Shown here: piece after piece, positions 1 to 64,000 of the stretch
How the letters are laid out: each line of letters opens with the position of its first letter
Numbering within the stretch: position 1 is the first letter of the stretch
NCBI GenBank assembly: GCA_019135865.1
Contig: JAGVVD010000052.1
Span: 77,011 to 141,010, forward strand
Length of the DNA: 64,000 nt
Origin: Elusimicrobiota bacterium
Lineage (GTDB): Bacteria; Elusimicrobiota; Elusimicrobia; Elusimicrobiales; UBA9959
Direction: 5' to 3'
Made by a program: the position numbers and the translations under genes
Notes under the pieces: generated by a model
What the model saw: the letters and a program-made list of their open reading frames with translations, nothing else
What the model was told of the DNA's origin: nothing
Databases searched by the model: none

Positions 1-833
1 AGCGGCTGCGACTTGACCGTGTAGGGAGAGGCCGCCGGCTTGGCGGCGGCCGGCGCCGGCGCCGAAGGGGCCCGGGCGGGGGCCGCGGCCTGCGCCGCCG
101 CCTGACCCTGTACCGGAATGCCGGCGGCGTAGAGCGTCTCCGATCTTACGGAAGCGTCGGGGTTGAACTCCCTGACCAGGCCGTGCAATTTGCCGTCGAC
201 GAAGTTCTGCTCGAACAGCGGCGCGGCGTCCTCCGTGTAGGTGATCATCGTCCCGTTGAGCCGGCCGGCCAGATAGTTCGCTTCGGTCTGCAGGGCGCCG
301 GAGGGATAGTAGGTGCGCAGCGGGCCGTTATGGACGCCGCCAAGGACCGTCTTCTCGGTCCTGACCTTGCCGTCCGGATGGAATTCCTTCCATACCCCGT
401 CCTTCACGGTCCCCTCGCGCGAAATAAGTTCCCCGGAGGCGGACCAGGTCTCGGTGGCCGTGATAACGCCGTTCTCGGAATATATCTTCTGGACGGCGGA
501 AGTACCCGTTGCCACGGTCGCGAAGGTCATGGAGGGGACGGCGCCGGAGAGCTCTGCGGCCGCGGCGGGGGTGGATACGGCGACGGGCGCCCCCGTGGAG
601 GAGGCGGCGCCAGCCGTAGCGGCCGGGGTCTCGGCCGCCTTCTCCTCGGGCTTTATCTCCCGTATCTCGGTCTTCTTGACGGTCAGCGAGCCGTACTTGG
701 TCCTGATCAGCGAGGCGTCGTCCATCTCCCCCTCGATGACCCCTTCGAGACGCGTACCGTCCTTCAGGAGTATCGTGTCCGCCGCGGCCGGGGCCGCGCA
801 GACGGCTATCAACAACAGCGATAAAGTCTTCAT
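1..833 (-). CDS. Exported YwqK/MORN-like repeat protein (C-terminus cut by window edge)
   Basis: I translated this gene directly because it runs off the left edge. The start at 833 follows a GGAGGGG ribosome site. The protein opens with a signal peptide (MKTLSLLLIAVCAAPAAA), then a short 'ILLKDGTRLEGVIEGE' segment typical of exported bacterial beta-rich modules. An Ala/Pro/Thr-rich linker follows, then repeats of the form 'G-x-W-K-E-F-H-P-D-G-K' and 'G-P-L-R-T-Y-Y-P-S-G-A-L'. Those repeats match the MORN-like repeats of YwqK-family proteins. It ends in an Ala/Pro-rich stretch at the edge. The function is unknown. It is divergent from the Rrf2 gene. The larger opposite-strand frames here are shadows. 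Confidence 0.72.
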   Translation of the reverse strand, partial: MKTLSLLLIAVCAAPAAADTILLKDGTRLEGVIEGEMDDASLIRTKYGSLTVKKTEIREIKPEEKAAETPAATAGAASSTGAPVAVSTPAAAAELSGAVPSMTFATVATGTSAVQKIYSENGVITATETWSASGELISREGTVKDGVWKEFHPDGKVRTEKTVLGGVHNGPLRTYYPSGALQTEANYLAGRLNGTMITYTEDAAPLFEQNFVDGKLHGLVREFNPDASVRSETLYAAGIPVQGQAAAQAAAPARAPSAPAPAAAKPAASPYTVKSQP

Positions 834-922
834 GAACCCCTCCATCCGAAGGATTAAAAGAACGGCCCTGAAATTATACAAATACGGCGGGCGCGGGGGG
901 AAAGAAGGCCCGCCGCCGGTCC

Positions 923-951
923 TTGACTGAATGATACTAAACTTGTATCAT
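923..951 (+). promoter_or_regulatory. Rrf2 promoter with overlapping palindromic operator
   Basis: A -35 box TTGACT (923-928) lies exactly 17 nt from a -10 box TATCAT (946-951). The perfect dyad ATGATAC-N7-GTATCAT (931-951) fills the spacer and -10. Because the next gene encodes an Rrf2 regulator, autorepression by occlusion is the natural reading. The -10 ends 6 nt before the ATG at 958, so the transcript would start at or next to the start codon. Confidence 0.75.
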
Positions 952-957
952 TTAAGC

Positions 958-1350
958 ATGAAGCTCATCACCAGGGAAGTGGATTACGCGGTCCGGGCGC
1001 TGGCGGCCGTCGCCCGCGCCGGCGGAGGCCTTTCCGCGGCCGGGCTGGCGGGCCCCGCCGGCGTCCCGCGGCCGGTGCTGCGCAAGATAATGCAGGCCCT
1101 GTCGCGCGGCGGCATCACCAGGTCGTCCAGGGGCAGGGGCGGAGGTTTCGTCCTGGCCCGGCCGCCGCGGAGGATAAGCCTGGGCGACATAATCGCGGCG
1201 GTGCGCGGACCGCTCAAATTCAACGATTGCGTTTTCGGCGGCGCCCTGTGCCATAACCACAGGACCTGCCTGCTGCGCGGCCGCGTGGCCGCCATCGAAA
1301 GGAAAGTTCTGGACGAGGTCCGGCGGGTCACGCTGGCGGACCTGAGCTGA
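958..1350 (+). CDS. Rrf2-family transcriptional regulator, probable Fe-S type
   Basis: This is a 130-residue winged-helix regulator. It begins MKLITREVDYAVRAL, the classic Rrf2 N-terminus. A recognition region at about residues 25-65 ends in the wing 'SRGRGGGFVLA'. Three cysteines in the form C-x6-C-x5-C (FNDCVFGGALCHNHRTC, about residues 90-105) are close to the IscR/NsrR Fe-S ligand pattern, so redox, NO or iron sensing is plausible. I chose the ATG at 958 rather than the in-frame ATG at 931, because 931 lies inside the operator and upstream of the predicted transcript start. It probably represses itself and the ferredoxin-like gene 13 nt downstream. Confidence 0.88.
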   Translation: MKLITREVDYAVRALAAVARAGGGLSAAGLAGPAGVPRPVLRKIMQALSRGGITRSSRGRGGGFVLARPPRRISLGDIIAAVRGPLKFNDCVFGGALCHNHRTCLLRGRVAAIERKVLDEVRRVTLADLS

Positions 1351-1363
1351 CTACGGAGGCTTT

Positions 1364-2215
1364 ATGAAAAGGAAAAGGGACATTATTGCCATAGACGAGG
1401 GGAAATGCGACGGCTGCGGGCTGTGCGTGACCGGCTGCCCGGAAGGGGCGCTGCAGGTCATAGACGGCAAGGCGCGGCTGGTGAGCGACATACTCTGCGA
1501 CGGGCTGGGCGCCTGCATAGGCGAATGCCCGAGAGGGGCGATAAGGATCGAGAAGAGGGAGGCGGCCGAATACGACGAGCGGCAGGCGATGGAAGCCATA
1601 GTGAAGCACGGCGCCAATACCATAAAGGCGCATCTTAAGCACCTGAAGGACCACGGCCAGAAAACTTACCTGAAGCAGGCCCTGGCCTACCTGGAAGAGA
1701 AAGGGATAAAGAACCCGCTGGAGGAAGAGATGAAAGGAAAGAAAACCCATGAGCCCTGCGGCTGCCCGGGGGGGCGGACCATGGACCTGCGCGGCGGCCG
1801 CGCCGGGGAGACCGGCCCGGCGGGTCCGGCCCCTTCGCGCCTGCGCCAGTGGCCGGTGCAGCTGCACCTGGCCAGCCCCGGGGCGCCGTATTTTCACAAG
1901 GCCGACGTGGTGGTGGCGGCCGACTGCACAGCCTACGCCTACGGCAATTTCCACGAGGACTTCATAAAGGGCAGGTCGCTGGTCATAGCCTGCCCCAAGC
2001 TCGACGACGGCCTGGATATCTACGCCGAAAAGCTGCAGTCCCTCATAGACGACGCGGAGATAAACACGCTGACCGTGGTGACCATGGAGGTCCCGTGCTG
2101 CGGCGGGCTGCTGGCCCTGTCCAGAAAGGCCGCCGGCGCGGCCTCGCGCAAGGTGCCGGTCAAGCACGTGGTCATTGGCATACAGGGCGGCATAAAGTCC
2201 GAGACCTGGGTCTGA
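1364..2215 (+). CDS. 4Fe-4S ferredoxin-domain protein, Rrf2-linked
   Basis: This is a 283-residue cytosolic iron-sulphur protein. The N-terminal ferredoxin fold has one full motif (CDGCGLCVTGCP, residues 15-26). A second motif, CDGLGACIGECP, has Leu in place of the second Cys. I recall this 'CDGLGAC' variant as characteristic of a family of Rrf2-adjacent ferredoxin-like proteins, so it is probably not a defect. A later Cys pair (HEPCGC) and 'EVPCCGG' lie in the C-terminal domain, which is shared with the family but has no assigned chemistry. It has a good ribosome site (CGGAGG). It is likely co-transcribed with and controlled by the Rrf2 regulator. The electron donor and acceptor cannot be read from sequence. 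Confidence 0.82.
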   Translation: MKRKRDIIAIDEGKCDGCGLCVTGCPEGALQVIDGKARLVSDILCDGLGACIGECPRGAIRIEKREAAEYDERQAMEAIVKHGANTIKAHLKHLKDHGQKTYLKQALAYLEEKGIKNPLEEEMKGKKTHEPCGCPGGRTMDLRGGRAGETGPAGPAPSRLRQWPVQLHLASPGAPYFHKADVVVAADCTAYAYGNFHEDFIKGRSLVIACPKLDDGLDIYAEKLQSLIDDAEINTLTVVTMEVPCCGGLLALSRKAAGAASRKVPVKHVVIGIQGGIKSETWV

Positions 2216-2285
2216 GCGGCGGTTGCGCCGGGCCGGAAGCAAAGACCTGACCCCGGGGGGGCTTTTTTGCTATATTTTATGTGAC

Positions 2286-2356
2286 GGCGCGGTCGCCAAG
2301 TGGTAAGGCAACAGTCTGCAAAACTGTCATCGCCGGTTCGATTCCGGCCCGCGCCT
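2286..2356 (+). tRNA. tRNA-Cys (GCA)
   Basis: The cloverleaf is complete. The acceptor stem is GGCGCGG/CCGCGCC, the anticodon arm is ACAGT-CTGCAAA-ACTGT with anticodon GCA (2318-2320), and the T arm is GCCGG-TTCGATT-CCGGC. U is the discriminator, as expected for Cys, and CCA is not encoded. The gene is 71 nt. An AT-rich TATATT (2271-2276) may be its -10 box. Confidence 0.95.
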
Positions 2357-2383
2357 TTCTTCTTTTGTTTACCCGGAGGGACA

Positions 2384-3544
2384 ATGCAATTGAGCAAAAT
2401 GGCTCTTTCCCTGGGGCAGTCCGCCACCCTGCGCCTCAACGAGCTCGCCAATAATCTCAAGGCCGAGGGCAAACCCGTGATACATCTCGGGGGCGGCGAG
2501 CCGGAGGAGAAGATCCCCGACGGCGCCTATGCCGCCTCCCTCAAGAAGCTCGATTCCCGGTATGTCCGCTACACGGCCACTTCCGGCGTGGCCGACCTGA
2601 AGGCCGGCATAGCCGCGTACACGGAAAAGCATTACGGCATGAGGCCCGCCGCCGGCAATATCGTGGTATCGTCGGGCGCCAAGCAGGCCATCTACAATTT
2701 TCTCCTCTCCGTGGTGAACCCGGACGACGAGGTCATCTTCCCCGCGCCCTACTGGGTCAGCTACCCGGAGATGGTGCGGATGGCCGGCGGCGAGCCGGTG
2801 ATCATCAGGCCGGAACCGGGGACCGTGGTGCCCACCCTCGAGCAGTTCAAGGCCGCCTTCAATCAGCACACCAAGGCGGTCATGCTCAACAGCCCCAACA
2901 ACCCTTCCGGCGCCGTCTTCAGCGAGGATTTCATAAAAGGACTCGTGGAGCTCTGTGAGCGCTGCGGCGTCTGGCTGATGATGGACGATATCTACAACAG
3001 GCTGGTCTTCGACGGGAAGAAGGCTCCTTCGGCCTTCGCTTTCTCCAAGAAACCGCCGGACGAATCCATAATCGTCTCCATAAACGGGGTTTCCAAGACC
3101 TTCTCGATGACCGGCTTCCGCATCGGCTGGAGCGTGGCCCAGGCCCCGCTGACCAAGGCGATGGTCAAGGTGCAGGCGCAGGTCACCTCCTGTCCCTCCG
3201 CGCTCAGCCAGGCGGCGGCCGCCGGCGCGCTGGCCGAGAGCGGGGAGTTCGTGGAGAAGCTGCGCAAGGGGCTGGAAGGGAAGCGGGACGTCATGGTCGC
3301 GGAGCTCGCGAAACTGAAGAAGGTGAAGCTGCACAAACCGCAGGGCACCTTCTACAGCTTCCCCGATTTCAGCGCCTACGACAAGGATTCCACGAAACTT
3401 TCCAATATGCTGCTGGAGAAGGCCATGGTCGTGGCCGTGCCCGGCGTCGAGTTCGGCCTGGAAGGCCACCTGCGCCTGAGCTACTGCGGCGCGGAGAAGG
3501 ATATCATAGAGGGAGTGTCGCGCATCAGGAAGGTCCTCGACTGA
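2384..3544 (+). CDS. Class I PLP-dependent aminotransferase, aspartate-aminotransferase-like
   Basis: This 386-residue fold-type I aminotransferase is probably an aspartate or prephenate aminotransferase. Visible motifs are 'SGAKQAIYNFLL' for the cofactor phosphate site, 'NSPNNPSGAVF' for the substrate-binding Asn, and 'SKTFSMTGFRIGW' with the PLP lysine at about residue 238. A conserved 'LRLSYC' near the C-terminus carries the substrate Arg. The start at 2384 has GGAGGG just upstream. The longer reading frame from 2300 would run through the tRNA and is rejected. Substrate specificity cannot be fixed from sequence. It is followed closely by pckA, so oxaloacetate/aspartate metabolism is a sensible context. 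Confidence 0.88.
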   Translation: MQLSKMALSLGQSATLRLNELANNLKAEGKPVIHLGGGEPEEKIPDGAYAASLKKLDSRYVRYTATSGVADLKAGIAAYTEKHYGMRPAAGNIVVSSGAKQAIYNFLLSVVNPDDEVIFPAPYWVSYPEMVRMAGGEPVIIRPEPGTVVPTLEQFKAAFNQHTKAVMLNSPNNPSGAVFSEDFIKGLVELCERCGVWLMMDDIYNRLVFDGKKAPSAFAFSKKPPDESIIVSINGVSKTFSMTGFRIGWSVAQAPLTKAMVKVQAQVTSCPSALSQAAAAGALAESGEFVEKLRKGLEGKRDVMVAELAKLKKVKLHKPQGTFYSFPDFSAYDKDSTKLSNMLLEKAMVVAVPGVEFGLEGHLRLSYCGAEKDIIEGVSRIRKVLD

Positions 3545-3570
3545 GGGCGGCGCGCTTAAAGGAGAAAAAC

Positions 3571-5160
<1,590 letters not shown>

Positions 5161-5167
5161 CAGGACA

Positions 5168-6361
5168 GTGTCCAAAAAGAGCAAACCCCAGCCGGAGGTA
5201 AAGCCGGGACCGCGCTTCAAATACGCGGTCCCGGCCGTCATTTTAGCCGGCGCGCTGCTGCTTTTCGCGCGCTGGGGCTTCGTTATAAAGGTCTCGGAGA
5301 ACAATGGCCGCTGGTCCGTGGCCAGCCACCAGGCGGTGGAGGAGGACTTCTCCCACCCTTCGCTTAAGCGGCTGCGCGAACGCGAGAAGCTGGAGGACCT
5401 GAAGAAGGGCCGCAGCCAGCTCGAGACCATCGTCGCGCTGCGCGGCTGGGCCAGGCGGCAATGGGAACCGGGCTCGAAGTTCCGCTACCCGCCCTGGGAC
5501 GCGCTCGAGATCCTCGACCTCGCCCGCAAGGGCAACCGCGGTTTCTGCGCGCAGTACGGCGTGGTCTTCGCGCAGGCCGCCATGTCGCTGGGCCTGCACG
5601 CGCGCTATATCGACATAGTCGGGCATTTCGTGACCGAGGTCTGGTCCGACGAACTGGGCAAGTGGATAGCGATGGACCCTTACGTCGACCTGCATTACGA
5701 GAGGGACGGGACGCCGCTCAACGCCCGCGAGCTCTGCGAGGTCCACTGGAACGGCGAAGAGGACGAGGTCTTCAAGGTCGGTTCCGACTGGAAGAAGGAG
5801 CGCGCGGAAAAGAAGGACCTGGGGCTTTACCGGAAATACGCGCTTTACCTGCGCAGCAACCAGCTGGAAAATCCCGTCACGGTGGACCGCGGCGGCCGCC
5901 AGGAGAAACTGGTGAAGTCGGCCGATATCACCCGCTACCCGCTCATAGGCGGCGGCGCCAGCGAAGTCGCGTATGTCCACACGATCGTTTCCTTCAACGA
6001 CGCTTTCGCGAAAGAGAAGTTCGCGGCCTGGCCGGTGCTGGACGATCCCCGGGTCTATGAAAGGCCGGTGAACCAGGCCGTCATAAACGTAGCCGGGACG
6101 GACCCGGACGGGACCGTCCGTATCGCCCTCGTCGCGGAGGGGGCCCCGGACCTGGAGTCCTTTCTCTTCCGTTTCAACGACGGACCCTGGACGAAGGCCC
6201 CGGCCCGGCTCATGGGCCGCCTGGAGCCCGGCTTCAATATTCTCTCGGCCCGCGTGCGCACAAGGGCCGGCTGGCTGGGCCCCGAAAGTTCGGTCACGCT
6301 GCTCCACAAGCCCCGCTGGTTCTCCCTTGGAAATCCTATTGACAGACCCGAGGGGAAATAG
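5168..6361 (+). CDS. Membrane-anchored transglutaminase-like protein (copy 1)
   Basis: This is a 397-residue protein with a GTG start 7 nt after pckA. One N-terminal membrane segment (about residues 17-38) is followed by an extracytoplasmic transglutaminase-like fold. The likely triad is Cys127 (NRGFCAQY), His153 (VGHFVTEVW) and Asp170 (AMDPYVD). The C-terminal third looks beta-rich, with Ig-like character. The family includes proteases and transamidases, and the substrate is unknown. A clear paralogue sits at 32126-33277 on the other strand with the same triad spacing and the same 'WARRQWE' motif upstream of it. Confidence 0.8.
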   Translation: MSKKSKPQPEVKPGPRFKYAVPAVILAGALLLFARWGFVIKVSENNGRWSVASHQAVEEDFSHPSLKRLREREKLEDLKKGRSQLETIVALRGWARRQWEPGSKFRYPPWDALEILDLARKGNRGFCAQYGVVFAQAAMSLGLHARYIDIVGHFVTEVWSDELGKWIAMDPYVDLHYERDGTPLNARELCEVHWNGEEDEVFKVGSDWKKERAEKKDLGLYRKYALYLRSNQLENPVTVDRGGRQEKLVKSADITRYPLIGGGASEVAYVHTIVSFNDAFAKEKFAAWPVLDDPRVYERPVNQAVINVAGTDPDGTVRIALVAEGAPDLESFLFRFNDGPWTKAPARLMGRLEPGFNILSARVRTRAGWLGPESSVTLLHKPRWFSLGNPIDRPEGK

Positions 6362-6369
6362 GTTAATAT
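6339..6369 (+). promoter_or_regulatory. Sigma-70 type promoter for the SWIB gene
   Basis: A perfect TTGACA (6339-6344) is followed by TTAATA/TAATAT (6363-6369) at 18-19 nt spacing. It lies within the last codons of the upstream gene and gives a leader of about 30 nt that contains AGGAGG before the ATG at 6408. Confidence 0.65.
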
Positions 6370-6407
6370 GTTACGCGGTAAAGCAGTCATCCACTAGGAG
6401 GAAGTAA

Positions 6408-6668
6408 ATGCCCGCTGCCAAAGCTAATTCGAAGTTCATGGCCCCTATCACCCCGAACGAGACCCTGGGCGCCGTCGTCGGCAACAAGCCGATGCCCCGC
6501 ACCGAGATCGTGAAGAAACTGTGGGCCTACATCAAGAAGAACAACCTGCAGGACAAGAAGAACAAGCGCTGCATCAACGCCGATGAGAAGCTGCTGAAGC
6601 TGTTCGCCGGCAAGAAGCAGGTCACCATGTTCGACCTGGCCAAGATCATAGGCAAGAACGCGAAGTAA
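6408..6668 (+). CDS. SWIB/MDM2-domain protein
   Basis: This 86-residue basic protein is almost wholly a SWIB fold: 'MPRTEIVKKLWAYIKKNNLQ', 'NADEKLLKLFAGKKQVTMFDLAKII'. Stand-alone SWIB proteins are known from chlamydiae and some other bacteria and are thought to bind DNA or chromatin-like structures. The function here is inferred only from that. It has its own promoter, a strong AGGAGG ribosome site and an intrinsic terminator directly after it. That makes it a monocistronic gene and suggests substantial expression. Confidence 0.88.
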   Translation: MPAAKANSKFMAPITPNETLGAVVGNKPMPRTEIVKKLWAYIKKNNLQDKKNKRCINADEKLLKLFAGKKQVTMFDLAKIIGKNAK

Positions 6669-6685
6669 TTTTCGCGACTTAAGGC

Positions 6686-6725
6686 GAACCGCCGTCCGCG
6701 CGAGCTGGCGGCGGTTCTTCATTTT
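6686..6725 (+). terminator. Intrinsic terminator after the SWIB gene
   Basis: The 9-bp perfect stem GAACCGCCG (6686-6694) / CGGCGGTTC (6709-6717) is followed by TTCATTTT. Confidence 0.85.
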
Positions 6726-6730
6726 ACCGT

Positions 6731-6792
6731 CCCCATAAGGAGATTTATTCCGGGGGCATGGCGCGCCTCCCCCGGTTGTCTCCTTAATGGGG
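6731..6792. repeat. 62-bp inverted-repeat element, related to the one at 18014-18293
   Basis: The ends are inverted repeats: CCCCATAAGGAGA on the left and TCTCCTTAATGGGG on the right (one A missing on the left). Nested inside is a second pair, CCGGGGG/CCCCCGG. The right end plus two outside bases (TGTCTCCTTAATGGGGCG, 6777-6794) is identical over 18 nt to 18278-18295. No coding potential is seen. It resembles a small MITE- or REP-like element. Confidence 0.6.
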
Positions 6793-6916
6793 CGGGGAAA
6801 TTCGGTGTTCATATGGGTCCAAGGGCCCAGGAGGGGGTGGGCCCCGGGGGACTTGATTTTGGTCAACCTCCGTGCCACACTATACCAGCGGGAACTTTCA
6901 AGGAAAGGAGGGTGCC

Positions 6917-8074
6917 ATGAACGCGAAAACGACCATAAAGGCGGCTTTCCCGGCCGCGATGCTGCTTTTCCCCGGCGCCCTCCCGGCGGAACAGCGAACG
7001 GGCTACGGCGCGAATATCGTCCCGATAGCCGTCTACGGCGAGGACAACCGCGCGGACTATTACGAGGCGGACCCGGTCTATCAGCGCCTGGCCGATTCCA
7101 CGGCGGCCCTGTTCCGCGCCCGCGACGTCAGGCTGGACCCCGCCAGCGGCAACGCCTCCATAGACCTGGGCCGGACGATACGCGATAAGTTCAATCTGGG
7201 CGAGGATGAGCGCTACGGGGACCAGCCTTTCGGTTCCTTCTGCTCCTCCTTCCTGGCGGGCGAGGACCTGGTGGTCACCGCCGCGCATTGCTTCACGGAG
7301 TACGCGCCCGAGGATACCAATATCAGTTACCGGGACACCGTATTCGTTTTTGGCTACGCGGTGACCCGGGCCGGCGCCTTCCCGACCGAGGTGCCCGCCG
7401 AAAACGTTTTCGCTTTCAAGGAGCTGGTCTCGGCCAGGTACGACAAGGACGGCGCGGATTACGCCGTGATCCGGCTGAACCGCAAAGTGCCCGCGGAGCG
7501 CTTCCCGCTGGCCGTGAACCGCGGCGCCGCCCCCGCGGCCGGCGCCAGGCTGTTCGCCATCGGTTACCCCAGCGGCATGCCGGTCAAGATCGCCGGCAGC
7601 GCCACGATCCGCCGGGTCCACGCCGACAAGGGCTTTTTCGTAAGCGACCTGGACACTTTCAAAGGCAACTCGGGGAGCCCGGTCTTCAACGCGGACACGA
7701 TGATGATCGAGGGCGTGCTGACCCGCGGCGGCACCGATTATATCCATACCGAGTCGGACGGGACCGTGTATTACGATCCCCGCCGCCCCGGCGGCTACTC
7801 TCCGGGCGAGACCTATGTCCTGGGCCAGGACGAGGGCCGCGGCGAGGACGTCACGCTGATCGGGAGACTCAAGGACTTCCTGCCCGTCACCGAATTCGAG
7901 AGGGCGCTGCTGGAGGCGGAAAAACGCAATGTCCCCATGCGGGCCCCCAGCCTGAGGGATTCCGGAGTGGTCCCGGCCGTATACAGGCCCGGCGAGCAGG
8001 GCGGGGCGTTCGTTCCCGCGGTCTACTACCCGGACGAGAACGATATCCCCGAGCCCACCATCCTCAGTATCTGA
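6917..8074 (+). CDS. Exported trypsin-like serine protease
   Basis: This is a 385-residue protein with a signal peptide (about residues 1-24, cleaved near 'ALPAEQ') and a chymotrypsin/trypsin-like domain. The triad is readable: His124 in 'VTAAHC', Asp181 in 'GADYAVIRL' and Ser252 in 'GNSGSPV'. A tail of about 100 residues after the catalytic domain carries no motif I recognise. The start at 6917 has AAAGGAGG just upstream. A plausible promoter is TTGGTC (6859-6864) and TATACC (6881-6886) with a 16-nt spacer. It is probably periplasmic or secreted. The substrate is unknown. Confidence 0.85.
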   Translation: MNAKTTIKAAFPAAMLLFPGALPAEQRTGYGANIVPIAVYGEDNRADYYEADPVYQRLADSTAALFRARDVRLDPASGNASIDLGRTIRDKFNLGEDERYGDQPFGSFCSSFLAGEDLVVTAAHCFTEYAPEDTNISYRDTVFVFGYAVTRAGAFPTEVPAENVFAFKELVSARYDKDGADYAVIRLNRKVPAERFPLAVNRGAAPAAGARLFAIGYPSGMPVKIAGSATIRRVHADKGFFVSDLDTFKGNSGSPVFNADTMMIEGVLTRGGTDYIHTESDGTVYYDPRRPGGYSPGETYVLGQDEGRGEDVTLIGRLKDFLPVTEFERALLEAEKRNVPMRAPSLRDSGVVPAVYRPGEQGGAFVPAVYYPDENDIPEPTILSI

Positions 8075-8094
8075 CCGTCGTTCCCCGGAAATGA

Positions 8095-8125
8095 AAGGGC
8101 CGCGCGCTGCGCGGCCCTTCTCTTT
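8095..8125 (+). terminator. Intrinsic terminator after the protease gene
   Basis: The 11-bp perfect stem AAGGGCCGCGC (8095-8105) / GCGCGGCCCTT (8109-8119) has a 3-nt loop and is followed by CTCTTT. Confidence 0.85.
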
Positions 8126-8142
8126 CGCGTCCGGAAAGGACC

Positions 8143-9864
8143 TCAGTCCTTGCGGCGGTCTATGGTGTAGTTGCCGCCCGCGCCGGCCTTGGCGAACTTC
8201 TTGAGCTCGGTCCCTATGTTGCTGACCTGGGCGAAGGAGACCAGCGGCCTCAGGCGGTTGTGGACCACGCCTATGGAGATGGTCAGGAACGGGAATTTCC
8301 GTATGTTCCCCTGGCGGTCGGTGGAGACTATGCCGCCGCGTTCGCGGTCCTCCTTGCTGTAGAAGGAGGGGGCTATCTCGTTGAAAGCCGCTATGACGTT
8401 CCTGGCCAGCGGCTCGGCCTTCTCGAAGGTGGTGACCACGATGAAGTCGTCGCCGCCGATATGGCCGATGAAATCCTCCGAGTTCTCGTTCTGTATGGTC
8501 AGTTTGACCAGCAGGTTCGCCGTGGTCTTGATGACGCGGTCGCCGGCCTCGAAGCCGTAGGAGTCGTTGAAGGCCTTGAAGTTGTCGAGGTCGATGTAGA
8601 GAACGGCGAAATCCGAGCCCTTCTGTATCTCGCGCTCTACCCGGGCCTGTATCGACGGGTTGCCGGGCAGTTTGGAGAGGGGGTTGGTGTCGAGCACCTG
8701 TTTGTTGCGCTTGAGTATCATGCGGATCCGAGCGATCAGTTCGTCGGCGTCCACCGGTTTTATCAGGTAGTCGTCTATGCCCATGCCCAGGCCGCGCAGC
8801 TTTGTGCTCTTCTCGCTGAAGGCCGTGCAGATGATTATCGGGATATGGGCGAAAAGGGGGTTCTCCTTCAGGGCTTCGGCCACGGCCAGGCCGTCCTTGA
8901 CCGGCATATTGTAGTCGAGCACGACGATATCCGGGTTGTGCTCGAAGACCGCCGTCATCGCCTCCCCGCCGTTCTCCGCCGTTATGACCTCGAAACCGGC
9001 CTGCTCCAGCATCTCCTTCATGAGGTAAAGCAGTTCGGTCTGGTCGTCGGCGAAAAGCACGCGCGGCCTGTCGGAGCGCCGCGCGGCCGCGGCCTCCCCG
9101 GCGCCCGCTTCCGGCCCGCCCAGCTGCGCCTCTATCATTTTGAGGAGCAGTTCTTTGGGCATGTCCCTGGAAACTATCTCGGGCAGGCCCGTCAGGATCC
9201 CCTTTTCCTGGAAATTATCCAGGCGCAGGGCGCTCAGTATCACGACCGGGATACGGGCCGTGACCGCCTCGTCCTGCAGTTCCTCCATGATGCGGAACCC
9301 GTCCTTGCCGGGCATCATGAGGTCGAGCAGCAGGGCGCCGGGCTTCTCGGCCCTGGCGGTCCCCACCACCTTCAGCGGGTCGTTGACCACGACGGGGCGG
9401 TAGTGGTTGGTCTCCAGGAACATCTTCACCAGGTCGGAGAACTCCTCGTCGTCGTCGGCGACCAGCACCGTCACCGGCCTGTCCGGAGAGGGCTTCTCCG
9501 CGGCGCGCAGGAGGAGCTCCTTGAGCGCCTCGAAATCTATCGGTTTGTTGAGGTAGCCGCTGACCCGCGGCGAGGGGCCGGTCACCACCTCTATCTTGGG
9601 CGAACTGGAGAAGACGACGATGCGCTGGTTCTGGGTGAAAGGGTTCCCGCGCACTTCCCTGAGGAGGTCGAGCGGATCGAAGGCTCCGGTGAGGATATTG
9701 AGCACCGCCAGGTCGGGCTTCCAGTTCTGCAGCGAGGCCATCGCCTCCTGGCGGTCGCCGGAACACCGCACCTGCCAGCCGCGCTCCGAGAGAAGGGGGA
9801 TTATTTCGCTTTCGGCGCCGGGTGCGGGATCGATGAAGAGTATCTTTTTCGGACCTTTCGTCAT
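8143..9864 (-). CDS. Three-receiver GGDEF protein (PleD-like diguanylate cyclase candidate)
   Basis: This is a 573-residue cytosolic signalling protein. It has three consecutive receiver folds: residues about 1-120 (first receiver degenerate, beginning ILFIDPAPG), 125-245 (VLVADDDEEF, phospho-Asp in 'LLLDLMMPGKDG') and 265-385 (VLFADDQTELL, Asp in 'VVLDYNMPVKDG'). A C-terminal GGDEF domain follows, whose signature reads GGDDF. That variant is usually compatible with diguanylate cyclase activity. No output other than c-di-GMP synthesis is visible. The start at 9864 is preceded by TAAAAT with only 7 nt between, so the mRNA may be leaderless. The neighbouring pilus genes are a plausible c-di-GMP target, by inference only. 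Confidence 0.88.
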   Translation of the reverse strand: MTKGPKKILFIDPAPGAESEIIPLLSERGWQVRCSGDRQEAMASLQNWKPDLAVLNILTGAFDPLDLLREVRGNPFTQNQRIVVFSSSPKIEVVTGPSPRVSGYLNKPIDFEALKELLLRAAEKPSPDRPVTVLVADDDEEFSDLVKMFLETNHYRPVVVNDPLKVVGTARAEKPGALLLDLMMPGKDGFRIMEELQDEAVTARIPVVILSALRLDNFQEKGILTGLPEIVSRDMPKELLLKMIEAQLGGPEAGAGEAAAARRSDRPRVLFADDQTELLYLMKEMLEQAGFEVITAENGGEAMTAVFEHNPDIVVLDYNMPVKDGLAVAEALKENPLFAHIPIIICTAFSEKSTKLRGLGMGIDDYLIKPVDADELIARIRMILKRNKQVLDTNPLSKLPGNPSIQARVEREIQKGSDFAVLYIDLDNFKAFNDSYGFEAGDRVIKTTANLLVKLTIQNENSEDFIGHIGGDDFIVVTTFEKAEPLARNVIAAFNEIAPSFYSKEDRERGGIVSTDRQGNIRKFPFLTISIGVVHNRLRPLVSFAQVSNIGTELKKFAKAGAGGNYTIDRRKD

Positions 9865-9871
9865 CGCAATG

Positions 9872-9877
9872 ATTTTA
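9872..9877 (-). promoter_or_regulatory. -10 box TAAAAT, 7 nt before the receiver-GGDEF start codon
   Basis: On the minus strand TAAAAT is followed by 7 nt and then ATG. No good -35 is visible 16-18 nt upstream. No Shine-Dalgarno fits between box and start. Confidence 0.45.
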
Positions 9878-9948
9878 GCATTTCGGGGTCGGCTCTTTAC
9901 TGCCGGCCTCCGGGGGGAGTCAAGAGCGATGACCCGGCCCCATTTGTG

Positions 9949-9954
9949 TAAAAT
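9949..9954 (+). promoter_or_regulatory. -10 box TAAAAT, 6 nt before the first gene of the ATP synthase operon
   Basis: TAAAAT is followed by 6 nt and then the GTG start at 9961. The -35 is not recognisable. It is divergent from the promoter of the receiver-GGDEF gene in a 96-nt intergenic space. Confidence 0.45.
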
Positions 9955-9960
9955 ATACGC

Positions 9961-10206
9961 GTGAAGACGGAAGGACGCGGATATTACGGTCTGCTGCAGT
10001 CGGGCCTGCAGCTGGCGGCCGGGGTCGGGCTGGGCTTCTGGCTGGGCCTGCTGGCCGACCGGCGGCTGGGCACGGGCCATTGGCTGGCCGCGGCCGGCGC
10101 CGCCGCCGGCCTGGCGGCCGGGTTCTACCTTTTCTTCCGCGAAGTGGCCGCGATAAGCCGGGAAGAGGCTTCCCGGCGCAAAGGAGGCCCCGGTGACGCC
10201 GCCTGA
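9961..10206 (+). CDS. atpZ: AtpZ/AtpI-type ATP synthase accessory protein
   Basis: This 81-residue protein has two transmembrane helices (about residues 15-33 and 40-58) separated by a short 'ADRRLGTGHW' loop, the normal shape of AtpZ/AtpI accessory proteins. Such proteins precede subunit a in many bacterial F-ATPase operons and help c-ring assembly or Mg2+ handling. It has a GTG start and overlaps the next gene by 14 nt. Confidence 0.72.
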   Translation: MKTEGRGYYGLLQSGLQLAAGVGLGFWLGLLADRRLGTGHWLAAAGAAAGLAAGFYLFFREVAAISREEASRRKGGPGDAA

Positions 10207-10492
10207 GACCGCCGCTTCCGCGGCGCTGCTGGGCGCGCTCTGCGGGGTCTTCAACGGCCTGCTGGCGGGGGCGGTCATGCGGCGCGCCGTGGCGGCCTCC
10301 CAGCCCGTTTTTTTCGCCGCTTTCGTCGCGGGATTTTTCTACCGCCTGCTCTTCCTGCTCGGCGCTTTGTGGCTTCTGCGCAATGAAAAATATATAATTA
10401 TCGTCGCTTTCGCGGCGGCGCTCATACTCGCGCAGCTCATCCTGGAAGTGATTCTCGTTCCCAGGGGCCCATGGACGTCAAAGAGATCCTAG
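10193..10492 (+). CDS. atpI: ATP synthase subunit I-like membrane protein
   Basis: This 99-residue, mostly hydrophobic protein has three to four membrane helices. It lies between atpZ and atpB and overlaps both (14 and 22 nt). Position and topology fit the AtpI/subunit I family, a c-ring assembly helper. Sequence motifs in this family are weak, so the call leans on context. GTG start. Confidence 0.62.
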   Translation: MTPPETAASAALLGALCGVFNGLLAGAVMRRAVAASQPVFFAAFVAGFFYRLLFLLGALWLLRNEKYIIIVAFAAALILAQLILEVILVPRGPWTSKRS

Positions 10493-11235
10493 AGCATCAC
10501 ATCATAGACCACGTCTGGTCCGTCGTGCCCGCCGGGCCCGTGGGCCTTCCCGTATCCAAACATTTCCTGATGATAGTCCTGGTCGCCGCGCTTCTCGGCG
10601 CGGGGCTGCCGCTGCTGCGGCGCAGCCGCTCGGCCGGGCTGGCCCCGTTCCGTTCCATGCTCGAGGCCCTGGTCCTGTTCATCCGCGACGAGGTGGTCGT
10701 GGAGAACATGGGCAAAAAAGGCGCGCGCTATACCGGCTATTTCTGCACCCTGTTCGTCTTCATCCTCGGGCTCAACCTGGCCGGCATGGTGCCTTTCGGC
10801 TCGACGGCGACGGGCAACCTGGCCGTGACGGGCGGGTTCGCCCTCTGCACCTTCCTGCTGGTCAACCTGGCCGGCATGCGCGAGCAGGGCGTGGTCAGAT
10901 ACGTCTCGCATCTGGTCCCGGCCGGCGTGCCCGTCTGGCTCTACCCGCTGCTTTTCCCGATAGAGGCGCTGGGTCTGGTGACCAAGACCTTCGCGCTCTG
11001 CATCCGTCTTTTCGCCAACATGATCGCCGGCCATATAGTGATCCTGTCCTTCATCGGCATGATCTTCATCTTCGGCGCGGTCGATCCCTGGCTGGGCGTG
11101 GGCGTGACGGCCCCGGCGGCCGTCGTGCTGGTCCTTTTCGTTTCGCTGCTCGAGATCTTCGTGGCCTTCCTGCAGGCGTACATCTTCACCTTCCTGACGG
11201 CCATCTTCACGGGCGCGGCGATGCACCCGCACTGA
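10471..11235 (+). CDS. atpB: F-type ATP synthase subunit a
   Basis: This 254-residue multi-spanning membrane protein forms the ion half-channels of Fo. The essential arginine lies in 'FALCIRLFANMIAGHIVI' (about residues 170-187). The N-terminus carries the usual 'LEHHIIDHVW' amphipathic start. It overlaps the preceding gene by 22 nt. With subunits c and b following, it forms the Fo block of the operon. Confidence 0.96.
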   Translation: MDVKEILEHHIIDHVWSVVPAGPVGLPVSKHFLMIVLVAALLGAGLPLLRRSRSAGLAPFRSMLEALVLFIRDEVVVENMGKKGARYTGYFCTLFVFILGLNLAGMVPFGSTATGNLAVTGGFALCTFLLVNLAGMREQGVVRYVSHLVPAGVPVWLYPLLFPIEALGLVTKTFALCIRLFANMIAGHIVILSFIGMIFIFGAVDPWLGVGVTAPAAVVLVLFVSLLEIFVAFLQAYIFTFLTAIFTGAAMHPH

Positions 11236-11269
11236 TCTTTATGCGGAGACGGACACGGAGGTAGCGTAC

Positions 11270-11566
11270 ATGAACGACATGCTGTTCCTTGGACTCGGTT
11301 ACATAGGCGGCGGCCTCGGCGCGGGGCTGACCCTGGTCGGCGCCGGCATGGGCATCGGCAGGCTCGCGGCCAGCGCGATGGAAGGCACGGCCCGGCAGCC
11401 GGAAGCCGGCGGCCAGCTGCGGACCTCGATGATCATCGCGGCCGCGCTCATCGAAGGCATCGCCTTCTTCGCCCTGGTCATCTGCCTCTTCGCGGTGCTC
11501 AACTTCGGCATGCCGAAGGCCCCCGAGACCGGCGCGGCCCCGGCGCAGACCGAAGCGCATAAGTAA
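11270..11566 (+). CDS. atpE: F-type ATP synthase subunit c
   Basis: This 98-residue two-helix hairpin forms the rotor ring. The conserved loop 'RQPEA' and the ion-binding Glu in helix 2 (AALIEGIAFFALVI) are present. The helix-1 position that is Gln in Na+-type rings is Ile here (GMGIGRLAAS), and Gly follows the key Glu instead of Ser/Thr. That pattern points to proton rather than sodium coupling. The C-terminal 15 residues (Pro/Ala/Glu-rich) extend beyond a typical subunit c. Confidence 0.95.
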   Translation: MNDMLFLGLGYIGGGLGAGLTLVGAGMGIGRLAASAMEGTARQPEAGGQLRTSMIIAAALIEGIAFFALVICLFAVLNFGMPKAPETGAAPAQTEAHK

Positions 11567-11620
11567 GAATACGGACTACGGCGCCGGGCGGTCCCCGCGC
11601 GGCGCCGACAGGAGTCGGAC

Positions 11621-12121
11621 ATGGAAGCTCTGATAAGGCCGGATTTCGGCCTGACCTTCTGGACGCTGCTCATCTTCGGGCTGCTGGTGCTGCTGCTTTC
11701 GAAGACGGTGTGGAAGCCGGTGCTGCAGGCCGCCGAGCAGCGCGAGAAGGGCCTGCGCGACGAGCGCGAGGCCGCCGAGAAGGCGCGCGCCGAAGCCGAG
11801 CGCGCCTCCAGGGAAATAGAGGAACGTCTCGCGGGGATAAAGGCGGAGATGCAGGCCAGGCTGCGCGAGGCGACGGAAGAAGGCGAGCGCGCCAAGGTCA
11901 AGCTGCTCGACGACGCCCGCAAGGGCGTGGCGGCCATGCTCGAGAGCGCCGCCCGCGACCTGCAGACCGAGCGCGAGAAGATCGCGGCCGAGCTGAGGAA
12001 CAGTTTCGCCGAGTTCTCGCTGATGTCCGCCGAGAAGGTCCTCTCCCGCTCGGTGGACCGCAGGCTGAACGAGGAGATAGTGGGCAAGGCCATAAAGGAG
12101 CTCGAGGCCAAAAAGGCCTGA
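11621..12121 (+). CDS. atpF: F-type ATP synthase subunit b
   Basis: This 166-residue peripheral stalk subunit has one N-terminal membrane helix (about residues 10-28) followed by a long charged, heptad-like Arg/Glu/Ala-rich coiled coil. That is the standard subunit b layout. It lies between atpE and atpH. Confidence 0.93.
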   Translation: MEALIRPDFGLTFWTLLIFGLLVLLLSKTVWKPVLQAAEQREKGLRDEREAAEKARAEAERASREIEERLAGIKAEMQARLREATEEGERAKVKLLDDARKGVAAMLESAARDLQTEREKIAAELRNSFAEFSLMSAEKVLSRSVDRRLNEEIVGKAIKELEAKKA

Positions 12122-12125
12122 CCGG

Positions 12126-12692
12126 ATGAAAGCCTCCGAAAGGACCCTCGCCCGGCGCTACGCCGCCGCCTACATGTCATACGGTACTGGGACACCAAGC
12201 CGCATGGTGTCCCCCGCTGATGCGGCGGGCGAGTCCGCCGCGCGCCTGGAGGCGCTGAGGAGGCTGGAACGGGCCGTCGCGCCCGCGCTGCCGCTGCTCA
12301 CGCGGCCGCTGGTGCCCGTGCGGCTCAAACTGGAGATACTGGAGAAGGCCTGCCCCGGCAAGGACCTCGTCCGCGCGCTGGCGCTGGCCGCGCTGCTGGT
12401 CAGGACTGGCCGGCTGGGCCTGCTGGGGGAGACGGCCGCGCAGTGCGCGCTGCTCGCCGACGAGGCGGCCGGCGTGCTGCGCGCCGAAGTGACCTCGCGC
12501 TACCCGCTCTCCGACGCGGAGCGCGCGGGCCTGGAGAAGGCGCTGTCCGCTTTTTCCGGCCGGAAGGCGGTGGTCTCCAATACGATCTCCGAAAAAGTGC
12601 TCGGCGGCTTCGAAGCCGGTTTCGGCGGCTTCCTGCTGGACGCCACGCTGCTCGGCAGGCTGGCGCGGCTCAGGAAAAAAATCACCACATAG
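12126..12692 (+). CDS. atpH: F-type ATP synthase subunit delta
   Basis: This is a 188-residue OSCP/delta subunit that joins F1 to the peripheral stalk. The N-terminus 'RTLARRYAAAYM' and the C-terminal 'ISEKVLGGFEAGFGGFLLDATLLGRLARLRKKI' pattern (in part) are typical. The stretch at about residues 18-40 (Gly/Ser/Pro-rich) looks like a lineage-specific insertion. It starts 4 nt after atpF and ends 9 nt before atpA. Confidence 0.9.
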   Translation: MKASERTLARRYAAAYMSYGTGTPSRMVSPADAAGESAARLEALRRLERAVAPALPLLTRPLVPVRLKLEILEKACPGKDLVRALALAALLVRTGRLGLLGETAAQCALLADEAAGVLRAEVTSRYPLSDAERAGLEKALSAFSGRKAVVSNTISEKVLGGFEAGFGGFLLDATLLGRLARLRKKITT

Positions 12693-12701
12693 GCGGTAAG
12701 C

Positions 12702-14225
<1,524 letters not shown>

Positions 14226-14234
14226 GGCGGGAAT

Positions 14235-15155
14235 ATGAAATACCTGGTAACCGGCGGCGCCGGATTCATCGGTTCCAACATCGCTTTCGCGCTCGCCGGT
14301 GAGCGCAAGGCGAAGGTGGTCGTGCTGGACGATTTCTCGTCCGGCGATTTCCGCAACCTTTCCGGTTTCGGGGGGGACGTCGTGACCGGCGACATCCTCT
14401 CGCGGGAATGGTTCGAGCGGGTCGGCAAAGTGGACGCGGTGTTCCACCAGGCGGCCCTGGTGGACACCACCATAGCGGACCAGCGCAGGATGATGGCCGC
14501 CAACGTGGACGGTTTCCGCAACGTGCTGGAGTACGCGCTCAAATACGGCGTGAAGCGCGTGATCTACGCCTCGTCGGCGGCCGTCTACGGCAACTCCGAG
14601 TGCCCGATGCTCGAGACGCAGACCCCCACGCCCGAGAACGTCTACGGCTTCTCCAAGGCGATCATGGACAACCTGGCCCGCGAGTGGGCCGAAGCGCACA
14701 AGGATATGACGCTGGTCGGCCTGCGCTACTTCAACGTCTACGGCCCGCGCGAGTACTACAAGGGCAAGATGGCCAGCATGATCTTCCAGCTCTACAACCA
14801 GATGAAAGCGGGCAAGCGCCCGCGGATCTTCAAGTACGGCGAGCAGATGCGCGACTTCGTCTACGTCAAGGACCTGGTGCGCGCCAACCTCAACGCTCTC
14901 GACGCGGAGCGGTCCTGCGTCTGCAACGCGGCCACCGGCCGGCCCGAGAACTTCAACGCCGTCATCGACGCGCTGAACAAGGGCATGGGCACGGACCTGG
15001 CGCCCGATTATTTCGACAACCCGTACGGGTTCTACCAGAACAAGACGCAGGCGGACCTGCGTCAGGCCAAGGCGCTGCTCAACTACAGGCCCGAATGGAG
15101 CCTGGCCGACGGCATAGCCGACTACGTGAAGGCGCTGGAGAAGGGCTGGAAATAA
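14235..15155 (+). CDS. hldD: NAD-dependent epimerase, ADP-glycero-manno-heptose 6-epimerase-like, inside the atp operon
   Basis: This 306-residue extended SDR has the nucleotide-binding GGAGFIG (residues 7-13) and a catalytic Ser around 113-114 (YASSAAVYG). Its YxxxK is Tyr137-Lys141 (VYGFSK). The 'YGPREYYKGKMASM' and 'RDFVYVKDLV' motifs are those of HldD/RfaD heptose epimerases, which make the inner-core LPS heptose. GalE-type activity cannot be excluded. It sits between atpA (9 nt) and atpG (12 nt) on the same strand, so it must share the ATP synthase transcript. Confidence 0.75.
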   Translation: MKYLVTGGAGFIGSNIAFALAGERKAKVVVLDDFSSGDFRNLSGFGGDVVTGDILSREWFERVGKVDAVFHQAALVDTTIADQRRMMAANVDGFRNVLEYALKYGVKRVIYASSAAVYGNSECPMLETQTPTPENVYGFSKAIMDNLAREWAEAHKDMTLVGLRYFNVYGPREYYKGKMASMIFQLYNQMKAGKRPRIFKYGEQMRDFVYVKDLVRANLNALDAERSCVCNAATGRPENFNAVIDALNKGMGTDLAPDYFDNPYGFYQNKTQADLRQAKALLNYRPEWSLADGIADYVKALEKGWK

Positions 15156-15167
15156 GGTCCGTCCGAA

Positions 15168-16067
15168 ATGGCATCGCTGCGCGACATAAGAAAGCATATC
15201 TCGTCGGTGAGGAACATCCGGCAGATCACCTACGCCATGAAGATGGTGGCGGCCGCGCGCATCAAGCGCGCCCAGGGCTCGATACTGGCCTCCCGCCCCT
15301 TCGCGTCGCGCATGGAGACCATGCTCAAGGACCTCTACGGCGAGCTGGGGGAGGAGGATTTCCGGACCTCCCCGGCCTATCCGCTCTTCGAGCAGCGCAA
15401 GGACCACGGCCCCATCGGCCTCTGCGTCGTGACGGCCGACAAGGGGCTCTGCGGTTCTTTCAACAACAATATCCTCAAGGCCTCGCTGGCCTGGCTGGCC
15501 AGGCACAGGGGCCGCAAGGTCAGGCTGGCGCTCGTCGGCAGGAAGTCGCGCGATTTTTTCCATCGCCTCAGGGGGCTCGACCTCGACATAGAGATGGAAC
15601 TGACCGGCATCTTCCCCAAGGCTTCCTACGCCCACGCGGAACTGCTGGCCGGGAAGATGCTGGACTCCTACGCCGCCTGCTCCGTCTGCGGCTATACCGT
15701 CGTCTACAACGAGTTCAAGTCGATGATGTCCCAGCGCGTCGTGGAGGCGCAGCTGCTGCCGCTGAGCCGCCACATCCTGCTCGACCCTTCCTGCGGGCCG
15801 CTCTGCCATAACTTCGCTTTCGAGCCGGGCAAGGCCGAGTTCCTGGGCGCGCTGCTGCCCCGCTACGTCAAGGCCCAGGTCTACCGGATACTGCTCGAAT
15901 CCCAGGCCGCCGAACTTGCCGCGCGCATGAGCGCGATGGAGTCGGCCTCCAACAACGCCTCGGACCTGATCTCCGACCTCACTCTGAAACTAAACAAGAT
16001 GCGCCAGGCCATGATAACCACCGAGCTCAACGAGATAGTCGGCGGGGCCGAGGCGCTGGGCGGATAA
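15168..16067 (+). CDS. atpG: F-type ATP synthase subunit gamma
   Basis: This is the 299-residue central rotor shaft. The N-terminus 'MASLRDIRKHISSVRNIRQITYAMKMVAAARIKRAQ' type helix (in part) and the C-terminal 'MRQAMITTELNEIVGGAEAL' helix are diagnostic. The 'TADKGLCGSFNNN' motif is present. It starts 12 nt after the epimerase gene. Confidence 0.96.
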   Translation: MASLRDIRKHISSVRNIRQITYAMKMVAAARIKRAQGSILASRPFASRMETMLKDLYGELGEEDFRTSPAYPLFEQRKDHGPIGLCVVTADKGLCGSFNNNILKASLAWLARHRGRKVRLALVGRKSRDFFHRLRGLDLDIEMELTGIFPKASYAHAELLAGKMLDSYAACSVCGYTVVYNEFKSMMSQRVVEAQLLPLSRHILLDPSCGPLCHNFAFEPGKAEFLGALLPRYVKAQVYRILLESQAAELAARMSAMESASNNASDLISDLTLKLNKMRQAMITTELNEIVGGAEALGG

Positions 16068-17504
<1,437 letters not shown>

Positions 17505-17523
17505 GCCGCGTCCCGCCGCGATC

Positions 17524-17961
17524 ATGACCAAGAAGAAGCGACTGCGCATGGACATGGTCACGCCGGAGAAGCCTTATCTCCAGGACCGGGAGGTGGACTT
17601 CGTCGCGCTGCCCGCCGAGCGCGGCGAGATGGGCGTCCTCCCCGGCCACGCGCCTTCCGCCGTGCAGCTGCGGCCCGGGGTGCTCCGCTACCGCGAGGGC
17701 TCCGCGGAGGAGACCTTCGCGGTGATGGGCGGCTTCGCCGAGGTCTACAAGGACAAGGTGTCGGTGTTCGCGGAGGCCGCCGAGCTGGCGCGCGAAGTGG
17801 ACGAGGAGCGCGCGCGGCAGGAGTACGCCGGCGCCAAGGCCGCGCTGTCGGCGCGCGCGCCCGACCTGGACATGGAGGCCGCCCAGGCCTCGCTCAGGAA
17901 GGCCGCCGTCAGGCTGAAGGTCGCGGAGCTGCGCCGCAAGTGCCATCCCGGCCAGAAATAG
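17524..17961 (+). CDS. atpC: F-type ATP synthase subunit epsilon
   Basis: This 145-residue subunit has an N-terminal beta-sandwich ('GEMGVLPGHAPSAVQLRPGVLRY' type region) and a C-terminal pair of Ala/Arg/Glu-rich helices that act as the inhibitory arm in this family. It is the last gene of the operon and is followed by an intrinsic terminator. Confidence 0.92.
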   Translation: MTKKKRLRMDMVTPEKPYLQDREVDFVALPAERGEMGVLPGHAPSAVQLRPGVLRYREGSAEETFAVMGGFAEVYKDKVSVFAEAAELAREVDEERARQEYAGAKAALSARAPDLDMEAAQASLRKAAVRLKVAELRRKCHPGQK

Positions 17962-17982
17962 CCGTCGCCCGACGACGAACGG

Positions 17983-18014
17983 AAAGCCCGCCGCTGGCCC
18001 CGGCGGGCTTTTTC
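17983..18014 (+). terminator. Intrinsic terminator of the ATP synthase operon
   Basis: The 11-bp perfect stem AAAGCCCGCCG (17983-17993) / CGGCGGGCTTT (18001-18011) has a 7-nt loop and a run of five T. Confidence 0.92.
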
Positions 18015-18293
18015 ATTAAGGAGAAATCTGCCTGGGCCGACGGGGGCTCACCACGAAACAACGACCCGGCTCCCTCGCCGGGCCTTCGCTCCGCCACGGG
18101 TCCGGCTTTCGGGAATACACCCTGCGCTGCGCTCGGCCGGGCACGAACTCGGCCTGCGCGCATAGCGCGCTAGGCCTCAAACATTCATGCCCGTCCGGCA
18201 GTGCCGGTACCCGAGCTCCGCTTGGGGAAAGCCTCCGATGTGGCTTCGGAAGGCCCGACGAGGAAGCCTTGCCCGGATGTCTCCTTAATGGGG
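18014..18293. repeat. 280-bp non-coding element with terminal inverted repeats
   Basis: The left end CATTAAGGAGA (18014-18024) is the inverse of the right end TCTCCTTAATG (18280-18290), 11 of 11. The right end and flank (18278-18295) are identical to 6777-6794. The interior is GC-rich with several short inverted repeats and no credible reading frame. It fills the space between the atp terminator and the ubiE stop codon, overlapping the last T of the terminator. It is interpreted as a non-autonomous, MITE-like insertion. Confidence 0.55.
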
Positions 18294-18295
18294 CG

Positions 18296-19018
18296 CTACT
18301 TGACGGCGATGTGGACGGCGACGGCGCCGGGGAAGAGGCGCTCGTGGCGGGCCCGGGAGAACCCGGCGGCGAGCAGCTCGCGGTCCATGGCGTCCGCGTC
18401 CATGAAGGTAAGCACGCTCGAACCCAGGTAGCGGTACGCGGCGCGCGAGCCGCGGGGCAGCAGCGCCGCGGCGGCGGCGATCGCGGCCCTCACGTAGAGG
18501 CGGAAGAAGAAGCGGACGAAGGCCGAGGGCGGGACGCTCGTCTCCAGCTGGAGAAAGGTCCCGCCGGGCCTGAGCACGCGCAGGAACTCGCGCAGGCAGG
18601 CCGCCAGCCCTTCCGGCGAGGAGGCCAGGTTGCGCGCGGCGAAAGTGACGGTGACGAGATCGAAGACGCCGTCGGGAAAAGGGAGGGCGGAGGCGGGGGC
18701 CTCCGTGAATTCCACGCCGGGCAGCCTGGCGCGGGCCAGGGCCAGCATCGCCGCGTTGAAGTCCGCCCCTGCTACCGTCGAGCCCGCTGGCAGGCGCCGG
18801 CGCAGGAGCGCCGTCGTGTCGCCGGTGCCGCAGCAGGCGTCGAGGGCCCGCAGCGGGCCGCCGGCGGAACCCGGCCCCAGGGCCGAAAGGATAAATGAAA
18901 CGGCTTTCCGCCGCCACAGGCCGTCGAGGCCCAGCGTCAGAAAGCCGTTGACCAGTTCATAGCGGCCGGCTATAGCGTCGTAGAAACGAGCTACCGGGCC
19001 GTGGTCCTTTTCCGGCAT
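18296..19018 (-). CDS. ubiE: UbiE/MenG-type quinone-biosynthesis methyltransferase
   Basis: This 240-residue class I SAM-dependent methyltransferase has motif I 'ALDACCGTGDTTALL' (a UbiE-like variant of DxxxGTG), post-I 'GADFNAAMLALAR' and the UbiE signature 'FDLVTVTFAARNL'. It is expected to C-methylate demethylmenaquinone or a ubiquinone precursor. 'FLTLGLDGLWRRKAV' matches the UbiE N-terminal region. The small gene at 19031 lies 12 nt upstream on the same strand, so they are probably one transcript. Confidence 0.88.
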   Translation of the reverse strand: MPEKDHGPVARFYDAIAGRYELVNGFLTLGLDGLWRRKAVSFILSALGPGSAGGPLRALDACCGTGDTTALLRRRLPAGSTVAGADFNAAMLALARARLPGVEFTEAPASALPFPDGVFDLVTVTFAARNLASSPEGLAACLREFLRVLRPGGTFLQLETSVPPSAFVRFFFRLYVRAAIAAAAALLPRGSRAAYRYLGSSVLTFMDADAMDRELLAAGFSRARHERLFPGAVAVHIAVK

Positions 19019-19030
19019 GCGCCGGAGGGA

Positions 19031-19207
19031 TCAGGGCTTCTTCTCGGCGTTGCCGTCGTGCTCTTCGACGAACTTCTTGATCTCTTCGATGGCCTCGATG
19101 ATCATGCGGGCCTTCGAGAGGCCGAAGGAGAAGGGGTACCTGTCGCTCTCGCTGCGCTTGAGGATGATGACCGGCTGTCCCTTGTACTCGGTTCTTTCGA
19201 TATGCAT
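19031..19207 (-). CDS. Small conserved-looking cytosolic protein
   Basis: This 58-residue soluble protein, beginning MHIERTEYKGQPVIILKR, has a beta-hairpin-like start and a long amphipathic helix (LSKARMIIEAIEEIKKFVEEH). The function is not recognised. I chose ATG 19207 because GGAGG ends 8 nt before it; the upstream TTG start overlaps that ribosome site. A 7-bp hairpin (19222-19240) lies directly upstream of the ribosome site. It sits 12 nt ahead of ubiE in the same direction. Confidence 0.6.
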   Translation of the reverse strand: MHIERTEYKGQPVIILKRSESDRYPFSFGLSKARMIIEAIEEIKKFVEEHDGNAEKKP

Positions 19208-19351
19208 GAAACTTTCCTCCAAAGGGCCTACCCGGCCCTTAATATATTACATTATCATACTATATATATAATTGCAAGGGGGGGGCGGAGTCGCCGCGTA
19301 AAAGCCGCGGGAACGGCGCGCGGGCTGGGTTGACGCGTCAAGGCCGCCGGC

Positions 19352-19385
19352 GGGGCGGGGACGCCCGGCCGCCCGCCCCTTTTTT
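19352..19385 (+). terminator. Plus-strand intrinsic terminator with no gene upstream of it
   Basis: The stem GGGGCGGG (19352-19359) / CCCGCCCC (19372-19379) is followed by six T. All genes for 1.3 kb upstream are on the minus strand. It therefore either insulates pilM or ends a short unannotated RNA. Confidence 0.7.
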
Positions 19386-19428
19386 CACCGGATCCGGGAC
19401 CCCGGCCGGCCCGGCCGCGGAAAAGGCC

Positions 19429-19457
19429 TTGACAAAATGTTTGTTTGCTGTAATAAT
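19429..19457 (+). promoter_or_regulatory. Sigma-70 type promoter of the pil operon
   Basis: TTGACA (19429-19434) lies 17 nt from AATAAT (19452-19457), with TAATAA overlapping at 16 nt. The leader before pilM is about 70 nt. Confidence 0.7.
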
Positions 19458-19530
19458 TATGTAATATATAAGCGCTACGATGTTGGGCCGGCGTGAATAA
19501 GCCGCCGCGCGGGGGTCTAAAAGCGGAAAA

Positions 19531-20640
19531 ATGATCGCAGATCTCATAAAAAGAATCTTCCCTCCCAAGGATGTCGTCGGCATTGACATCGGGAGTTATT
19601 CCGTAAAGATAGTCTGTTTCACCGAAGAGAAAAAAGAGCTCAAACTCAAGGATTGGGGCTACATACCGCTTTCCTTCAAGCCCGACGTCCCCCCGGAGGA
19701 GCGGCGCCTGGCCATAGCGCAGGAGATCCGGACCCATCTGAAGAAGAAGGGCGTGTCGGCCAGGTACGCGGCCGTCTCCATTTCCGGCAACTCCGTCATA
19801 GTCCGCTACGTCAAGTTCCCCAAGCTCACCCGCAAGGAGCTCGATCTCACGCTCAGCGTCGAGGCCGAGCCTTTCATCCCCTTCGACATCAAGGACGTCG
19901 ACCTGACCTGCTACATCCTCAACGATACGATCGAGGAAGGGCAGCCCAAGATGGACGCCGTCCTGGTCGCGGCCAAGAAAGAGGCCGTGGCCGATAAACT
20001 GGAGATAGTTTCCGCGGCGGGACTGGAGCCGCTGGTCATAGACGTGGACTCTTTCGCGCTGGAGACGCTCTACGAGCGCCTCCAGCCCAAGCCGGAGGGG
20101 ACGGTCCTGATGCTCAATATAGGGCACAAGACGACCAACCTGTCGATCGTCTCGCAGGGCGTCACGCGCGTGGTCCGGGACATCTTCATAGCGGGAGCGG
20201 CTTTCGATAAAGCGATAAGCAAGCTCCTTAAAACGGAGCCCTCGGTCGCCGACGTGCTCAAGAAGTCCAGGGGCCTGCTGGTGACCGACGAGGAGAAGCA
20301 GGCCGCCGTCTCCGACTACGACCGCGAGGGGATCGCGGTGTCCAAGGCGGCGACGGGCGTCCTGCACGATCTCTATACCGAGGTCTCCCGCTCCATCGAT
20401 TTCTACCTCTCGCAGGGCGCGGAGAACTCCGTCTCGCGCATAATGCTCTGCGGCGGCGTGGCCAATCTCGGCAATATCGGCAAGTTCCTCTCCTCCGAGT
20501 TCAAGGTCCCGGTCGAGATCATCGACCCGTTCTCGTTCCTCGGCGAGCAGCCGATGGCAAGGAACATCCCCCGCGAGACCCTGCCGGCGCTTTCGGTCGC
20601 GGCGGGTCTCGCCCTGCGCAGGATGAAGGACTGGGAATAG
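19531..20640 (+). CDS. pilM: Type IV pilus inner-membrane platform protein PilM
   Basis: This 369-residue actin-like ATPase is the cytosolic ring of the pilus alignment complex. The nucleotide-binding 'VGIDIGSYSVKIV' lies near residue 15, and 'VLMLNIGHKTTNLSIV' and 'IMLCGGVANLGNIG' are the phosphate-2 and adenosine motifs. It contacts the short N-terminus of PilN, whose gene begins 1 nt after its stop. The whole pilMNOPQ block is collinear. Confidence 0.93.
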   Translation: MIADLIKRIFPPKDVVGIDIGSYSVKIVCFTEEKKELKLKDWGYIPLSFKPDVPPEERRLAIAQEIRTHLKKKGVSARYAAVSISGNSVIVRYVKFPKLTRKELDLTLSVEAEPFIPFDIKDVDLTCYILNDTIEEGQPKMDAVLVAAKKEAVADKLEIVSAAGLEPLVIDVDSFALETLYERLQPKPEGTVLMLNIGHKTTNLSIVSQGVTRVVRDIFIAGAAFDKAISKLLKTEPSVADVLKKSRGLLVTDEEKQAAVSDYDREGIAVSKAATGVLHDLYTEVSRSIDFYLSQGAENSVSRIMLCGGVANLGNIGKFLSSEFKVPVEIIDPFSFLGEQPMARNIPRETLPALSVAAGLALRRMKDWE

Positions 20641-20641
20641 C

Positions 20642-21193
20642 ATGGTAAAGATAAACCTCATTCCCAGGGAATACCTGGACCGGCTCAACCGCAAGGTCAT
20701 CATCGCCAAGGCCGTGGCGGCCGCCCTCGTCGTGGCGGTAGTCCTCGTGCTGGTCTCGGGCTGGCATTTCTCCCGCGCCAAGCGCATGCAGATGCGCCTC
20801 GCGGAGCGGGAGACCGAGATGAAGGTGCTGCAGAAGGACGTGGAGAAGGTCCGCGCGATAGAGGCCGAGATCGCCGAAGTGCAGCGCTACCTGGACGCTA
20901 TCGACAGGATAAGCCGCAACCGCTTTATCTACACGCGCTTCATGCAGGACGTCACTTCGGAACTGCCCGCGAGCATGTGGTTCAACAGTATGAACACCGC
21001 GCTCAGGGACACCACTCTCTCGCTGACCGTCTCGCTGATGTCGCGTTCCCCCTACGATCTCGCGTACTGGATAAACCACCTGGAGAAGGACCCCCGCTAT
21101 TCCGAAGTGGCGCTGGGCTCGATCTCCGTCTCCGAGACCGAGGGCTTGAGCGTCTACGCGGCCCCGATAACGTTCAAGTACGTCTATAAATAG
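20642..21193 (+). CDS. pilN: Type IV pilus assembly protein PilN
   Basis: This 183-residue single-pass protein begins 'MVKINLIPREYLDR', matching the PilN 'INLLP' motif that docks into PilM. One membrane helix spans about residues 20-40. A coiled-coil stretch and a periplasmic ferredoxin-like domain follow. It lies 1 nt from both pilM and pilO. Confidence 0.9.
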   Translation: MVKINLIPREYLDRLNRKVIIAKAVAAALVVAVVLVLVSGWHFSRAKRMQMRLAERETEMKVLQKDVEKVRAIEAEIAEVQRYLDAIDRISRNRFIYTRFMQDVTSELPASMWFNSMNTALRDTTLSLTVSLMSRSPYDLAYWINHLEKDPRYSEVALGSISVSETEGLSVYAAPITFKYVYK

Positions 21194-21194
21194 C

Positions 21195-21749
21195 ATGAAA
21201 GAGATAAACCTGACCAAAGACCAGATAGGGATGATAGTCGTCGGCGCGCTTTTTTCCGGTCTGTTCGTCTACGTCTACCTGTTCTACTTCTGGCTGCCTT
21301 ACTCCAAGCAGCTGCAGGCCGACACCGCCAAAGTGGAGAAGCTGGAGCGGGAGATAGAGAACGCCAAGAGGCAGAAGGCCAAGTTCAAGGACCTCGAGGG
21401 CAAACTGGATTCTCTCAAGCTGGAAAAAGAGGCCGCCCAGAAGAAGCTCCCCAGGGACAAGCAGCTGCCCGAGCTCATAAAGACGCTGACGGACAAGAGC
21501 CGGAAGTACGGCGTGACCATCAACTCCATCGGCTCGGCCGCCGCGGTCAGAGAGCAGTATTTCACCAAGGTCTCCTACGCGGTCTCCGTCAGCGGGGATT
21601 ATCACCGGCTGGCCCGGTTCTTCACGGCCCTGGCCCTCGAGGAGCGCATAATCACCACCGAGAACCTTTCGGTCACCTCTTCGCCGAATTCTCCCAAAGG
21701 CTCCCTGAACGGGACCTTCACCCTCATCTCGTACCTTTATAACGGGTAA
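21195..21749 (+). CDS. pilO: Type IV pilus assembly protein PilO
   Basis: This 184-residue protein has one N-terminal membrane helix (about residues 12-32), a long Lys/Glu coiled coil and a C-terminal periplasmic domain with 'VSGDYHRLARFFTALA', a PilO hallmark. It pairs with PilN in the inner-membrane complex. Confidence 0.9.
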   Translation: MKEINLTKDQIGMIVVGALFSGLFVYVYLFYFWLPYSKQLQADTAKVEKLEREIENAKRQKAKFKDLEGKLDSLKLEKEAAQKKLPRDKQLPELIKTLTDKSRKYGVTINSIGSAAAVREQYFTKVSYAVSVSGDYHRLARFFTALALEERIITTENLSVTSSPNSPKGSLNGTFTLISYLYNG

Positions 21750-21752
21750 ACA

Positions 21753-22190
21753 ATGCTGAAGATAATACTGCTGGCCGCAGTGCCCCACTGTTACGCGCAG
21801 GTCCCGCCCACGGCCGCCGTGGCGGTCTCCACCCCTCCCGCCACCGTCGAAGGCCTCTACAGGCCCATCAACGCCCGGGACCCGATGGTCCCGTCCACCT
21901 TCTTCGGTGACCACAAGCCGAAGACCGGCGCCGTCCCCGCGGCGGAGCCGGCGGCGCTTTCCAGCTCCACCATCGCGAATCTTTCGCTGACCGGCATCAT
22001 GGAGGATTCGTCCGGCAGGCAGGCCCTGCTGACCGACAAGGCCAGCGGGACCGTCTATATCCTCAAAGGCGGGAAGGTGTTCGATCCCAAGCGCAAGCCC
22101 GTGCCCGGGCTCGAGGGCGTCATACGCGGCAAGCAGGTGGAGCTCCGTATGGACGGGGCCTCGGCGACGCTGAACCTGCACGGTAAATGA
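21753..22190 (+). CDS. pilP: PilP-like pilus protein
   Basis: This 145-residue exported protein has a short signal sequence (MLKIILLAAVPHCYA) and a Pro/Thr/Ala-rich linker. A small beta domain follows ('LSLTGIMEDSSGRQALLTDKA', 'VYILKGGKVF') that resembles the PilP/GspC homology region linking PilNO to the secretin. There is no lipobox Cys at the expected place. The call rests on fold pattern and on its position between pilO and pilQ. Confidence 0.75.
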   Translation: MLKIILLAAVPHCYAQVPPTAAVAVSTPPATVEGLYRPINARDPMVPSTFFGDHKPKTGAVPAAEPAALSSSTIANLSLTGIMEDSSGRQALLTDKASGTVYILKGGKVFDPKRKPVPGLEGVIRGKQVELRMDGASATLNLHGK

Positions 22191-22239
22191 TACCGGCCCC
22201 GGGCCGGAAATAAAAAGTGGAACGGGAAGAGAAACAGAT

Positions 22240-24087
22240 ATGAAAAAAACAGTCTCCATGCTCCTTTCGTCGCTGCTCATGGCGCAGTGCCTCCCCCTCG
22301 CCTCGGCCGCGGAGGCCGCCTCGGTGAAAGGGGTGAGGGTCTCGTCGGAGAGCGTCTATATCACCACGGACCGGCCGGTCAAGTACAGGTCTTTCACGGT
22401 CGGCGAGCCCGAGAGGATCGTGGTGGAGCTGAGCGACGCCAGGCTCAGGACGCTCGAGGATATCCCCGTCGGGGGGACCTTCCTGAAGAAGGTGCGCACC
22501 GGCCAGCACCGGACCGCCCCGGTCAGCGTCGCCCGCGTGGTCATGGACCTGACGCAGAAGGCGGTCTACGATATAACCCAGAAGGGCAACGAGATAATAG
22601 TGGTGGTCGGGGGGAAACTGTTCGAGGCGCGCGCCAGGGTCAAGGACGCGCCCGCCGCGGCGGCGGCCCCTTCCACGGCGGTCAAGGTGATAACCCCCAG
22701 CCCCGAACCGGCCCCGGCCGCCCCGGCGCCGCAGGTGTCCGCCTCCGATCTGAAGAGCGAGTCCGTACCGCTCATCAAGCCGGCCCCGGCCGTCAAGCGG
22801 CCCGCCTCCTCCCGCAACATAATGGAGTCCCTTTCGCGCGAGCCCGTCAGTTTCGATTACAACGACGCCGACATCAGGGACGTCATAGCGATGCTGGCCG
22901 CCAAGGCCGGCGTCAACGTGATCTACGGCGACGACGTCTCCGGCACGGTGACGATGAACCTCAGCAAGGTGCCGTTCGACGAGGCTTTCAAGACCGTGCT
23001 TAACGTCAAGGGCCTGGCCACGCAGCAGGTGGGCGACAATATCCTGCGCATCGCCTCCCCGCAGACCTTCGTGGCCGAGCAGAAGAAAGCGATGCCCCAG
23101 ACCCGCCTCTTCTTCCTGAACTATTCCAAGGCCGAGGAGGTCAAGACCCAGCTCCTCTCGGTCGCCTCCGCCGAAGGCCGGACCTCGTCGGCCGTGAACG
23201 TGGACGCCGCCAACAACGCCCTCATCATAACCGACACGCCGATGGGGCTGGAGGCCGCCGCCAGGCTCATAAAGGACCTCGACCGCATGCCGAAACAGGT
23301 GCTCATAGAGGCCAAACTGGTCGAAGTCGCGCTGGACAACAGTTTCCACCTCGGCATCAACTGGTCCGCCTACGGCCAGGACAAGGGAGGCAGCTATATC
23401 GGCTCGCAGTCCGATCCGGTCTCGACCCCTCCCGTCGAGAGACTGGGCGGGACGATGCTCATGAACAAGGCGATGACCGCCGAGTCCGGGGGCACGGGCG
23501 TCAATCTGCCCGCCAACGTCATCTACGGGGCTTTCAGGCTGGGCAAAGTGGCCTCCAATTACATGTTCGACGCGGTCATATCGGCGGCCTCCAAGAAGGG
23601 CAAGGCGAAGGTGCTCTCCGATCCCAAAGTGGCGACGCTCAACAATAAAGAGGCCAACATCGACATAACGACGCAGGTCCCCTATACGACCACCGAGATA
23701 ACCGCCGCCACGCCGCCCATTTCCACGACCAAGGTCACCTACCTTTCCGTGGGCATCAAACTCACCGTCACACCCACCATCAACTCGGACGGACGGATCT
23801 CGATGAAGATCAACCCGAGCGTGAGCCAGATCTCCCCCACCATAACCGCGGTCGCCGGCGGCGCCCCCGGCATCGATATGCGCTCCGCGGACACGAACGT
23901 GATAGTCCGCGACGGCGAGACCATAGTGATAGGCGGCCTGATCAGCGACACCCAGGCCGAGTCCGTTTTCAAAGTCCCGCTGCTGGGCGACATCCCGCTG
24001 CTCGGGTACCTCTTCCGCAAGAAGAGCGTGACGCGCGACCGCCGCGAACTGCTGATCTTCGTAACGCCCAGGATACTCGAGGGCTGA
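22240..24087 (+). CDS. pilQ: Type IV pilus secretin PilQ
   Basis: This 615-residue outer-membrane channel protein has a signal peptide (residues 1-24) and an N-terminal AMIN domain (about 28-125, peptidoglycan binding). A Pro/Ala linker, secretin N domains (about 200-350) and the secretin barrel follow. 'VPLLGDIPLLGYLFRK' near the C-terminus is the family signature. One AMIN domain is seen, where many PilQ have two or more. It ends the pil block. No pilB/T/C or pilin genes are in the window. Confidence 0.95.
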   Translation: MKKTVSMLLSSLLMAQCLPLASAAEAASVKGVRVSSESVYITTDRPVKYRSFTVGEPERIVVELSDARLRTLEDIPVGGTFLKKVRTGQHRTAPVSVARVVMDLTQKAVYDITQKGNEIIVVVGGKLFEARARVKDAPAAAAAPSTAVKVITPSPEPAPAAPAPQVSASDLKSESVPLIKPAPAVKRPASSRNIMESLSREPVSFDYNDADIRDVIAMLAAKAGVNVIYGDDVSGTVTMNLSKVPFDEAFKTVLNVKGLATQQVGDNILRIASPQTFVAEQKKAMPQTRLFFLNYSKAEEVKTQLLSVASAEGRTSSAVNVDAANNALIITDTPMGLEAAARLIKDLDRMPKQVLIEAKLVEVALDNSFHLGINWSAYGQDKGGSYIGSQSDPVSTPPVERLGGTMLMNKAMTAESGGTGVNLPANVIYGAFRLGKVASNYMFDAVISAASKKGKAKVLSDPKVATLNNKEANIDITTQVPYTTTEITAATPPISTTKVTYLSVGIKLTVTPTINSDGRISMKINPSVSQISPTITAVAGGAPGIDMRSADTNVIVRDGETIVIGGLISDTQAESVFKVPLLGDIPLLGYLFRKKSVTRDRRELLIFVTPRILEG

Positions 24088-24101
24088 GAGGAGGACCTTA
24101 C

Positions 24102-24144
24102 GGAGGCGCGGGTTCCGGGCTGTCCTGGACCCCGCGTCTTTTGA
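24102..24144 (+). terminator. Probable intrinsic terminator after pilQ
   Basis: An imperfect 12-bp stem pairs GGCGCGGGTTCC with GGACCCCGCGTC (one G-U), followed by TTTTGATTT. Confidence 0.6.
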
Positions 24145-24148
24145 TTTA

Positions 24149-25591
24149 ATGGAACAGATGCCGGCCCGCTACCTCCTGCCCTTCATCCTGGCCGCCCCGC
24201 TTCTGCAGGGGGTCATGGACGCGCGCCTGCTGGCCTTCTTCCACGTCCTGGCCGCCGCGCTGCTTTCCCTGCGCCTGTGGCGCGGGAAGGAGGCCGGGTT
24301 GACCCCTTCGGCGGCCTGCCTGCTGGCCGTAGCCCTGTTCTCCGCCCTCGCGGTCTATCTCTCGCCGGTAAGGCACGCCGTCTATCACGAGTGGCTGGCG
24401 CTGGCCGCCGGACTGTGCCTGTTCTTCCTGGCGAAGGGGCAGTCGGTGAAGGACCGCGCGTTCACCGACGCCGGGATACGGGCGGTTTCGTGGGCGCTGG
24501 CGGCCGTCGCGCTGTACCAGGCTTTCATCCTCAAATCGGAGGACGTCTCCTCCACGCTGGTCAATCCCAACGCGCTGGCTTTCTTCGTGCTGCTGGCCGG
24601 TCCCCTGGCCGTGGCGCGGGGGGATTTCGTCCTCACCGCCGTCCTGGCCCTGGTGTTCTTCCTGACCGGCTCGCTCGGCGCTCTGCTCGCGCTGATCGCC
24701 GCGGCCGCTTTCATGGCGGTCATCGCGCTCCGGCGTTCCGGGGACCGGCGCGCCCTCGTCCTGCTCGCGGTACTGGCGGCCGCGGCCGTGCTGACCCTCA
24801 CCCAGTCGGATTTCATTTCGGCGGCCAACAGGTTTTCCTGGTGGCGCTCGGCCGCCGCGATGTTCGCGGATTCGCCCGTGTTCGGCCACGGGCATTCTGC
24901 TTTCACCTGGCTTTACCCGCTTTACGGCTCGCCGGCCGCGGCGGAAGGGTCCGTTTACGCGCATAACCACTACCTCGAGTTCGCGGCGGAGAACGGCCTG
25001 CCCGCCGCCCTGGCCTGGTTCTCGCTGCTGGGCATGGCCCTCGCCGGCGCCCGCCGCCTGGCCCTGTTCGGGCTTCTCGCCGCGCTCCTGCATTCCGCCC
25101 TGGACTTCGGGCTCTCGCTGCCGGCGAATTTCTGGCTTTTCTGCGTCCTGGCGGGACGCGAACTCCCCGCGGCCGAAAAGCCGTTTTTCCGGGGCGACGG
25201 GCGTCCGGCCGCGGTCCTCGCCGGGCTCCTGGCGGCGGCCGCGGCCTTTTCCTCGCTGACGCCGGCCTCGTACGAAAAAGAGACCGGGACCGCGCTGGCG
25301 CGGCTGCGCGAAGGGGCCGACCAGGCGGCGCTGCAGTCGCTCCGCCGGGCGTCGGCGCTGCCTTACGGGAGGGGCGAGACCGAGGAGACCTCCGGCCGCC
25401 TGCGTTATTCCATCTCCCGCAGAACGGGGAGCCGCGAGGACCTTTTCCTGGCGGCAGTCGACCTGGAGAAAGCCCTGCTGAAAATGCCGTCCCGGTATTC
25501 GAGCGCCTCCGCGCTGCGCGCCCTCTACGCCGGGGCCGGCCTGCCCGGGCTGGCGGAACACGAACGTTTCGGGCGCCGGGGGGAGCCGTGA
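24149..25591 (+). CDS. O-antigen ligase/polymerase-like membrane protein (copy 1)
   Basis: This 480-residue protein has about 10-12 membrane helices and a large periplasmic loop containing 'SPVFGHGHSAFTWLYPLYGS' and 'VYAHNHYLEFAAENGLPAAL'. These are the Wzy_C/WaaL pattern (GxGxxxF…HNxxLe…E.G). It is expected to join or polymerise surface glycans using undecaprenyl-linked donors. A soluble tail of about 100 residues follows. The start is ATG 24149 or ATG 24158; the latter would lie 7 nt after TTTAAT. It overlaps the next gene by 4 nt. Confidence 0.78.
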   Translation: MEQMPARYLLPFILAAPLLQGVMDARLLAFFHVLAAALLSLRLWRGKEAGLTPSAACLLAVALFSALAVYLSPVRHAVYHEWLALAAGLCLFFLAKGQSVKDRAFTDAGIRAVSWALAAVALYQAFILKSEDVSSTLVNPNALAFFVLLAGPLAVARGDFVLTAVLALVFFLTGSLGALLALIAAAAFMAVIALRRSGDRRALVLLAVLAAAAVLTLTQSDFISAANRFSWWRSAAAMFADSPVFGHGHSAFTWLYPLYGSPAAAEGSVYAHNHYLEFAAENGLPAALAWFSLLGMALAGARRLALFGLLAALLHSALDFGLSLPANFWLFCVLAGRELPAAEKPFFRGDGRPAAVLAGLLAAAAAFSSLTPASYEKETGTALARLREGADQAALQSLRRASALPYGRGETEETSGRLRYSISRRTGSREDLFLAAVDLEKALLKMPSRYSSASALRALYAGAGLPGLAEHERFGRRGEP

Positions 25592-27288
25592 AACCTTCCG
25601 CCTCGCCAAGGCTTTACTGGCTTTCCGCGCTTACCGCGGCCGCGCTTTTCATGGGAGGCCTGCGCGAGCCGGCTTCCGCGGCCTGGTTCATGGTGGCTCT
25701 CTGGGGGGCCGTGATACTGGCGGACGGCGGCGTCGATCTCCGCAGGGCCGGGCCCTGGACCGCGCTGGCCGCCTGGTCGCTGCTCTCGGCCCTGATGAAC
25801 CCGGCGGCCGGACCGGAAGGGCTCGCTTCTTCGGCGCGTTACTGGGCGGCGGCCGCTTTCTTCGTCTGCGCCGCCTCCACGCCCGGCTTCGACCGTTTCC
25901 TCCGGGGGCTGCTCCTGGCGGCCGGTTCGGCGGGGGCCGCGGTCCTTTTTTACGAACGCCTGGCCGGGCTCGCTCCGTCCGGCATTCTCCCTCCCAATCC
26001 CAACTACACGGCGGCGCTCGCCGGCGCCGCCGCGGTGCTGCTGTTCTCCGGCGCGCTCTCCTCTTCCGGCCGCCGCCGGCTGCTTCTGGCGGCCTGGGGG
26101 CTGGCGCTCGCCGCTTCCCTGGCGGCCCTCAACTCGAGGGGGGCGCTGCTGGCCGCCTGGGTCTCCTCGGTCTGGCTGCTGTTCTCCGGCGGCCGCCGAC
26201 GGGCGGGCGCGGCCCTGCTGGCCGCGCCTTTCCTGGCCGCCTTTCTGCTGCCGCAGAACTGGCTCGACGGCCTTCTGAAACTCTCCGACCCGCACGCTTA
26301 CCGCCGGCTGGACATCTGGCGGTCCGCGCTTTCCGCTTTCGCGGACCGGCCCGTTTCCGGCTGGGGACCCGGCGCTTTCCGCCACGCGTTCGAACTTTTC
26401 AAATTCCCGGCTTTCAACGGGATCTCCTTCTTCGGACATTCGACGGTCCACGCTCACAGCGAACCGCTGCAGCTCCTGGCGGAGACGGGCCTGCCGGGGG
26501 CGGCCGCCTACCTGTGGGGTTTCTGGTATTTCTTCGGACGCTCCGTCCGGCCGGCGCTCGCCGCCGCGTCGCTTTTCCTTTTCGTGCAGTCCGCGGTCGA
26601 CGGGATATTCATGGCCTGGGCCCTGCAGCTCCTGATGCTGGCTTCGCTGGCCGCGGCGGGGGAGACCCCCGCCGGCGAAGCGCGTAATTCTTCGCTCTTC
26701 TTCGCGGAATTCTCCGCCGAGCGGCTGGCGAGGGTGCTCCCCGCCATGGCCGCCGCCGCCCTGGCGGCGGGTTCCTGGCAATGGCAGGCGCGCCACGCCG
26801 CCGGGACCGCCTGCGCCTATTCCGGCGGCGCGCCGCGGGTCCGCGCGGAGTGCGCCTCTTCCGCGCTGCGTTTCTCCCCTTACCGGGAAGGGCTTCATCT
26901 GGCCAGGGCCGAAGCCCTGGCCGCCTGGTCCGGCAGCGCCGCCGCCGGAGCGGCGGCGGCCGAGGCCGGGCTGGAATCCCTCCCGGGCTCCGTTTTCCTG
27001 CACTACCGGGCGGCCGGTTTTTACATCTCCGGCGGGGCCGCGGGCAGGGCCGAGGAACTCCTGAAAAAAGCTTTATACCTGGAGCCGAACTTCGTCAGGG
27101 CCAGGCTCTCCCTGGCGGAACTCTATGAAAGCTCCGGGCGGAAGGGCGCGGCCTCCGCCGAACGGGAACTGGCCGGGAAAGCCGCCGCCCTGGCCGGTTC
27201 CGCCGTCTCGCCCTACGACAGGGAACTCACCTCCCGGGGCCCTTTATGGAAAAGAACTGGCGCGACTACTGCCTCGACCCGGGAATAG
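25588..27288 (+). CDS. O-antigen ligase/polymerase-like protein with TPR-like tail (copy 2)
   Basis: This 566-residue protein has about 11 membrane helices followed by a soluble, helical C-terminus from about residue 420 that contains TPR-like repeats (AEELLKKALYLEPNFVRARLSLAELYESSG). The periplasmic signature 'PVSGWGPGAFRHAFELFKF' and 'STVHAHSEPLQLLAETGLPGAAAY' match the Wzy_C family. GTG start overlapping copy 1 by 4 nt (GTGA). Two tandem members in one operon suggest distinct donor or acceptor glycans. Confidence 0.78.
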   Translation: MKPSASPRLYWLSALTAAALFMGGLREPASAAWFMVALWGAVILADGGVDLRRAGPWTALAAWSLLSALMNPAAGPEGLASSARYWAAAAFFVCAASTPGFDRFLRGLLLAAGSAGAAVLFYERLAGLAPSGILPPNPNYTAALAGAAAVLLFSGALSSSGRRRLLLAAWGLALAASLAALNSRGALLAAWVSSVWLLFSGGRRRAGAALLAAPFLAAFLLPQNWLDGLLKLSDPHAYRRLDIWRSALSAFADRPVSGWGPGAFRHAFELFKFPAFNGISFFGHSTVHAHSEPLQLLAETGLPGAAAYLWGFWYFFGRSVRPALAAASLFLFVQSAVDGIFMAWALQLLMLASLAAAGETPAGEARNSSLFFAEFSAERLARVLPAMAAAALAAGSWQWQARHAAGTACAYSGGAPRVRAECASSALRFSPYREGLHLARAEALAAWSGSAAAGAAAAEAGLESLPGSVFLHYRAAGFYISGGAAGRAEELLKKALYLEPNFVRARLSLAELYESSGRKGAASAERELAGKAAALAGSAVSPYDRELTSRGPLWKRTGATTASTRE

Positions 27289-28379
27289 TCCTTCCGGGCA
27301 ACCGCGCCGTCCTGCTGCGCGGCGGCGCCGAAGCCTTCGGCGCGATGGAGGAACTTATCCTTTCGGCCAGGCGGCGGCTGCTGCTGGAATTCTACGCCTT
27401 CGCGGACGACGCCGTTGGCAGGAGGTTCGGCGCGCTGCTCGCCTCCCGCGCCGCCGCCGGCGTCGAGGTCTACCTGATATACGACGCCGTAGGCTCGCTC
27501 CTGACCGACAGGGATTTTTTCAGGGACCTGGCCCGCGCCGGCGTGAGGGTGGGCGAATTCCACCCCGTCGTGCCCTGGAAGCCTTACTGGAACTGGGGGC
27601 GGCGGGACCACCGCAAACTGATCTGCGCCGACGGGACCGTCGCGCTGGTGGGCGGTTTCAACCTGAGCGAGCGCGACGCCCCCAAGTCGCTGGGCGGCGC
27701 CGGCTGGAAGGACGCCCAGGCAAGGGTCACCGGCCCGGTGGCCGCGGAGATAGAGCGGCTGTTCTGGGGATCGTGGCTGGCCTGCGGCAAGGTCCCGCCG
27801 GTCCGGTCCGCCCCCGCGCCGGCCGCCGGGTCCGCGCACGCCGCGGTCCTTTCCGCCACCGGTTTCCGGCAGGCGCGGTCGATACGCAGGGCCTACCGCC
27901 ACGCCATAGACGCGGCCCGCGAGAGGATCTCCGTCACCAACGCGTATTTTCTGCCGGACAGGATAATACGGAAATGCCTGATGCGCGCCGCCCGGCGGGG
28001 CGTGGACGTCAGGATCATAACGCCGGGCAAGACCGACCATCCTTACGTGCGCTGGGCCTCCTGGGCGATGTTCCCGCGCATGATGAGCAGCGGGATCAGG
28101 CTCTACGAGTGGCAGGGCGAGATCCTGCACTCCAAGACCGCGGTCATAGACGGGGTCTGGTCTTCCGTGGGCAGCCATAACCTCGACCATCGCAGCCTGC
28201 ATTATAATCTCGAACTGAACATCAACGTCTTCGACGGGGATTTCGGCGCGGACATGGAGGCCCTTTTCACGAACGACCTCGCGGGCTGCCGCGAGGTCAC
28301 CTACGGGGAATGCCGGGCCCGCCCCTTCGTGCAGAAGGCCGCGAGTTCCGCTCTTTACCTTATGAGGTCGTGGCTGTGA
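27246..28379 (+). CDS. Phospholipase-D superfamily protein, cardiolipin-synthase-like
   Basis: This 377-residue enzyme has two HKD motifs: 'HRKLICADGTVALVGGFN' (about residue 122) and 'HSKTAVIDGVWSSVGSHNLD' (about residue 296). Each carries the H-x-K-x4-D that performs phosphatidyl transfer. No membrane helix is predicted at the N-terminus, unlike classical ClsA, so it is closer to ClsB-type enzymes. It overlaps the upstream gene by 43 nt in another frame. The next gene overlaps its stop codon (GTGA). Confidence 0.85.
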   Translation: MEKNWRDYCLDPGIVLPGNRAVLLRGGAEAFGAMEELILSARRRLLLEFYAFADDAVGRRFGALLASRAAAGVEVYLIYDAVGSLLTDRDFFRDLARAGVRVGEFHPVVPWKPYWNWGRRDHRKLICADGTVALVGGFNLSERDAPKSLGGAGWKDAQARVTGPVAAEIERLFWGSWLACGKVPPVRSAPAPAAGSAHAAVLSATGFRQARSIRRAYRHAIDAARERISVTNAYFLPDRIIRKCLMRAARRGVDVRIITPGKTDHPYVRWASWAMFPRMMSSGIRLYEWQGEILHSKTAVIDGVWSSVGSHNLDHRSLHYNLELNINVFDGDFGADMEALFTNDLAGCREVTYGECRARPFVQKAASSALYLMRSWL

Positions 28380-29818
28380 CCGCCGCCGCGGCGGTCCTCT
28401 GCGTTCTCCTGGCCGGGCCGGCGTCAGGAGCCCCGCCGCCGGAACCCGCCGGACCGGCGCCGGCGGCGCGTGAGTCCGCCGCGGAGTTCGAGGAGACCAG
28501 GGACAGGATCCTCTCCAGTCTTTTTTTCCGCGGCGAGGTCGCCGACGCCGTTCTGGAGGCGGGGCTGGCGGGGGACTTCGTGGAGACCGGGGGCGACGGG
28601 ACTTACGCCGGACTGAGGGAAAAGCTGCTCTCCTGGGTCAAGACCGATCCCGACCAGGCGGCGCGGGTCTACCTCTACCTTCAAAAAGGGCGCGACCTCC
28701 CGGCCGAGCGGGGCTATACCTATAAGGAATATTCCTTCGAAATAAGCCCGCATTTCGTCGGCCTCATAAGATCGCTGGAGGCCGCCGCGGCCGCCGGCGG
28801 AGCCTCGGACGAGGACCTTTCCGCGGCGGGCCGCCGCCTCTTCGCCGGTCTTCCCCAGGACGGGGAGAACTCCGCGGGCGGTACGCTGAGAACGGCGCCG
28901 CAGTCTCCGTCCTCCGCGGACGGCGCGGAGGCTCTCGTCAACGCCGATTTCCGCCTGGACAGGAGCGCGCTGGCCTCCTCGGCCAGGAAGCTGGGCGCCT
29001 GGGCCGATTCCGCGCGGTCCGACCTGGCCCGCGTCCGCGGGCCCAGGGACGGCCGCAGGGCGGCGCTGCTGGAGAGGGCTTTCGAGGGATACCGCGGCCT
29101 GCTGGCGGCCTCGTCCTCCGTTTCCGGCCGCGACAGGATCACCGCCGCGGAAGCGGCCCGGCTCGAGTCGCTGCGCCTCTCGGTGCGGACCTCCCTGTCC
29201 GCCGCCTCCCTGCTCGCCGCTTCGGACGACCTCGAACGGCTGGCGGAGACCCTCGAGAAGGCGGGCAGGCGAGGCTCCGCCGGGAGGACCAGGGCCGCGG
29301 TATCGGAACTGGAGAGGCGCGGCGCCCGCGTGGAGGGGGCGTCCGGACCGGAGGCGGGGAAACTTCTGCTGGAGGGGGAACGCTTCTACCTGGCCGCGTC
29401 ACTGTACGCGCGGGCCGCGGCGCTGCTCGACGAAATGGGGCGGTCCGCTTACGGGCGCCGGTTCTCCTGTTTTTACGATTTTTTTTCCGACCGGTTCTTT
29501 ACCCGTCTGCTGCCCGGCTCCCCTTACGCGGCCGCCGAACGGGAAATGCTGTCCCTGGCGGCGGCGGCGGGGAGGGCCGCCGCCCTTCTCGAGAGCGGCG
29601 ATCAGGAGAGGGCTTTCGCCGAACTTTCGGCCGGCCGCGGCGGCGCGGCGGAGGACGCCGCGGTCGCATTTTCCAGGTCCGCGGCTTTTTTCCGCTCCGT
29701 ATCGGCGGTCAACGCCAGGGTCCAGTACGTTTTGGCGGGGGCGGTGTTGAACCCTCTCGGGCTCCGGTTCTCGAAAGGGGGCTTCGGCCTCGACGGGCTC
29801 TTTCCCGGCGGGAGGTGA
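28376..29818 (+). CDS. Exported protein of unknown function
   Basis: This 480-residue protein has a GTG start overlapping the preceding stop by 4 nt and a signal peptide ending near 'GPASGAPPP'. The remainder is Ala/Arg/Leu/Glu-rich and mostly helical, with 'AASLYARAAALLDEMGR'-type TPR-like segments. I recognise no catalytic motif. Its coupling to the cardiolipin-synthase-like and ligase genes suggests an envelope role. The start at 28310 would lie well inside the upstream gene and lose the signal peptide at the N-terminus. Confidence 0.6.
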   Translation: MTAAAAVLCVLLAGPASGAPPPEPAGPAPAARESAAEFEETRDRILSSLFFRGEVADAVLEAGLAGDFVETGGDGTYAGLREKLLSWVKTDPDQAARVYLYLQKGRDLPAERGYTYKEYSFEISPHFVGLIRSLEAAAAAGGASDEDLSAAGRRLFAGLPQDGENSAGGTLRTAPQSPSSADGAEALVNADFRLDRSALASSARKLGAWADSARSDLARVRGPRDGRRAALLERAFEGYRGLLAASSSVSGRDRITAAEAARLESLRLSVRTSLSAASLLAASDDLERLAETLEKAGRRGSAGRTRAAVSELERRGARVEGASGPEAGKLLLEGERFYLAASLYARAAALLDEMGRSAYGRRFSCFYDFFSDRFFTRLLPGSPYAAAEREMLSLAAAAGRAAALLESGDQERAFAELSAGRGGAAEDAAVAFSRSAAFFRSVSAVNARVQYVLAGAVLNPLGLRFSKGGFGLDGLFPGGR

Positions 29819-29836
29819 CTCCATCCGCGGAAAGGG

Positions 29837-30265
29837 CTAAAGCAGCCCCGCTCTCCGCAGGGCGTCCATTATCCCCAGGTCGCTGGGATACTTCAGCAGC
29901 GACAGCGCCTCGTCCGGCGCGCACCAGCGCTTGTCCAGCACCTCGTCCGGAGTGAGAGCCTTCCCGTCGCCGCCGGCCTCCTCCATCAGGAACCAGCCGA
30001 CTTCCTTGTCCACCGGCGTCCCGTTGCGGAAAAAAGAGTAGCGCGCTGTCCCGAGCGCGCGCAGCACGCGGCCGTCCAGCCCGGTTTCCTCCTTCACTTC
30101 GCGCAGGGCGGCCAGCTCCGGGGTCTCGCCCTCCTCCAGGTGGCCCTTTGGGAAGGTCCAGACCTCCTCGCCGAGGAGGTCGCGCATCTTTATCAGGAGC
30201 AGGCGGCCGTCCTTCAGGAGGACCCCGCCCGCGGAAAATTCTTTCTTCCTTCCGTCGCCGCTCAT
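29837..30265 (-). CDS. NUDIX hydrolase
   Basis: This 142-residue protein has the full Nudix box GHLEEGETPELAALREVKEETG (GX5EX7REUXEEXGU; shown partly) at about residues 40-62. 'TFPKGHLEEGE' resembles the Ap4A/(d)NDP-hydrolase branch. The substrate is unknown. It is a single gene on the minus strand between two plus-strand units. Confidence 0.9.
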   Translation of the reverse strand: MSGDGRKKEFSAGGVLLKDGRLLLIKMRDLLGEEVWTFPKGHLEEGETPELAALREVKEETGLDGRVLRALGTARYSFFRNGTPVDKEVGWFLMEEAGGDGKALTPDEVLDKRWCAPDEALSLLKYPSDLGIMDALRRAGLL

Positions 30266-30325
30266 GTCAGTATTCTATGAAATAACCCGCGGGGCCGGCA
30301 GTGCCGCCCGGCGCGGCAATAAATA

Positions 30326-30331
30326 TATAAT
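30326..30331 (+). promoter_or_regulatory. -10 box TATAAT, 8 nt before the MscS start
   Basis: A perfect TATAAT is followed by 8 nt and then ATG at 30340. There is no ribosome site. The -35 is not evident. Confidence 0.5.
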
Positions 30332-30339
30332 CCATATCT

Positions 30340-31596
30340 ATGACCAAAAAGTTCATGCCCGTTCTGCTGCTCGCCGGCCTGGCTTCCCCCGCGTCGGCGC
30401 TGTCCTTTTCCGCCGGAGGTCCCGTGCCGCGGCTGGCCATGGGGATAGCCCTGGCCGCGCTGGTCACGGCGCTTTTCGTGTACCTTCTCAAGCTGCTCTC
30501 CCGCCTGCACGAGTATTCCGAGCGGCGTCTTTCCGCCTGGGCGGCCTCCACCGTGAAGGACGTGAAACTTCAGCAGCTGGAACTGCTGCCGGCCGAGCGC
30601 ATAACCGAATGGCTGCTGTTCCTGCTCGGCGCCCTGCGCGTGCTGCTGACGCTGCTGCTCGTCTATTTCTATCTGCCTGCGCTCTTTAGTTTCTTCCCGT
30701 GGACCCGGGGACTGGCGGGCGAGCTTTTCGGTTATGTCCTGCGCCCGCTCAAGGAACTGACGCTGTCCTTCCTGGCCTACATCCCCGACCTTATCTTCGT
30801 AGCCGTCACGATAATCTGCGTGCATTATTTCCTGCGTTTCCTTTACACCATAACCCGGGAGATCGCCCGCGGCCGCGTCGTCTTCAAAGGGTTCTACCCG
30901 GACTGGGCCGTGCCCACTTTTCAGATAGTCCGCTTCATCGTCTGGGCCTTCACGCTGGTCATAATCTTCCCCTACCTGCCGGGCTCCGACTCGCCGGCCT
31001 TCAAGGGCGTCTCCGTCTTCCTGGGCGTGCTTTTCTCCCTCGGCTCCAGCTCGGCCATAGCCAACGCCGTGGCCGGCGTCATCCTGACCTACATGCGGCC
31101 TTTCAAGCTGGGGGACAGGGTGAAGATAGTCGATACCGTCGGGAACGTGATGGAGAAGACGCTGCTGGTCACGCGCGTGAAGACCGTGAAGAACGAGCAC
31201 GTCACGATCCCCAACGCGCTGGTCCTGGGCAGCCATATCGTCAATTACACCGCGCAGGCCGGGGGGGAGAACCTCATCCTGCACACCTCGGTGACCATCG
31301 GCTACGACGTGCCGTGGCGGAAGGTGCACGAACTGCTGACCGCCGCGGCGCGAGCCGCGGAGGGGATACTCCGGGAGCCGGCGCCTTTCGTGTACCAGAC
31401 GGCCCTCAACGACTATCACGTTTCGTACGAACTCAACGCGCATACGGACAGGGCCGACGGAATGGCCGCGGTCTATTCCGCGCTGCACCAGAACATACAG
31501 GATAAGTTCGCGGAGGCGGGGGTGGAGATACTCTCGCCGTCCTATTCCGCGCTCAGGAGCGGCAAGGGCCCTGTTCTGCCGGCCGGGCGGGCATAG
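30340..31596 (+). CDS. MscS-family mechanosensitive channel
   Basis: This 418-residue membrane protein has an N-terminal signal or helix, several membrane helices and the MscS core: 'SLGSSSAIANAVAGVILTYMRPFKLGDRVKI' (pore helix and beta domain start, about residues 225-255). It continues with 'TVKNEHVTIPNALVLGSHIVNYT'. The C-terminal soluble vestibule is intact. It probably acts as a tension-gated channel or one of the MscS-like paralogues. Confidence 0.88.
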   Translation: MTKKFMPVLLLAGLASPASALSFSAGGPVPRLAMGIALAALVTALFVYLLKLLSRLHEYSERRLSAWAASTVKDVKLQQLELLPAERITEWLLFLLGALRVLLTLLLVYFYLPALFSFFPWTRGLAGELFGYVLRPLKELTLSFLAYIPDLIFVAVTIICVHYFLRFLYTITREIARGRVVFKGFYPDWAVPTFQIVRFIVWAFTLVIIFPYLPGSDSPAFKGVSVFLGVLFSLGSSSAIANAVAGVILTYMRPFKLGDRVKIVDTVGNVMEKTLLVTRVKTVKNEHVTIPNALVLGSHIVNYTAQAGGENLILHTSVTIGYDVPWRKVHELLTAAARAAEGILREPAPFVYQTALNDYHVSYELNAHTDRADGMAAVYSALHQNIQDKFAEAGVEILSPSYSALRSGKGPVLPAGRA

Positions 31597-31629
31597 CCTC
31601 CCGGCCCGGCGGTCCGCGGTGCCCGGCCT

Positions 31630-32067
31630 TTATTGTTTTACGGATCTCTCGTTCCGGGCGTCGCAGTTGAGGTGGGTGCGCTTGATGTGCACGTAGCCGA
31701 AGGCCAGCGCCGCGAGCAGCGCCGCCAGGCCTATCAGGACCATGCCGTGCAGTTCCTTGATGTCCAGGATGATCACTTTCCTGGCGATGGCTATGATCGC
31801 CACGATCATGACCACTTCCACGTGGACGACGTTCTCCCGCAGGTAGGCCTTCATCGTTTCGAGCAGTTCTATCCCCAGCAGCACCAGCAGGAAGAGCCCG
31901 AAGATATCCAGGAGTTCGTGCATCTCCAGCATAAGCAGGGGCGGGGACGCCAGGTCCTTGAAAAGCGTCACCGCCAGCTCCAGCGTCGAGAAGAGTATGG
32001 TCGCCGCGAGCAGGGCCGCCAGCGTCATGACCACGGCTTTTTCGAATTTTTTAAATAGTTCCAGCAT
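31630..32067 (-). CDS. PsiE-like inner-membrane protein
   Basis: This 145-residue protein has four hydrophobic segments. The pattern 'LLDIFGLFLLVLLGIELLETMKAYL' and 'VEVVMIVAIIAIARKVIILD' is typical of the phosphate-starvation-inducible PsiE family. It has a good ribosome site (GGAGGAAG). The role in this family is poorly known. Confidence 0.75.
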   Translation of the reverse strand: MLELFKKFEKAVVMTLAALLAATILFSTLELAVTLFKDLASPPLLMLEMHELLDIFGLFLLVLLGIELLETMKAYLRENVVHVEVVMIVAIIAIARKVIILDIKELHGMVLIGLAALLAALAFGYVHIKRTHLNCDARNERSVKQ

Positions 32068-32125
32068 TCTTCCTCCGGTCGCGCTTATCGGTCATACTAT
32101 TAAAGAACGGGACTGGGTCCGCGGT

Positions 32126-33277
32126 TCAGACGCTGCCCGGGAGCGCAGGCCGCGCTCGCGGGACCAGTATCCAGGGGGGCTTGCGGAAGACCTTTATGCG
32201 CGCGGGGCGCCCGGTCCAGCCTCGGCGCGTCAGGATCCGGGCGGATATCTCGTTGACGCCCGGCGACAGTCTGACCGCGAACTTCTCCGGCGAAGGCTCC
32301 CAGTCCGTCCCCTCCGTCTTCACCAGGAAGGAAGAGAAGTCGGGGGAGTTCTCCGCTTTCAGCAGTACCTTCACCGTTCCCGGTTGCCCGGCGCTCTCCG
32401 TCCAGAACAGCAGCGTCGAGTTCATGTCGCGCCTGAAGTCGTCCCCGTCACTGGTGAAGGCCCTGTCCGCCCAGCGTTCCTCTCCGGCCTTTCCGAAGGA
32501 CAGGAAGGCGTCGGCCACGGCCACGCTGTCCCGGCCGATGACGGGATAGGAACTCTCTCCGCCGGAGACGGCCAGCGCGCGCGGCTTCCCTCCGGCGAGC
32601 ACTTTCACCGGCTCGGAAAGATGGTCGTTGCGCAGCAGGATGGAGTACGCGCTCCACGCGGCGAGTTCCCCGGTCTCCAGCGGTCTGCGCTCCCCGGAGG
32701 AAGAAACGGCTTCTATGCCCCCGGCGTCGCCGCGCCGCGAAGCCAGGTGCATGTCCATGCCCGACAGCGGGACCCCGGCGCGTTCATAATGCAGGTCCAG
32801 GTAGGGGTCCATGACCGCCCATTTGTAATGTTCGTCGGACCAGACCGCGGTCAGGAAATGGCCGGGGAGGTCGATGTACCGGGCGTGCAGCCCCAGCGAG
32901 ATCGCCGCCTGAAGGAAGACGACGGCGTACTGGGCGCAGAAGCCGCGGTTGCCGCGGCGCGCGAGCCGGAGTATCTCCGCGGCGTCCCACGGCGGGTAGA
33001 TGAAGCGGCCGTCATGCTGTTCCCATTGGCGCCGGGCCCAGCCCCGCAGCAGGACGGTCTTTTCGAACTGGGACTTGCCGGCGGCGACGACGCCGTCGAG
33101 TTTCTCGGCCCTGCGCAGAGCGGCGAGCCGCGGGTGGTCCGGCGATTCCTCGCGCACGCCGTAATTGGAAACGAAGAATTCCGGGATGTCGGAGCCGAGA
33201 GGTATTATGAAGGAGGCCTGGGCGAACCAGAAGAGGATGGCCGCCGCCAGCGCCGCGAGCAGTGCCTTGAGCCTCAT
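32126..33277 (-). CDS. Membrane-anchored transglutaminase-like protein (copy 2)
   Basis: This 383-residue paralogue of the gene at 5168-6361 has an N-terminal membrane helix (residues 5-25). The triad is Cys114 (NRGFCAQY), His140 (PGHFLTAVW) and Asp157 (VMDPYLD). A beta-rich C-terminus follows. It overlaps the helicase gene by 4 nt and is probably on its transcript. The substrate is unknown. Confidence 0.8.
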   Translation of the reverse strand: MRLKALLAALAAAILFWFAQASFIIPLGSDIPEFFVSNYGVREESPDHPRLAALRRAEKLDGVVAAGKSQFEKTVLLRGWARRQWEQHDGRFIYPPWDAAEILRLARRGNRGFCAQYAVVFLQAAISLGLHARYIDLPGHFLTAVWSDEHYKWAVMDPYLDLHYERAGVPLSGMDMHLASRRGDAGGIEAVSSSGERRPLETGELAAWSAYSILLRNDHLSEPVKVLAGGKPRALAVSGGESSYPVIGRDSVAVADAFLSFGKAGEERWADRAFTSDGDDFRRDMNSTLLFWTESAGQPGTVKVLLKAENSPDFSSFLVKTEGTDWEPSPEKFAVRLSPGVNEISARILTRRGWTGRPARIKVFRKPPWILVPRARPALPGSV

Positions 33278-35451
33278 ATCGGCTGGAGCGGGGCGTACTT
33301 GAGCATGAAGGTCTGGCGCACGCCGCTGTCGAAAACGACGGTCACCTTGGCGAACTCGCCGGCGCCGATCTGGTCCACCACGCGGCCGGGTCCGTAGACG
33401 GGGTGGGCCACCTTGCGGCCCTTGCCGACGCGCGGCAGCGGCGGCGGGTGCGAGGCGATGACCTGCACGTCCTCCTCGCCTTTACGGGGGAAGGTCTCTT
33501 TGGCGGCCTTGCTCTCGAAGATGAAGCGCGAGGCCAGGTTGGGGTAGGTGGTGCCGAAGATGCGGCGCGTCGCGGCCCAGGTCAGGTGCAGCTTCTGCTC
33601 GGCGCGGGTCATGCCGACATAGGCCAGGCGCCGCTCCTCCTCCATCTGGTCGTCGTTGGAACTGGCGGAATTTATCGGGAAGAGGCCTTCCTCCAGGCCG
33701 GTCAGGAAGACGGCCGGGAACTCCAGGCCCTTGGCCAGGTGCACGGTCATCAGCGTCACGGCCTGGCCGTTGTCGCTCATATTGTCCACGGCGGAGGCCA
33801 GCATGACCTCCTCCAGGTAGCCGGCCATTGTGGCCTGCCGGCCGTCCTTCTCGCAGCGTTCCTCGAAATCCTTGACCGCGTTGACCAGTTCCTGCAGGTT
33901 GCCCAGCCGCGCCAGCGATTCCTGCGGGTCCTTCTCGGATTCGTCCTCGACCATTTTCCAGTAGCCCGAGCGGGCCAGCATCTTCTCCAGCATCAGCCGC
34001 GGCGTGCCGGAGAACAGGTCGCCGCGTATGTCGTCGAGCAGGGCGATGAATTCCTTTATGCCGCGCCGCGCGGCCGGCGTGAGGTCGGGGACCTGGTCGG
34101 AGGTAGCCAGCGCGTCGTAGAGCGGTATCCCCTGCGAGCGCGAATAGGCGGTCACGCGCTCCAGCGCGGTCTTGCCCACGCCGCGCGCGGGGGTGTTTAT
34201 CACGCGCAGCAGGCTGATGGTATCGTAGGGATTGGTCAGGAGCTTGAGGTAGCAGAGCGCGTCCTTGATCTCCTTGCGGTCGTAGAACCGCACCGAACCG
34301 ATCAGGCGGTACGGGACGCGGCCCGCGCGGAACACTTCCTCGAAAGAGCGGCTCTGCGCGTTGGTGCGGTAGAAGACGGCTATGCCGTTGTACTCGAAAG
34401 GGCCGCGGGCGGTGAGGGCCTTTATGCGCGACAGCACGCCCTTCGCCTCGTCCATCTCGTTGAGGTACTCGATGACCTCCACGGCGTCGCCGTGCGGCTT
34501 CTCGGTCCAGAGGTTCTTGGGTTTGCGGTTGCGGTTGTGCTTGATGACCTCGTTGGCCGCGTGCAGTATCTTGGCCGTCGAGCGGTAATTCTGCTCCAGC
34601 GCTATCGTGGATGCGTCGGGAAAATCCTTCTCGAACTCCATGATATTGCGGATGTCGGCGCCGCGCCAGCCGTAGACGCTCTGGTCGGGGTCGCCGACTA
34701 CGCAGAGGTTGCGGTGCTTGGCCGAAAGCGTCTTGACCAGCACGTACTGCGCGCGGTTGGTGTCCTGGTACTCGTCCACCAGCACGTACTGGAAGTATTC
34801 CTGGAAATATTCGCGTATCTCCTGGTTGTCGCGCAGCAGCTCGGAGGTCTTGACGATGAGGTCGCCGAAGTCCAGCGCGCCGGCCTCGTTGAGCTTATGC
34901 TGGTACTTGGCGTAGATCAGCGCGGCTTTCAGGCGGTTCGGGTCGTCGCCGGCCTGCGCGTTTATCAGGTAGGACTGCGCGTCGAGCAGGTCGTCCTTGG
35001 CGCGCGAGATGAGGCTGACGTACATGCCGGCCTTGTTCTTCTCGGCCTCCAGCCCCATCTCCTCCATCGCCAGCTGCACCAGTTTCTTCTGGTCGTCGTC
35101 GTCGTAGATGACGAAGTCCTGCTTCACGCCGATGAGCTTGCCGTGCTGGCGCAGCACGCGCGCGCCGAAGGCGTGGAAGGTGTGTATCCACATGCCGCCG
35201 GAATAGGGGACGATCCTGGCCACGCGCTGCTGCATCTCCTGCGCGGCCTTGTTGGTGAAGGTGATGGCCAGGATCCGCGCCGGCGAGACCCCGGAGGCGA
35301 TGAGCAGCGCTATCTTGGCGGTCAGCGTCTTGGTCTTGCCCGTGCCCGCGCCGGCCACTATCAGCAGCGGTCCCGCGAAATACTGCACGGCGTCGAGCTG
35401 CTTCGGGTTCAGGCCGAGCCTGGGCAGTATGGACGGATTCAACTGTATCAT
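33274..35451 (-). CDS. pcrA: UvrD/PcrA-family ATP-dependent DNA helicase
   Basis: This 725-residue superfamily 1A helicase has the Q-motif 'GLNPKQLDAVQ', Walker A 'VAGAGTGKTKTLT' near residue 32, Walker B 'VLVDEYQDTNRAQY', 'GDPDQSVYGWRGAD' (motif III) and 'MTVHLAKGLEFPAVF' (motif V). The C-terminal 'VGKGRKVAHPVYGPGRVVDQ' is the Tudor-like RNA-polymerase-binding tail of PcrA. I chose ATG 35451 because the conserved N-terminus begins there. No normal ribosome site is visible: the base before the ATG is already the end of the inverted-repeat element. Confidence 0.93.
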   Translation of the reverse strand: MIQLNPSILPRLGLNPKQLDAVQYFAGPLLIVAGAGTGKTKTLTAKIALLIASGVSPARILAITFTNKAAQEMQQRVARIVPYSGGMWIHTFHAFGARVLRQHGKLIGVKQDFVIYDDDDQKKLVQLAMEEMGLEAEKNKAGMYVSLISRAKDDLLDAQSYLINAQAGDDPNRLKAALIYAKYQHKLNEAGALDFGDLIVKTSELLRDNQEIREYFQEYFQYVLVDEYQDTNRAQYVLVKTLSAKHRNLCVVGDPDQSVYGWRGADIRNIMEFEKDFPDASTIALEQNYRSTAKILHAANEVIKHNRNRKPKNLWTEKPHGDAVEVIEYLNEMDEAKGVLSRIKALTARGPFEYNGIAVFYRTNAQSRSFEEVFRAGRVPYRLIGSVRFYDRKEIKDALCYLKLLTNPYDTISLLRVINTPARGVGKTALERVTAYSRSQGIPLYDALATSDQVPDLTPAARRGIKEFIALLDDIRGDLFSGTPRLMLEKMLARSGYWKMVEDESEKDPQESLARLGNLQELVNAVKDFEERCEKDGRQATMAGYLEEVMLASAVDNMSDNGQAVTLMTVHLAKGLEFPAVFLTGLEEGLFPINSASSNDDQMEEERRLAYVGMTRAEQKLHLTWAATRRIFGTTYPNLASRFIFESKAAKETFPRKGEEDVQVIASHPPPLPRVGKGRKVAHPVYGPGRVVDQIGAGEFAKVTVVFDSGVRQTFMLKYAPLQPI

Positions 35452-35554
35452 AGGGGACGTTGTTGACTTGTTGAGTTGTTGAGTTTTTCGGTAAAAGGCC
35501 TTTGGGCGGCTGGGCAAAATAAGTAAACAACTCAACAAGTCAACAACGTCCCCT
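35452..35554. repeat. 103-bp element with perfect 29-bp terminal inverted repeats
   Basis: Positions 35452-35480 and 35526-35554 are perfect inverted repeats of 29 bp around a 45-nt centre. The arms begin AGGGGACGTTGTTGACTTG and contain TTGACTTG/TTGAGTTG reiterations. There is no coding capacity. It occupies the whole upstream region of the helicase gene. The layout (GGGGAC…GTCCCC ends) resembles REP/MITE-type elements. Confidence 0.85.
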
Positions 35555-35594
35555 GATTTTACGAAATAAGGGACCCCGGCCGATACCGGGGGAG

Positions 35595-36293
35595 CTATCT
35601 GACGGGACGTCCTACGGCCATCAGTCCGCTGCGGAAATCCGGGCTGGCGAGGAATTCGTCGTAGAGCGAATCGGCCAGGGCCTTGCCGGCCTCTATGTCG
35701 GAGGGATGATGCACGCCGCCTATGACCCTGTTGAGCGCCGCCTGGTCGGCGCGCGCCAGGAACTCCGCGCGCCGGGCCGGGGCGACCTCGGAAAGTATCA
35801 GCGCGTAGGTCCGGGCCAGGGCCGCGTGACCGCTGGGGTAGGCCAGTCCGCCGAGGCGCCGGAGGCAGGGTTCGACGGCTTTGTCGCGCGCGTAGGGGCG
35901 GGGCCTGTCGTAGCGCGATTTGAGCAGGCCCATGGCCAGCCAGACATCGGCACGGACCTTCTCTATGAACCTGGCCGCGGCGGGATCGTCCGGCAGGGGA
36001 TAGAGGTCGCCGAAAAACACGGCGTAGCCCGCCCGCGCCTGGGCCCTGGCCGACTCGCATTGCTCCGGGGTCCTGCGCGACTGCCAGTCCAGGACGGCCG
36101 CCATGTCGGCTCTGTCGGTCTCAGAGCCCGGCGCCGGCATCTCCGGGATCTCCAGCACCGTCAAGGATTCCTTGGGGGCGAAGTTCCCGCGCGCGAAGAA
36201 GGTCTGCGCGTCGTAATACGCGCTCCAGCACCCGACCAGAGCCAGCAACGGCGCGGCGGCGAAAAATAGCAGGAGCGGGCGGGCGCGGTTCAC
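35595..36293 (-). CDS. Class A acid phosphatase-like lipoprotein (PAP2 superfamily)
   Basis: This 232-residue protein has a lipobox (ALVGC, Cys near residue 22). The three PAP2 motifs are 'KSRYDRPRP', 'YPSGHAAL' and 'NRVIGGVHHPSD'. The last has Asn in place of the Ser of the usual SRxxxxxHxxxD; the catalytic His and Asp remain. It is expected in the periplasm as a non-specific phosphomonoesterase or lipid-phosphate phosphatase. GTG start overlapping the ychF stop by 4 nt. Confidence 0.82.
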   Translation of the reverse strand: MNRARPLLLFFAAAPLLALVGCWSAYYDAQTFFARGNFAPKESLTVLEIPEMPAPGSETDRADMAAVLDWQSRRTPEQCESARAQARAGYAVFFGDLYPLPDDPAAARFIEKVRADVWLAMGLLKSRYDRPRPYARDKAVEPCLRRLGGLAYPSGHAALARTYALILSEVAPARRAEFLARADQAALNRVIGGVHHPSDIEAGKALADSLYDEFLASPDFRSGLMAVGRPVR

Positions 36294-37363
36294 ACGTTGA
36301 ACTTGAAGAAACAGATGTCGCCGTCCTTCATCACGTACTCCTTGCCTTCGGAGCGGATGAGGCCCTTCTCGCGCAGCGTCTTCTCGTTCCCGTGCTTCAT
36401 GATATCGTCGAAGGAATAGACCTCGGCGCGGATGAAGCCCTTCTCGAAGTCGGTGTGTATGCGCCCGGCGGCCTGCGGGGCCTTGAGCCCGCGCTTCAGG
36501 CTCCAGGCGCGCACCTCGTCCTCGCTGCCGGCTGTGAAGAAGCTGATGAGGTCGAGCAGTTTATAGCCCGCGATGGCCATCTTCTCGAGGCCCGTGTACT
36601 CCTCGCCGAGGTCCTTGAGGAAGACCGCCTTCTCCTCCTCGGGCAGCTCGATTATCTCCGACTCTATCTTGGCCGAGATCTCCACCAGCACGGCGCCGCG
36701 CTCTTTCATGAACGCCCGCAGTTTTTCCTGCACGGCCTGGTCGGGCTTCTCGGAGGTGTTGGCCACGAAGAAAACGGGCTTGGTCGTCAGCAGGTTGAAA
36801 TCGCGCACCTCTTCGGCGGAATAGCCGGCGTCGCGGGCGGGCTTGCCTTCGGCCAGCAGCGCCTTTATCTTCTCCAGCCTGACCTGTTTCTCCTCGGCGT
36901 CCTTGGTGCGGGCCTTGAGGTCGCGCTGGTTCTTCTCGAGCGCCTTGTCCACGGTCTCCATATCGGCCAGCATCAGTTCGGTCTCGATGACCTCGATGTC
37001 GCGGATGGGGTCTATCTCGCCCAGCACGTGCACCACGTCGGGGTCCTGGAACACTCGCACGACCTGGACTATGGCGTCCACCTCGCGTATATTGGCCAGG
37101 AACTTGTTGCCCAGGCCCTCGCCCTTGGAAGCGCCCTTCACCAGGCCGGCTATGTCGACGAACTTGATGTAGGACGGCACCTTCTTCGGCGGCTTGAACA
37201 GGTCGAACAGGGCGTCGAGGCGCCTGTCGGGCACCGGCACCACGCCGACATTGGGGTCTATCGTCGTGAACGGGTAGTTGGACGAAGCCGCGCCCGCGCG
37301 GGTCAGCGCGTTAAAGAGCGTGGATTTGCCGACGTTGGGAAGCCCTACGATACCGATATCCAT
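36290..37363 (-). CDS. ychF: YchF/Ola1-family ATPase
   Basis: This 357-residue OBG-like P-loop protein has G1 '[15 protein letters not shown]', the switch region '[13 protein letters not shown]', G3 '[17 protein letters not shown]' and a C-terminal TGS domain ([17 protein letters not shown]). The family prefers ATP and binds ribosomes. I prefer ATG 37363 ([14 protein letters not shown]) over ATG 37399, because TATAAT (37402-37407, minus) is only 2 nt before the latter, which would fall upstream of the transcript start. Confidence 0.93.
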
Positions 37364-37443
37364 TTCGAAGTCCTTGCCGAAAAATCGTTTCCCGAGCATT
37401 GATTATACAATTTTGACCGGAGCGGCCCGCCCGTCAAAAAAGG

Positions 37444-37449
37444 TAAAAT
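37444..37449 (+). promoter_or_regulatory. -10 box TAAAAT, 6 nt before the valS start
   Basis: TAAAAT, 6 nt, then ATG at 37456, with no ribosome site. A TTGACC at 37413-37418 is too far (25 nt) to be a standard -35. Confidence 0.45.
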
Positions 37450-37455
37450 AGCCCT

Positions 37456-40089
37456 ATGAAAGACGCCTCAACGGAAACCAACGAGAAAAAGTCCGAATTC
37501 CCGGCCAATTACCTGCCGGCTTCGGTCGAGCCCGCCCTCTGCTCGCGCTGGGAGGAAGGGAAAATTTACCATTACGATCCCGCCCGCCCGCGGCGGGAGA
37601 CCTTCGTCGTGGACACGCCGCCGCCCACTGTTTCCGGCTCGCTGCACATAGGCCACGTTTTCAGCTACGCCCAGACCGACGTGATAGTGCGCCATCAGCG
37701 CATGCTGGGCAAGAACACCTTCTACCCGATGGGCTGGGACGACAACGGCCTGCCGACCGAGCGCCGCGTGCAGAACCTCTTCGGCGTCAGGTGCGATCCC
37801 GCGCTGCCCTATGACCCGGACTATAAGCCGCAGCCGCTGACCGGCAAGAAAGACCTTAAAGATTATGTCCACATCTCGCGCCGCAACTTCCTGGAGCTCT
37901 GTGAGCGGCAGACCGCTTCGGACGAGAAGGTCTACGAGGCGCTGTGGCGCCGGCTGGGCCTCTCCATCGACTGGCGGCAGACCTATTCCACCGTCGGCGC
38001 GCATTGCCGCAGGACCTCCCAGGCCTCTTTCGTCGACCTCTTTAAAAAGGGACATGTCTACAGCGCCGAGACCCCCACGCTCTGGGACACCACCTTCAAG
38101 ACCGCCGTCGCCCAGGCCGAGTGCGAGGACCGCGAGGCCTCCGGTTTCTTCCACGACGTGAAGTTCGGCGTCGAAGGCGGCGGCGGCTTCGTGATCTCCA
38201 CCACCCGCCCCGAGCTGCTGCCCGCCTGCATCGCCGTCGTGGCCCATCCCGACGACGAGCGCTTCAAGCCGCTCTTCGGCAAGAAGGCCGTCACGCCGCT
38301 CTTCGGCGCGCGCGTGCCGATCATGCCGTCTTTCCACGCCGACCCCGAGAAGGGCACCGGCATCATGATGGTCTGTACCTTCGGCGACATAGCCGACGTG
38401 CAGTTCTGGCGCGACCACGACCTGCCGATGCGCCAGATCATCGGCCGCGACGGCCGCCTGCTGCCGGTGGACTTCGGCGCGGCGCCTTTTGACAGCGCCG
38501 ACCCGGCCGCCGCCAACGCGGCCTACGCGCACCTGACCGGCCTTTACGCCAAGCAGGCCCGCAACAAGGTCAAGACCATGCTCGCCGAGGCCGGCGCGCT
38601 GGCCGCCGACCCCAGGCCGACTCAGCAGGCCGTGAAGTTCTACGAGAAAGGCGACCTGCCGCTCGAGTTCGTCCCCGCCCGCCAGTGGTACATAAAGATA
38701 CTTGAGAACAAGGCCGCGCTGCTCGAGCAGGGACGCAAGGTGAAATGGCATCCGGAATTCATGTTCAAGCGCTACGAGCAGTGGGTCGAGGGCCTCAACC
38801 AGGACTGGTGCATCAGCCGCCAGCGCTATTTCGGCGTGCCTTTCCCCGTCTGGTACCCCGTCGATAATGACGGCAACACCGATTTCTCCAGGCCTATCGT
38901 CGCGGCCGCCGAAACCCTGCCGGTGGACCCGCAGACCGACTGTCCGCCCGGCTACAACGAGAACCAGCGCGGCCGTCCGGGCGGCTTCGCCGGCGACCCG
39001 GACGTCATGGACACCTGGGCCACCTCCTCGCTGACGCCGATGATCTCGAGCGGCTGGGCGTCCGACAAGGCCCGCCACGCGAAGCTTTTTCCCGCCGACA
39101 TGCGCCCGCAGGCGCACGAGATCATCCGCACCTGGGCCTTCTACACCATCACCAAGTCCTGGATGCACGAAGGTTCCGTGCCCTGGCACAACGCGGCCAT
39201 CAGCGGCTGGGTGGTCAGCCCCGAGAAGGGCAAGATGAGCAAGTCCAAGGGCAATACGATAACGCCCGAGGGCCTGCTTCAAACCTACTCGGCCGACGCG
39301 CTGCGTTACTGGGCGGGCAAGGCCAAGCTGGGCCAGGACACCGTCTACGACGAGAGCGTCTTCAAGGTCGGCATGCGCCTGGCGACCAAGATCTTCAACG
39401 CCTCCAAGTTCGCCATCATGCAGACCCGCGGGCCCGCCTCGGCCGGCGCGCCGCTCGGGCCCGCGGATATCACCGAGCCGCTCGACAGCGCCTGGGTCTC
39501 GCACCTCAAAGGCATCGTGGAGAAGTCGCGCGGGGATTTCGCGGAGTACGACTATGCCGCCGCGCTGCTATACATAGAGACCGCGTTCTGGGACTTCTGC
39601 GACAATTACCTGGAACTCGTGAAGGGCCGCGCCTATTCCGGCACGCCCGCGCAGGCCCGCTCGGCCGCCGCCGCGCTGGAGTGGACCGTCGGCGTCTTCC
39701 TGCGCCTGTTCGCGCCTTTCCTGCCTTTCATCACCGAGGAGGTCTGGAGCTGGTCGTTCGCGGCCCGCACCGGACATGCGTCGGTGCACAAGGCCCCGTG
39801 GCCGGCCGCCGCCGAGATGGCCGCCGTCGAGGGCGACGAACTGACGCTGAAGACCGCCCGCAAGGTGCTCGACGCCGTCCGCACGAAAAAGGCCGGCGAG
39901 AAGCGCAGCGTCAAATGGCCGGTCGCGAAACTCGCCGTCGAATGCGGTCCCAAAGCGGCCTCCGCGCTCAAGCCCGCGCTGGAGGACCTCTTCTCCGCCG
40001 GCTGCGTGGACAAGGCGGGCTTTTCGCTGAAAGAGTCGGCCTCCGACGAGGCCGATCCCGCGGTGACGGTCGAACTCGGCGCCGCCTGA
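37456..40089 (+). CDS. valS: Valyl-tRNA synthetase, archaeal/rickettsial-type
   Basis: This 877-residue class I synthetase charges tRNA-Val. The HIGH motif is 'SGSLHIGHVFSY' (about residue 60) and KMSKS is 'KGKMSKSKGNTI' (about residue 600). 'MGWDDNGLPTERRVQNLFGVRCDP' (in part) and 'WATSSLTPMISSGW' are features I associate with the ValRS clade of archaea, rickettsiae and some actinobacteria, not the E. coli type. The editing domain (CP1) is present ('STTRPELLPACIAVVAHPDD'). It appears to lack the long C-terminal coiled coil of typical bacterial ValRS. Confidence 0.93.
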   Translation: MKDASTETNEKKSEFPANYLPASVEPALCSRWEEGKIYHYDPARPRRETFVVDTPPPTVSGSLHIGHVFSYAQTDVIVRHQRMLGKNTFYPMGWDDNGLPTERRVQNLFGVRCDPALPYDPDYKPQPLTGKKDLKDYVHISRRNFLELCERQTASDEKVYEALWRRLGLSIDWRQTYSTVGAHCRRTSQASFVDLFKKGHVYSAETPTLWDTTFKTAVAQAECEDREASGFFHDVKFGVEGGGGFVISTTRPELLPACIAVVAHPDDERFKPLFGKKAVTPLFGARVPIMPSFHADPEKGTGIMMVCTFGDIADVQFWRDHDLPMRQIIGRDGRLLPVDFGAAPFDSADPAAANAAYAHLTGLYAKQARNKVKTMLAEAGALAADPRPTQQAVKFYEKGDLPLEFVPARQWYIKILENKAALLEQGRKVKWHPEFMFKRYEQWVEGLNQDWCISRQRYFGVPFPVWYPVDNDGNTDFSRPIVAAAETLPVDPQTDCPPGYNENQRGRPGGFAGDPDVMDTWATSSLTPMISSGWASDKARHAKLFPADMRPQAHEIIRTWAFYTITKSWMHEGSVPWHNAAISGWVVSPEKGKMSKSKGNTITPEGLLQTYSADALRYWAGKAKLGQDTVYDESVFKVGMRLATKIFNASKFAIMQTRGPASAGAPLGPADITEPLDSAWVSHLKGIVEKSRGDFAEYDYAAALLYIETAFWDFCDNYLELVKGRAYSGTPAQARSAAAALEWTVGVFLRLFAPFLPFITEEVWSWSFAARTGHASVHKAPWPAAAEMAAVEGDELTLKTARKVLDAVRTKKAGEKRSVKWPVAKLAVECGPKAASALKPALEDLFSAGCVDKAGFSLKESASDEADPAVTVELGAA

Positions 40090-40100
40090 GCCGCGCCGCC

Positions 40101-40142
40101 CGTCCCCCGGTCGCCCCGAGGGCGGCGGGGGATTTTCTTTTC
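40101..40142 (+). terminator. Probable intrinsic terminator after valS
   Basis: A GC-rich imperfect hairpin (TCCCCCGGTCGCC / GGCGGCGGGGGA) is followed by TTTTCTTTT. Confidence 0.65.
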
Positions 40143-40176
40143 CGTAAATGATAGACTTCCTGAGGGGGGAGAGTAA

Positions 40177-40476
40177 TTGCAGAACATGTCCATTCGCGGA
40201 GCGCTGATCCTTTTTTTGCTGCCGCCGTTGCTGGCCGGCTGCGCCGCCATGCGGGCCGGCGGAAAGGCGGCCCCGGCGCGACCGGCGGCCAGGCTGTCGC
40301 CGGAAGACGCCAAAAAAGTCGAGCGCCTCTATTACCGCGCCGTCAGCGCCTACACCGACAATGACATGAAGGCCGCCCTCGGCTACCTGGACCAGATCTC
40401 CAAAATAAATCCCTCCTACGCTCCCGCGCGCCAGTTGCGGGAGAAGATCCGCCGGGTCTCGGGCGGCGGGCGATGA
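40177..40476 (+). CDS. Small TPR-like lipoprotein
   Basis: This 99-residue (TTG start) or 96-residue (ATG 40186) protein has a lipoprotein signal (LLPPLLAGC). It is followed by one TPR-like helix pair, 'YYRAVSAYTDNDMKAALGYLDQISKINPSYAPA'-type (shown in part). GGGGGGA lies 6-7 nt before the TTG and about 15 nt before the ATG, which favours TTG. It overlaps the histidine kinase by 4 nt (ATGA), so the two are co-translated, perhaps as an envelope partner of the kinase. Confidence 0.7.
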   Translation: MQNMSIRGALILFLLPPLLAGCAAMRAGGKAAPARPAARLSPEDAKKVERLYYRAVSAYTDNDMKAALGYLDQISKINPSYAPARQLREKIRRVSGGGR

Positions 40477-41855
40477 GCGTCCGTTCCTTGAAAAACCTGC
40501 GGCTGAGGAAGTTCGCCGTAGACGGGCTGCTGGCCGCGGCCTTCCTGACCTTCGTCCTGATCGCGGTGCTGGCCGCGCGTATGGTGGACGCCGGCCGCCA
40601 GGCCGTCTTCGACGATATGCGCAACCGCGTCGTGACCCTGGCCAAAGGCGCCGGCGTGGCGCTGTTCCCGCGCGAGGACCTCTTCTTCCTCCATGCTTTG
40701 GTGAACAGCGTGGCCACGGACTCCATAATCAGGTACGCCTGCGTCACCGACGGGCGGGGGCGGATACGCTCCCATTCCGACCCGGAAAGGATAGGCGACG
40801 CCGACGCCAGCCCCGAAAGCGAAGCCGCCCGCGCCGCCGGCGCGACGTTCAGGAAAGACTTCAAGTGCCCCGACGGCCTCGACTGCCATTATTTCTCGGC
40901 CCCCATCTGGGCCGGTTCCAGGCGCGTCGGCACCGCTTCCCTCGTCATAGACTCCGAGACCATGGCGCCCCGCCTGACCGGTATACGCGAGAGGCTCCTG
41001 CTGATAATGCTGTCGCTGGCGGCCGTGGTCACGCTGCTGCTGGTGATACGCTTCCTGCTCAGGAGGGTGGAACGCGCGGCCGAGCTGAAATCGGCCATGA
41101 TACATACCGTCAGCCACGAGTTCAACAACGCCCTCTCCGGCCTGGAAGGAGGGGTCTTCCTGCTCAAAGGGGGGGAGAGCCCCGAGCGCCTGAAGGAATT
41201 GTCCCCGGTCTACGATATGATCTCCGAGGTGCAGGCCAATCTCCGGACCTTCGTGAAGAACATACTCAGCGAGGCGCGGCTGGAGTCCGGCCGCTTCACC
41301 CCCGAGCCGCGCCGGGTCTTCCTGCGGGACATAGCGGAGCGCTGCGTCGCCTCCGTCAGGGAACTGATGGCGCACAAGAGCATCTCTTTCGAGATGGACA
41401 GGGGCGACCCGGTACCCGTGGAAGCCGACCAGGAGCTCATAGCCCTGGTCATCTCCAACCTGGTGGGGAACGCCGTAAAATACACGCCGCCCGGCGGAAA
41501 AATAACCGTACGCGTGTCGCGTCACGACGGGGAGACCCCCGGGGCGCGCTTCTCGATAAGCAACACCGGCGAGGGGATACCCGCCGAGGAACTGGACCTG
41601 CTCAAGGAGGCTTTCTACCGCAGCGAAGGCGGCCGCGCCGCGGCCTCCGGCTACGGCCTCGGCCTGAAGATAGTCAACGATCTGCTGGCCCTGCACGACA
41701 GCTCGCTAGAGATAACCAGCGACCCCGGCAAAAGCGCGACTTTCTCCTTCCGCCTGCCGCTGCACCAGCCGCCCGCCGCCGGCCCCGCGGAGATCCTTCT
41801 TTCCCGCGCCAGGTCCTTGTACGGGACCCTGCTCGCCCGTTTCCGCCGCGGATAA
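40473..41855 (+). CDS. Sensor histidine kinase
   Basis: This 460-residue protein has two membrane helices (about residues 20-40 and 170-192) flanking a periplasmic sensor domain of about 130 residues. Cytosolic HisKA-like and HATPase domains follow. The phospho-His is in 'HTVSHEFNNALSG'. The N-box is 'ISNLVGNAVKYTPPGG', G1 'NTGEGIP' and G2 'SGYGLGLKIVNDLL'. No response regulator gene is adjacent, so the partner is unknown. Confidence 0.9.
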   Translation: MSVRSLKNLRLRKFAVDGLLAAAFLTFVLIAVLAARMVDAGRQAVFDDMRNRVVTLAKGAGVALFPREDLFFLHALVNSVATDSIIRYACVTDGRGRIRSHSDPERIGDADASPESEAARAAGATFRKDFKCPDGLDCHYFSAPIWAGSRRVGTASLVIDSETMAPRLTGIRERLLLIMLSLAAVVTLLLVIRFLLRRVERAAELKSAMIHTVSHEFNNALSGLEGGVFLLKGGESPERLKELSPVYDMISEVQANLRTFVKNILSEARLESGRFTPEPRRVFLRDIAERCVASVRELMAHKSISFEMDRGDPVPVEADQELIALVISNLVGNAVKYTPPGGKITVRVSRHDGETPGARFSISNTGEGIPAEELDLLKEAFYRSEGGRAAASGYGLGLKIVNDLLALHDSSLEITSDPGKSATFSFRLPLHQPPAAGPAEILLSRARSLYGTLLARFRRG

Positions 41856-41943
41856 AGACCCCCGTTCCGGTCTATGCGCTGAGTTGGTGGCCGCTGCGCG
41901 GCCGCCGGAGGGGTCTTTCCTGTGAATGTTTGGACGCCACCGG
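41854..41943 (+). repeat. Hairpin plus dispersed repeat copy 1 (terminator-like)
   Basis: AAAGACCCC (41854-41862) pairs with GGGGTCTTT (41910-41918), 9 of 9, just after the kinase stop. The segment 41891-41943 recurs at 45577-45629 with 46 of 53 bases identical. The function is unknown; it may be a mobile terminator module. Confidence 0.6.
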
Positions 41944-42013
41944 GGGGAGCGGGGAAGGCTTAGTATAAGGACTCTTGCCGGCGCATTCTGTTTTAATTCC
42001 GTTTTTCATCCGC

Positions 42014-42019
42014 TATAAT
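42014..42019 (+). promoter_or_regulatory. -10 box TATAAT upstream of the DUF3142 gene
   Basis: A perfect TATAAT lies in an AT-rich stretch, about 100 nt before the ATG at 42120. The -35 is weak. Confidence 0.4.
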
Positions 42020-42119
42020 ATTTCAAATCCCACAATTATAGTTGGTGCGGTTTTCCAGCCGTCTGCCAGCCGGATTTTTTTCAGGGCTAAAGGTTTGATT
42101 TTCAGGCGAGTAAGAGTCT

Positions 42120-42845
42120 ATGCTCCCAAAGTTCACCATCGCCGTTCTATTCTGCTTTTTGCACGTGCAGACAGCGTATGCCGCAGAGCCCAAGCTGATG
42201 CTCTGGGCCTGGGAACGCAACGAGGACCTGCGCTTCATCGATACTTCCGGGGTCGGCGTGGCTTTCCTTGCGAAACGCATATTTCTAGATAGTGAAAAAA
42301 CTGCGGAGGTTCCGCGTTTTCAGCCGCTGTATGTTTCCAGCGCGACATATTTAATGGCCGTGGTAAGGGTGGAGCAGCCGCAGCGAGGCAAACCCTCACT
42401 TTCAGAGGGACAGGCCGAGTCCGTGGCGGCCGGAGTGCTCCGCGCGGCCAGACTGCCCGGAGTGAAAGCGGTCCAGATAGACTATGACGCCCCGCTTTCA
42501 CAGCGGGATTTCTACCGCGGCATAATACACCGCGTCAAAAAAGGCCTCCCGCAGGGGACGTTTTTCTCAATTACCGCGCTGGTTTCCTGGTGCGGCCGCG
42601 GAAGTTGGCTGCACGGGTTGCCGGTGGATGAAGCCGTGCCGATGTTCTTCCGGATGGGGAAGGCCGCCGACGCCATAAGACGGGACGTATTGCGCGGTCG
42701 TCGCCAGGAAGAGGCGCTCTGCGCCAAAAGCGCCGGTTTCTCGCTGGACGAACCTTTCCTGCCCGTCGGCCGTGACGCCACTTTGTACGTTTTCAGTCCA
42801 AAGAGATGGACGCGGGCGGAGTACGCCGCCGCCAAGGAGAGATAA
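42120..42845 (+). CDS. DUF3142-like exported protein
   Basis: This 241-residue protein has a signal peptide (to about residue 21, 'TAYAAEP'). The features 'LMLWAWERNEDLRFI', 'VQIDYDAPLSQRDFYRGII', 'ITALVSWC' and 'VDEAVPMFFRMG' match what I recall of DUF3142, a TIM-barrel-like family of unknown function. It is translationally close to the next gene (5 nt between stop and ATG). Base composition is lower in GC than the ATP synthase genes. Confidence 0.72.
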   Translation: MLPKFTIAVLFCFLHVQTAYAAEPKLMLWAWERNEDLRFIDTSGVGVAFLAKRIFLDSEKTAEVPRFQPLYVSSATYLMAVVRVEQPQRGKPSLSEGQAESVAAGVLRAARLPGVKAVQIDYDAPLSQRDFYRGIIHRVKKGLPQGTFFSITALVSWCGRGSWLHGLPVDEAVPMFFRMGKAADAIRRDVLRGRRQEEALCAKSAGFSLDEPFLPVGRDATLYVFSPKRWTRAEYAAAKER

Positions 42846-42850
42846 AAAAC

Positions 42851-45016
42851 ATGAGGATCATCCTTACCGCCATACTGCTGGCGCTGAACGAGGTTCCGCG
42901 TGGAGTGTTGGCATGCAGCGACGAACCGGCCCCTATGATAGGGCTGGACTCCCGCCCTCACTCCGATGACGGCTTCTTCAACGGGGCTCCGGGCATAGTC
43001 CTGCCGCCATTCGACCCGGTGTACCTGGTGGGCGCATATAAGATGTTCTCCTCCGCAGGACTGTCCCCTGACGAAACCGTTGCGTTGAAAGGCTATAACT
43101 TGAGCAAGCAGGAATGGACGAGGAACTACTCTTACGGCATTTCCGACAGCTGGGATTCCGCCAAGTACAGATTGCTGTCGTCGGATCCGCGCCATGAATA
43201 CGTGGAAAAGCCTGATTACGGGAGCTATCTAAACTGCAGTGCGGAAACTTTCGACAGCGCAGCCGCCCTTCTGGAGCAGCGCGTGAGCGAATACGGCGCG
43301 GACAGCCCCACGGTAAAGGACTGGGTGGACGCACAGGAAACGGTGTTCAAGAACTGTTTGCACACAGATAAGACCGCACAAGTATACCTGCCTGAGCCGC
43401 TAAAATCCGACAGTTCCCCGTTGAAGAAGGACCGCGCCTACCAGACGGCCGCGGCCTATTTTTACGCAGAGGATTATAAGGAGGCGCGCAAAAGATTCAT
43501 GGAGATAGGCGGAGATTCGCGCTCTCCATACGCCAAGCTTGCTCGTTACCTTGTCTTGCGCAGCTATGTTCGCGAGGCCTTCCGGCTGGAGGCGTACTCG
43601 GAGCCCCAGAATGAACTTTTCAGGACGGCCGAGAATGCCGCGCTCAAGATAATTAGCGACCCGGCGATGTCCGGAATGCACGCGCCGGCGGAGCGCCTGC
43701 TTAATCTGGTACGATACCGCATAGCCCCGGAAAAGGAACTTGCCCGGCTGGGCGCTTTCTTCTCCGGAAAATGGAATGCTGCACAGTATGACTGGAACAC
43801 GAACATGCGGGATTATTCCAGCCTGTTGGATTCTCATCTCTCCGATTATAAACCGGCTGACGATATGACCGACTGGATAAAGTGTTTTTCCGGAGCCGGC
43901 GCCGCCGAGCACGCTGTGAGAAAGTGGCGCAGCGGCGGCGACTCATGGTTGCTGCCGGCCCTGTCCAGCATGGATCTGAGCGGAACCAGCGCGCAGCAGA
44001 AAACCCTGGCAGAGGAGCTGCTGGCCGCCGCGGCCAAAATTCCAGACTCAGCGCCGGCGTACGACAGTTTGACCTACCAGCGGATAAACCGGCTCTCGGA
44101 ACTGGGTAGAAACAAGGAGGCCCTGGCGCTTATCGACGTTCTGCTGCAAAAGCCGCTGGATGAAACCAGCCGCATGCATGTATTCGCTCAAAAGAAACGC
44201 TTCGCGAGTTCGTTGGCCGAATACTTGCAGTTAAGTCTGGCTTCGCAGGCGCGGCGCGCCGACGAGGAATGGGAACCGGACTACCACAGCCAAGATGTGC
44301 TTAATACCATTACCCCGCTGCGCGTCTTCAAGGATATCGTCGCGTACAAGGCGCTTCCCTCCTCGGCCCGCAGGGCGATCTTCTTCCCGGCGTGGACGCA
44401 GGCCCTGACAATAGGCAGAAACGATGCCGCGTTGGAGCTGGCACGCACCTTCCGCAGCCAGCAGATAGACTCAGAACTTAACCAGGCTCTTGATAAGTAC
44501 ATAGAGGCGAAATCCGAAGCGGAACGCAGTTTTCGCGCGGCCGCCATCATACTGGAGAACCCCGGTCTGCGCCCCTACTTGCATGACCCCAGCCCCATAG
44601 AGAATTATGGCGGATGCTACAACAGTGAAGCCTACTGGGCGGACCTCAGTTATTCCACCGATACTGCGAACTATGCCGTGAACAGCGAGGCGGGAAGAAT
44701 GCTCAGCCAGCAGGACATAGCCGAGGCCGCGCGCGAGAACGCTGCGCTGTCAGCATCAGAAGCCCCACTGTTGCTCTTCGGCCGTACCATCTTGGGCTAT
44801 GCCGCTGCTAATCCGCCGGGCAAGGAGACGGCGGACGCCCTTTACGCCATCGTCACCAACGGGCCGCGCGCGGCCGGTAAAGCGGCCGCCTACTCCGACA
44901 TCATCAAAAAAAGTGAATTGTTGCTGAACTCCAAATACAGGAAAGAATTAGAGGCCATAAAGGCAGCGGAGAAAGAGGCATACGAGTCCCCGGGCGATGA
45001 GGGCGGTGGGAACTAA
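42851..45016 (+). CDS. Large exported protein of unknown function
   Basis: This 721-residue protein has a signal peptide (MRIILTAILLALNEVPRGVLA, cleaved near CSDE). The rest is largely helical with repeated 'AAYFYAEDYKEARKRFMEIGG' segments resembling TPR/SEL repeats. I recognise no enzyme motif. The start at 42851 has AAGGAGAG nearby; the frame-extended start at 42806 lies inside the previous gene. It forms a pair with the DUF3142-like gene and ends before a strong terminator. Confidence 0.7.
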   Translation: MRIILTAILLALNEVPRGVLACSDEPAPMIGLDSRPHSDDGFFNGAPGIVLPPFDPVYLVGAYKMFSSAGLSPDETVALKGYNLSKQEWTRNYSYGISDSWDSAKYRLLSSDPRHEYVEKPDYGSYLNCSAETFDSAAALLEQRVSEYGADSPTVKDWVDAQETVFKNCLHTDKTAQVYLPEPLKSDSSPLKKDRAYQTAAAYFYAEDYKEARKRFMEIGGDSRSPYAKLARYLVLRSYVREAFRLEAYSEPQNELFRTAENAALKIISDPAMSGMHAPAERLLNLVRYRIAPEKELARLGAFFSGKWNAAQYDWNTNMRDYSSLLDSHLSDYKPADDMTDWIKCFSGAGAAEHAVRKWRSGGDSWLLPALSSMDLSGTSAQQKTLAEELLAAAAKIPDSAPAYDSLTYQRINRLSELGRNKEALALIDVLLQKPLDETSRMHVFAQKKRFASSLAEYLQLSLASQARRADEEWEPDYHSQDVLNTITPLRVFKDIVAYKALPSSARRAIFFPAWTQALTIGRNDAALELARTFRSQQIDSELNQALDKYIEAKSEAERSFRAAAIILENPGLRPYLHDPSPIENYGGCYNSEAYWADLSYSTDTANYAVNSEAGRMLSQQDIAEAARENAALSASEAPLLLFGRTILGYAAANPPGKETADALYAIVTNGPRAAGKAAAYSDIIKKSELLLNSKYRKELEAIKAAEKEAYESPGDEGGGN

Positions 45017-45047
45017 GGCGGCGGTTTATCTGAAATCGCTACAAACT

Positions 45048-45077
45048 AAAAACCGCGCCTCTGATGGCGCGGTTTTT
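45048..45077 (+). terminator. Intrinsic terminator after the large exported protein
   Basis: The 12-bp perfect stem AAAAACCGCGCC (45048-45059) / GGCGCGGTTTTT (45066-45077) has a 6-nt loop. Its T-run makes it work on plus, and the A-run may make it bidirectional. Confidence 0.9.
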
Positions 45078-45134
45078 GTTATCTCCGAAGAAGCCTTCTT
45101 CATCGGACCACTAATGGCTCGGGAAATGCGCAGA

Positions 45135-45182
45135 CTAGCGGATGTTTCTTGCGCCAATTTTTCCCGGGAGAAAATTTGGCGG
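45135..45182. repeat. Left direct repeat flanking the RiPP island (48 bp)
   Basis: It begins CTAGCGGAT and ends TTTGGCGG, with an imperfect internal dyad centred on CCCGGG. It matches 54230-54276 in the same orientation with 2 mismatches and one single-base gap. The other copy touches the 3' end of tRNA-Glu. Confidence 0.75.
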
Positions 45183-45647
45183 GGTTTTCAGGATGAAGTT
45201 CGAAACTACTTTGCGCTGCATCCCGAGGATTCTTTATAAATCCCGCCTGGTCCCTAAGATCTGCGGTACGGGGAAGCTTATCCGCGAGGTGTCGTCGCAG
45301 GCGTGGCCACTTCGCGGCCCCGCACTGCTCCTTGCCGCTTAGAAGGCGGTTCGCAGGGCTCCGGCACCTTGCGCCGTCGCACCTGCTCCCAAGGAGGCCC
45401 GCTCTTATTAACACCTCCTGTGCGCGGCCGGCCGGCCCCAAACAGGCCTTACCCGGCCGCTCCCGTCCGCCTTCGGCGTCCGTACAACGAAGAAAATTAT
45501 TTCCCGCGCCCACTGCAAAGAGTAAGAGGTGCGTTGAGCCGGCGGCAGCCGTATTTATGAAACACCACCCCGGCGTCCGCTGCGCGGCCGCCGCGGTGGT
45601 CTTTCCTGTTATTGTTCGGCCGCCACCGGCGCCGAACCGGAGGGTGA
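45183..45647. other. 465-nt non-coding stretch with dispersed repeat copy 2
   Basis: There is no credible reading frame on either strand. A TATAAA lies near 45235. Positions 45577-45629 repeat 41891-41943 (46 of 53 identical). ACCACC (45564-45569) and GGTGGT (45595-45600) form a hairpin before TCTTTCCTGTT. Nothing else is identified. Confidence 0.55.
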
Positions 45648-46307
45648 TCAGCGCGCCTTGATTATCGAGATGTCTCCGGAAACAGTGTGTGCCGCCACGG
45701 CAATCCCGCTTTCCCCGGTAAAGTCGTTCCGGATCTTGCCGCTGGTCGTCGCGGTCTCCACGGCTATCCGCGCGTCCTTGGCGAAAGTGGCATGGATATC
45801 GCCGGAGACGGTTTCCGCTCTGACCGGTCCCTGGACTTTTGCGAGCCGGACATCCCCGGAAGTCGTTTCCGCATCGATTGCGCCAGTTATGCCGGTCAGC
45901 TTTATATCGCCGGAGATGGCCTTGGCTTTAACCGGGGCGGCCAGATTATTGACCTTGATATCTCCTGAAACGGTGTCCGTAAGTGCGGGCAGCGCAGCCG
46001 GCAGTTGCACCCGGAATCCGGTTTTGATATTTCCGTGTACGCCGTCCTTTTCGATGGCTTTGAGCGTAAGGGTCCCGTCTATTACCTCCATGCTCACATC
46101 GCAGGCGGTCTTGTTGTCAGGCAACTGCTCAACCTGGATATCCGCCCGCTTCTGTGTATCGATATAAATATCGCCGGAGGCTGTGTGGACGCTGATGCCG
46201 GCGACGTCCTTGGCCGGGAAAGTCGTAATATCGACCTTCTTGCCGGCGGCGTATCCAGATGCAGTAATACCCGCGCAGATAATCGCCGCAAATACAGATG
46301 CTTTCAT
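45648..46307 (-). CDS. DUF4097-like exported beta-repeat protein
   Basis: This 219-residue protein has a signal peptide (MKASVFAAIICAGITASGYA). It is then a run of short beta-strand repeats centred on 'SGDI': HTASGDIYID, DTVSGDIKVN, KAISGDIKLT, ETTSGDVRLA, ETVSGDIHAT and HTVSGDISII. That pattern is the DUF4097 beta-helix family. I chose ATG 46307 because GGAGGAAGC precedes it. It overlaps the protease stop by 4 nt (ATGA), so it is translationally coupled to the RiPP genes. The role is unknown; immunity, surface display or stress sensing are only guesses. Confidence 0.8.
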   Translation of the reverse strand: MKASVFAAIICAGITASGYAAGKKVDITTFPAKDVAGISVHTASGDIYIDTQKRADIQVEQLPDNKTACDVSMEVIDGTLTLKAIEKDGVHGNIKTGFRVQLPAALPALTDTVSGDIKVNNLAAPVKAKAISGDIKLTGITGAIDAETTSGDVRLAKVQGPVRAETVSGDIHATFAKDARIAVETATTSGKIRNDFTGESGIAVAAHTVSGDISIIKAR

Positions 46308-47407
46308 GCTTCCTCCCGTCTCTTTGCTAACTTGCTCCACTCTTCGCGCCCTTCTTTGAACCGGCGCACTCCGCCCATCAGAGCCATGATCACGAAATAC
46401 AATCCTATAATAATTCTGTGCCCCTCATGAAGCAGCGTTGCAGGTGCGGTGAACGCGGTCTGCACCATTTTTATTATCTGCCCGGCACGCATGCCGACCT
46501 GCCACAAAATGTATAGCGAAAACAGTGCGAAGGCGAGGAGATACACCCGGTGCAGATGTGACATCCAGAAGCGGTCGCCATATTTTTCGCGCAGGTCGGC
46601 GTAAATCCAGTAGGCGTCGGTCCGCAGAAGGGGGTTCAGGTTGAAGGCCATTATCAGCACTATCCACCTTATGGCTTCGGCGCCGGTGTTGCTCCCAGTG
46701 AGAAGAGCCGCCAACACAAGCAACAGAAGATAAGCGGACTGGGCGATAAACCCGCCGCAATCTATGGCGAGCTGCCGACCGAGCGGCAGGCGTTCCATCC
46801 CGGACACGTTTGTGTGGAAAACCGGGTAAAAGAGATAGACCGAGAAACCGATAGGGCGCAGGCCTATTCCCGCGGCGCCGGCGGCGATAGAATGCCCGAG
46901 TTCATGCACTAGACTGCTCAGCACGATGAGCAGGAATATTAGCGGGCCATTCGCCGGGCCGCCGCCGGGCCAAGCGTTAATGAGCGTCAAACCGCCTATG
47001 AAGCCGGCAATGGCGGTGCATAGAATAAGTCCCAGCCAGACTTTGGACCGCAGGCGGTCAACGAGTTTTAATGTCCATTCCTGGGCTCTGGGCGGGATGA
47101 GAGTGATGTTGGGCTGCAGGATGGCTGTCAGCAAGGCCTTAAGTCCTTTCTTCGGGGCTCCCTCGCGCAGAACTCCCAGAGAGATAAGGCGGTCGAATAT
47201 CTTCTGCGGGTATTCCAGTCCCAGGTCGGATAGGGCTTTGAAATATTCCGCGGATTTCCCGGCGGCCGGCAGGCGCGTCACCAGCCACAGGGTTTCTTCC
47301 GCCAGCCTGTAGCAGGAGGATTTTGTGATTATCATTGACCCCAAGCCGTTGTCTACGGCGTAGCCCGGTTTAAGGTGGTTCTCGTAAGTGATGTCTGTTG
47401 TGGACAT
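46304..47407 (-). CDS. M50-family membrane protease with N-terminal RRE/PqqD-like domain
   Basis: This is a 367-residue protein. Residues 8-85 (LKPGYAVDN…SCYRLAEETLWLVTRL…IFDRLISLGVL) have the shape of a PqqD/RRE winged helix, the fold that grips RiPP leader peptides. The rest has about six membrane helices with the zinc site His168-Glu169-x2-His172 (VHELGHSI) and the second motif 'NLNPLLRTD' (residues 256-264). It resembles YydH-type peptidases of RiPP clusters. Leader removal or export of the modified peptide is the likely role. It lies 1 nt after the radical SAM stop. Confidence 0.85.
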   Translation of the reverse strand: MSTTDITYENHLKPGYAVDNGLGSMIITKSSCYRLAEETLWLVTRLPAAGKSAEYFKALSDLGLEYPQKIFDRLISLGVLREGAPKKGLKALLTAILQPNITLIPPRAQEWTLKLVDRLRSKVWLGLILCTAIAGFIGGLTLINAWPGGGPANGPLIFLLIVLSSLVHELGHSIAAGAAGIGLRPIGFSVYLFYPVFHTNVSGMERLPLGRQLAIDCGGFIAQSAYLLLLVLAALLTGSNTGAEAIRWIVLIMAFNLNPLLRTDAYWIYADLREKYGDRFWMSHLHRVYLLAFALFSLYILWQVGMRAGQIIKMVQTAFTAPATLLHEGHRIIIGLYFVIMALMGGVRRFKEGREEWSKLAKRREEA

Positions 47408-47408
47408 A

Positions 47409-48830
47409 TCAGCCGTGCACGCTCCTGGTCGCGGCCTCGTTGGTCCTGGCCGGGGTACCGCCGCCGTTCTTCAGGCGCTTCTCATAGGCCAGCTTCAGTC
47501 CCTGGAGGATAGTGTTCTTGATACCGTCGCAGTTGGGCTTGAACAGGTCCCCGGTCACGGCGCGGCAACGCACGCCGCATTGCCCGCCGCAGGCCAGAGC
47601 CACGGGGCATTTAACGCACTCATCCATGTTGGCTATGTGGCGGGTTTTGTAAGTCTTGCGAAGAGGGAAGAATTCGACTCCGCCCTCCGAAATATGGCCG
47701 ACGCGGTTCTCAGCATAGCCCGCCTCCTCGAAGCAGCCATAGAGGTCGCCGAAGGGGTCCACTACCAGCGTGTTCTGGATGGTCTGCATGCAGAAGGAGG
47801 TCTGCATCAGGCCCAGACCCTTTTCCAGTTGAAAGAGATAGCTCATGTCGTTTGCCCGCAGGCTGACCGGATGTTCCATGTCTATGCCGAGGTCGAAGAC
47901 CTTGGAAGAGAGTTCGCCCGCGTCCATAAAATGAGTGGTGTCCACCTCGGCTACGTTGTCGTGCAGGGGACTGGCGTAGATGCTGGCATTGGGAGCGCCG
48001 AGGATCTTACGGCTCTTCAGTTCTTTTACCAGATTGGGAATGGAGGCCAGGGTGCGCCTGTCGAGGTTCAGCCGTATGTTCACGTGGGCGCCCTGCTTGA
48101 GCATCAGGGAGATGTTGTTCACTATCCTGTCGAAAGTCCCTTCGCCTGAGGCGGGGATGCGGGACTTGTCGTGCAGTTCGCGGTCGCCGTCGAGGGATAC
48201 CTGGACGTAATTCACCTTACCGGGACCCGCGCCGAAGATGTCCAGCATGCTCTCTACCTGCGTAGCGTTGCTGATGGCTCTTGACGACATCCCGTAGCGT
48301 TTCGCGTAGCTCAGTGCTTTGCGTATTACCGGCAGGTTGGCGGGCAGGAACGGCTCGCCGCCGTAGAACGAGATCTCCGTGTTCTTCAGCTCTATGCCGG
48401 GGAGAACTGAGGAAATGTGACGCTCGAAGAGGTCCTCTACGAATTTCTCCGTCATGACCTCCCTGGACTTGTGAGGGCGGTGCTCCTGCTGGTAGCAGTA
48501 CTTGCAGGCCAGGTTGCAGTTGTAGCTCATCAGCAGCATTATACCGCCGTGCGTGGTCTGCCGCTCGCGCCTGCTGTGCAGGGCGGCGGCAAATTCTTTG
48601 AAACGCGCCCACTCGGTTTCCGGAGGCAGGGTGGTGAGGTGGCCGCGCTTTGCGAGGAATTCCATATCTTGCGTGGATAGGAACGAAAGCTCCGCCGTGT
48701 CCTTTGTCCGGAGGCTGTCGCCCAGCTTCCTTGAAACCGTATCCATGCAGCCGTTTATGCCGTTGAAAAGCAGGGCGGAGTTTTCAAGGTCAATCACGTT
48801 GACGTACTGGCTGACGTAGTATTTATTCAT
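47409..48830 (-). CDS. Radical SAM/SPASM peptide-modifying enzyme
   Basis: This is a 473-residue enzyme. The N-terminal region of about 95 residues is of the leader-recognition type. The radical SAM core follows with Cys105-x3-Cys109-x2-Cys112 (CNLACKYC), 'FYGGEPFL' for SAM contact and 'QVSLDGDRELHD'. The SPASM domain has Cys347, 366, 405, 408, 414, 418, 422 and 434 (including 'CVKCPVALACGGQC') for two auxiliary Fe-S clusters. This architecture occurs in sactipeptide/ranthipeptide maturases, epimerases and anSMEs. With Cys-repeat precursors next door, thioether formation is the leading hypothesis. I chose ATG 48830, which has GGAGG before it. Confidence 0.93.
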   Translation of the reverse strand: MNKYYVSQYVNVIDLENSALLFNGINGCMDTVSRKLGDSLRTKDTAELSFLSTQDMEFLAKRGHLTTLPPETEWARFKEFAAALHSRRERQTTHGGIMLLMSYNCNLACKYCYQQEHRPHKSREVMTEKFVEDLFERHISSVLPGIELKNTEISFYGGEPFLPANLPVIRKALSYAKRYGMSSRAISNATQVESMLDIFGAGPGKVNYVQVSLDGDRELHDKSRIPASGEGTFDRIVNNISLMLKQGAHVNIRLNLDRRTLASIPNLVKELKSRKILGAPNASIYASPLHDNVAEVDTTHFMDAGELSSKVFDLGIDMEHPVSLRANDMSYLFQLEKGLGLMQTSFCMQTIQNTLVVDPFGDLYGCFEEAGYAENRVGHISEGGVEFFPLRKTYKTRHIANMDECVKCPVALACGGQCGVRCRAVTGDLFKPNCDGIKNTILQGLKLAYEKRLKNGGGTPARTNEAATRSVHG

Positions 48831-48851
48831 ATTGCCTCCGGGCAAAAAGTT

Positions 48852-49070
48852 TCAGCAGATCCTGGCCGAGTGGAAAAATTCGGCGGGTTCGGTGTTCTTC
48901 TCCCAAGGAGCGGGTTTGCGGGAAAACCTGCTGTCTATAAGTATGGGGGTCTGTTTGGGGGTTGAAATCTCCTGCTGTTCGGCGGGAATAGAGAGGGTTG
49001 AAGCCTTTTCGCTTTTCCCCGGGGCGGTCACCGCGAAAATCGCCGCAAGTATCGCTATAGTTATGTACAT
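48852..49070 (-). CDS. Small exported protein in the RiPP locus
   Basis: This 72-residue protein has a good ribosome site (AAGGAGAC) and a hydrophobic N-terminus (MYITIAILAAIFAVTAPG) suggesting a signal or anchor. The mature part, of about 53 residues, is polar and ends in Cys. It lacks the shared leader motif of the two precursors, so it is not a third precursor of that type. It lies between precursor A and the radical SAM gene, directly behind a stable hairpin. The function is unknown. Confidence 0.6.
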   Translation of the reverse strand: MYITIAILAAIFAVTAPGKSEKASTLSIPAEQQEISTPKQTPILIDSRFSRKPAPWEKNTEPAEFFHSARIC

Positions 49071-49089
49071 ATTCGTCTCCTTGTTTTAT

Positions 49090-49117
49090 CCTCCGCCGGG
49101 AGCGGTCCCGACGGAGG
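49090..49117 (-). promoter_or_regulatory. Intercistronic hairpin between precursor A and downstream genes
   Basis: The minus-strand stem CCTCCGTCGGGA / TCCCGGCGGAGG is 12 bp with one G-U, around a 4-nt loop. It sits just upstream of the ribosome site of the 72-residue gene. There is no T-run, so an RNA-stabilising or processing element is likelier than a terminator. It could keep precursor mRNA in excess over enzyme mRNA. Confidence 0.65.
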
Positions 49118-49138
49118 TTGATCGGCTTATGATTACAC

Positions 49139-49336
49139 TTATTTGGGGTTGTTCGGCGTGCACACCGTGTATGACGAATTGCACCTGCAACCGGAGTTGA
49201 CGCCGTTACAGTCATCGGCTTTGGTCTCCAGCATCAGCGGCAGCGCCTCGAACTCTATGCGGTCCACGGCTTTTTCGAGGGTCAGAGCCTCGCCACCGGT
49301 CATGTTCAGCGTCCTCATTACGTGTTTCTCGTTCAT
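49139..49336 (-). CDS. RiPP precursor peptide A (two 9-residue Cys repeats)
   Basis: This 65-residue peptide has a ribosome site AAGGAGAC. The leader is about residues 1-36 and shares 25 of the first 34 positions with precursor B (MNxxHVxxxLNMTxGExLTL, then EKAxDRxEFEALPL). The core is Cys43, 50, 52 and 59: CNGVNSGCR, CNSSYTVCT, i.e. two units of C-N-x5-C-x, then PNNPK. Spacing is exactly 7-2-7. It is encoded next to the radical SAM/SPASM and protease genes. The product structure is unknown. Confidence 0.88.
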   Translation of the reverse strand: MNEKHVMRTLNMTGGEALTLEKAVDRIEFEALPLMLETKADDCNGVNSGCRCNSSYTVCTPNNPK

Positions 49337-49386
49337 TTTCTTGTCTCCTTGTCGGTCTTTTTTACGGCTTTACATCAAAATCGTCG

Positions 49387-49632
49387 TCAGCCTATGTTTT
49401 TGCTGGGACAGTCTATCGCCAGGGAATTGCAGGAGCAGGAGCTGTTGTTGCCATTACAACCACAGGATGTGTGGGAGTGATTGCATTCGCATCCGGTATT
49501 GACCCCATTGCAATCAAGGCGTGACGCTAGCAGCGGCAGTGCCTCGAATTCCATCCGGTCCGCGGCTTTTTCCAGGGTTAGCGATTCCCCTTTGGTCATG
49601 TTCAGTGACTCTAATACGTGGCTGGTATTCAT
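49387..49632 (-). CDS. RiPP precursor peptide B (four 9-residue Cys repeats)
   Basis: This 81-residue peptide starts at ATG 49632 (MNTSHVLESLNMTKGES), which aligns with precursor A and has AAAGGAG upstream. The upstream in-frame Met at 49677 is rejected. The core Cys are 41, 48, 50, 57, 59, 66, 68 and 75: CNGVNTGCE, CNHSHTSCG, CNGNNSSCS, CNSLAIDCP, i.e. four exact C-N-x5-C-x units. The tail is SKNIG. It is the first gene after the sigma-54-like promoter. The repeat count, twice that of precursor A, points to unit duplication in the core. Confidence 0.88.
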   Translation of the reverse strand: MNTSHVLESLNMTKGESLTLEKAADRMEFEALPLLASRLDCNGVNTGCECNHSHTSCGCNGNNSSCSCNSLAIDCPSKNIG

Positions 49633-49686
49633 CTTTTCTTTGGCTCCTTTCTGAGGGTCGGCTTTTTGCGCCTTCACTTAGAGTAG

Positions 49687-49702
49687 AGCAATATTTATGC
49701 CA
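49687..49702 (-). promoter_or_regulatory. Sigma-54 promoter for the precursor operon
   Basis: On the minus strand TGGCATAAATATTGCT matches the -24/-12 consensus (TGGCAC-N5-TTGCW) at 15 of the meaningful positions except one. GG and GC lie at the required spacing. It sits about 55 nt upstream of the precursor B ATG, giving a leader of roughly 44 nt. Confidence 0.75.
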
Positions 49703-49772
49703 GCCTTTTCGCTTGCTTTGGGCCACCCCTTGCCTAGAAAGCGGACACTTAAGAGAAATGCGGCCTCGGGAG

Positions 49773-49792
49773 GTATTTTCCTGCGAAAATAC
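49773..49792. promoter_or_regulatory. Perfect dyad, candidate enhancer-binding-protein site
   Basis: GTATTTTC-CTGC-GAAAATAC is an 8-bp perfect inverted repeat with a 4-nt spacer. It lies about 70-90 bp upstream of the sigma-54 -24 element, a normal distance for an NtrC-type activator site. Confidence 0.6.
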
Positions 49793-49802
49793 TTTCTCAA
49801 GT

Positions 49803-49832
49803 GAAAAGAAAAGGCGGGCCGTCTGGCCCGCC
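49803..49832 (-). terminator. Intrinsic terminator after the hybrid kinase gene
   Basis: On the minus strand GGCGGGCC-AGAC-GGCCCGCC is followed by TTTTCTTTT. It separates the SBP-YcaO-kinase unit from the precursor unit. Confidence 0.9.
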
Positions 49833-49856
49833 TCGCGCCTGTACTATTATATTTCC

Positions 49857-51380
49857 TTAAACAGCGGTCCAGGGCGGCTCTTTACCGGTTACCTTGAGCC
49901 AGGGGAGGTGGGCGAATTTGACGGCATCGTGGCCGGTGGCCATGGCCAGGTTGGTGAAACCGCGCTCCCTGAGGGTTTTGGCGATATCTTCGCCTTTGAC
50001 GCCTTCCCCCAGATCGGAATCCATAAAGATCGGTGTATCTTTGGGCAGATCGGGCAGGACCGCTTCCAGTTCGGCGCGGGTCCGGCAGGCTTTGAGTTCT
50101 ACCCCGCCCGCTTTAGCGGCCGTCTTCCAGTTCATGTGCACCAGCGGATCGTCGTCCAGAAGAACGGCCACACTAGGCGCCGCGGATCGCTCTGCCCGAG
50201 GCAATTCTATGGTCACTGCGGTCCCTTTTCCGGATTCGGAATTTGTTGCCAGGGTCCCGCCCCATTCTTCCACGGTCTGTTTGGCGTGGTAAAGCCCCAG
50301 CCCGGTGCCGCCGGCCTTGCCGTGGGTTTCGCCCTTCTGCCCCAGCTTTGCCAGTATTTCCGGAGGGATCCCCTTGCCGTCATCCTTAACGCTCAATAAC
50401 GCCTTTCCGTCCAGGGCGGAAAGCGTCACCGAAACCGTGCCGCCTTTATCGATGGCCTCCACCGCGTTGTTGACCAGGTTGGAGACGATGCGCTGGAACT
50501 CGCACGGGTCTACGGCGGCCTTAATGCCGTCGCCGCTGCCGAACTCTATGGCGACGCCGGGCTTGTCCTTGTGCTGGATACGCTTCTCCGCTATCACCTG
50601 CTCGATAAGGTCGGAAAGTGGGCAGATCTCCGCCTTTGCCTCTACCTCGGCGCCGGGTGCGCGGTAGCGGTGCAGCAGGTCGTTGGCGATGGCCTGCATG
50701 CGGCCGACCGCGCCGTCTATCAGTGTGCGCTGGTCGGCGGGGAGCGCGAGGCTCTTGGTGGCCGCGCCAAGTGCCGCCAGCGGGGAGCGGATATCGTGCG
50801 CCACCTGTGCGGCGAGTGAAACAAGCCGGAGATTCAGTTTTCTCTCGGCCTCAAATGCTTTCAGGCGCAGTGCTAGGGTTTTATTTAAAAAATGGTTTAT
50901 GAGCATGACGAAAAAAATAAGGGCCAGGCGTGTAAGCCAGATCCCGGTGCGAAAATGTGCGGAATGTATGGAGCGGAATGTCAGGGTCCACTTCCGTCCG
51001 TCGATGCCCGCCAATTCGGCTTCGGCGCGCTTGAATTTGAAAAACAGCAGTTCTTTCAGCAGGGAATGCTGCGCTTCGCAGCCGGTCTTATAAGATAGAT
51101 TGATGAAGTCCTGCCTTTGGTCGGCAGGTTTGAATATGGAGCAACGCGCTACCCCGAGAGATTCGAGGTCCTCTATCTTCTGGGCTATCAGATAAGGGTT
51201 GGAAACAACTCTGGAATCGTTAAGATAGGACTGTGCCGTGGTTATTTTCTGACGCACCAGGTCGCGGGCCAGGAACTCGAATACGGTCTGAATGGCGGCG
51301 AGCCCCAGAAGTATCGCAATAAGCATGGCGAACGCGTTTGACGTCCGCAGATTTTGAGGCCGGGGATGAACGAGTCTCAT
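49857..51380 (-). CDS. Hybrid histidine kinase with C-terminal receiver-like domain
   Basis: This is a 507-residue protein. Two membrane helices (about residues 15-37 and 147-166) enclose a periplasmic sensor of about 110 residues. The kinase core has His195 (VAHDIRSPL), the N-box 'VSNLVNNAVEAID', G1 'DDGKGIP' and G2 'GGTGLGLYHAK'. A receiver-like domain follows (VLLDDDPLVHMNW, with 'FMDSDL' near residue 450 as phospho-Asp site). It starts 8 nt after the YcaO-like gene. It may sense the peptide or a trigger and feed the missing sigma-54 activator. Confidence 0.87.
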   Translation of the reverse strand: MRLVHPRPQNLRTSNAFAMLIAILLGLAAIQTVFEFLARDLVRQKITTAQSYLNDSRVVSNPYLIAQKIEDLESLGVARCSIFKPADQRQDFINLSYKTGCEAQHSLLKELLFFKFKRAEAELAGIDGRKWTLTFRSIHSAHFRTGIWLTRLALIFFVMLINHFLNKTLALRLKAFEAERKLNLRLVSLAAQVAHDIRSPLAALGAATKSLALPADQRTLIDGAVGRMQAIANDLLHRYRAPGAEVEAKAEICPLSDLIEQVIAEKRIQHKDKPGVAIEFGSGDGIKAAVDPCEFQRIVSNLVNNAVEAIDKGGTVSVTLSALDGKALLSVKDDGKGIPPEILAKLGQKGETHGKAGGTGLGLYHAKQTVEEWGGTLATNSESGKGTAVTIELPRAERSAAPSVAVLLDDDPLVHMNWKTAAKAGGVELKACRTRAELEAVLPDLPKDTPIFMDSDLGEGVKGEDIAKTLRERGFTNLAMATGHDAVKFAHLPWLKVTGKEPPWTAV

Positions 51381-51388
51381 CAGAAGGC

Positions 51389-52249
51389 CTAAAAGACAAA
51401 TCTCCGCTCACTCCCCAGGTGCCAAGGCAGATAATCTTTGCAGACAGCGCGGAAGAGGGAGTAACCGTCATAATGAGGTCGACGCAGCTCCGCCACAAAA
51501 TCAAGCGCCGGTCGCGGCCAGTTTTTTTGCTCGGGGCGATATAGCGCGCTTAAAGCCGCGGCCTGGTTCATTCCAAAATACTTCAAGCGGCCGGCCAGGA
51601 TAGGATAAATGTCGGAGCGTTCCCTGAGATTCTTGAAGATATTTAAATGACGCCAGGCTTCGATCAGGGCGTGTTCCCAGGGCTTCTCTCCGCAGGCGCA
51701 AACGCGCGAGCCGGGGAATGCGCCTCCCCCGCGCAATGCCACGACCGCGCCGAAGCACAGGGGGTCGGGCAGGCCGGGGATGTCATGCCCGACCCTCCTC
51801 TCGAAATAGATGATCCGGTCGAATTGACCGGCATAATGTTTCCCCAACTCCGTGAGTTCCGGTCGTGCGGTCTCTTTCATGGGATAGCGCTCGTCCACCC
51901 ATTTTGACCAAAGCCAGCGTTCCACGGCTTCCGCCTGCGCACGCATTAGTGTGGGGGCTCGTTCAAAGCCGGCGGCCATTCCGCAGCGAGTCGGATACTC
52001 ATCGAATTTAAAGAGCCTGCGTTCCTCTGGAGAGAATCCGGTTTCGCGCTCAAGCCATTCCAGAGACTCCGCCACGGCGATCCTCTGCGCCCACCGGCGG
52101 TCTTTTGCCGTGCCGCCGCCGATAGCCACGCCGTCCGAACCCGTAACTATGGCTGACCAGCCTATGGTGCCTCCGGAAATGTTCTTTACCGGAGCGGATT
52201 TGATGCTTTTTATCAGCGGCAGGAACCTGTCCGGGAATCTGAACTTCAC
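51389..52249 (-). CDS. Compact YcaO-like protein
   Basis: This is a 286-residue protein. YcaO-type ATP/Mg motifs are visible: 'AVAESLEWLERE' (Glu61, Glu64, Glu67-Arg68), 'CGMAAGFERAPTLMRAQAEAVERWLW' (in part; Glu107, Glu110-Arg111) and 'WEHALIEAWRHL' (Glu197). The C-terminus (RRFVF) lacks the Pro-rich tail of azoline cyclodehydratases, and no E1-like partner is nearby. The protein is shorter than the usual length of about 400. I chose GTG 52249 because it overlaps the SBP stop by 4 nt (GTGA). ATP-dependent backbone activation is expected from the family; the substrate here is unknown. Confidence 0.7.
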   Translation of the reverse strand: MKFRFPDRFLPLIKSIKSAPVKNISGGTIGWSAIVTGSDGVAIGGGTAKDRRWAQRIAVAESLEWLERETGFSPEERRLFKFDEYPTRCGMAAGFERAPTLMRAQAEAVERWLWSKWVDERYPMKETARPELTELGKHYAGQFDRIIYFERRVGHDIPGLPDPLCFGAVVALRGGGAFPGSRVCACGEKPWEHALIEAWRHLNIFKNLRERSDIYPILAGRLKYFGMNQAAALSALYRPEQKNWPRPALDFVAELRRPHYDGYSLFRAVCKDYLPWHLGSERRFVF

Positions 52250-53874
52250 CGTAGTTGGACCTTTTCGAAACGGAGCAGGTTCGCGGTAGGGGAGAAATTG
52301 TCCATGCCGATATCTTTGGATACAAGCCAGCTGAATGCGGAATTGAACAGGGGTATTACAGCCGCATCCTCGCTCACGATCCTTTCGAAATCGGCCGCGG
52401 TTTTCGTGGTCCGATCGGTCATATCCCCGGTGAGCCCGGCTATTCTGCCGGAAGGGTCGGGGAAACTTACCCCCAGGCGTGAGCAGAACATCATTCTGAC
52501 CACCCATGGCTCGTAGCTTCCCCCGATGTCCACGCGGACCACGCGGACATCCATCTCTTTGAGTTCGTCCAGGCGCTCTTTCCAGCCGGGCTTGGTCCGG
52601 TCCTCGCTTTTGAATTCCAGCTTCAGCCCCAGGCTGTCGGCGCTTTTTGTGAGAATACTTTTGACGTATTTGAGCTGCTCGGGCGTAAGCGCGTTGCTGG
52701 TGACGACGGATAGCGGGCGGTTCGTCCAAGAGCGGAAGTCCGCGTCTGAAATTTCTTGCACCCCCGGAAAGGCCTGGCCTGGATAGAACGACAGGGTGTT
52801 GCGTGATATCTCGGAAGAGATTTTTTCGTCGGCTGCGGCGTGGAGTATGGCGGCCCGGAAAGACCGGCGTAACGGCTGGGATTTGAACGGGCCGTCGCGG
52901 TAAGGGGACAGGACGACGGCGACCAGATCGGTAGGCGTGCCCAGGAACCTCTTGTAGCCCGGGGGAATGTCACGCGCTGACTCGATCCGTTTGTTGATGA
53001 TGGTGCGCACTGGCGGCAGGTTCGCGGCTTCCGGGAAGGGAAGCATCCTGATGTTTACCGAGTCGGGGGAGGGGTAATCCTCGCGCGGCCAGTCCTCCCT
53101 TTTCTGCAATAGGACCGAATTTTCATTAAAGGCTGTCAGCCGCCATGGCCCGGTTGCGGTTATTTTACGGTCATTCTTCCAGGAGCCGTCGGCGTTGAAA
53201 TCGGTGTCGCTGTAAAAGCCGTAGTACGGCATCGAGAGAAATTCCAGGATGCCGTCGGGATTGGCGGTGAATCGGAATTCCAGCGTATTTCCAGCCGCGA
53301 TCATTCCGGATATATCCCGGGTGCGGCCATTACGGAAATCGGAAAATCCGCGGAGACGCTCAAAAACAGGGATGTCTTTGTTCGCCTGTATGTACAGCCG
53401 GAAGAGCCTTAAGAGATTTTTGTGATAAGCCTCCGCTGTTATCCGGGCCCCGTCCTCGGAGCGCAAGTCTTCCTTTAGCGTGAACGTATAGCGGAGTCCG
53501 TTGTCGGAGGTGCGCCAGGTCGCGGCCAGGCAATTCTCCGATTTGCCGTCAAAAGCGTATTTGACCAGAGTGCCGACGATCTGCTCCATGAAGACCACGT
53601 TGAGCAGGGTATCGGAATGCAGAGGATTGAATGAGGGGGTTCCGCGTTCTTCTGTTAGTACGTAGGTTAGCTCTCGGGAGTCTGCCTTAGAAGTTGGGGG
53701 TCGCATTCTTGTCGATGTCAGCCAGTGAGCCATCATAATTAGCAACGCCAATATTATCGAGGTCGATATAAGCGATTTCTTCATGTATGGAGACGGCATG
53801 AATTTGCGTTTCTTGATGGGTTTTTCCTGGATCCGCGACAGGATTATAGTTGAAGCCTGTTTATTTATTTTCAT
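52246..53874 (-). CDS. Extracellular solute-binding protein, family 5 (peptide-binding type)
   Basis: This 542-residue protein has a long basic N-terminus (residues 1-30) and a hydrophobic segment (about 31-50), so it is probably membrane-tethered or exported. The mature part has the DppA/OppA layout: 'TPSFNPLHSDT', 'LVKYAFDGKSENCLAATWRTSDNGLRYTFTLKEDLRSEDG' (in part), 'ATGPWRL' and 'LRRSFRAAILHA'. No permease or ATPase genes accompany it, so it may act as a binding or sensing subunit. It has a strong ribosome site (GGGGGGAGG). It is the first gene of the SBP-YcaO-kinase unit. Confidence 0.85.
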   Translation of the reverse strand: MKINKQASTIILSRIQEKPIKKRKFMPSPYMKKSLISTSIILALLIMMAHWLTSTRMRPPTSKADSRELTYVLTEERGTPSFNPLHSDTLLNVVFMEQIVGTLVKYAFDGKSENCLAATWRTSDNGLRYTFTLKEDLRSEDGARITAEAYHKNLLRLFRLYIQANKDIPVFERLRGFSDFRNGRTRDISGMIAAGNTLEFRFTANPDGILEFLSMPYYGFYSDTDFNADGSWKNDRKITATGPWRLTAFNENSVLLQKREDWPREDYPSPDSVNIRMLPFPEAANLPPVRTIINKRIESARDIPPGYKRFLGTPTDLVAVVLSPYRDGPFKSQPLRRSFRAAILHAAADEKISSEISRNTLSFYPGQAFPGVQEISDADFRSWTNRPLSVVTSNALTPEQLKYVKSILTKSADSLGLKLEFKSEDRTKPGWKERLDELKEMDVRVVRVDIGGSYEPWVVRMMFCSRLGVSFPDPSGRIAGLTGDMTDRTTKTAADFERIVSEDAAVIPLFNSAFSWLVSKDIGMDNFSPTANLLRFEKVQLR

Positions 53875-53898
53875 GTTGCCTCCCCCCTAACTTTCCTT

Positions 53899-53927
53899 AT
53901 CCTGCCATATTTTTGAACACGGGTCAA
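53899..53927 (-). promoter_or_regulatory. Sigma-70 type promoter of the SBP-YcaO-kinase unit
   Basis: On the minus strand TTGACC (53922-53927) lies 17 nt from CAGGAT (53899-53904). The transcript would start about 18-20 nt before the ATG at 53874. Confidence 0.5.
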
Positions 53928-53933
53928 TGAAAA

Positions 53934-53964
53934 CAGGGAAAGCGATATGTTGTCGCTTTCCCTG
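53934..53964 (-). terminator. 12-bp hairpin with T-run on minus, upstream of the SBP promoter
   Basis: CAGGGAAAGCGA (53934-53945) and TCGCTTTCCCTG (53953-53964) pair perfectly with a 7-nt loop. On the minus strand TTTTCATT follows. It may stop transcripts from the tRNA side, or be part of a plus-strand RNA. Confidence 0.6.
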
Positions 53965-54162
53965 GATGCATCCGGTTACGGCCGGATCGTGGATACTCTG
54001 GGGCCAATCCCCCAAATTACAAGGAATCTACGAATAAAGTATGGCAGACGGGCCTTCCTTGCGTAAGGGTCTTTGGTCCCACGGCAGTTTAGGCCCATCC
54101 AAACAGGGACTGGAGTTATCGGCAAAATGCCGGCAACTTGTCGGCATTGCCGGGAGAAACGG
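53965..54162. other. Intergenic stretch with several inverted repeats, no gene seen
   Basis: There is no reading frame. It contains GGATGCATCC, CCGG-N6-CCGG and a bulged stem GGCAAAATGCCG/CGGCATTGCC (about 54121-54151). Together with the flanking hairpin and terminator it could be a structured RNA on plus. No known riboswitch consensus fits. Confidence 0.4.
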
Positions 54163-54192
54163 AAAGCCGCGCCTTTAAAGCGCGGCTTTTTT
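54163..54192 (+). terminator. Plus-strand intrinsic terminator without an upstream gene
   Basis: AAAGCCGCG (54163-54171) / CGCGGCTTT (54181-54189), followed by TTT, makes a six-T run. The nearest plus-strand gene upstream is more than 9 kb away. Confidence 0.8.
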
Positions 54193-54229
54193 AACTCCCC
54201 GCCGTCCTGGTGAAAGCTCTTGGCGGGTG

Positions 54230-54276
54230 CTAGCGGATACTTCTTGCGCCAATTTTTCCCGGGAGAAATTTGGCGG
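54230..54276. repeat. Right direct repeat flanking the RiPP island (47 bp), abutting tRNA-Glu
   Basis: It matches 45135-45182 (2 mismatches, one gap) in direct orientation. Its last six bases (54271-54276) are the encoded CCA, the discriminator and the final two acceptor-stem bases of tRNA-Glu. Confidence 0.75.
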
Positions 54277-54347
54277 CCCCTACGGGATTCGAACCCGTGA
54301 TCTCTGCCTTGAGAGGGCAGCGTCCTAGGCCGCTAGACGAAGGGGCC
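54271..54347 (-). tRNA. tRNA-Glu (CTC), CCA encoded
   Basis: The acceptor is GGCCCCT/AGGGGCC and the anticodon arm CTGCC-CTCTCAA-GGCAG, with anticodon CTC. The T arm is ACGGG-TTCGAAT-CCCGT and the discriminator G is followed by CCA (54271-54273). Confidence 0.95.
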
Positions 54348-54373
54348 GTACTTTCTGATTATACAAAATTCGC

Positions 54374-54445
54374 AGCCGGCGAGAGGAATCGAACCTCCAA
54401 CCTACTGTTTACAAAACAGTTGCTCTACCGTTGAGCTACGCCGGC
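54374..54445 (-). tRNA. tRNA-Thr (TGT)
   Basis: The acceptor is GCCGGCG/CGCCGGC and the anticodon arm ACTGT-TTTGTAA-ACAGT, with anticodon TGT. The T arm is GGAGG-TTCGATT-CCTCT (one G-U). The discriminator is U and CCA is not encoded. It lies 26 nt upstream of tRNA-Glu on the same strand. Confidence 0.95.
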
Positions 54446-54502
54446 GCCGCAGACGCTATTATAGGACTTTTTTAAGGGGCTTGCCCCGCGCCCGGACCGG
54501 CC

Positions 54503-55744
54503 TCAGTCCTTGGCGAAATAGTCGGTCGTTTTCCTGAGCGGGGCGGTCCAGAGATAGACCTTGCTCACCTTGCCGTCGTACTGCGGGACGGTGAGCTCGG
54601 CGTCGGGGGGGTAGCCTTCTATGCCGAAATCATGGGAGACGACGCGGGCGCCGGGCCTGAGCCTGGCCAGCTGCGGCAGGAGCTTCACGTTTATCTCCGG
54701 CAGCAGGTAGAGCGCGACCACCGAGGCGCTGGACAGGTCGACGGTGAAGATGTCGCGCTCCTCTATGGTCACAAGATGGGAGACCTTCGCCTTCTCCGCG
54801 TTGAGTCGGGCCTCTTCCGCCATGAAGTGGTCTATCTCGAAACCCCTGCCCCGCGCGCCAACGGTCGCGGCCGCGGTGATGAGTATGCGGCCGTCGCCGC
54901 AGCCGAGGTCGTAGACCGTGTCCGCCGCGGTCACGCGGGCGAGCCTGAGCATCTCCCGGACGACCTTGTGGGGCGTGGGAACGAAGTCCACGTCGGGTTT
55001 GCGTTCGGGGGCGAGCCCGGCCGCCGGCGTTTTTTTCCGGGCTTCCCCGGTCATCGGTACGAAGATCACCGGCAGCAGTTTTTCTTCCTCGATCTTCCCT
55101 TTTACCTTGCGTATCCTGACCAGGTCCTGCGAGCGTTCCCCGACGGGGGCTATAAGTCTGCCGCCTTCGGCCAGCTGGTCCAGCAGCGGCCGCGGCACCC
55201 GCGGCGGAGCGGCGGTCAGGATTATCGCGTCGAAAGGGGCCTCTTCCGGCCAGCCCTTGTAGCCGTCGGCGCAGCGGGTCCTGACGTTCCCGAACCCCAG
55301 CCGGTCCAGTGTCGCGCGCGCCGTCCGTTCCAGGGAACAGAGGATCTCCATCGAAAAGACCTTCGGGGTTATTTTCGCCAGCACCGCCGCCTGGTAGCCG
55401 GAGCCGGTGCCTATCTCGAGGACCCTGTCGCCGGGTCTGAGCTCCAGCAACTCCGTCATGTAGGCGACGATATAGGGCTGGCTGATGGTCTGGCGGCCGC
55501 CTATCGGCAGCGGGTGGTCGCCGTGGGCGTCCTCCCAGTATTCCTCGGCGACGAACTCGTGGCGCGGGACCTCGCGTATGGCGGCCAGTACCCGCGCGTC
55601 CTTCACGCCGCGGGCCTCTATCTGCTCTTCCACCATCCGCGAGCGTTCCTGGGCGTAGGGAACGAAACCGTCCGGTCCCGCGGCCGCGGCCGGCCGCGCC
55701 GCCAGGGCGGCGGCGAGGATGAACAAGAGGCGGTATGAGGCCAT
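54503..55744 (-). CDS. pcm: Exported isoaspartyl methyltransferase fused to a second SAM-methyltransferase domain
   Basis: This is a 413-residue protein. The signal peptide (MASYRLLFILAAALAARPAAA) is followed by a complete PCMT domain (about residues 30-230): 'PRHEFVAEEYWEDAHGDHPLPIGGRQTISQPYIVAYM' (in part) and the SAM motif 'VLEIGTGSGYQAAVLA'. From about residue 255 a second Rossmann methyltransferase begins, with 'DTVYDLGCGDGRILITAAATVGARGRGFEID' (in part). PCMT repairs isoaspartate in aged proteins. An exported form would need SAM outside the cytosol, which is unusual. The second domain is likely a separate methyltransferase. Confidence 0.85.
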   Translation of the reverse strand: MASYRLLFILAAALAARPAAAAGPDGFVPYAQERSRMVEEQIEARGVKDARVLAAIREVPRHEFVAEEYWEDAHGDHPLPIGGRQTISQPYIVAYMTELLELRPGDRVLEIGTGSGYQAAVLAKITPKVFSMEILCSLERTARATLDRLGFGNVRTRCADGYKGWPEEAPFDAIILTAAPPRVPRPLLDQLAEGGRLIAPVGERSQDLVRIRKVKGKIEEEKLLPVIFVPMTGEARKKTPAAGLAPERKPDVDFVPTPHKVVREMLRLARVTAADTVYDLGCGDGRILITAAATVGARGRGFEIDHFMAEEARLNAEKAKVSHLVTIEERDIFTVDLSSASVVALYLLPEINVKLLPQLARLRPGARVVSHDFGIEGYPPDAELTVPQYDGKVSKVYLWTAPLRKTTDYFAKD

Positions 55745-55774
55745 CCCTTCCCCCGGGAAGAACGGTTTCGCGGT

Positions 55775-56668
55775 TCAGTAGTCCCAGGCGCCGCCGCCGG
55801 GATCGTACGGCAGGTCGTAGAGGCTTATGTCGAAGCGGTATTCCCGCCCGCCCTTCCTGTAGACGAAACAGCCGTCCTTCTGCGCGCTGAAGTTGAAGCC
55901 GGCCCCCCACCAGTGATGGCCGGGCGCGCCGTGCACGGTGTTGGCGGCGCTCTCCGGGTTCTGGTAGACGGTCAGCTCGGCGTCGGCGGTTATGGGCCCG
56001 GCTATGTTGCGGGTCTTGTGGCGGAAGCGAACGCGCTCGTCGGCGACCAACTGGCCGTTCTCGAGCGTCTTGAGTTGCTCGGCGGTGTGGTAGAAGATCT
56101 TCAGGCGCGGGTCGGAGAACATGTCGCGGTAGAGGTCCGACATCCTGTCGACGGGATAGTCCGAATATTTTTCCGCCCAGAGCTTGTCGGGTACCAGTAT
56201 GTGCGAGTGTCCCATGTCGGGGAAGAAGACGGCGTCGATGTAGTCCAGTTCGAAGGCGCGCTCGATATGCCGCGCGACCGCCTTGACGAAACCGGGCACT
56301 ATCTCTAAGTCTCCGCCCCGGTCCGCGTCGTGGGGGAGCATGAGCCGGCCCCCGGCCGCGTCCCAGTAGGCGCGCCGGTCGAGCCGTTTGGGGGAGGCGT
56401 ACATCTCCTCGAAGCGGGCCTTCATCTCAGGCAGCGAATAGTCCCAGCGGAAATCGGACTGGAATATCTTCTCTTCGCCCGCGGCGGGCGGGGCGCAGCG
56501 CGCGGCGATGGCCGGCGCGGAGTTGGGTCCTCCGTCGTCGGCGGGCGCCGGAACCGCGGCGGCCGGCGGCGGCGGAACGGCGGCCGTTCCGCCGAGCTGT
56601 TCGAGGGCGCCGGCGGCGAAGGCGGCGGCGGGCAGTACCAGCGAAAAAAAGAAGAGGGATATTCTCAT
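55775..56668 (-). CDS. Exported protein of unknown function
   Basis: This 297-residue protein has a signal peptide (MRISLFFFSLVLPAAAFA), a Pro/Ala linker and a globular domain rich in aromatic and charged residues (FPDMGHSHILVPDKLW, HGAPGHHWWGAGFNF). Several His residues suggest metal binding, but there is no recognised family. ATG 56668 is set by a promoter 6 nt upstream. The longer frame from 57397 is a shadow of the genes opposite. Confidence 0.68.
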   Translation of the reverse strand: MRISLFFFSLVLPAAAFAAGALEQLGGTAAVPPPPAAAVPAPADDGGPNSAPAIAARCAPPAAGEEKIFQSDFRWDYSLPEMKARFEEMYASPKRLDRRAYWDAAGGRLMLPHDADRGGDLEIVPGFVKAVARHIERAFELDYIDAVFFPDMGHSHILVPDKLWAEKYSDYPVDRMSDLYRDMFSDPRLKIFYHTAEQLKTLENGQLVADERVRFRHKTRNIAGPITADAELTVYQNPESAANTVHGAPGHHWWGAGFNFSAQKDGCFVYRKGGREYRFDISLYDLPYDPGGGAWDY

Positions 56669-56674
56669 AGTGAT

Positions 56675-56703
56675 AGTATAGACGCGCCGGCTTCCGTTTT
56701 CAA
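56675..56703 (-). promoter_or_regulatory. Promoter with transcript start at the start codon (leaderless)
   Basis: On the minus strand TTGAAA (56698-56703), 17 nt, TATACT (56675-56680), 6 nt, then ATG at 56668. There is no ribosome site. Confidence 0.75.
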
Positions 56704-56749
56704 GGGCCTCCCCGCGCCGCATTTTGATAGAATAGCCGGGGGAGGTCCA

Positions 56750-57259
56750 ATGACTAAAAAGATAGCCATGTTCATAGCTTTCCAGGGTTTCCGCGACGAG
56801 GAATACATAGAGCCTAAGAAGATACTCGAGGCCGCCGGCATCAGGGTGGATACGGTCTCGACCGCGAAAGGCCAGGCCCAGGGGAAGTTCAGGCTGACCG
56901 CGCAGGTGGACAAAGTGGTGGACGAGGTGAAGGCCGGGGACTACGACGCGCTGGCGCTGGTCGGCGGCCCCGGCGCGCTGGAGCACCTGGATGATCCGAA
57001 GGTGCACGGGCTTTTCAGGGAGGCCATGGCCGCCGGCAAGGTGATAGGCGCCATCTGCATCTCGCCGGTGGTGCTGGCGCACGCGGGGCTGCTCAAAGGC
57101 AGGACCGCGACCTGCTTCCCCGACGGCGCGCCGGAGCTGGAGAAGGCCGGGGCGAAATTCACCGGCGCGGACCTGGAGATAGACGGGAAACTGATAACGG
57201 CCAGCGGTCCCGTGCCGGCCAGGAAGTACGGCCGGGCCCTGGTAGAGGCGCTGAAGTAA
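56750..57259 (+). CDS. DJ-1/PfpI-family protein
   Basis: This 169-residue protein has a flavodoxin-like fold with the nucleophile elbow 'VIGAICISPVVLAHAGLLKGRTATC'-type motif (in part), the Cys lying in AICIS. An acidic residue near the N-terminus (RDEEY) could be the partner Glu. Functions in the family range from chaperone/deglycase to protease. There is no evidence to choose among them. The start at 56750 follows GGGGGAGG. It is 10 nt ahead of the cytochrome-b5-like gene. Confidence 0.85.
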   Translation: MTKKIAMFIAFQGFRDEEYIEPKKILEAAGIRVDTVSTAKGQAQGKFRLTAQVDKVVDEVKAGDYDALALVGGPGALEHLDDPKVHGLFREAMAAGKVIGAICISPVVLAHAGLLKGRTATCFPDGAPELEKAGAKFTGADLEIDGKLITASGPVPARKYGRALVEALK

Positions 57260-57269
57260 GGAGAACGAA

Positions 57270-57938
57270 ATGAGAACGACGCTCGCTATGACGCTGGCGG
57301 TTTTCGTGGCCGCGGCCGCGCAGGCGGCCGGCGATAAAGCCCCGGAGAAGAAGGCCGAGGACTGGAAGGGGACGGTCTTCACTTCCGAAGAACTCAAGAA
57401 ATTCGACGGCAGGAACGGCCGTCCGGTCTACGTGGCCGTGGACGGCGTCGTCTACGACCTTTCCCAGGTGAAATACTGGAAGGGCGGCTCGCACATGAAC
57501 ATGCACGAGGCCGGAGAGGACCACACCGAAGACATAAAGAACAGGGCCCCTAAGCATATCCATAAGGGCGGGGAGATACTTAAGCGCTATCCCAAGGTCG
57601 GCGTGCTGGCGCCGGCGGAGAAGAAGGAAGAGACCGAGAAACCCGTCGTGACCGTCCCCGAAGAGCGGGAGATCGGCCTGGAGAAGTTCTGCCCCGTCAT
57701 GGAGCACGAGTTCGTCGTGGAGGCCAAAACCCCGGTCGTCGTCTACAAAGGGGAGCGTTATTTCATGTGCTGCCCGGCCTGCCCGCCGCGGTTCGCCGAG
57801 GACCCGGAGAAATACATAAACAATCCCAAGGTGCGCGCGGAGAAGAGAAAAGAGGCGCAGGCCAGGGAAATGATGGAGCGAGCCGCGAAGAAGGCGAAGG
57901 GAAAAAGCGGGAAGAAGAACGAAAAAAAGAAGAATTAA
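57270..57938 (+). CDS. Exported cytochrome b5-like plus YHS-like fusion protein
   Basis: This is a 222-residue protein. A signal peptide (residues 1-20) is followed by a cytochrome-b5-like heme/steroid-binding domain (about 30-105; FTSEELKKFDGRNGRPVYVAVDGVVYDLS in part). A YHS-like domain comes next (about 135-180) with Cys residues in 'KFCPVMEH' and 'YFMCCPACPPRF'. The tail is very Lys/Glu-rich. YHS domains often accompany metal-handling proteins, and b5-like domains bind heme. A redox or metal role in the periplasm is likely but unproven. Its stop overlaps the end of aroA (convergent). Confidence 0.78.
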   Translation: MRTTLAMTLAVFVAAAAQAAGDKAPEKKAEDWKGTVFTSEELKKFDGRNGRPVYVAVDGVVYDLSQVKYWKGGSHMNMHEAGEDHTEDIKNRAPKHIHKGGEILKRYPKVGVLAPAEKKEETEKPVVTVPEEREIGLEKFCPVMEHEFVVEAKTPVVVYKGERYFMCCPACPPRFAEDPEKYINNPKVRAEKRKEAQAREMMERAAKKAKGKSGKKNEKKKN

Positions 57939-59167
57939 AGAACGCGGCGGAAGTCGCGGAAGAAGCCCGGGTGCGATTTGTCCACGCAGCCCGGGTTCTT
58001 TATTTTAAGGCCGGGGCGTAGCGCGGAAGCGGCGGCCGCGGCCATGGCGATGCGGTGGTCGCCGAAAGTCTCGACGGGTCTCAGCGGTGCGAACTCCTGG
58101 CCGCCGGGCACGGTGAGGGTCCCGCGCCGGTAAGAGGCGCGGGCGCCGAGCGAAGAGAGCAGCGCCAGCGTGGACTTTATCCGGTCGCTTTCCTTCTTCC
58201 TGAGTTCCTCCGCGCCGTTTATGACGGTGGTGCCGCGGGCGCGGGCGGCCAGCAGGGCGAGCAGCGGCACTTCGTCTATCATCGACGGGATGTCGCGGGC
58301 CGGAATTTTTACGGCGCGCAGGAGCGAAGGGCGGACGACTATGTCGCCGGCCGGTTCCGGGAAGGAGGTCCGCGTCTTAAGCTCTATCCGGGCGCCCATT
58401 CTCTTCAAGGCTTTGACGAAACCGAGACGGCCGGGATTGAGACCGGCCGACTTTATTTTCAGCGGCCGGCCGGAGAGCAGCGCGGCCGCGATGAAAAAGG
58501 CCGCCGAGGAGATGTCTCCCGGCACTTTTATCGTCCGGCCTTTCAGCGGTCCGGGCCGGAGGGTCAGCCTGGAGCCGGACTTGTTCAGGCGAGCGCCCAT
58601 GAATTTGAGTAGCCGCTCGGTGTGATCGCGCGAAGGAGCGCTCTCGCGGAAAGAGACGGGCCGGCGCGCGGCGAGGCCGGCCAGCAGGAGGGCGGACTTT
58701 ATCTGGGCGCTGGCGGTGGAGAGTTTAAGCGTGCCGCCCCGGGGACGGGCGGGGCTTATCTTCAGGGGCAGCCGGCCGCGCGCGGCGCGGACATCGGCGC
58801 CGGCCAGCCGGAGCGCGGCGGCCAGGGGTTCCATCGGGCGGTGGAGCAATGTTCCGCGGCCCGCGATTAGAGCGGTCGTGCCGGCGCCGGCGAGCAGGCC
58901 GGCGAGCAGGCGGGCGAGGGTGCCGGATTCGCCGGCGTCGAGGCGGAAGGGGCCGGGGCCGAAACCGCCCGGACCGGCGCCGGTCACCTTAACGCGGTCT
59001 TTAAAGGTCTTTGTTCTTACGCCGAGTTCTTTCAGGCACGCCAGGGCCGCTTCGGTGTCGCGGGAGCGCAGGGGGTTCTTCACGACGGTGCGGCCGGCGG
59101 CGATGGCGCCCAGGAGGAGGGCCCTTATCGTTATCGATTTGTCCGGCGGAGGGGTGTATATTCTCAT
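57935..59167 (-). CDS. aroA: 5-enolpyruvylshikimate-3-phosphate synthase
   Basis: This 410-residue enzyme catalyses step 6 of the shikimate pathway. It has the N-terminal 'PPDKSITIRALLLGA' for substrate binding, 'DAGESGTLARLLAGLLAG', 'SAQIKSALLLAGL', 'SRDHTERLLKFMG', 'MIDEVPLLALLAA' and the C-terminal 'FGDHRIAMAAA'. 'GESGT' in place of the class I 'GNAGT' suggests the glyphosate-tolerant class, by inference. It is last in the aro operon, 66 nt after aroQ. Confidence 0.95.
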   Translation of the reverse strand: MRIYTPPPDKSITIRALLLGAIAAGRTVVKNPLRSRDTEAALACLKELGVRTKTFKDRVKVTGAGPGGFGPGPFRLDAGESGTLARLLAGLLAGAGTTALIAGRGTLLHRPMEPLAAALRLAGADVRAARGRLPLKISPARPRGGTLKLSTASAQIKSALLLAGLAARRPVSFRESAPSRDHTERLLKFMGARLNKSGSRLTLRPGPLKGRTIKVPGDISSAAFFIAAALLSGRPLKIKSAGLNPGRLGFVKALKRMGARIELKTRTSFPEPAGDIVVRPSLLRAVKIPARDIPSMIDEVPLLALLAARARGTTVINGAEELRKKESDRIKSTLALLSSLGARASYRRGTLTVPGGQEFAPLRPVETFGDHRIAMAAAAASALRPGLKIKNPGCVDKSHPGFFRDFRRVL

Positions 59168-59233
59168 ATCAGGAGGAAAACTTTGCGGGGTCCTGCCGGC
59201 GGCTCCGGACGGTTTTTCTCGACGGATCCGCCG

Positions 59234-59683
59234 TCACCCCTCTGTCCCCTTAATTAGCCCTGCTAAAAATTCCAGGGCTTCGATATAGGACAGTTCGCCT
59301 TTGCCTTTGAACTGGCGCAGGCAGACGGGCTTTATCACGGAGATGCGGCGGAAGGGTTCGCGCTTCGAGATGTCGCTGAGGTGGACTTCGGCGGCGGGGA
59401 GGGCGCAGGCTTCGACGGCGTCGCGCAGGGCGTAGGAGTAATGGGTATAGGCGGCCGGGTTGATCAGGAGGGCGTGCGCCCGCGGGGAATTTTTTTCGAG
59501 CCAGTCGATGAGCTCCCCTTCGCCGTTGGCCTGGAAGCATTTGACCGCCAGGCCCAGTTCCTCGGCGCGCTTCTTTATCAGGCCGTCGAGCGCGGGCAGC
59601 GTCAGCGTGCCGTAGATGTCCGGCCTGCGCCTGCCCAGCGCGGAGAGATTGGGGCCGTGCATGACGAGTACGGTCTTTTTCAC
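59234..59683 (-). CDS. aroQ: Type II 3-dehydroquinate dehydratase
   Basis: This 149-residue enzyme catalyses step 3. The family motifs are 'HGPNLSALGRRRPDIYG' with the catalytic Tyr, 'INPAAYTHYSYALRDA' and 'EVHLSDISKREPFRRIS'. GTG start overlapping the aroB stop by 4 nt. Confidence 0.95.
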   Translation of the reverse strand: MKKTVLVMHGPNLSALGRRRPDIYGTLTLPALDGLIKKRAEELGLAVKCFQANGEGELIDWLEKNSPRAHALLINPAAYTHYSYALRDAVEACALPAAEVHLSDISKREPFRRISVIKPVCLRQFKGKGELSYIEALEFLAGLIKGTEG

Positions 59684-60729
59684 AGTTCCTCCAGCGCGGC
59701 CAGCAGCACTTTCTCCGGTATATTGTCGGTGGGCTCCACGTCTCCCGGGCTGCGCAGCAGCAGGAAGCGGTTGTCCCGGCCGCCGCGCTTCTTGTCGGCG
59801 CGCACGAGCTTGAGGAATCCCTTCGGCCCGCGGCAGGCGGCGGGCAGCGGGAGCGGGTCTATCATCCCGGTGACCTTCCAGGCGCCCGGCGTATTGTCCA
59901 GCACCCTCATCTTTTCGGAAACCTTCAGCGCGTAGCGCAGGCCCCAGAGCACGGCTTCGCCGTGCGGCAGGCGGCCGCGCGAGAGGACCTCGAAGGCGTG
60001 ACCCGCGGTATGGCCGAAGTTGAGCGTCTCCCGCAGGCCGGTCTCCTCGCGCTCGTCGACGGCGCAGACCCCGGCCTTGTACTCGGCGCAGGCGCGCACG
60101 CAGGCCAGCAGGTCGTCCGGGCGGCCGGCCATGGCCCCGTCGAAAGAGCGCATTATCGTCAGGCGCAGGTCGCCGGGGCCGATGAGGGCGTACTTGATCA
60201 GCTCGCCGGCCGCCGCCCGCCTCACGGCGGGTTTCAGCGTGGCGAGGAAAGCCGTGTCGCAGACGGTTAGCGCCGGCTGGTGGAAAGCGCCTATGATGTT
60301 CTTGGTCCCGAGGAGATCCACGGCGGTCTTACCGCCTATGCCGGCGTCGATCTGCCCCAGCAGCGTGGTGGGGACGCTGACCCAGTTGAGGCCGCGCATG
60401 TAGAGCGAGGCGGCGAAACCGGCCGCGTCGGTGACGGCGCCCCCGCCGGCGGCTATTATGAGCGACTGGCGGCTGAAGCCGGCTTTGAACAGGTCCGAGC
60501 AGAGTCCGGTCACCGCGCCCAGGGTCTTCTCGCGGCCGGCGGGCAGGGAGAAGCGGCGAACCCTCGGGGCCAGGGAAGGTCCGAGCATTTTCTTGAGAGC
60601 GGGCGCGCCGGCGGCGGCGCGGTCCGCGACCAGCGCTATCCTGTCGGCCGCTCCCAGGACCCCGGGCAGCAGGCCGGAGATATCGCCGATGTCCCGCCCG
60701 CAGGCCAGCCTGAAAGAGGGTCTGCGCAT
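59680..60729 (-). CDS. aroB: 3-dehydroquinate synthase
   Basis: This 349-residue enzyme catalyses step 2, NAD- and metal-dependent. Visible motifs are 'AAGGGAVTDAAGFAASLYMRGLNWVSVPTTLLGQID' (in part), 'GGKTAVDLLGTKNIIGAFHQP' (in part), and the metal His in 'LNFGHTAGHAFE' and 'LPHGEAV'. I prefer ATG 60729 (MRRPSFRLACGRD), 10 nt after aroK, because the longer frame would extend deep into aroK. Confidence 0.93.
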   Translation of the reverse strand: MRRPSFRLACGRDIGDISGLLPGVLGAADRIALVADRAAAGAPALKKMLGPSLAPRVRRFSLPAGREKTLGAVTGLCSDLFKAGFSRQSLIIAAGGGAVTDAAGFAASLYMRGLNWVSVPTTLLGQIDAGIGGKTAVDLLGTKNIIGAFHQPALTVCDTAFLATLKPAVRRAAAGELIKYALIGPGDLRLTIMRSFDGAMAGRPDDLLACVRACAEYKAGVCAVDEREETGLRETLNFGHTAGHAFEVLSRGRLPHGEAVLWGLRYALKVSEKMRVLDNTPGAWKVTGMIDPLPLPAACRGPKGFLKLVRADKKRGGRDNRFLLLRSPGDVEPTDNIPEKVLLAALEEL

Positions 60730-60739
60730 TATCTCGCGG

Positions 60740-61255
60740 TTAAGAAGGGATAAAGCCGCTTTTTTCAAGGGACCTCCGTATCCTGGCCGCCGCCTCGCCC
60801 GGATCAAGGCCGGCGGCGCTCACTTTCAGGTCGCAGAACGCGTAGAACTTTTCCCGGCGGGCGAAGAGCCGTCCGGCGGCCGCGGCGGTCCCGCGCGCCA
60901 GCAGGGGCCTGCCGCCGTCCGCGCGCGCCAGGCGCAGCATCTCGGCCAGCGGGCGGCGCAGCCAGACCGTGACGCCGGCCCGCCTGAAGAAAGCCCGGCG
61001 CCGGCCCGAGGGATATATGCCGCCGCCCAGCGCCACCACGGCGGCTGGACCCGCGGCGAGTTCCTTGAGCGCGGCGTCCTCGGCCTTCCTGAAGGCGCCC
61101 AGCCCGCGCCGCAGGATGAATTCGCCTGCCCGGAGGCCCGAGGCGCGGCGCACTTCCTCGTCGGTGTCCCTGAAAGGGAGGCGCAGGAGGCGCGCGAGCG
61201 CGCGGCCGGCGGAAGTCTTGCCCGCCCCCATGAAGCCGGCGACGAAGATCCTCAG
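60740..61255 (-). CDS. aroK: Shikimate kinase, apparent CTG start
   Basis: This 171-residue enzyme catalyses step 5. The P-loop is 'IFVAGFMGAGKTSAGRALA' at the N-terminus, followed by 'FRDTDEEVRRASG', 'ALGGGIYPSGRR', 'VTVWLRRPLAEMLRLA' and 'GRPLLARG' (lid). No ATG, GTG or TTG lies between the aroC stop and the P-loop, and none lies shortly upstream in frame. CTG at 61255 overlaps the aroC stop (CTGA), copying the ATGA/GTGA couplings seen elsewhere, and gives the normal family length. Confidence 0.9.
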   Translation of the reverse strand: MRIFVAGFMGAGKTSAGRALARLLRLPFRDTDEEVRRASGLRAGEFILRRGLGAFRKAEDAALKELAAGPAAVVALGGGIYPSGRRRAFFRRAGVTVWLRRPLAEMLRLARADGGRPLLARGTAAAAGRLFARREKFYAFCDLKVSAAGLDPGEAAARIRRSLEKSGFIPS

Positions 61256-62271
61256 CGGCCGGTCAGTTCCGCGGTCTTTTTTCGCCAGACGCGTACCCTC
61301 TCTTTTATCTCGTCCATCGTGTCGCCGCCGAATTTTTCCAGCAGGGCCGAGGCCAGCTCCAGCGCGGCGGCGTGCTCGGCCACCACGGCGGCCGCGTAGA
61401 CGGCCGTGACGTCGGAAGTGGACGAACGCGATAACGCCGGCCTGCCGTCGCGGCAGTCGAAAGAGGGGACGCCGGCCTCGGTGCCGGGCACGGGCTTCAT
61501 CGCGCAGCGCAGCACCAGGTCGCCGCCGTTGGTCATGCCGCCGTCGAGGCCGCCGGAGACCCTCCGGTCGCGCGCGGCCAGCGTGCCTTTCCACGAGGAG
61601 AGGTCGAAGCCGCCGCCAGTCTCGAAACCCTTGATGCCGTTTATGCCCAGCAGCGCGGCTCCGAGCCGCGCGCCCAGCCGCCTGTCGTGGTGGACATGGG
61701 AGCCCAGCCCGGCGGGCAGGCCGGAGCAGGTAAGTTCGAAGACGCCGCCCAGCGTGTCGCCGTCGGCGGCGGCCCGGGCTATCAGCTCCCGGGCCTCCTC
61801 CGGCGAGGGGTTCTCTGTCATGCTCAGCCTGACCACGCGGGAGGAGAAACGCGCGCCGGTCTCGGTGAGCAGGCGCAGCGCGAAGGCGCCCATCGCCGAG
61901 ACGCAGGCCGTGTGGCGGGCGCTGGCGCGCTCGCGTATGAGCGCCGCGTCAGCGAAGCCGTACTTGAGCATCCCCGGCAGGTCGGCGTGGCCGGGACGCG
62001 GCACGGAGCAGGGGGAATGGGCCTTCGCGGCCGCGTTGGGGATGAGGATGGCGACCGGCGCGCCGGTGGTGGCGCCACGGTGCATGCCGGAGAGGACCTT
62101 GAACGAGTCCTTCTCCTTCCGCTGGCGCGCGCTCCTGCCCGGCGCCGCGCGGCGGCGGGCGAGTTCGCGCCTTAGGTCGGCCGGGCTTACGGCCAGTCCC
62201 GCCGGCAGTCCCTCCAGTACGCAGGCCAGGCTTTCCCCGTGGGATTCTCCGGCGGTCAGATATCGCAGCAT
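61252..62271 (-). CDS. aroC: Chorismate synthase
   Basis: This 339-residue FMN-dependent enzyme catalyses step 7. The N-terminus 'YLTAGESHGESLACVLEGLPAG' has the first signature His. 'SARHTACVSAMGAFA' is the equivalent of signature 2, and 'SGGLDGGMTNGGDLVLRCAMKP' (in part) is the flavin/substrate region. It is 2 nt from aroE. Confidence 0.95.
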   Translation of the reverse strand: MLRYLTAGESHGESLACVLEGLPAGLAVSPADLRRELARRRAAPGRSARQRKEKDSFKVLSGMHRGATTGAPVAILIPNAAAKAHSPCSVPRPGHADLPGMLKYGFADAALIRERASARHTACVSAMGAFALRLLTETGARFSSRVVRLSMTENPSPEEARELIARAAADGDTLGGVFELTCSGLPAGLGSHVHHDRRLGARLGAALLGINGIKGFETGGGFDLSSWKGTLAARDRRVSGGLDGGMTNGGDLVLRCAMKPVPGTEAGVPSFDCRDGRPALSRSSTSDVTAVYAAAVVAEHAAALELASALLEKFGGDTMDEIKERVRVWRKKTAELTGR

Positions 62272-62273
62272 GT

Positions 62274-63110
62274 TCAGCCTCCGGTTCTTTCGCGGAGGAG
62301 CTTGCGCGCCTCGCGTATGAGATCGGTTATGTCGCTTTCCCGGCAGCCTCCCCAGAGGAAAAGCGAGAGGACGCCCTGGCGCACCAGCAGTTCCATGCCG
62401 TCTATGACGTGGGCCCCCAGTTCTTTCGCGCGGCGGGTGAAGAAAGTGCCGCCGGGGCTGTAAGGCCAATCCACGCAGATCTGGCCCTTCGCCGGCTCGA
62501 AAGGGAGGTGCCCCTCCTCGTACATCCCGATGGGGGTGGCGTTGACCACCGCCGCGGCGCTGTCCGGCGGGCCGAACGGCGCGGCGGAGAACACCGAGCC
62601 GGGAAAGGCGGCCGAGAGACGCCCTATGGCCGCGCCGGCCCCGCCGGGGTCGCGCGCGTAGAGGGTCACGTCCCCGGCGCCGGCCGAAGCCAGCACATAG
62701 GCCGAGGTGGCGGCCGAACCGCCGGAGCCGTAGACGGCCGCTTTTTTGCCGGTCAGGTCCATGCCGCGGTCCAGCATGGCGGCGGCCATGGCGGCGGCGT
62801 CGGTATTGCGCGCCTCCAGGCCCTCCCGGAGGAAGCGCGCGCAGTTGGCGGAGCCGGAGATCTCTGCGGCGCGGTCCCGCTTGTCCGCCAGCTTTCCGGC
62901 CAGCAGCTGTTTGTCTGGCAGCGTGACGTTGAAGCCTGCCCAGCCTTCCGCCCTGGCCTTGGCGACGGCCTCGTGGAATTTGGCCGTGCCGCATTCCCAG
63001 AGCGCGTATTCCACCTCGCGGCCGCAGAGGCCGGAGAGTATGGAGAAGAGCTGCGGCGAGAGCGAGCGGTTCAGGGGGAGGCCGACGAGGCCGGCTTTTA
63101 TCGGGGGCAT
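62274..63110 (-). CDS. aroE: Shikimate dehydrogenase
   Basis: This 278-residue NADP-dependent reductase catalyses step 4. It has 'SRSLSPQLF'-like N-terminal binding ('LNRSLSPQLFSIL'), the catalytic Lys in 'NVTLPDK' (usually NVTIPHK), Asp in 'NTDAAA', the nucleotide loop 'VYGSGGSAATSAYVL' and 'IDGMELLVRQGVLSLFLW'. It starts 3 nt after the DAHP synthase gene. Confidence 0.92.
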   Translation of the reverse strand: MPPIKAGLVGLPLNRSLSPQLFSILSGLCGREVEYALWECGTAKFHEAVAKARAEGWAGFNVTLPDKQLLAGKLADKRDRAAEISGSANCARFLREGLEARNTDAAAMAAAMLDRGMDLTGKKAAVYGSGGSAATSAYVLASAGAGDVTLYARDPGGAGAAIGRLSAAFPGSVFSAAPFGPPDSAAAVVNATPIGMYEEGHLPFEPAKGQICVDWPYSPGGTFFTRRAKELGAHVIDGMELLVRQGVLSLFLWGGCRESDITDLIREARKLLRERTGG

Positions 63111-63113
63111 GGC

Positions 63114-64000
63114 TTATTTCCTGAGCGCCCGGAGCTTTTTTGCCAGCGCCGAAAATTCCTTCAGGCCCAGCGTCTGCCGTCCGTCCACCAGCGCGGCCGA
63201 CGGGTCCGCGGCGGCCTCTATCATCACGCCGTCGGCGCCGGCCCGCGCCGCGGCCAGGGCCTGGGCGGCTACCTGTTCCCGGCGGCCGCAGGCGTGGCTG
63301 GGGTCGGCGATCACCGGCAGCGCCGTCGCTTTCATCGCGCGCTCCATGAGCTCCAGGTCGAGCCCGCCGCGGCCGAAGGAATCGCCGCGCTCGCAGAGGA
63401 TGACGCGGCCGTCGCCGTATTTGAGCAGGTATTCGGCCGAGAGCAGCCAGTCGCGCAGCGGGGCGCCAGGCGCGCGCTTGAGTATGGCGGGCGCGCCGGC
63501 GCGGCCCGCGGCCTTGAGCAGTTCGTAATTGCGCATATTGCGCGCGCCTATCTGCAGGACGAAGCCCGCGGCGGCCAGCCGCGCGGCCTGCGGGGTGTCG
63601 ACTATCTCGGCGACGGGCGGCAGTCCCGCCGCCCGTGCCGCGCGGCGCGCGGCCGGCAGCGCCGCCAGCCCGAGACCCTGGAAGGCGTAAGGGGAGCTGC
63701 GCGGCTTGAAGAGGGCGGCGCGCAGGGCGTCGGCGCCGGCGCGCGCCAGCGCCCGGGCCGTCCGGGCGTACGACGCCGCGTCCTCCACGGCGCAGGGGCC
63801 GGCGATGATGATGAAGGACCTTTTGAAAGGCAGCTCCGGCGGCGGGACGGAGGACGCCAGCGGGCAGGCTTCGGCGTCGGACAGGCTCACGGCGGCCGCG
63901 CCGGGAAGGTTCTCGATGAGAGCGAGTTTTTCGGAGAAGCTCTCCGGCCGCGCCGAGGTCACGGTTATGGCCCCGCCGGAGACGCGCTGCGGGGCTCCCG
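63114..64000 (-). CDS. 3-deoxy-7-phosphoheptulonate (DAHP) synthase, 5' end beyond window
   Basis: At least 295 residues are visible. It catalyses step 1. Motifs of the type I-beta/KDO8P-synthase-like class are present: 'IIIAGPCAVED', 'RAALFKPRSSPYAFQGLG' and 'AEIVDTPQAARLAAAGFVLQIGARNMRN' (in part). 'PAILKRAPGAPLRDWLLSAEYLLKYGDGRVILCERG' (in part) and 'VIADPSHACGRRE' follow. The frame stays open to the right edge (…GGAITVTSARPESFSEKL), so an N-terminal regulatory or ferredoxin-like segment lies outside. The GTG at 63962 is therefore not taken as the start. Confidence 0.93.
   Translation of the reverse strand, partial: GAPQRVSGGAITVTSARPESFSEKLALIENLPGAAAVSLSDAEACPLASSVPPPELPFKRSFIIIAGPCAVEDAASYARTARALARAGADALRAALFKPRSSPYAFQGLGLAALPAARRAARAAGLPPVAEIVDTPQAARLAAAGFVLQIGARNMRNYELLKAAGRAGAPAILKRAPGAPLRDWLLSAEYLLKYGDGRVILCERGDSFGRGGLDLELMERAMKATALPVIADPSHACGRREQVAAQALAAARAGADGVMIEAAADPSAALVDGRQTLGLKEFSALAKKLRALRK

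Follow-up and report, generated by a model that had tools for sequence, protein, structure and literature searches.

Two short genes in a 64,000-nucleotide stretch of an Elusimicrobiota genome (contig JAGVVD010000052.1; the whole stretch is called the window below) encode peptides with exact tandem Cys-Asn repeats, raising the question of which pathway they belong to and whether the repeat reflects a rule of a modifying enzyme. Both genes, like every feature described here, lie on the minus strand. preB (49387–49632) encodes 81 residues, with a leader of ∼33 residues followed by four CNx5Cx units (CNGVNTGCE, CNHSHTSCG, CNGNNSSCS and CNSLAIDCP; Cys41/48/50/57/59/66/68/75). preA (49139–49336) encodes 65 residues, with the leader seen in preB and two units (CNGVNSGCR and CNSSYTVCT; Cys43/50/52/59). 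A second reading of the sequence bears out these unit counts and Cys positions from the original prediction, and a recount again gives 25 identities in the first 34 residues of the two peptides. The tandem register is not due to chance, because 300,000 shuffles of the preB core never exceeded two units; two units arose in 11 of 300,000 shuffles of the preA core.

Several features indicate that preA and preB are real genes. AGGAG-type ribosome-binding sites lie upstream of both, and orthologues of both are present in Elusimicrobia bacterium GWB2_63_16 (locus L006), where per-site differences are mostly synonymous. Judged against this relative, both genes are under purifying selection, with dN/dS values of ∼0.18 for preA and ∼0.14 for preB residues 1–73, the latter at near-saturated synonymous sites. 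Three genes further along are also preceded by ribosome-binding sites: those for a 72-residue protein, a radical SAM/SPASM enzyme (rSAM) and a DUF4097 protein.

The minus-strand order is a solute-binding protein (SBP5), a YcaO-like protein, a histidine kinase, a hairpin, a sigma-54-type element, preB, preA, the 72-residue protein, the rSAM, an M50-type protease and the DUF4097 protein. The 72-residue protein (48852–49070) has a signal-peptide-like N-terminal segment, is 65% identical in GWB2_63_16 and 37% in locus L092, and occupies the position held by an exported TPR protein in most relatives. It is followed by the rSAM, a 473-residue peptide maturase (47409–48830), the M50-type intramembrane metalloprotease (46304–47407) and a DUF4097/LiaG-like exported protein (45648–46307), which is the terminal operon gene in the window's sub-lineage. 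Each precursor is thus a short gene with a conserved leader and a variable core, adjoining a peptide-modifying enzyme. preA and preB are very probably RiPP precursors, because leader and adjacent rSAM co-occur in 14 Elusimicrobiota genomes; the RiPP context originally proposed is supported by this distribution. Our preferred reading, to which we give a probability of about 0.72, is a RiPP family found in this analysis only in Elusimicrobiota (341 genomes of the phylum), in which a SPASM rSAM would bind the leader and form thioether cross-links, the M50 protease would cleave the leader and sigma-54 would control expression.

A profile of the leader, with consensus M..[IV]IKSLNLT.GEVLTLEKA.DRMEFEAL, gives 29 matches in 15 of the 341 phylum genomes, all but one of which belong to the window's family; the leader conservation that the original prediction had proposed to check is therefore present. 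The rSAM occurs in 16 of the 341. Leader and rSAM are found together in 14 genomes, the leader alone in one, the rSAM alone in two and neither in 324 (Fisher p 7e-22, a value that is merely indicative because the genomes are related rather than independent). The exceptions are at least partly assembly gaps, since in G020, scored as leader only, the first part of an rSAM adjoins the precursor, and in G151 the rSAM lies near a contig end. Precursor(s), exported protein, rSAM and M50 protease follow one another in this order in the window, at a second locus of the same genome, in GWB2_63_16 and at many other loci, and the rSAMs beside the precursors are clearly homologous, with identities mostly about 50–69%. 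The second locus (L004, contig C19 of this 2.95-Mb genome) is a complete operon, with an rSAM 69% and an M50 protease 50% identical to those of the window, an exported TPR protein and a precursor that joins the same leader to an irregular 11-Cys core. We found no relatives in IMG/VR viral contigs, and in open-licence papers no report of this leader–rSAM–M50 family or of any RiPP from Elusimicrobiota.

Some loci depart from the common arrangement. At L101:9200-10528, leader and Cys-rich core form the C-terminal part of an open frame of ∼440 codons with a possible membrane segment, so that the precursor is apparently fused to a larger protein. The precursor at L028:10096-9850 has an in-frame TAG as its third codon, which reflects either damage to the gene or an error in the sequence. 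At L099:8383-10879, an rSAM (34% identical) and an M50 protein (32% identical) form a distant, operon-like pair next to a second radical-SAM-like protein; no precursor was recognisable at that locus, which counts against the preferred reading.

The most direct alternative to a RiPP is that the peptides bind metal, like metallothioneins, or form disulfides, with the rSAM neighbour acting on something else. Close CxC pairs and the His-containing CNHSHTSC segment are typical of thiolate metal sites, and the upstream SBP5 protein has NikA-like similarity. The peptides nevertheless have no meaningful Pfam or NCBIfam match, in line with the original prediction, which knew of no described RiPP class with this exact unit, and no metallothionein model of either collection matches at E values up to 1. 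The strong conservation of the leader, the conserved precursor–rSAM–M50 order and the co-occurrence with the rSAM also speak against this explanation, as do family members with just two or three Cys residues and the finding that CxC by itself is not over-represented in the cores. We regard it as very unlikely.

The rSAM contains the CxxxCxxC motif and all seven SPASM cysteines, and scores above the Pfam Radical_SAM cut-off. Cys105/109/112 and Cys347, 366, 405, 408, 414, 418 and 434 are invariant in 13 homologues. Its top NCBIfam profile matches are TIGR04463, PapB, the geopeptide maturase and CefB, at 110–124 bits against cut-offs of 340–600 (best score 124, cut-off 525), which places it in none of the curated families; at scores this far below every cut-off, family membership gives no guide to its chemistry. 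All 13 homologues match the PapB and SCIFF models, for which full scores were obtained for the window enzyme. The solved structure closest in sequence is CteB, or TigE when the N-terminal part is included, both of them RiPP maturases. A fold search with an AlphaFold model returned TigE, CteB, SuiB and anSME; because the models have low confidence (pLDDT 54 for the rSAM and 56 for the M50 protease), we took from them only the succession of structural elements and, as weak support, the result of the fold search. Residues 1–91 of the rSAM are predicted to form three strands followed by helices, at confidence values mostly between 40 and 70. This arrangement would fit a RiPP recognition element (RRE), an assignment that is tentative because the models are of low confidence. 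The constant leader may be recognised by the adjacent enzyme, probably through this RRE-like N-terminal domain.

The closest known systems are the ranthipeptides (freyrasin/PapA–PapB, SCIFF CteA–CteB and NxxcA–NxxcB), which likewise combine a leader, a Cys-rich core and a single SPASM-type rSAM. The window rSAM matches the PapB and SCIFF models at E values of 1e-35 and 1e-24, but scores only 122.4 bits against the PapB cut-off of 340 and 84.8 against the SCIFF cut-off of 425. The ranthipeptide motifs are not enriched in the family's cores either: CxxxD (as in PapA) was seen 7 times with 13.2 expected, and NxxC (as in NxxcA) 13 times with 11.4 expected. CefA/CefB, the geopeptides and the TIGR04463-paired peptides of NCBIfam are, by name, Cys-rich or repeat peptides with rSAM/SPASM maturases, but here the scores of the window enzyme are only some 20–33% of the curated thresholds. 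In the TVGG-repeat peptides (TvgA/TvgB) a tandem core repeat is also modified by an rSAM, with peptidase and transport genes; that repeat, unlike the one in the window, contains no Cys, and its chemistry is cyclopropylglycine formation on Val (PMC9062424).

According to the original prediction, the unit is explained by an enzyme that reads a fixed register. On this account the maturase recognises the exact nine-residue spacing and makes one ring per CNx5C unit, while the loops diversify freely. The register is perfect in each of the window's six units and is kept in the GWB2_63_16 orthologues. The repeat itself is exact in the window but varies in this relative: unit 1 of the GWB2_63_16 B peptide begins with CT where CN would be expected, and unit 4 has lost its second Cys, leaving 7 Cys residues. 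Elsewhere in the family, cores that follow an aligned leader have little in common, with 2 to 12 Cys at variable spacing. Among 25 other family precursors CNx5C was seen once, with 0.9 expected, although their rSAMs are homologous, and it is missing beside the 69% identical rSAM of contig C19. The CNx5Cx repeat is limited to two loci, those of the window and of L006, and to four repeat peptides. A search for the tandem pattern across the phylum, as the original prediction had recommended, gave 7 further matches and none in a convincing gene (two have a stop inside the pattern and the rest are short unrelated frames); a reversed control gave 3. Family cores beside homologous enzymes thus use other Cys spacings, and we rejected a fixed-register rule; recognition of the exact unit by the maturase appears improbable.

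What the cores do share is a looser element. The most over-represented pattern is C-x-C-x(3,6)-Y-x(2,5)-C, seen 16 times with 1.0 expected (when the repeat loci are left out, 13 times with 0.9 expected). Examples are CDCDGPVGYINC and CECNSGYNPC and, in the window, CRCNSSYTVC. The Cys-Asn dipeptide was seen 27 times with 11.8 expected (16 against 8.5 without the repeat loci) and is present even in the 49-residue precursors of a distant genome (YCNVKI, YCNIKI); CxxD and CxxN are moderately enriched. These shuffle counts overstate independence because the peptides are homologous. We read the window repeat as a lineage-specific, multiplied and regularised copy of this C-x-C-Y-C/Cys-Asn element, which would make the tandem no rule of the enzyme. 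The hallmark of the family is the leader with a looser Cys-rich core, and the exact nine-residue repeat is one lineage's version of it. The real novelty lies in the leader–rSAM–M50 family rather than in the repeat, which is a lineage detail.

In the preferred reading, the rSAM would cross-link core Cys to other core residues, most likely through radical-formed thioethers. A Cys-Asn S–Cβ thioether made by a SPASM enzyme is known in NxxcA (PMC8326336), repeated Cys-Asp links are known in freyrasin (PMC8326336; PMC9413430), and PapB tolerates 0–6 residues between linked partners (PMC9413430). Pairing the second Cys of every unit with the Asn three positions further along (C-x-C-N) would leave without a partner exactly the two residues that the GWB2_63_16 B peptide has lost; this is no more than a hint, because chance agreement would be about one in four. 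The rSAM might instead make a different bond, such as a Tyr or Asn cross-link of the C–C or C–O cyclophane type, or an epimerisation, with the Cys residues later forming disulfides or binding metal. The pattern counts make Tyr as conserved a neighbour as Asn, and the rSAM weakly matches the models of the cyclophane-forming enzymes YhhB and FxsB. Its best profiles, however, are maturases of Cys-rich peptides and the thioether-forming PapB, and Tyr is missing from most preB units and from the cores of two genomes (G004 and G017), so that such chemistry seems doubtful. A bolder reading, which we hold only tentatively, would place the peptides in a new RiPP class: a single SPASM enzyme, guided by the leader, would form a new Cys cross-link (e.g. 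to the Asn of Cys-Asn, or across CxC-Y-C) in freely varying cores, and the window repeat would become a ladder of identical rings whose production answers to a sensor made up of SBP5 and the histidine kinase. A very conserved leader before cores of 2 to 12 Cys, beside homologous enzymes, offers a natural test of how far SPASM maturases tolerate change in the core, and direct swaps are possible between the paralogous operons of this genome, of which one carries the strict repeat and the other an irregular core.

The M50 protein contains HELGH and NLNPLLRTDAYW and is conserved beside the rSAM. HELGH and the distal NLNPLLRTD motif, the two parts of an HExxH-type site with its distal partner, are retained in three homologues. 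Profile matches are weak: 17.6 bits against the Pfam M50 cut-off of 27.2, and 26 of 300 and 17 of 225 bits for the daptide and LiaK RiPP metalloproteases. Epipeptide and daptide systems, like this one, encode an M50 protease next to a peptide and the enzyme that modifies it, and EpeP, an M50 protease, is thought to cleave and export the epipeptide (PMC10885120). The precursors described here differ in being Cys-rich and are matched by no daptide or epipeptide model. We propose that the membrane-embedded M50 protease cleaves the leader away and may also let the product pass through the inner membrane into the periplasm; no ABC exporter was recognised among the operon's genes.

A putative sigma-54-type −24/−12 promoter element, TGGCATAAATATTGC (49688–49702), lies 55 nt upstream of the start codon of preB. 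It is the sole match in the window, with 0.07 expected, and has GG and GC at −24/−12 spacing in a sequence near TGGCAC-N5-TTGC. The identical element precedes the C19 and L006 precursors, slightly changed versions precede most others, and the distance to the precursor is 53–112 nt in most cases. A search of the window's genome gave five sites; the precursor operons account for two of them, and the other three lie together at a locus encoding an NtrC-type regulator, a histidine kinase and an SBP-like protein; an NtrC-type regulator is also encoded divergently from the precursors in L004 and L006. Upstream of the element, an intrinsic-terminator-like hairpin (49811–49834), identified by consensus match, separates the precursor operon from that of a hybrid sensor histidine kinase (49857–51380), whose receiver domain matches weakly and whose relatives adjoin many precursor loci. 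Before it lie the divergent YcaO-like gene (51389–52249) and the gene for the SBP_bac_5-type protein (52246–53874), whose stop is overlapped by the GTG start of the YcaO-like gene. SBP5 is probably a periplasmic sensor part. The YcaO-like protein is below the Pfam cut-off (E=0.13), and its L004 and L006 counterparts are above it. We treat these three genes as a sensor and regulatory module outside the core pathway, on the grounds that a comparable set occurs at a locus of the same genome where no precursor was recognised and that several precursor loci lack it. Transcription would start at the sigma-54 promoter, which the SBP5/histidine-kinase module plausibly activates via an NtrC-type regulator.

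Related modules vary in composition. At L030:11431-19421 and L023:3443-10607, sensor modules at precursor loci include TldD/TldE-type proteases and a small radical SAM protein, and the YcaO-like gene is replaced. L123, on contig C15 of the window's genome (262000-279000), encodes at positions 258-12801 a sigma-54 regulator, a small radical SAM protein, a beta-lactamase-like hydrolase, an SBP-like protein and a histidine kinase; no Cys-rich precursor was recognised with this sensor-like module. Two sigma-54-type sites there are followed by exported proteins of 237 and 211 residues, and a third site lies upstream. A near-identical stretch precedes both sensor modules of this genome (window 53887–54015; L123:3509-3865); one of its frames reads GDxPQSIHDPAVTGCIQGK, and the stretch probably represents repeated DNA and not a gene.
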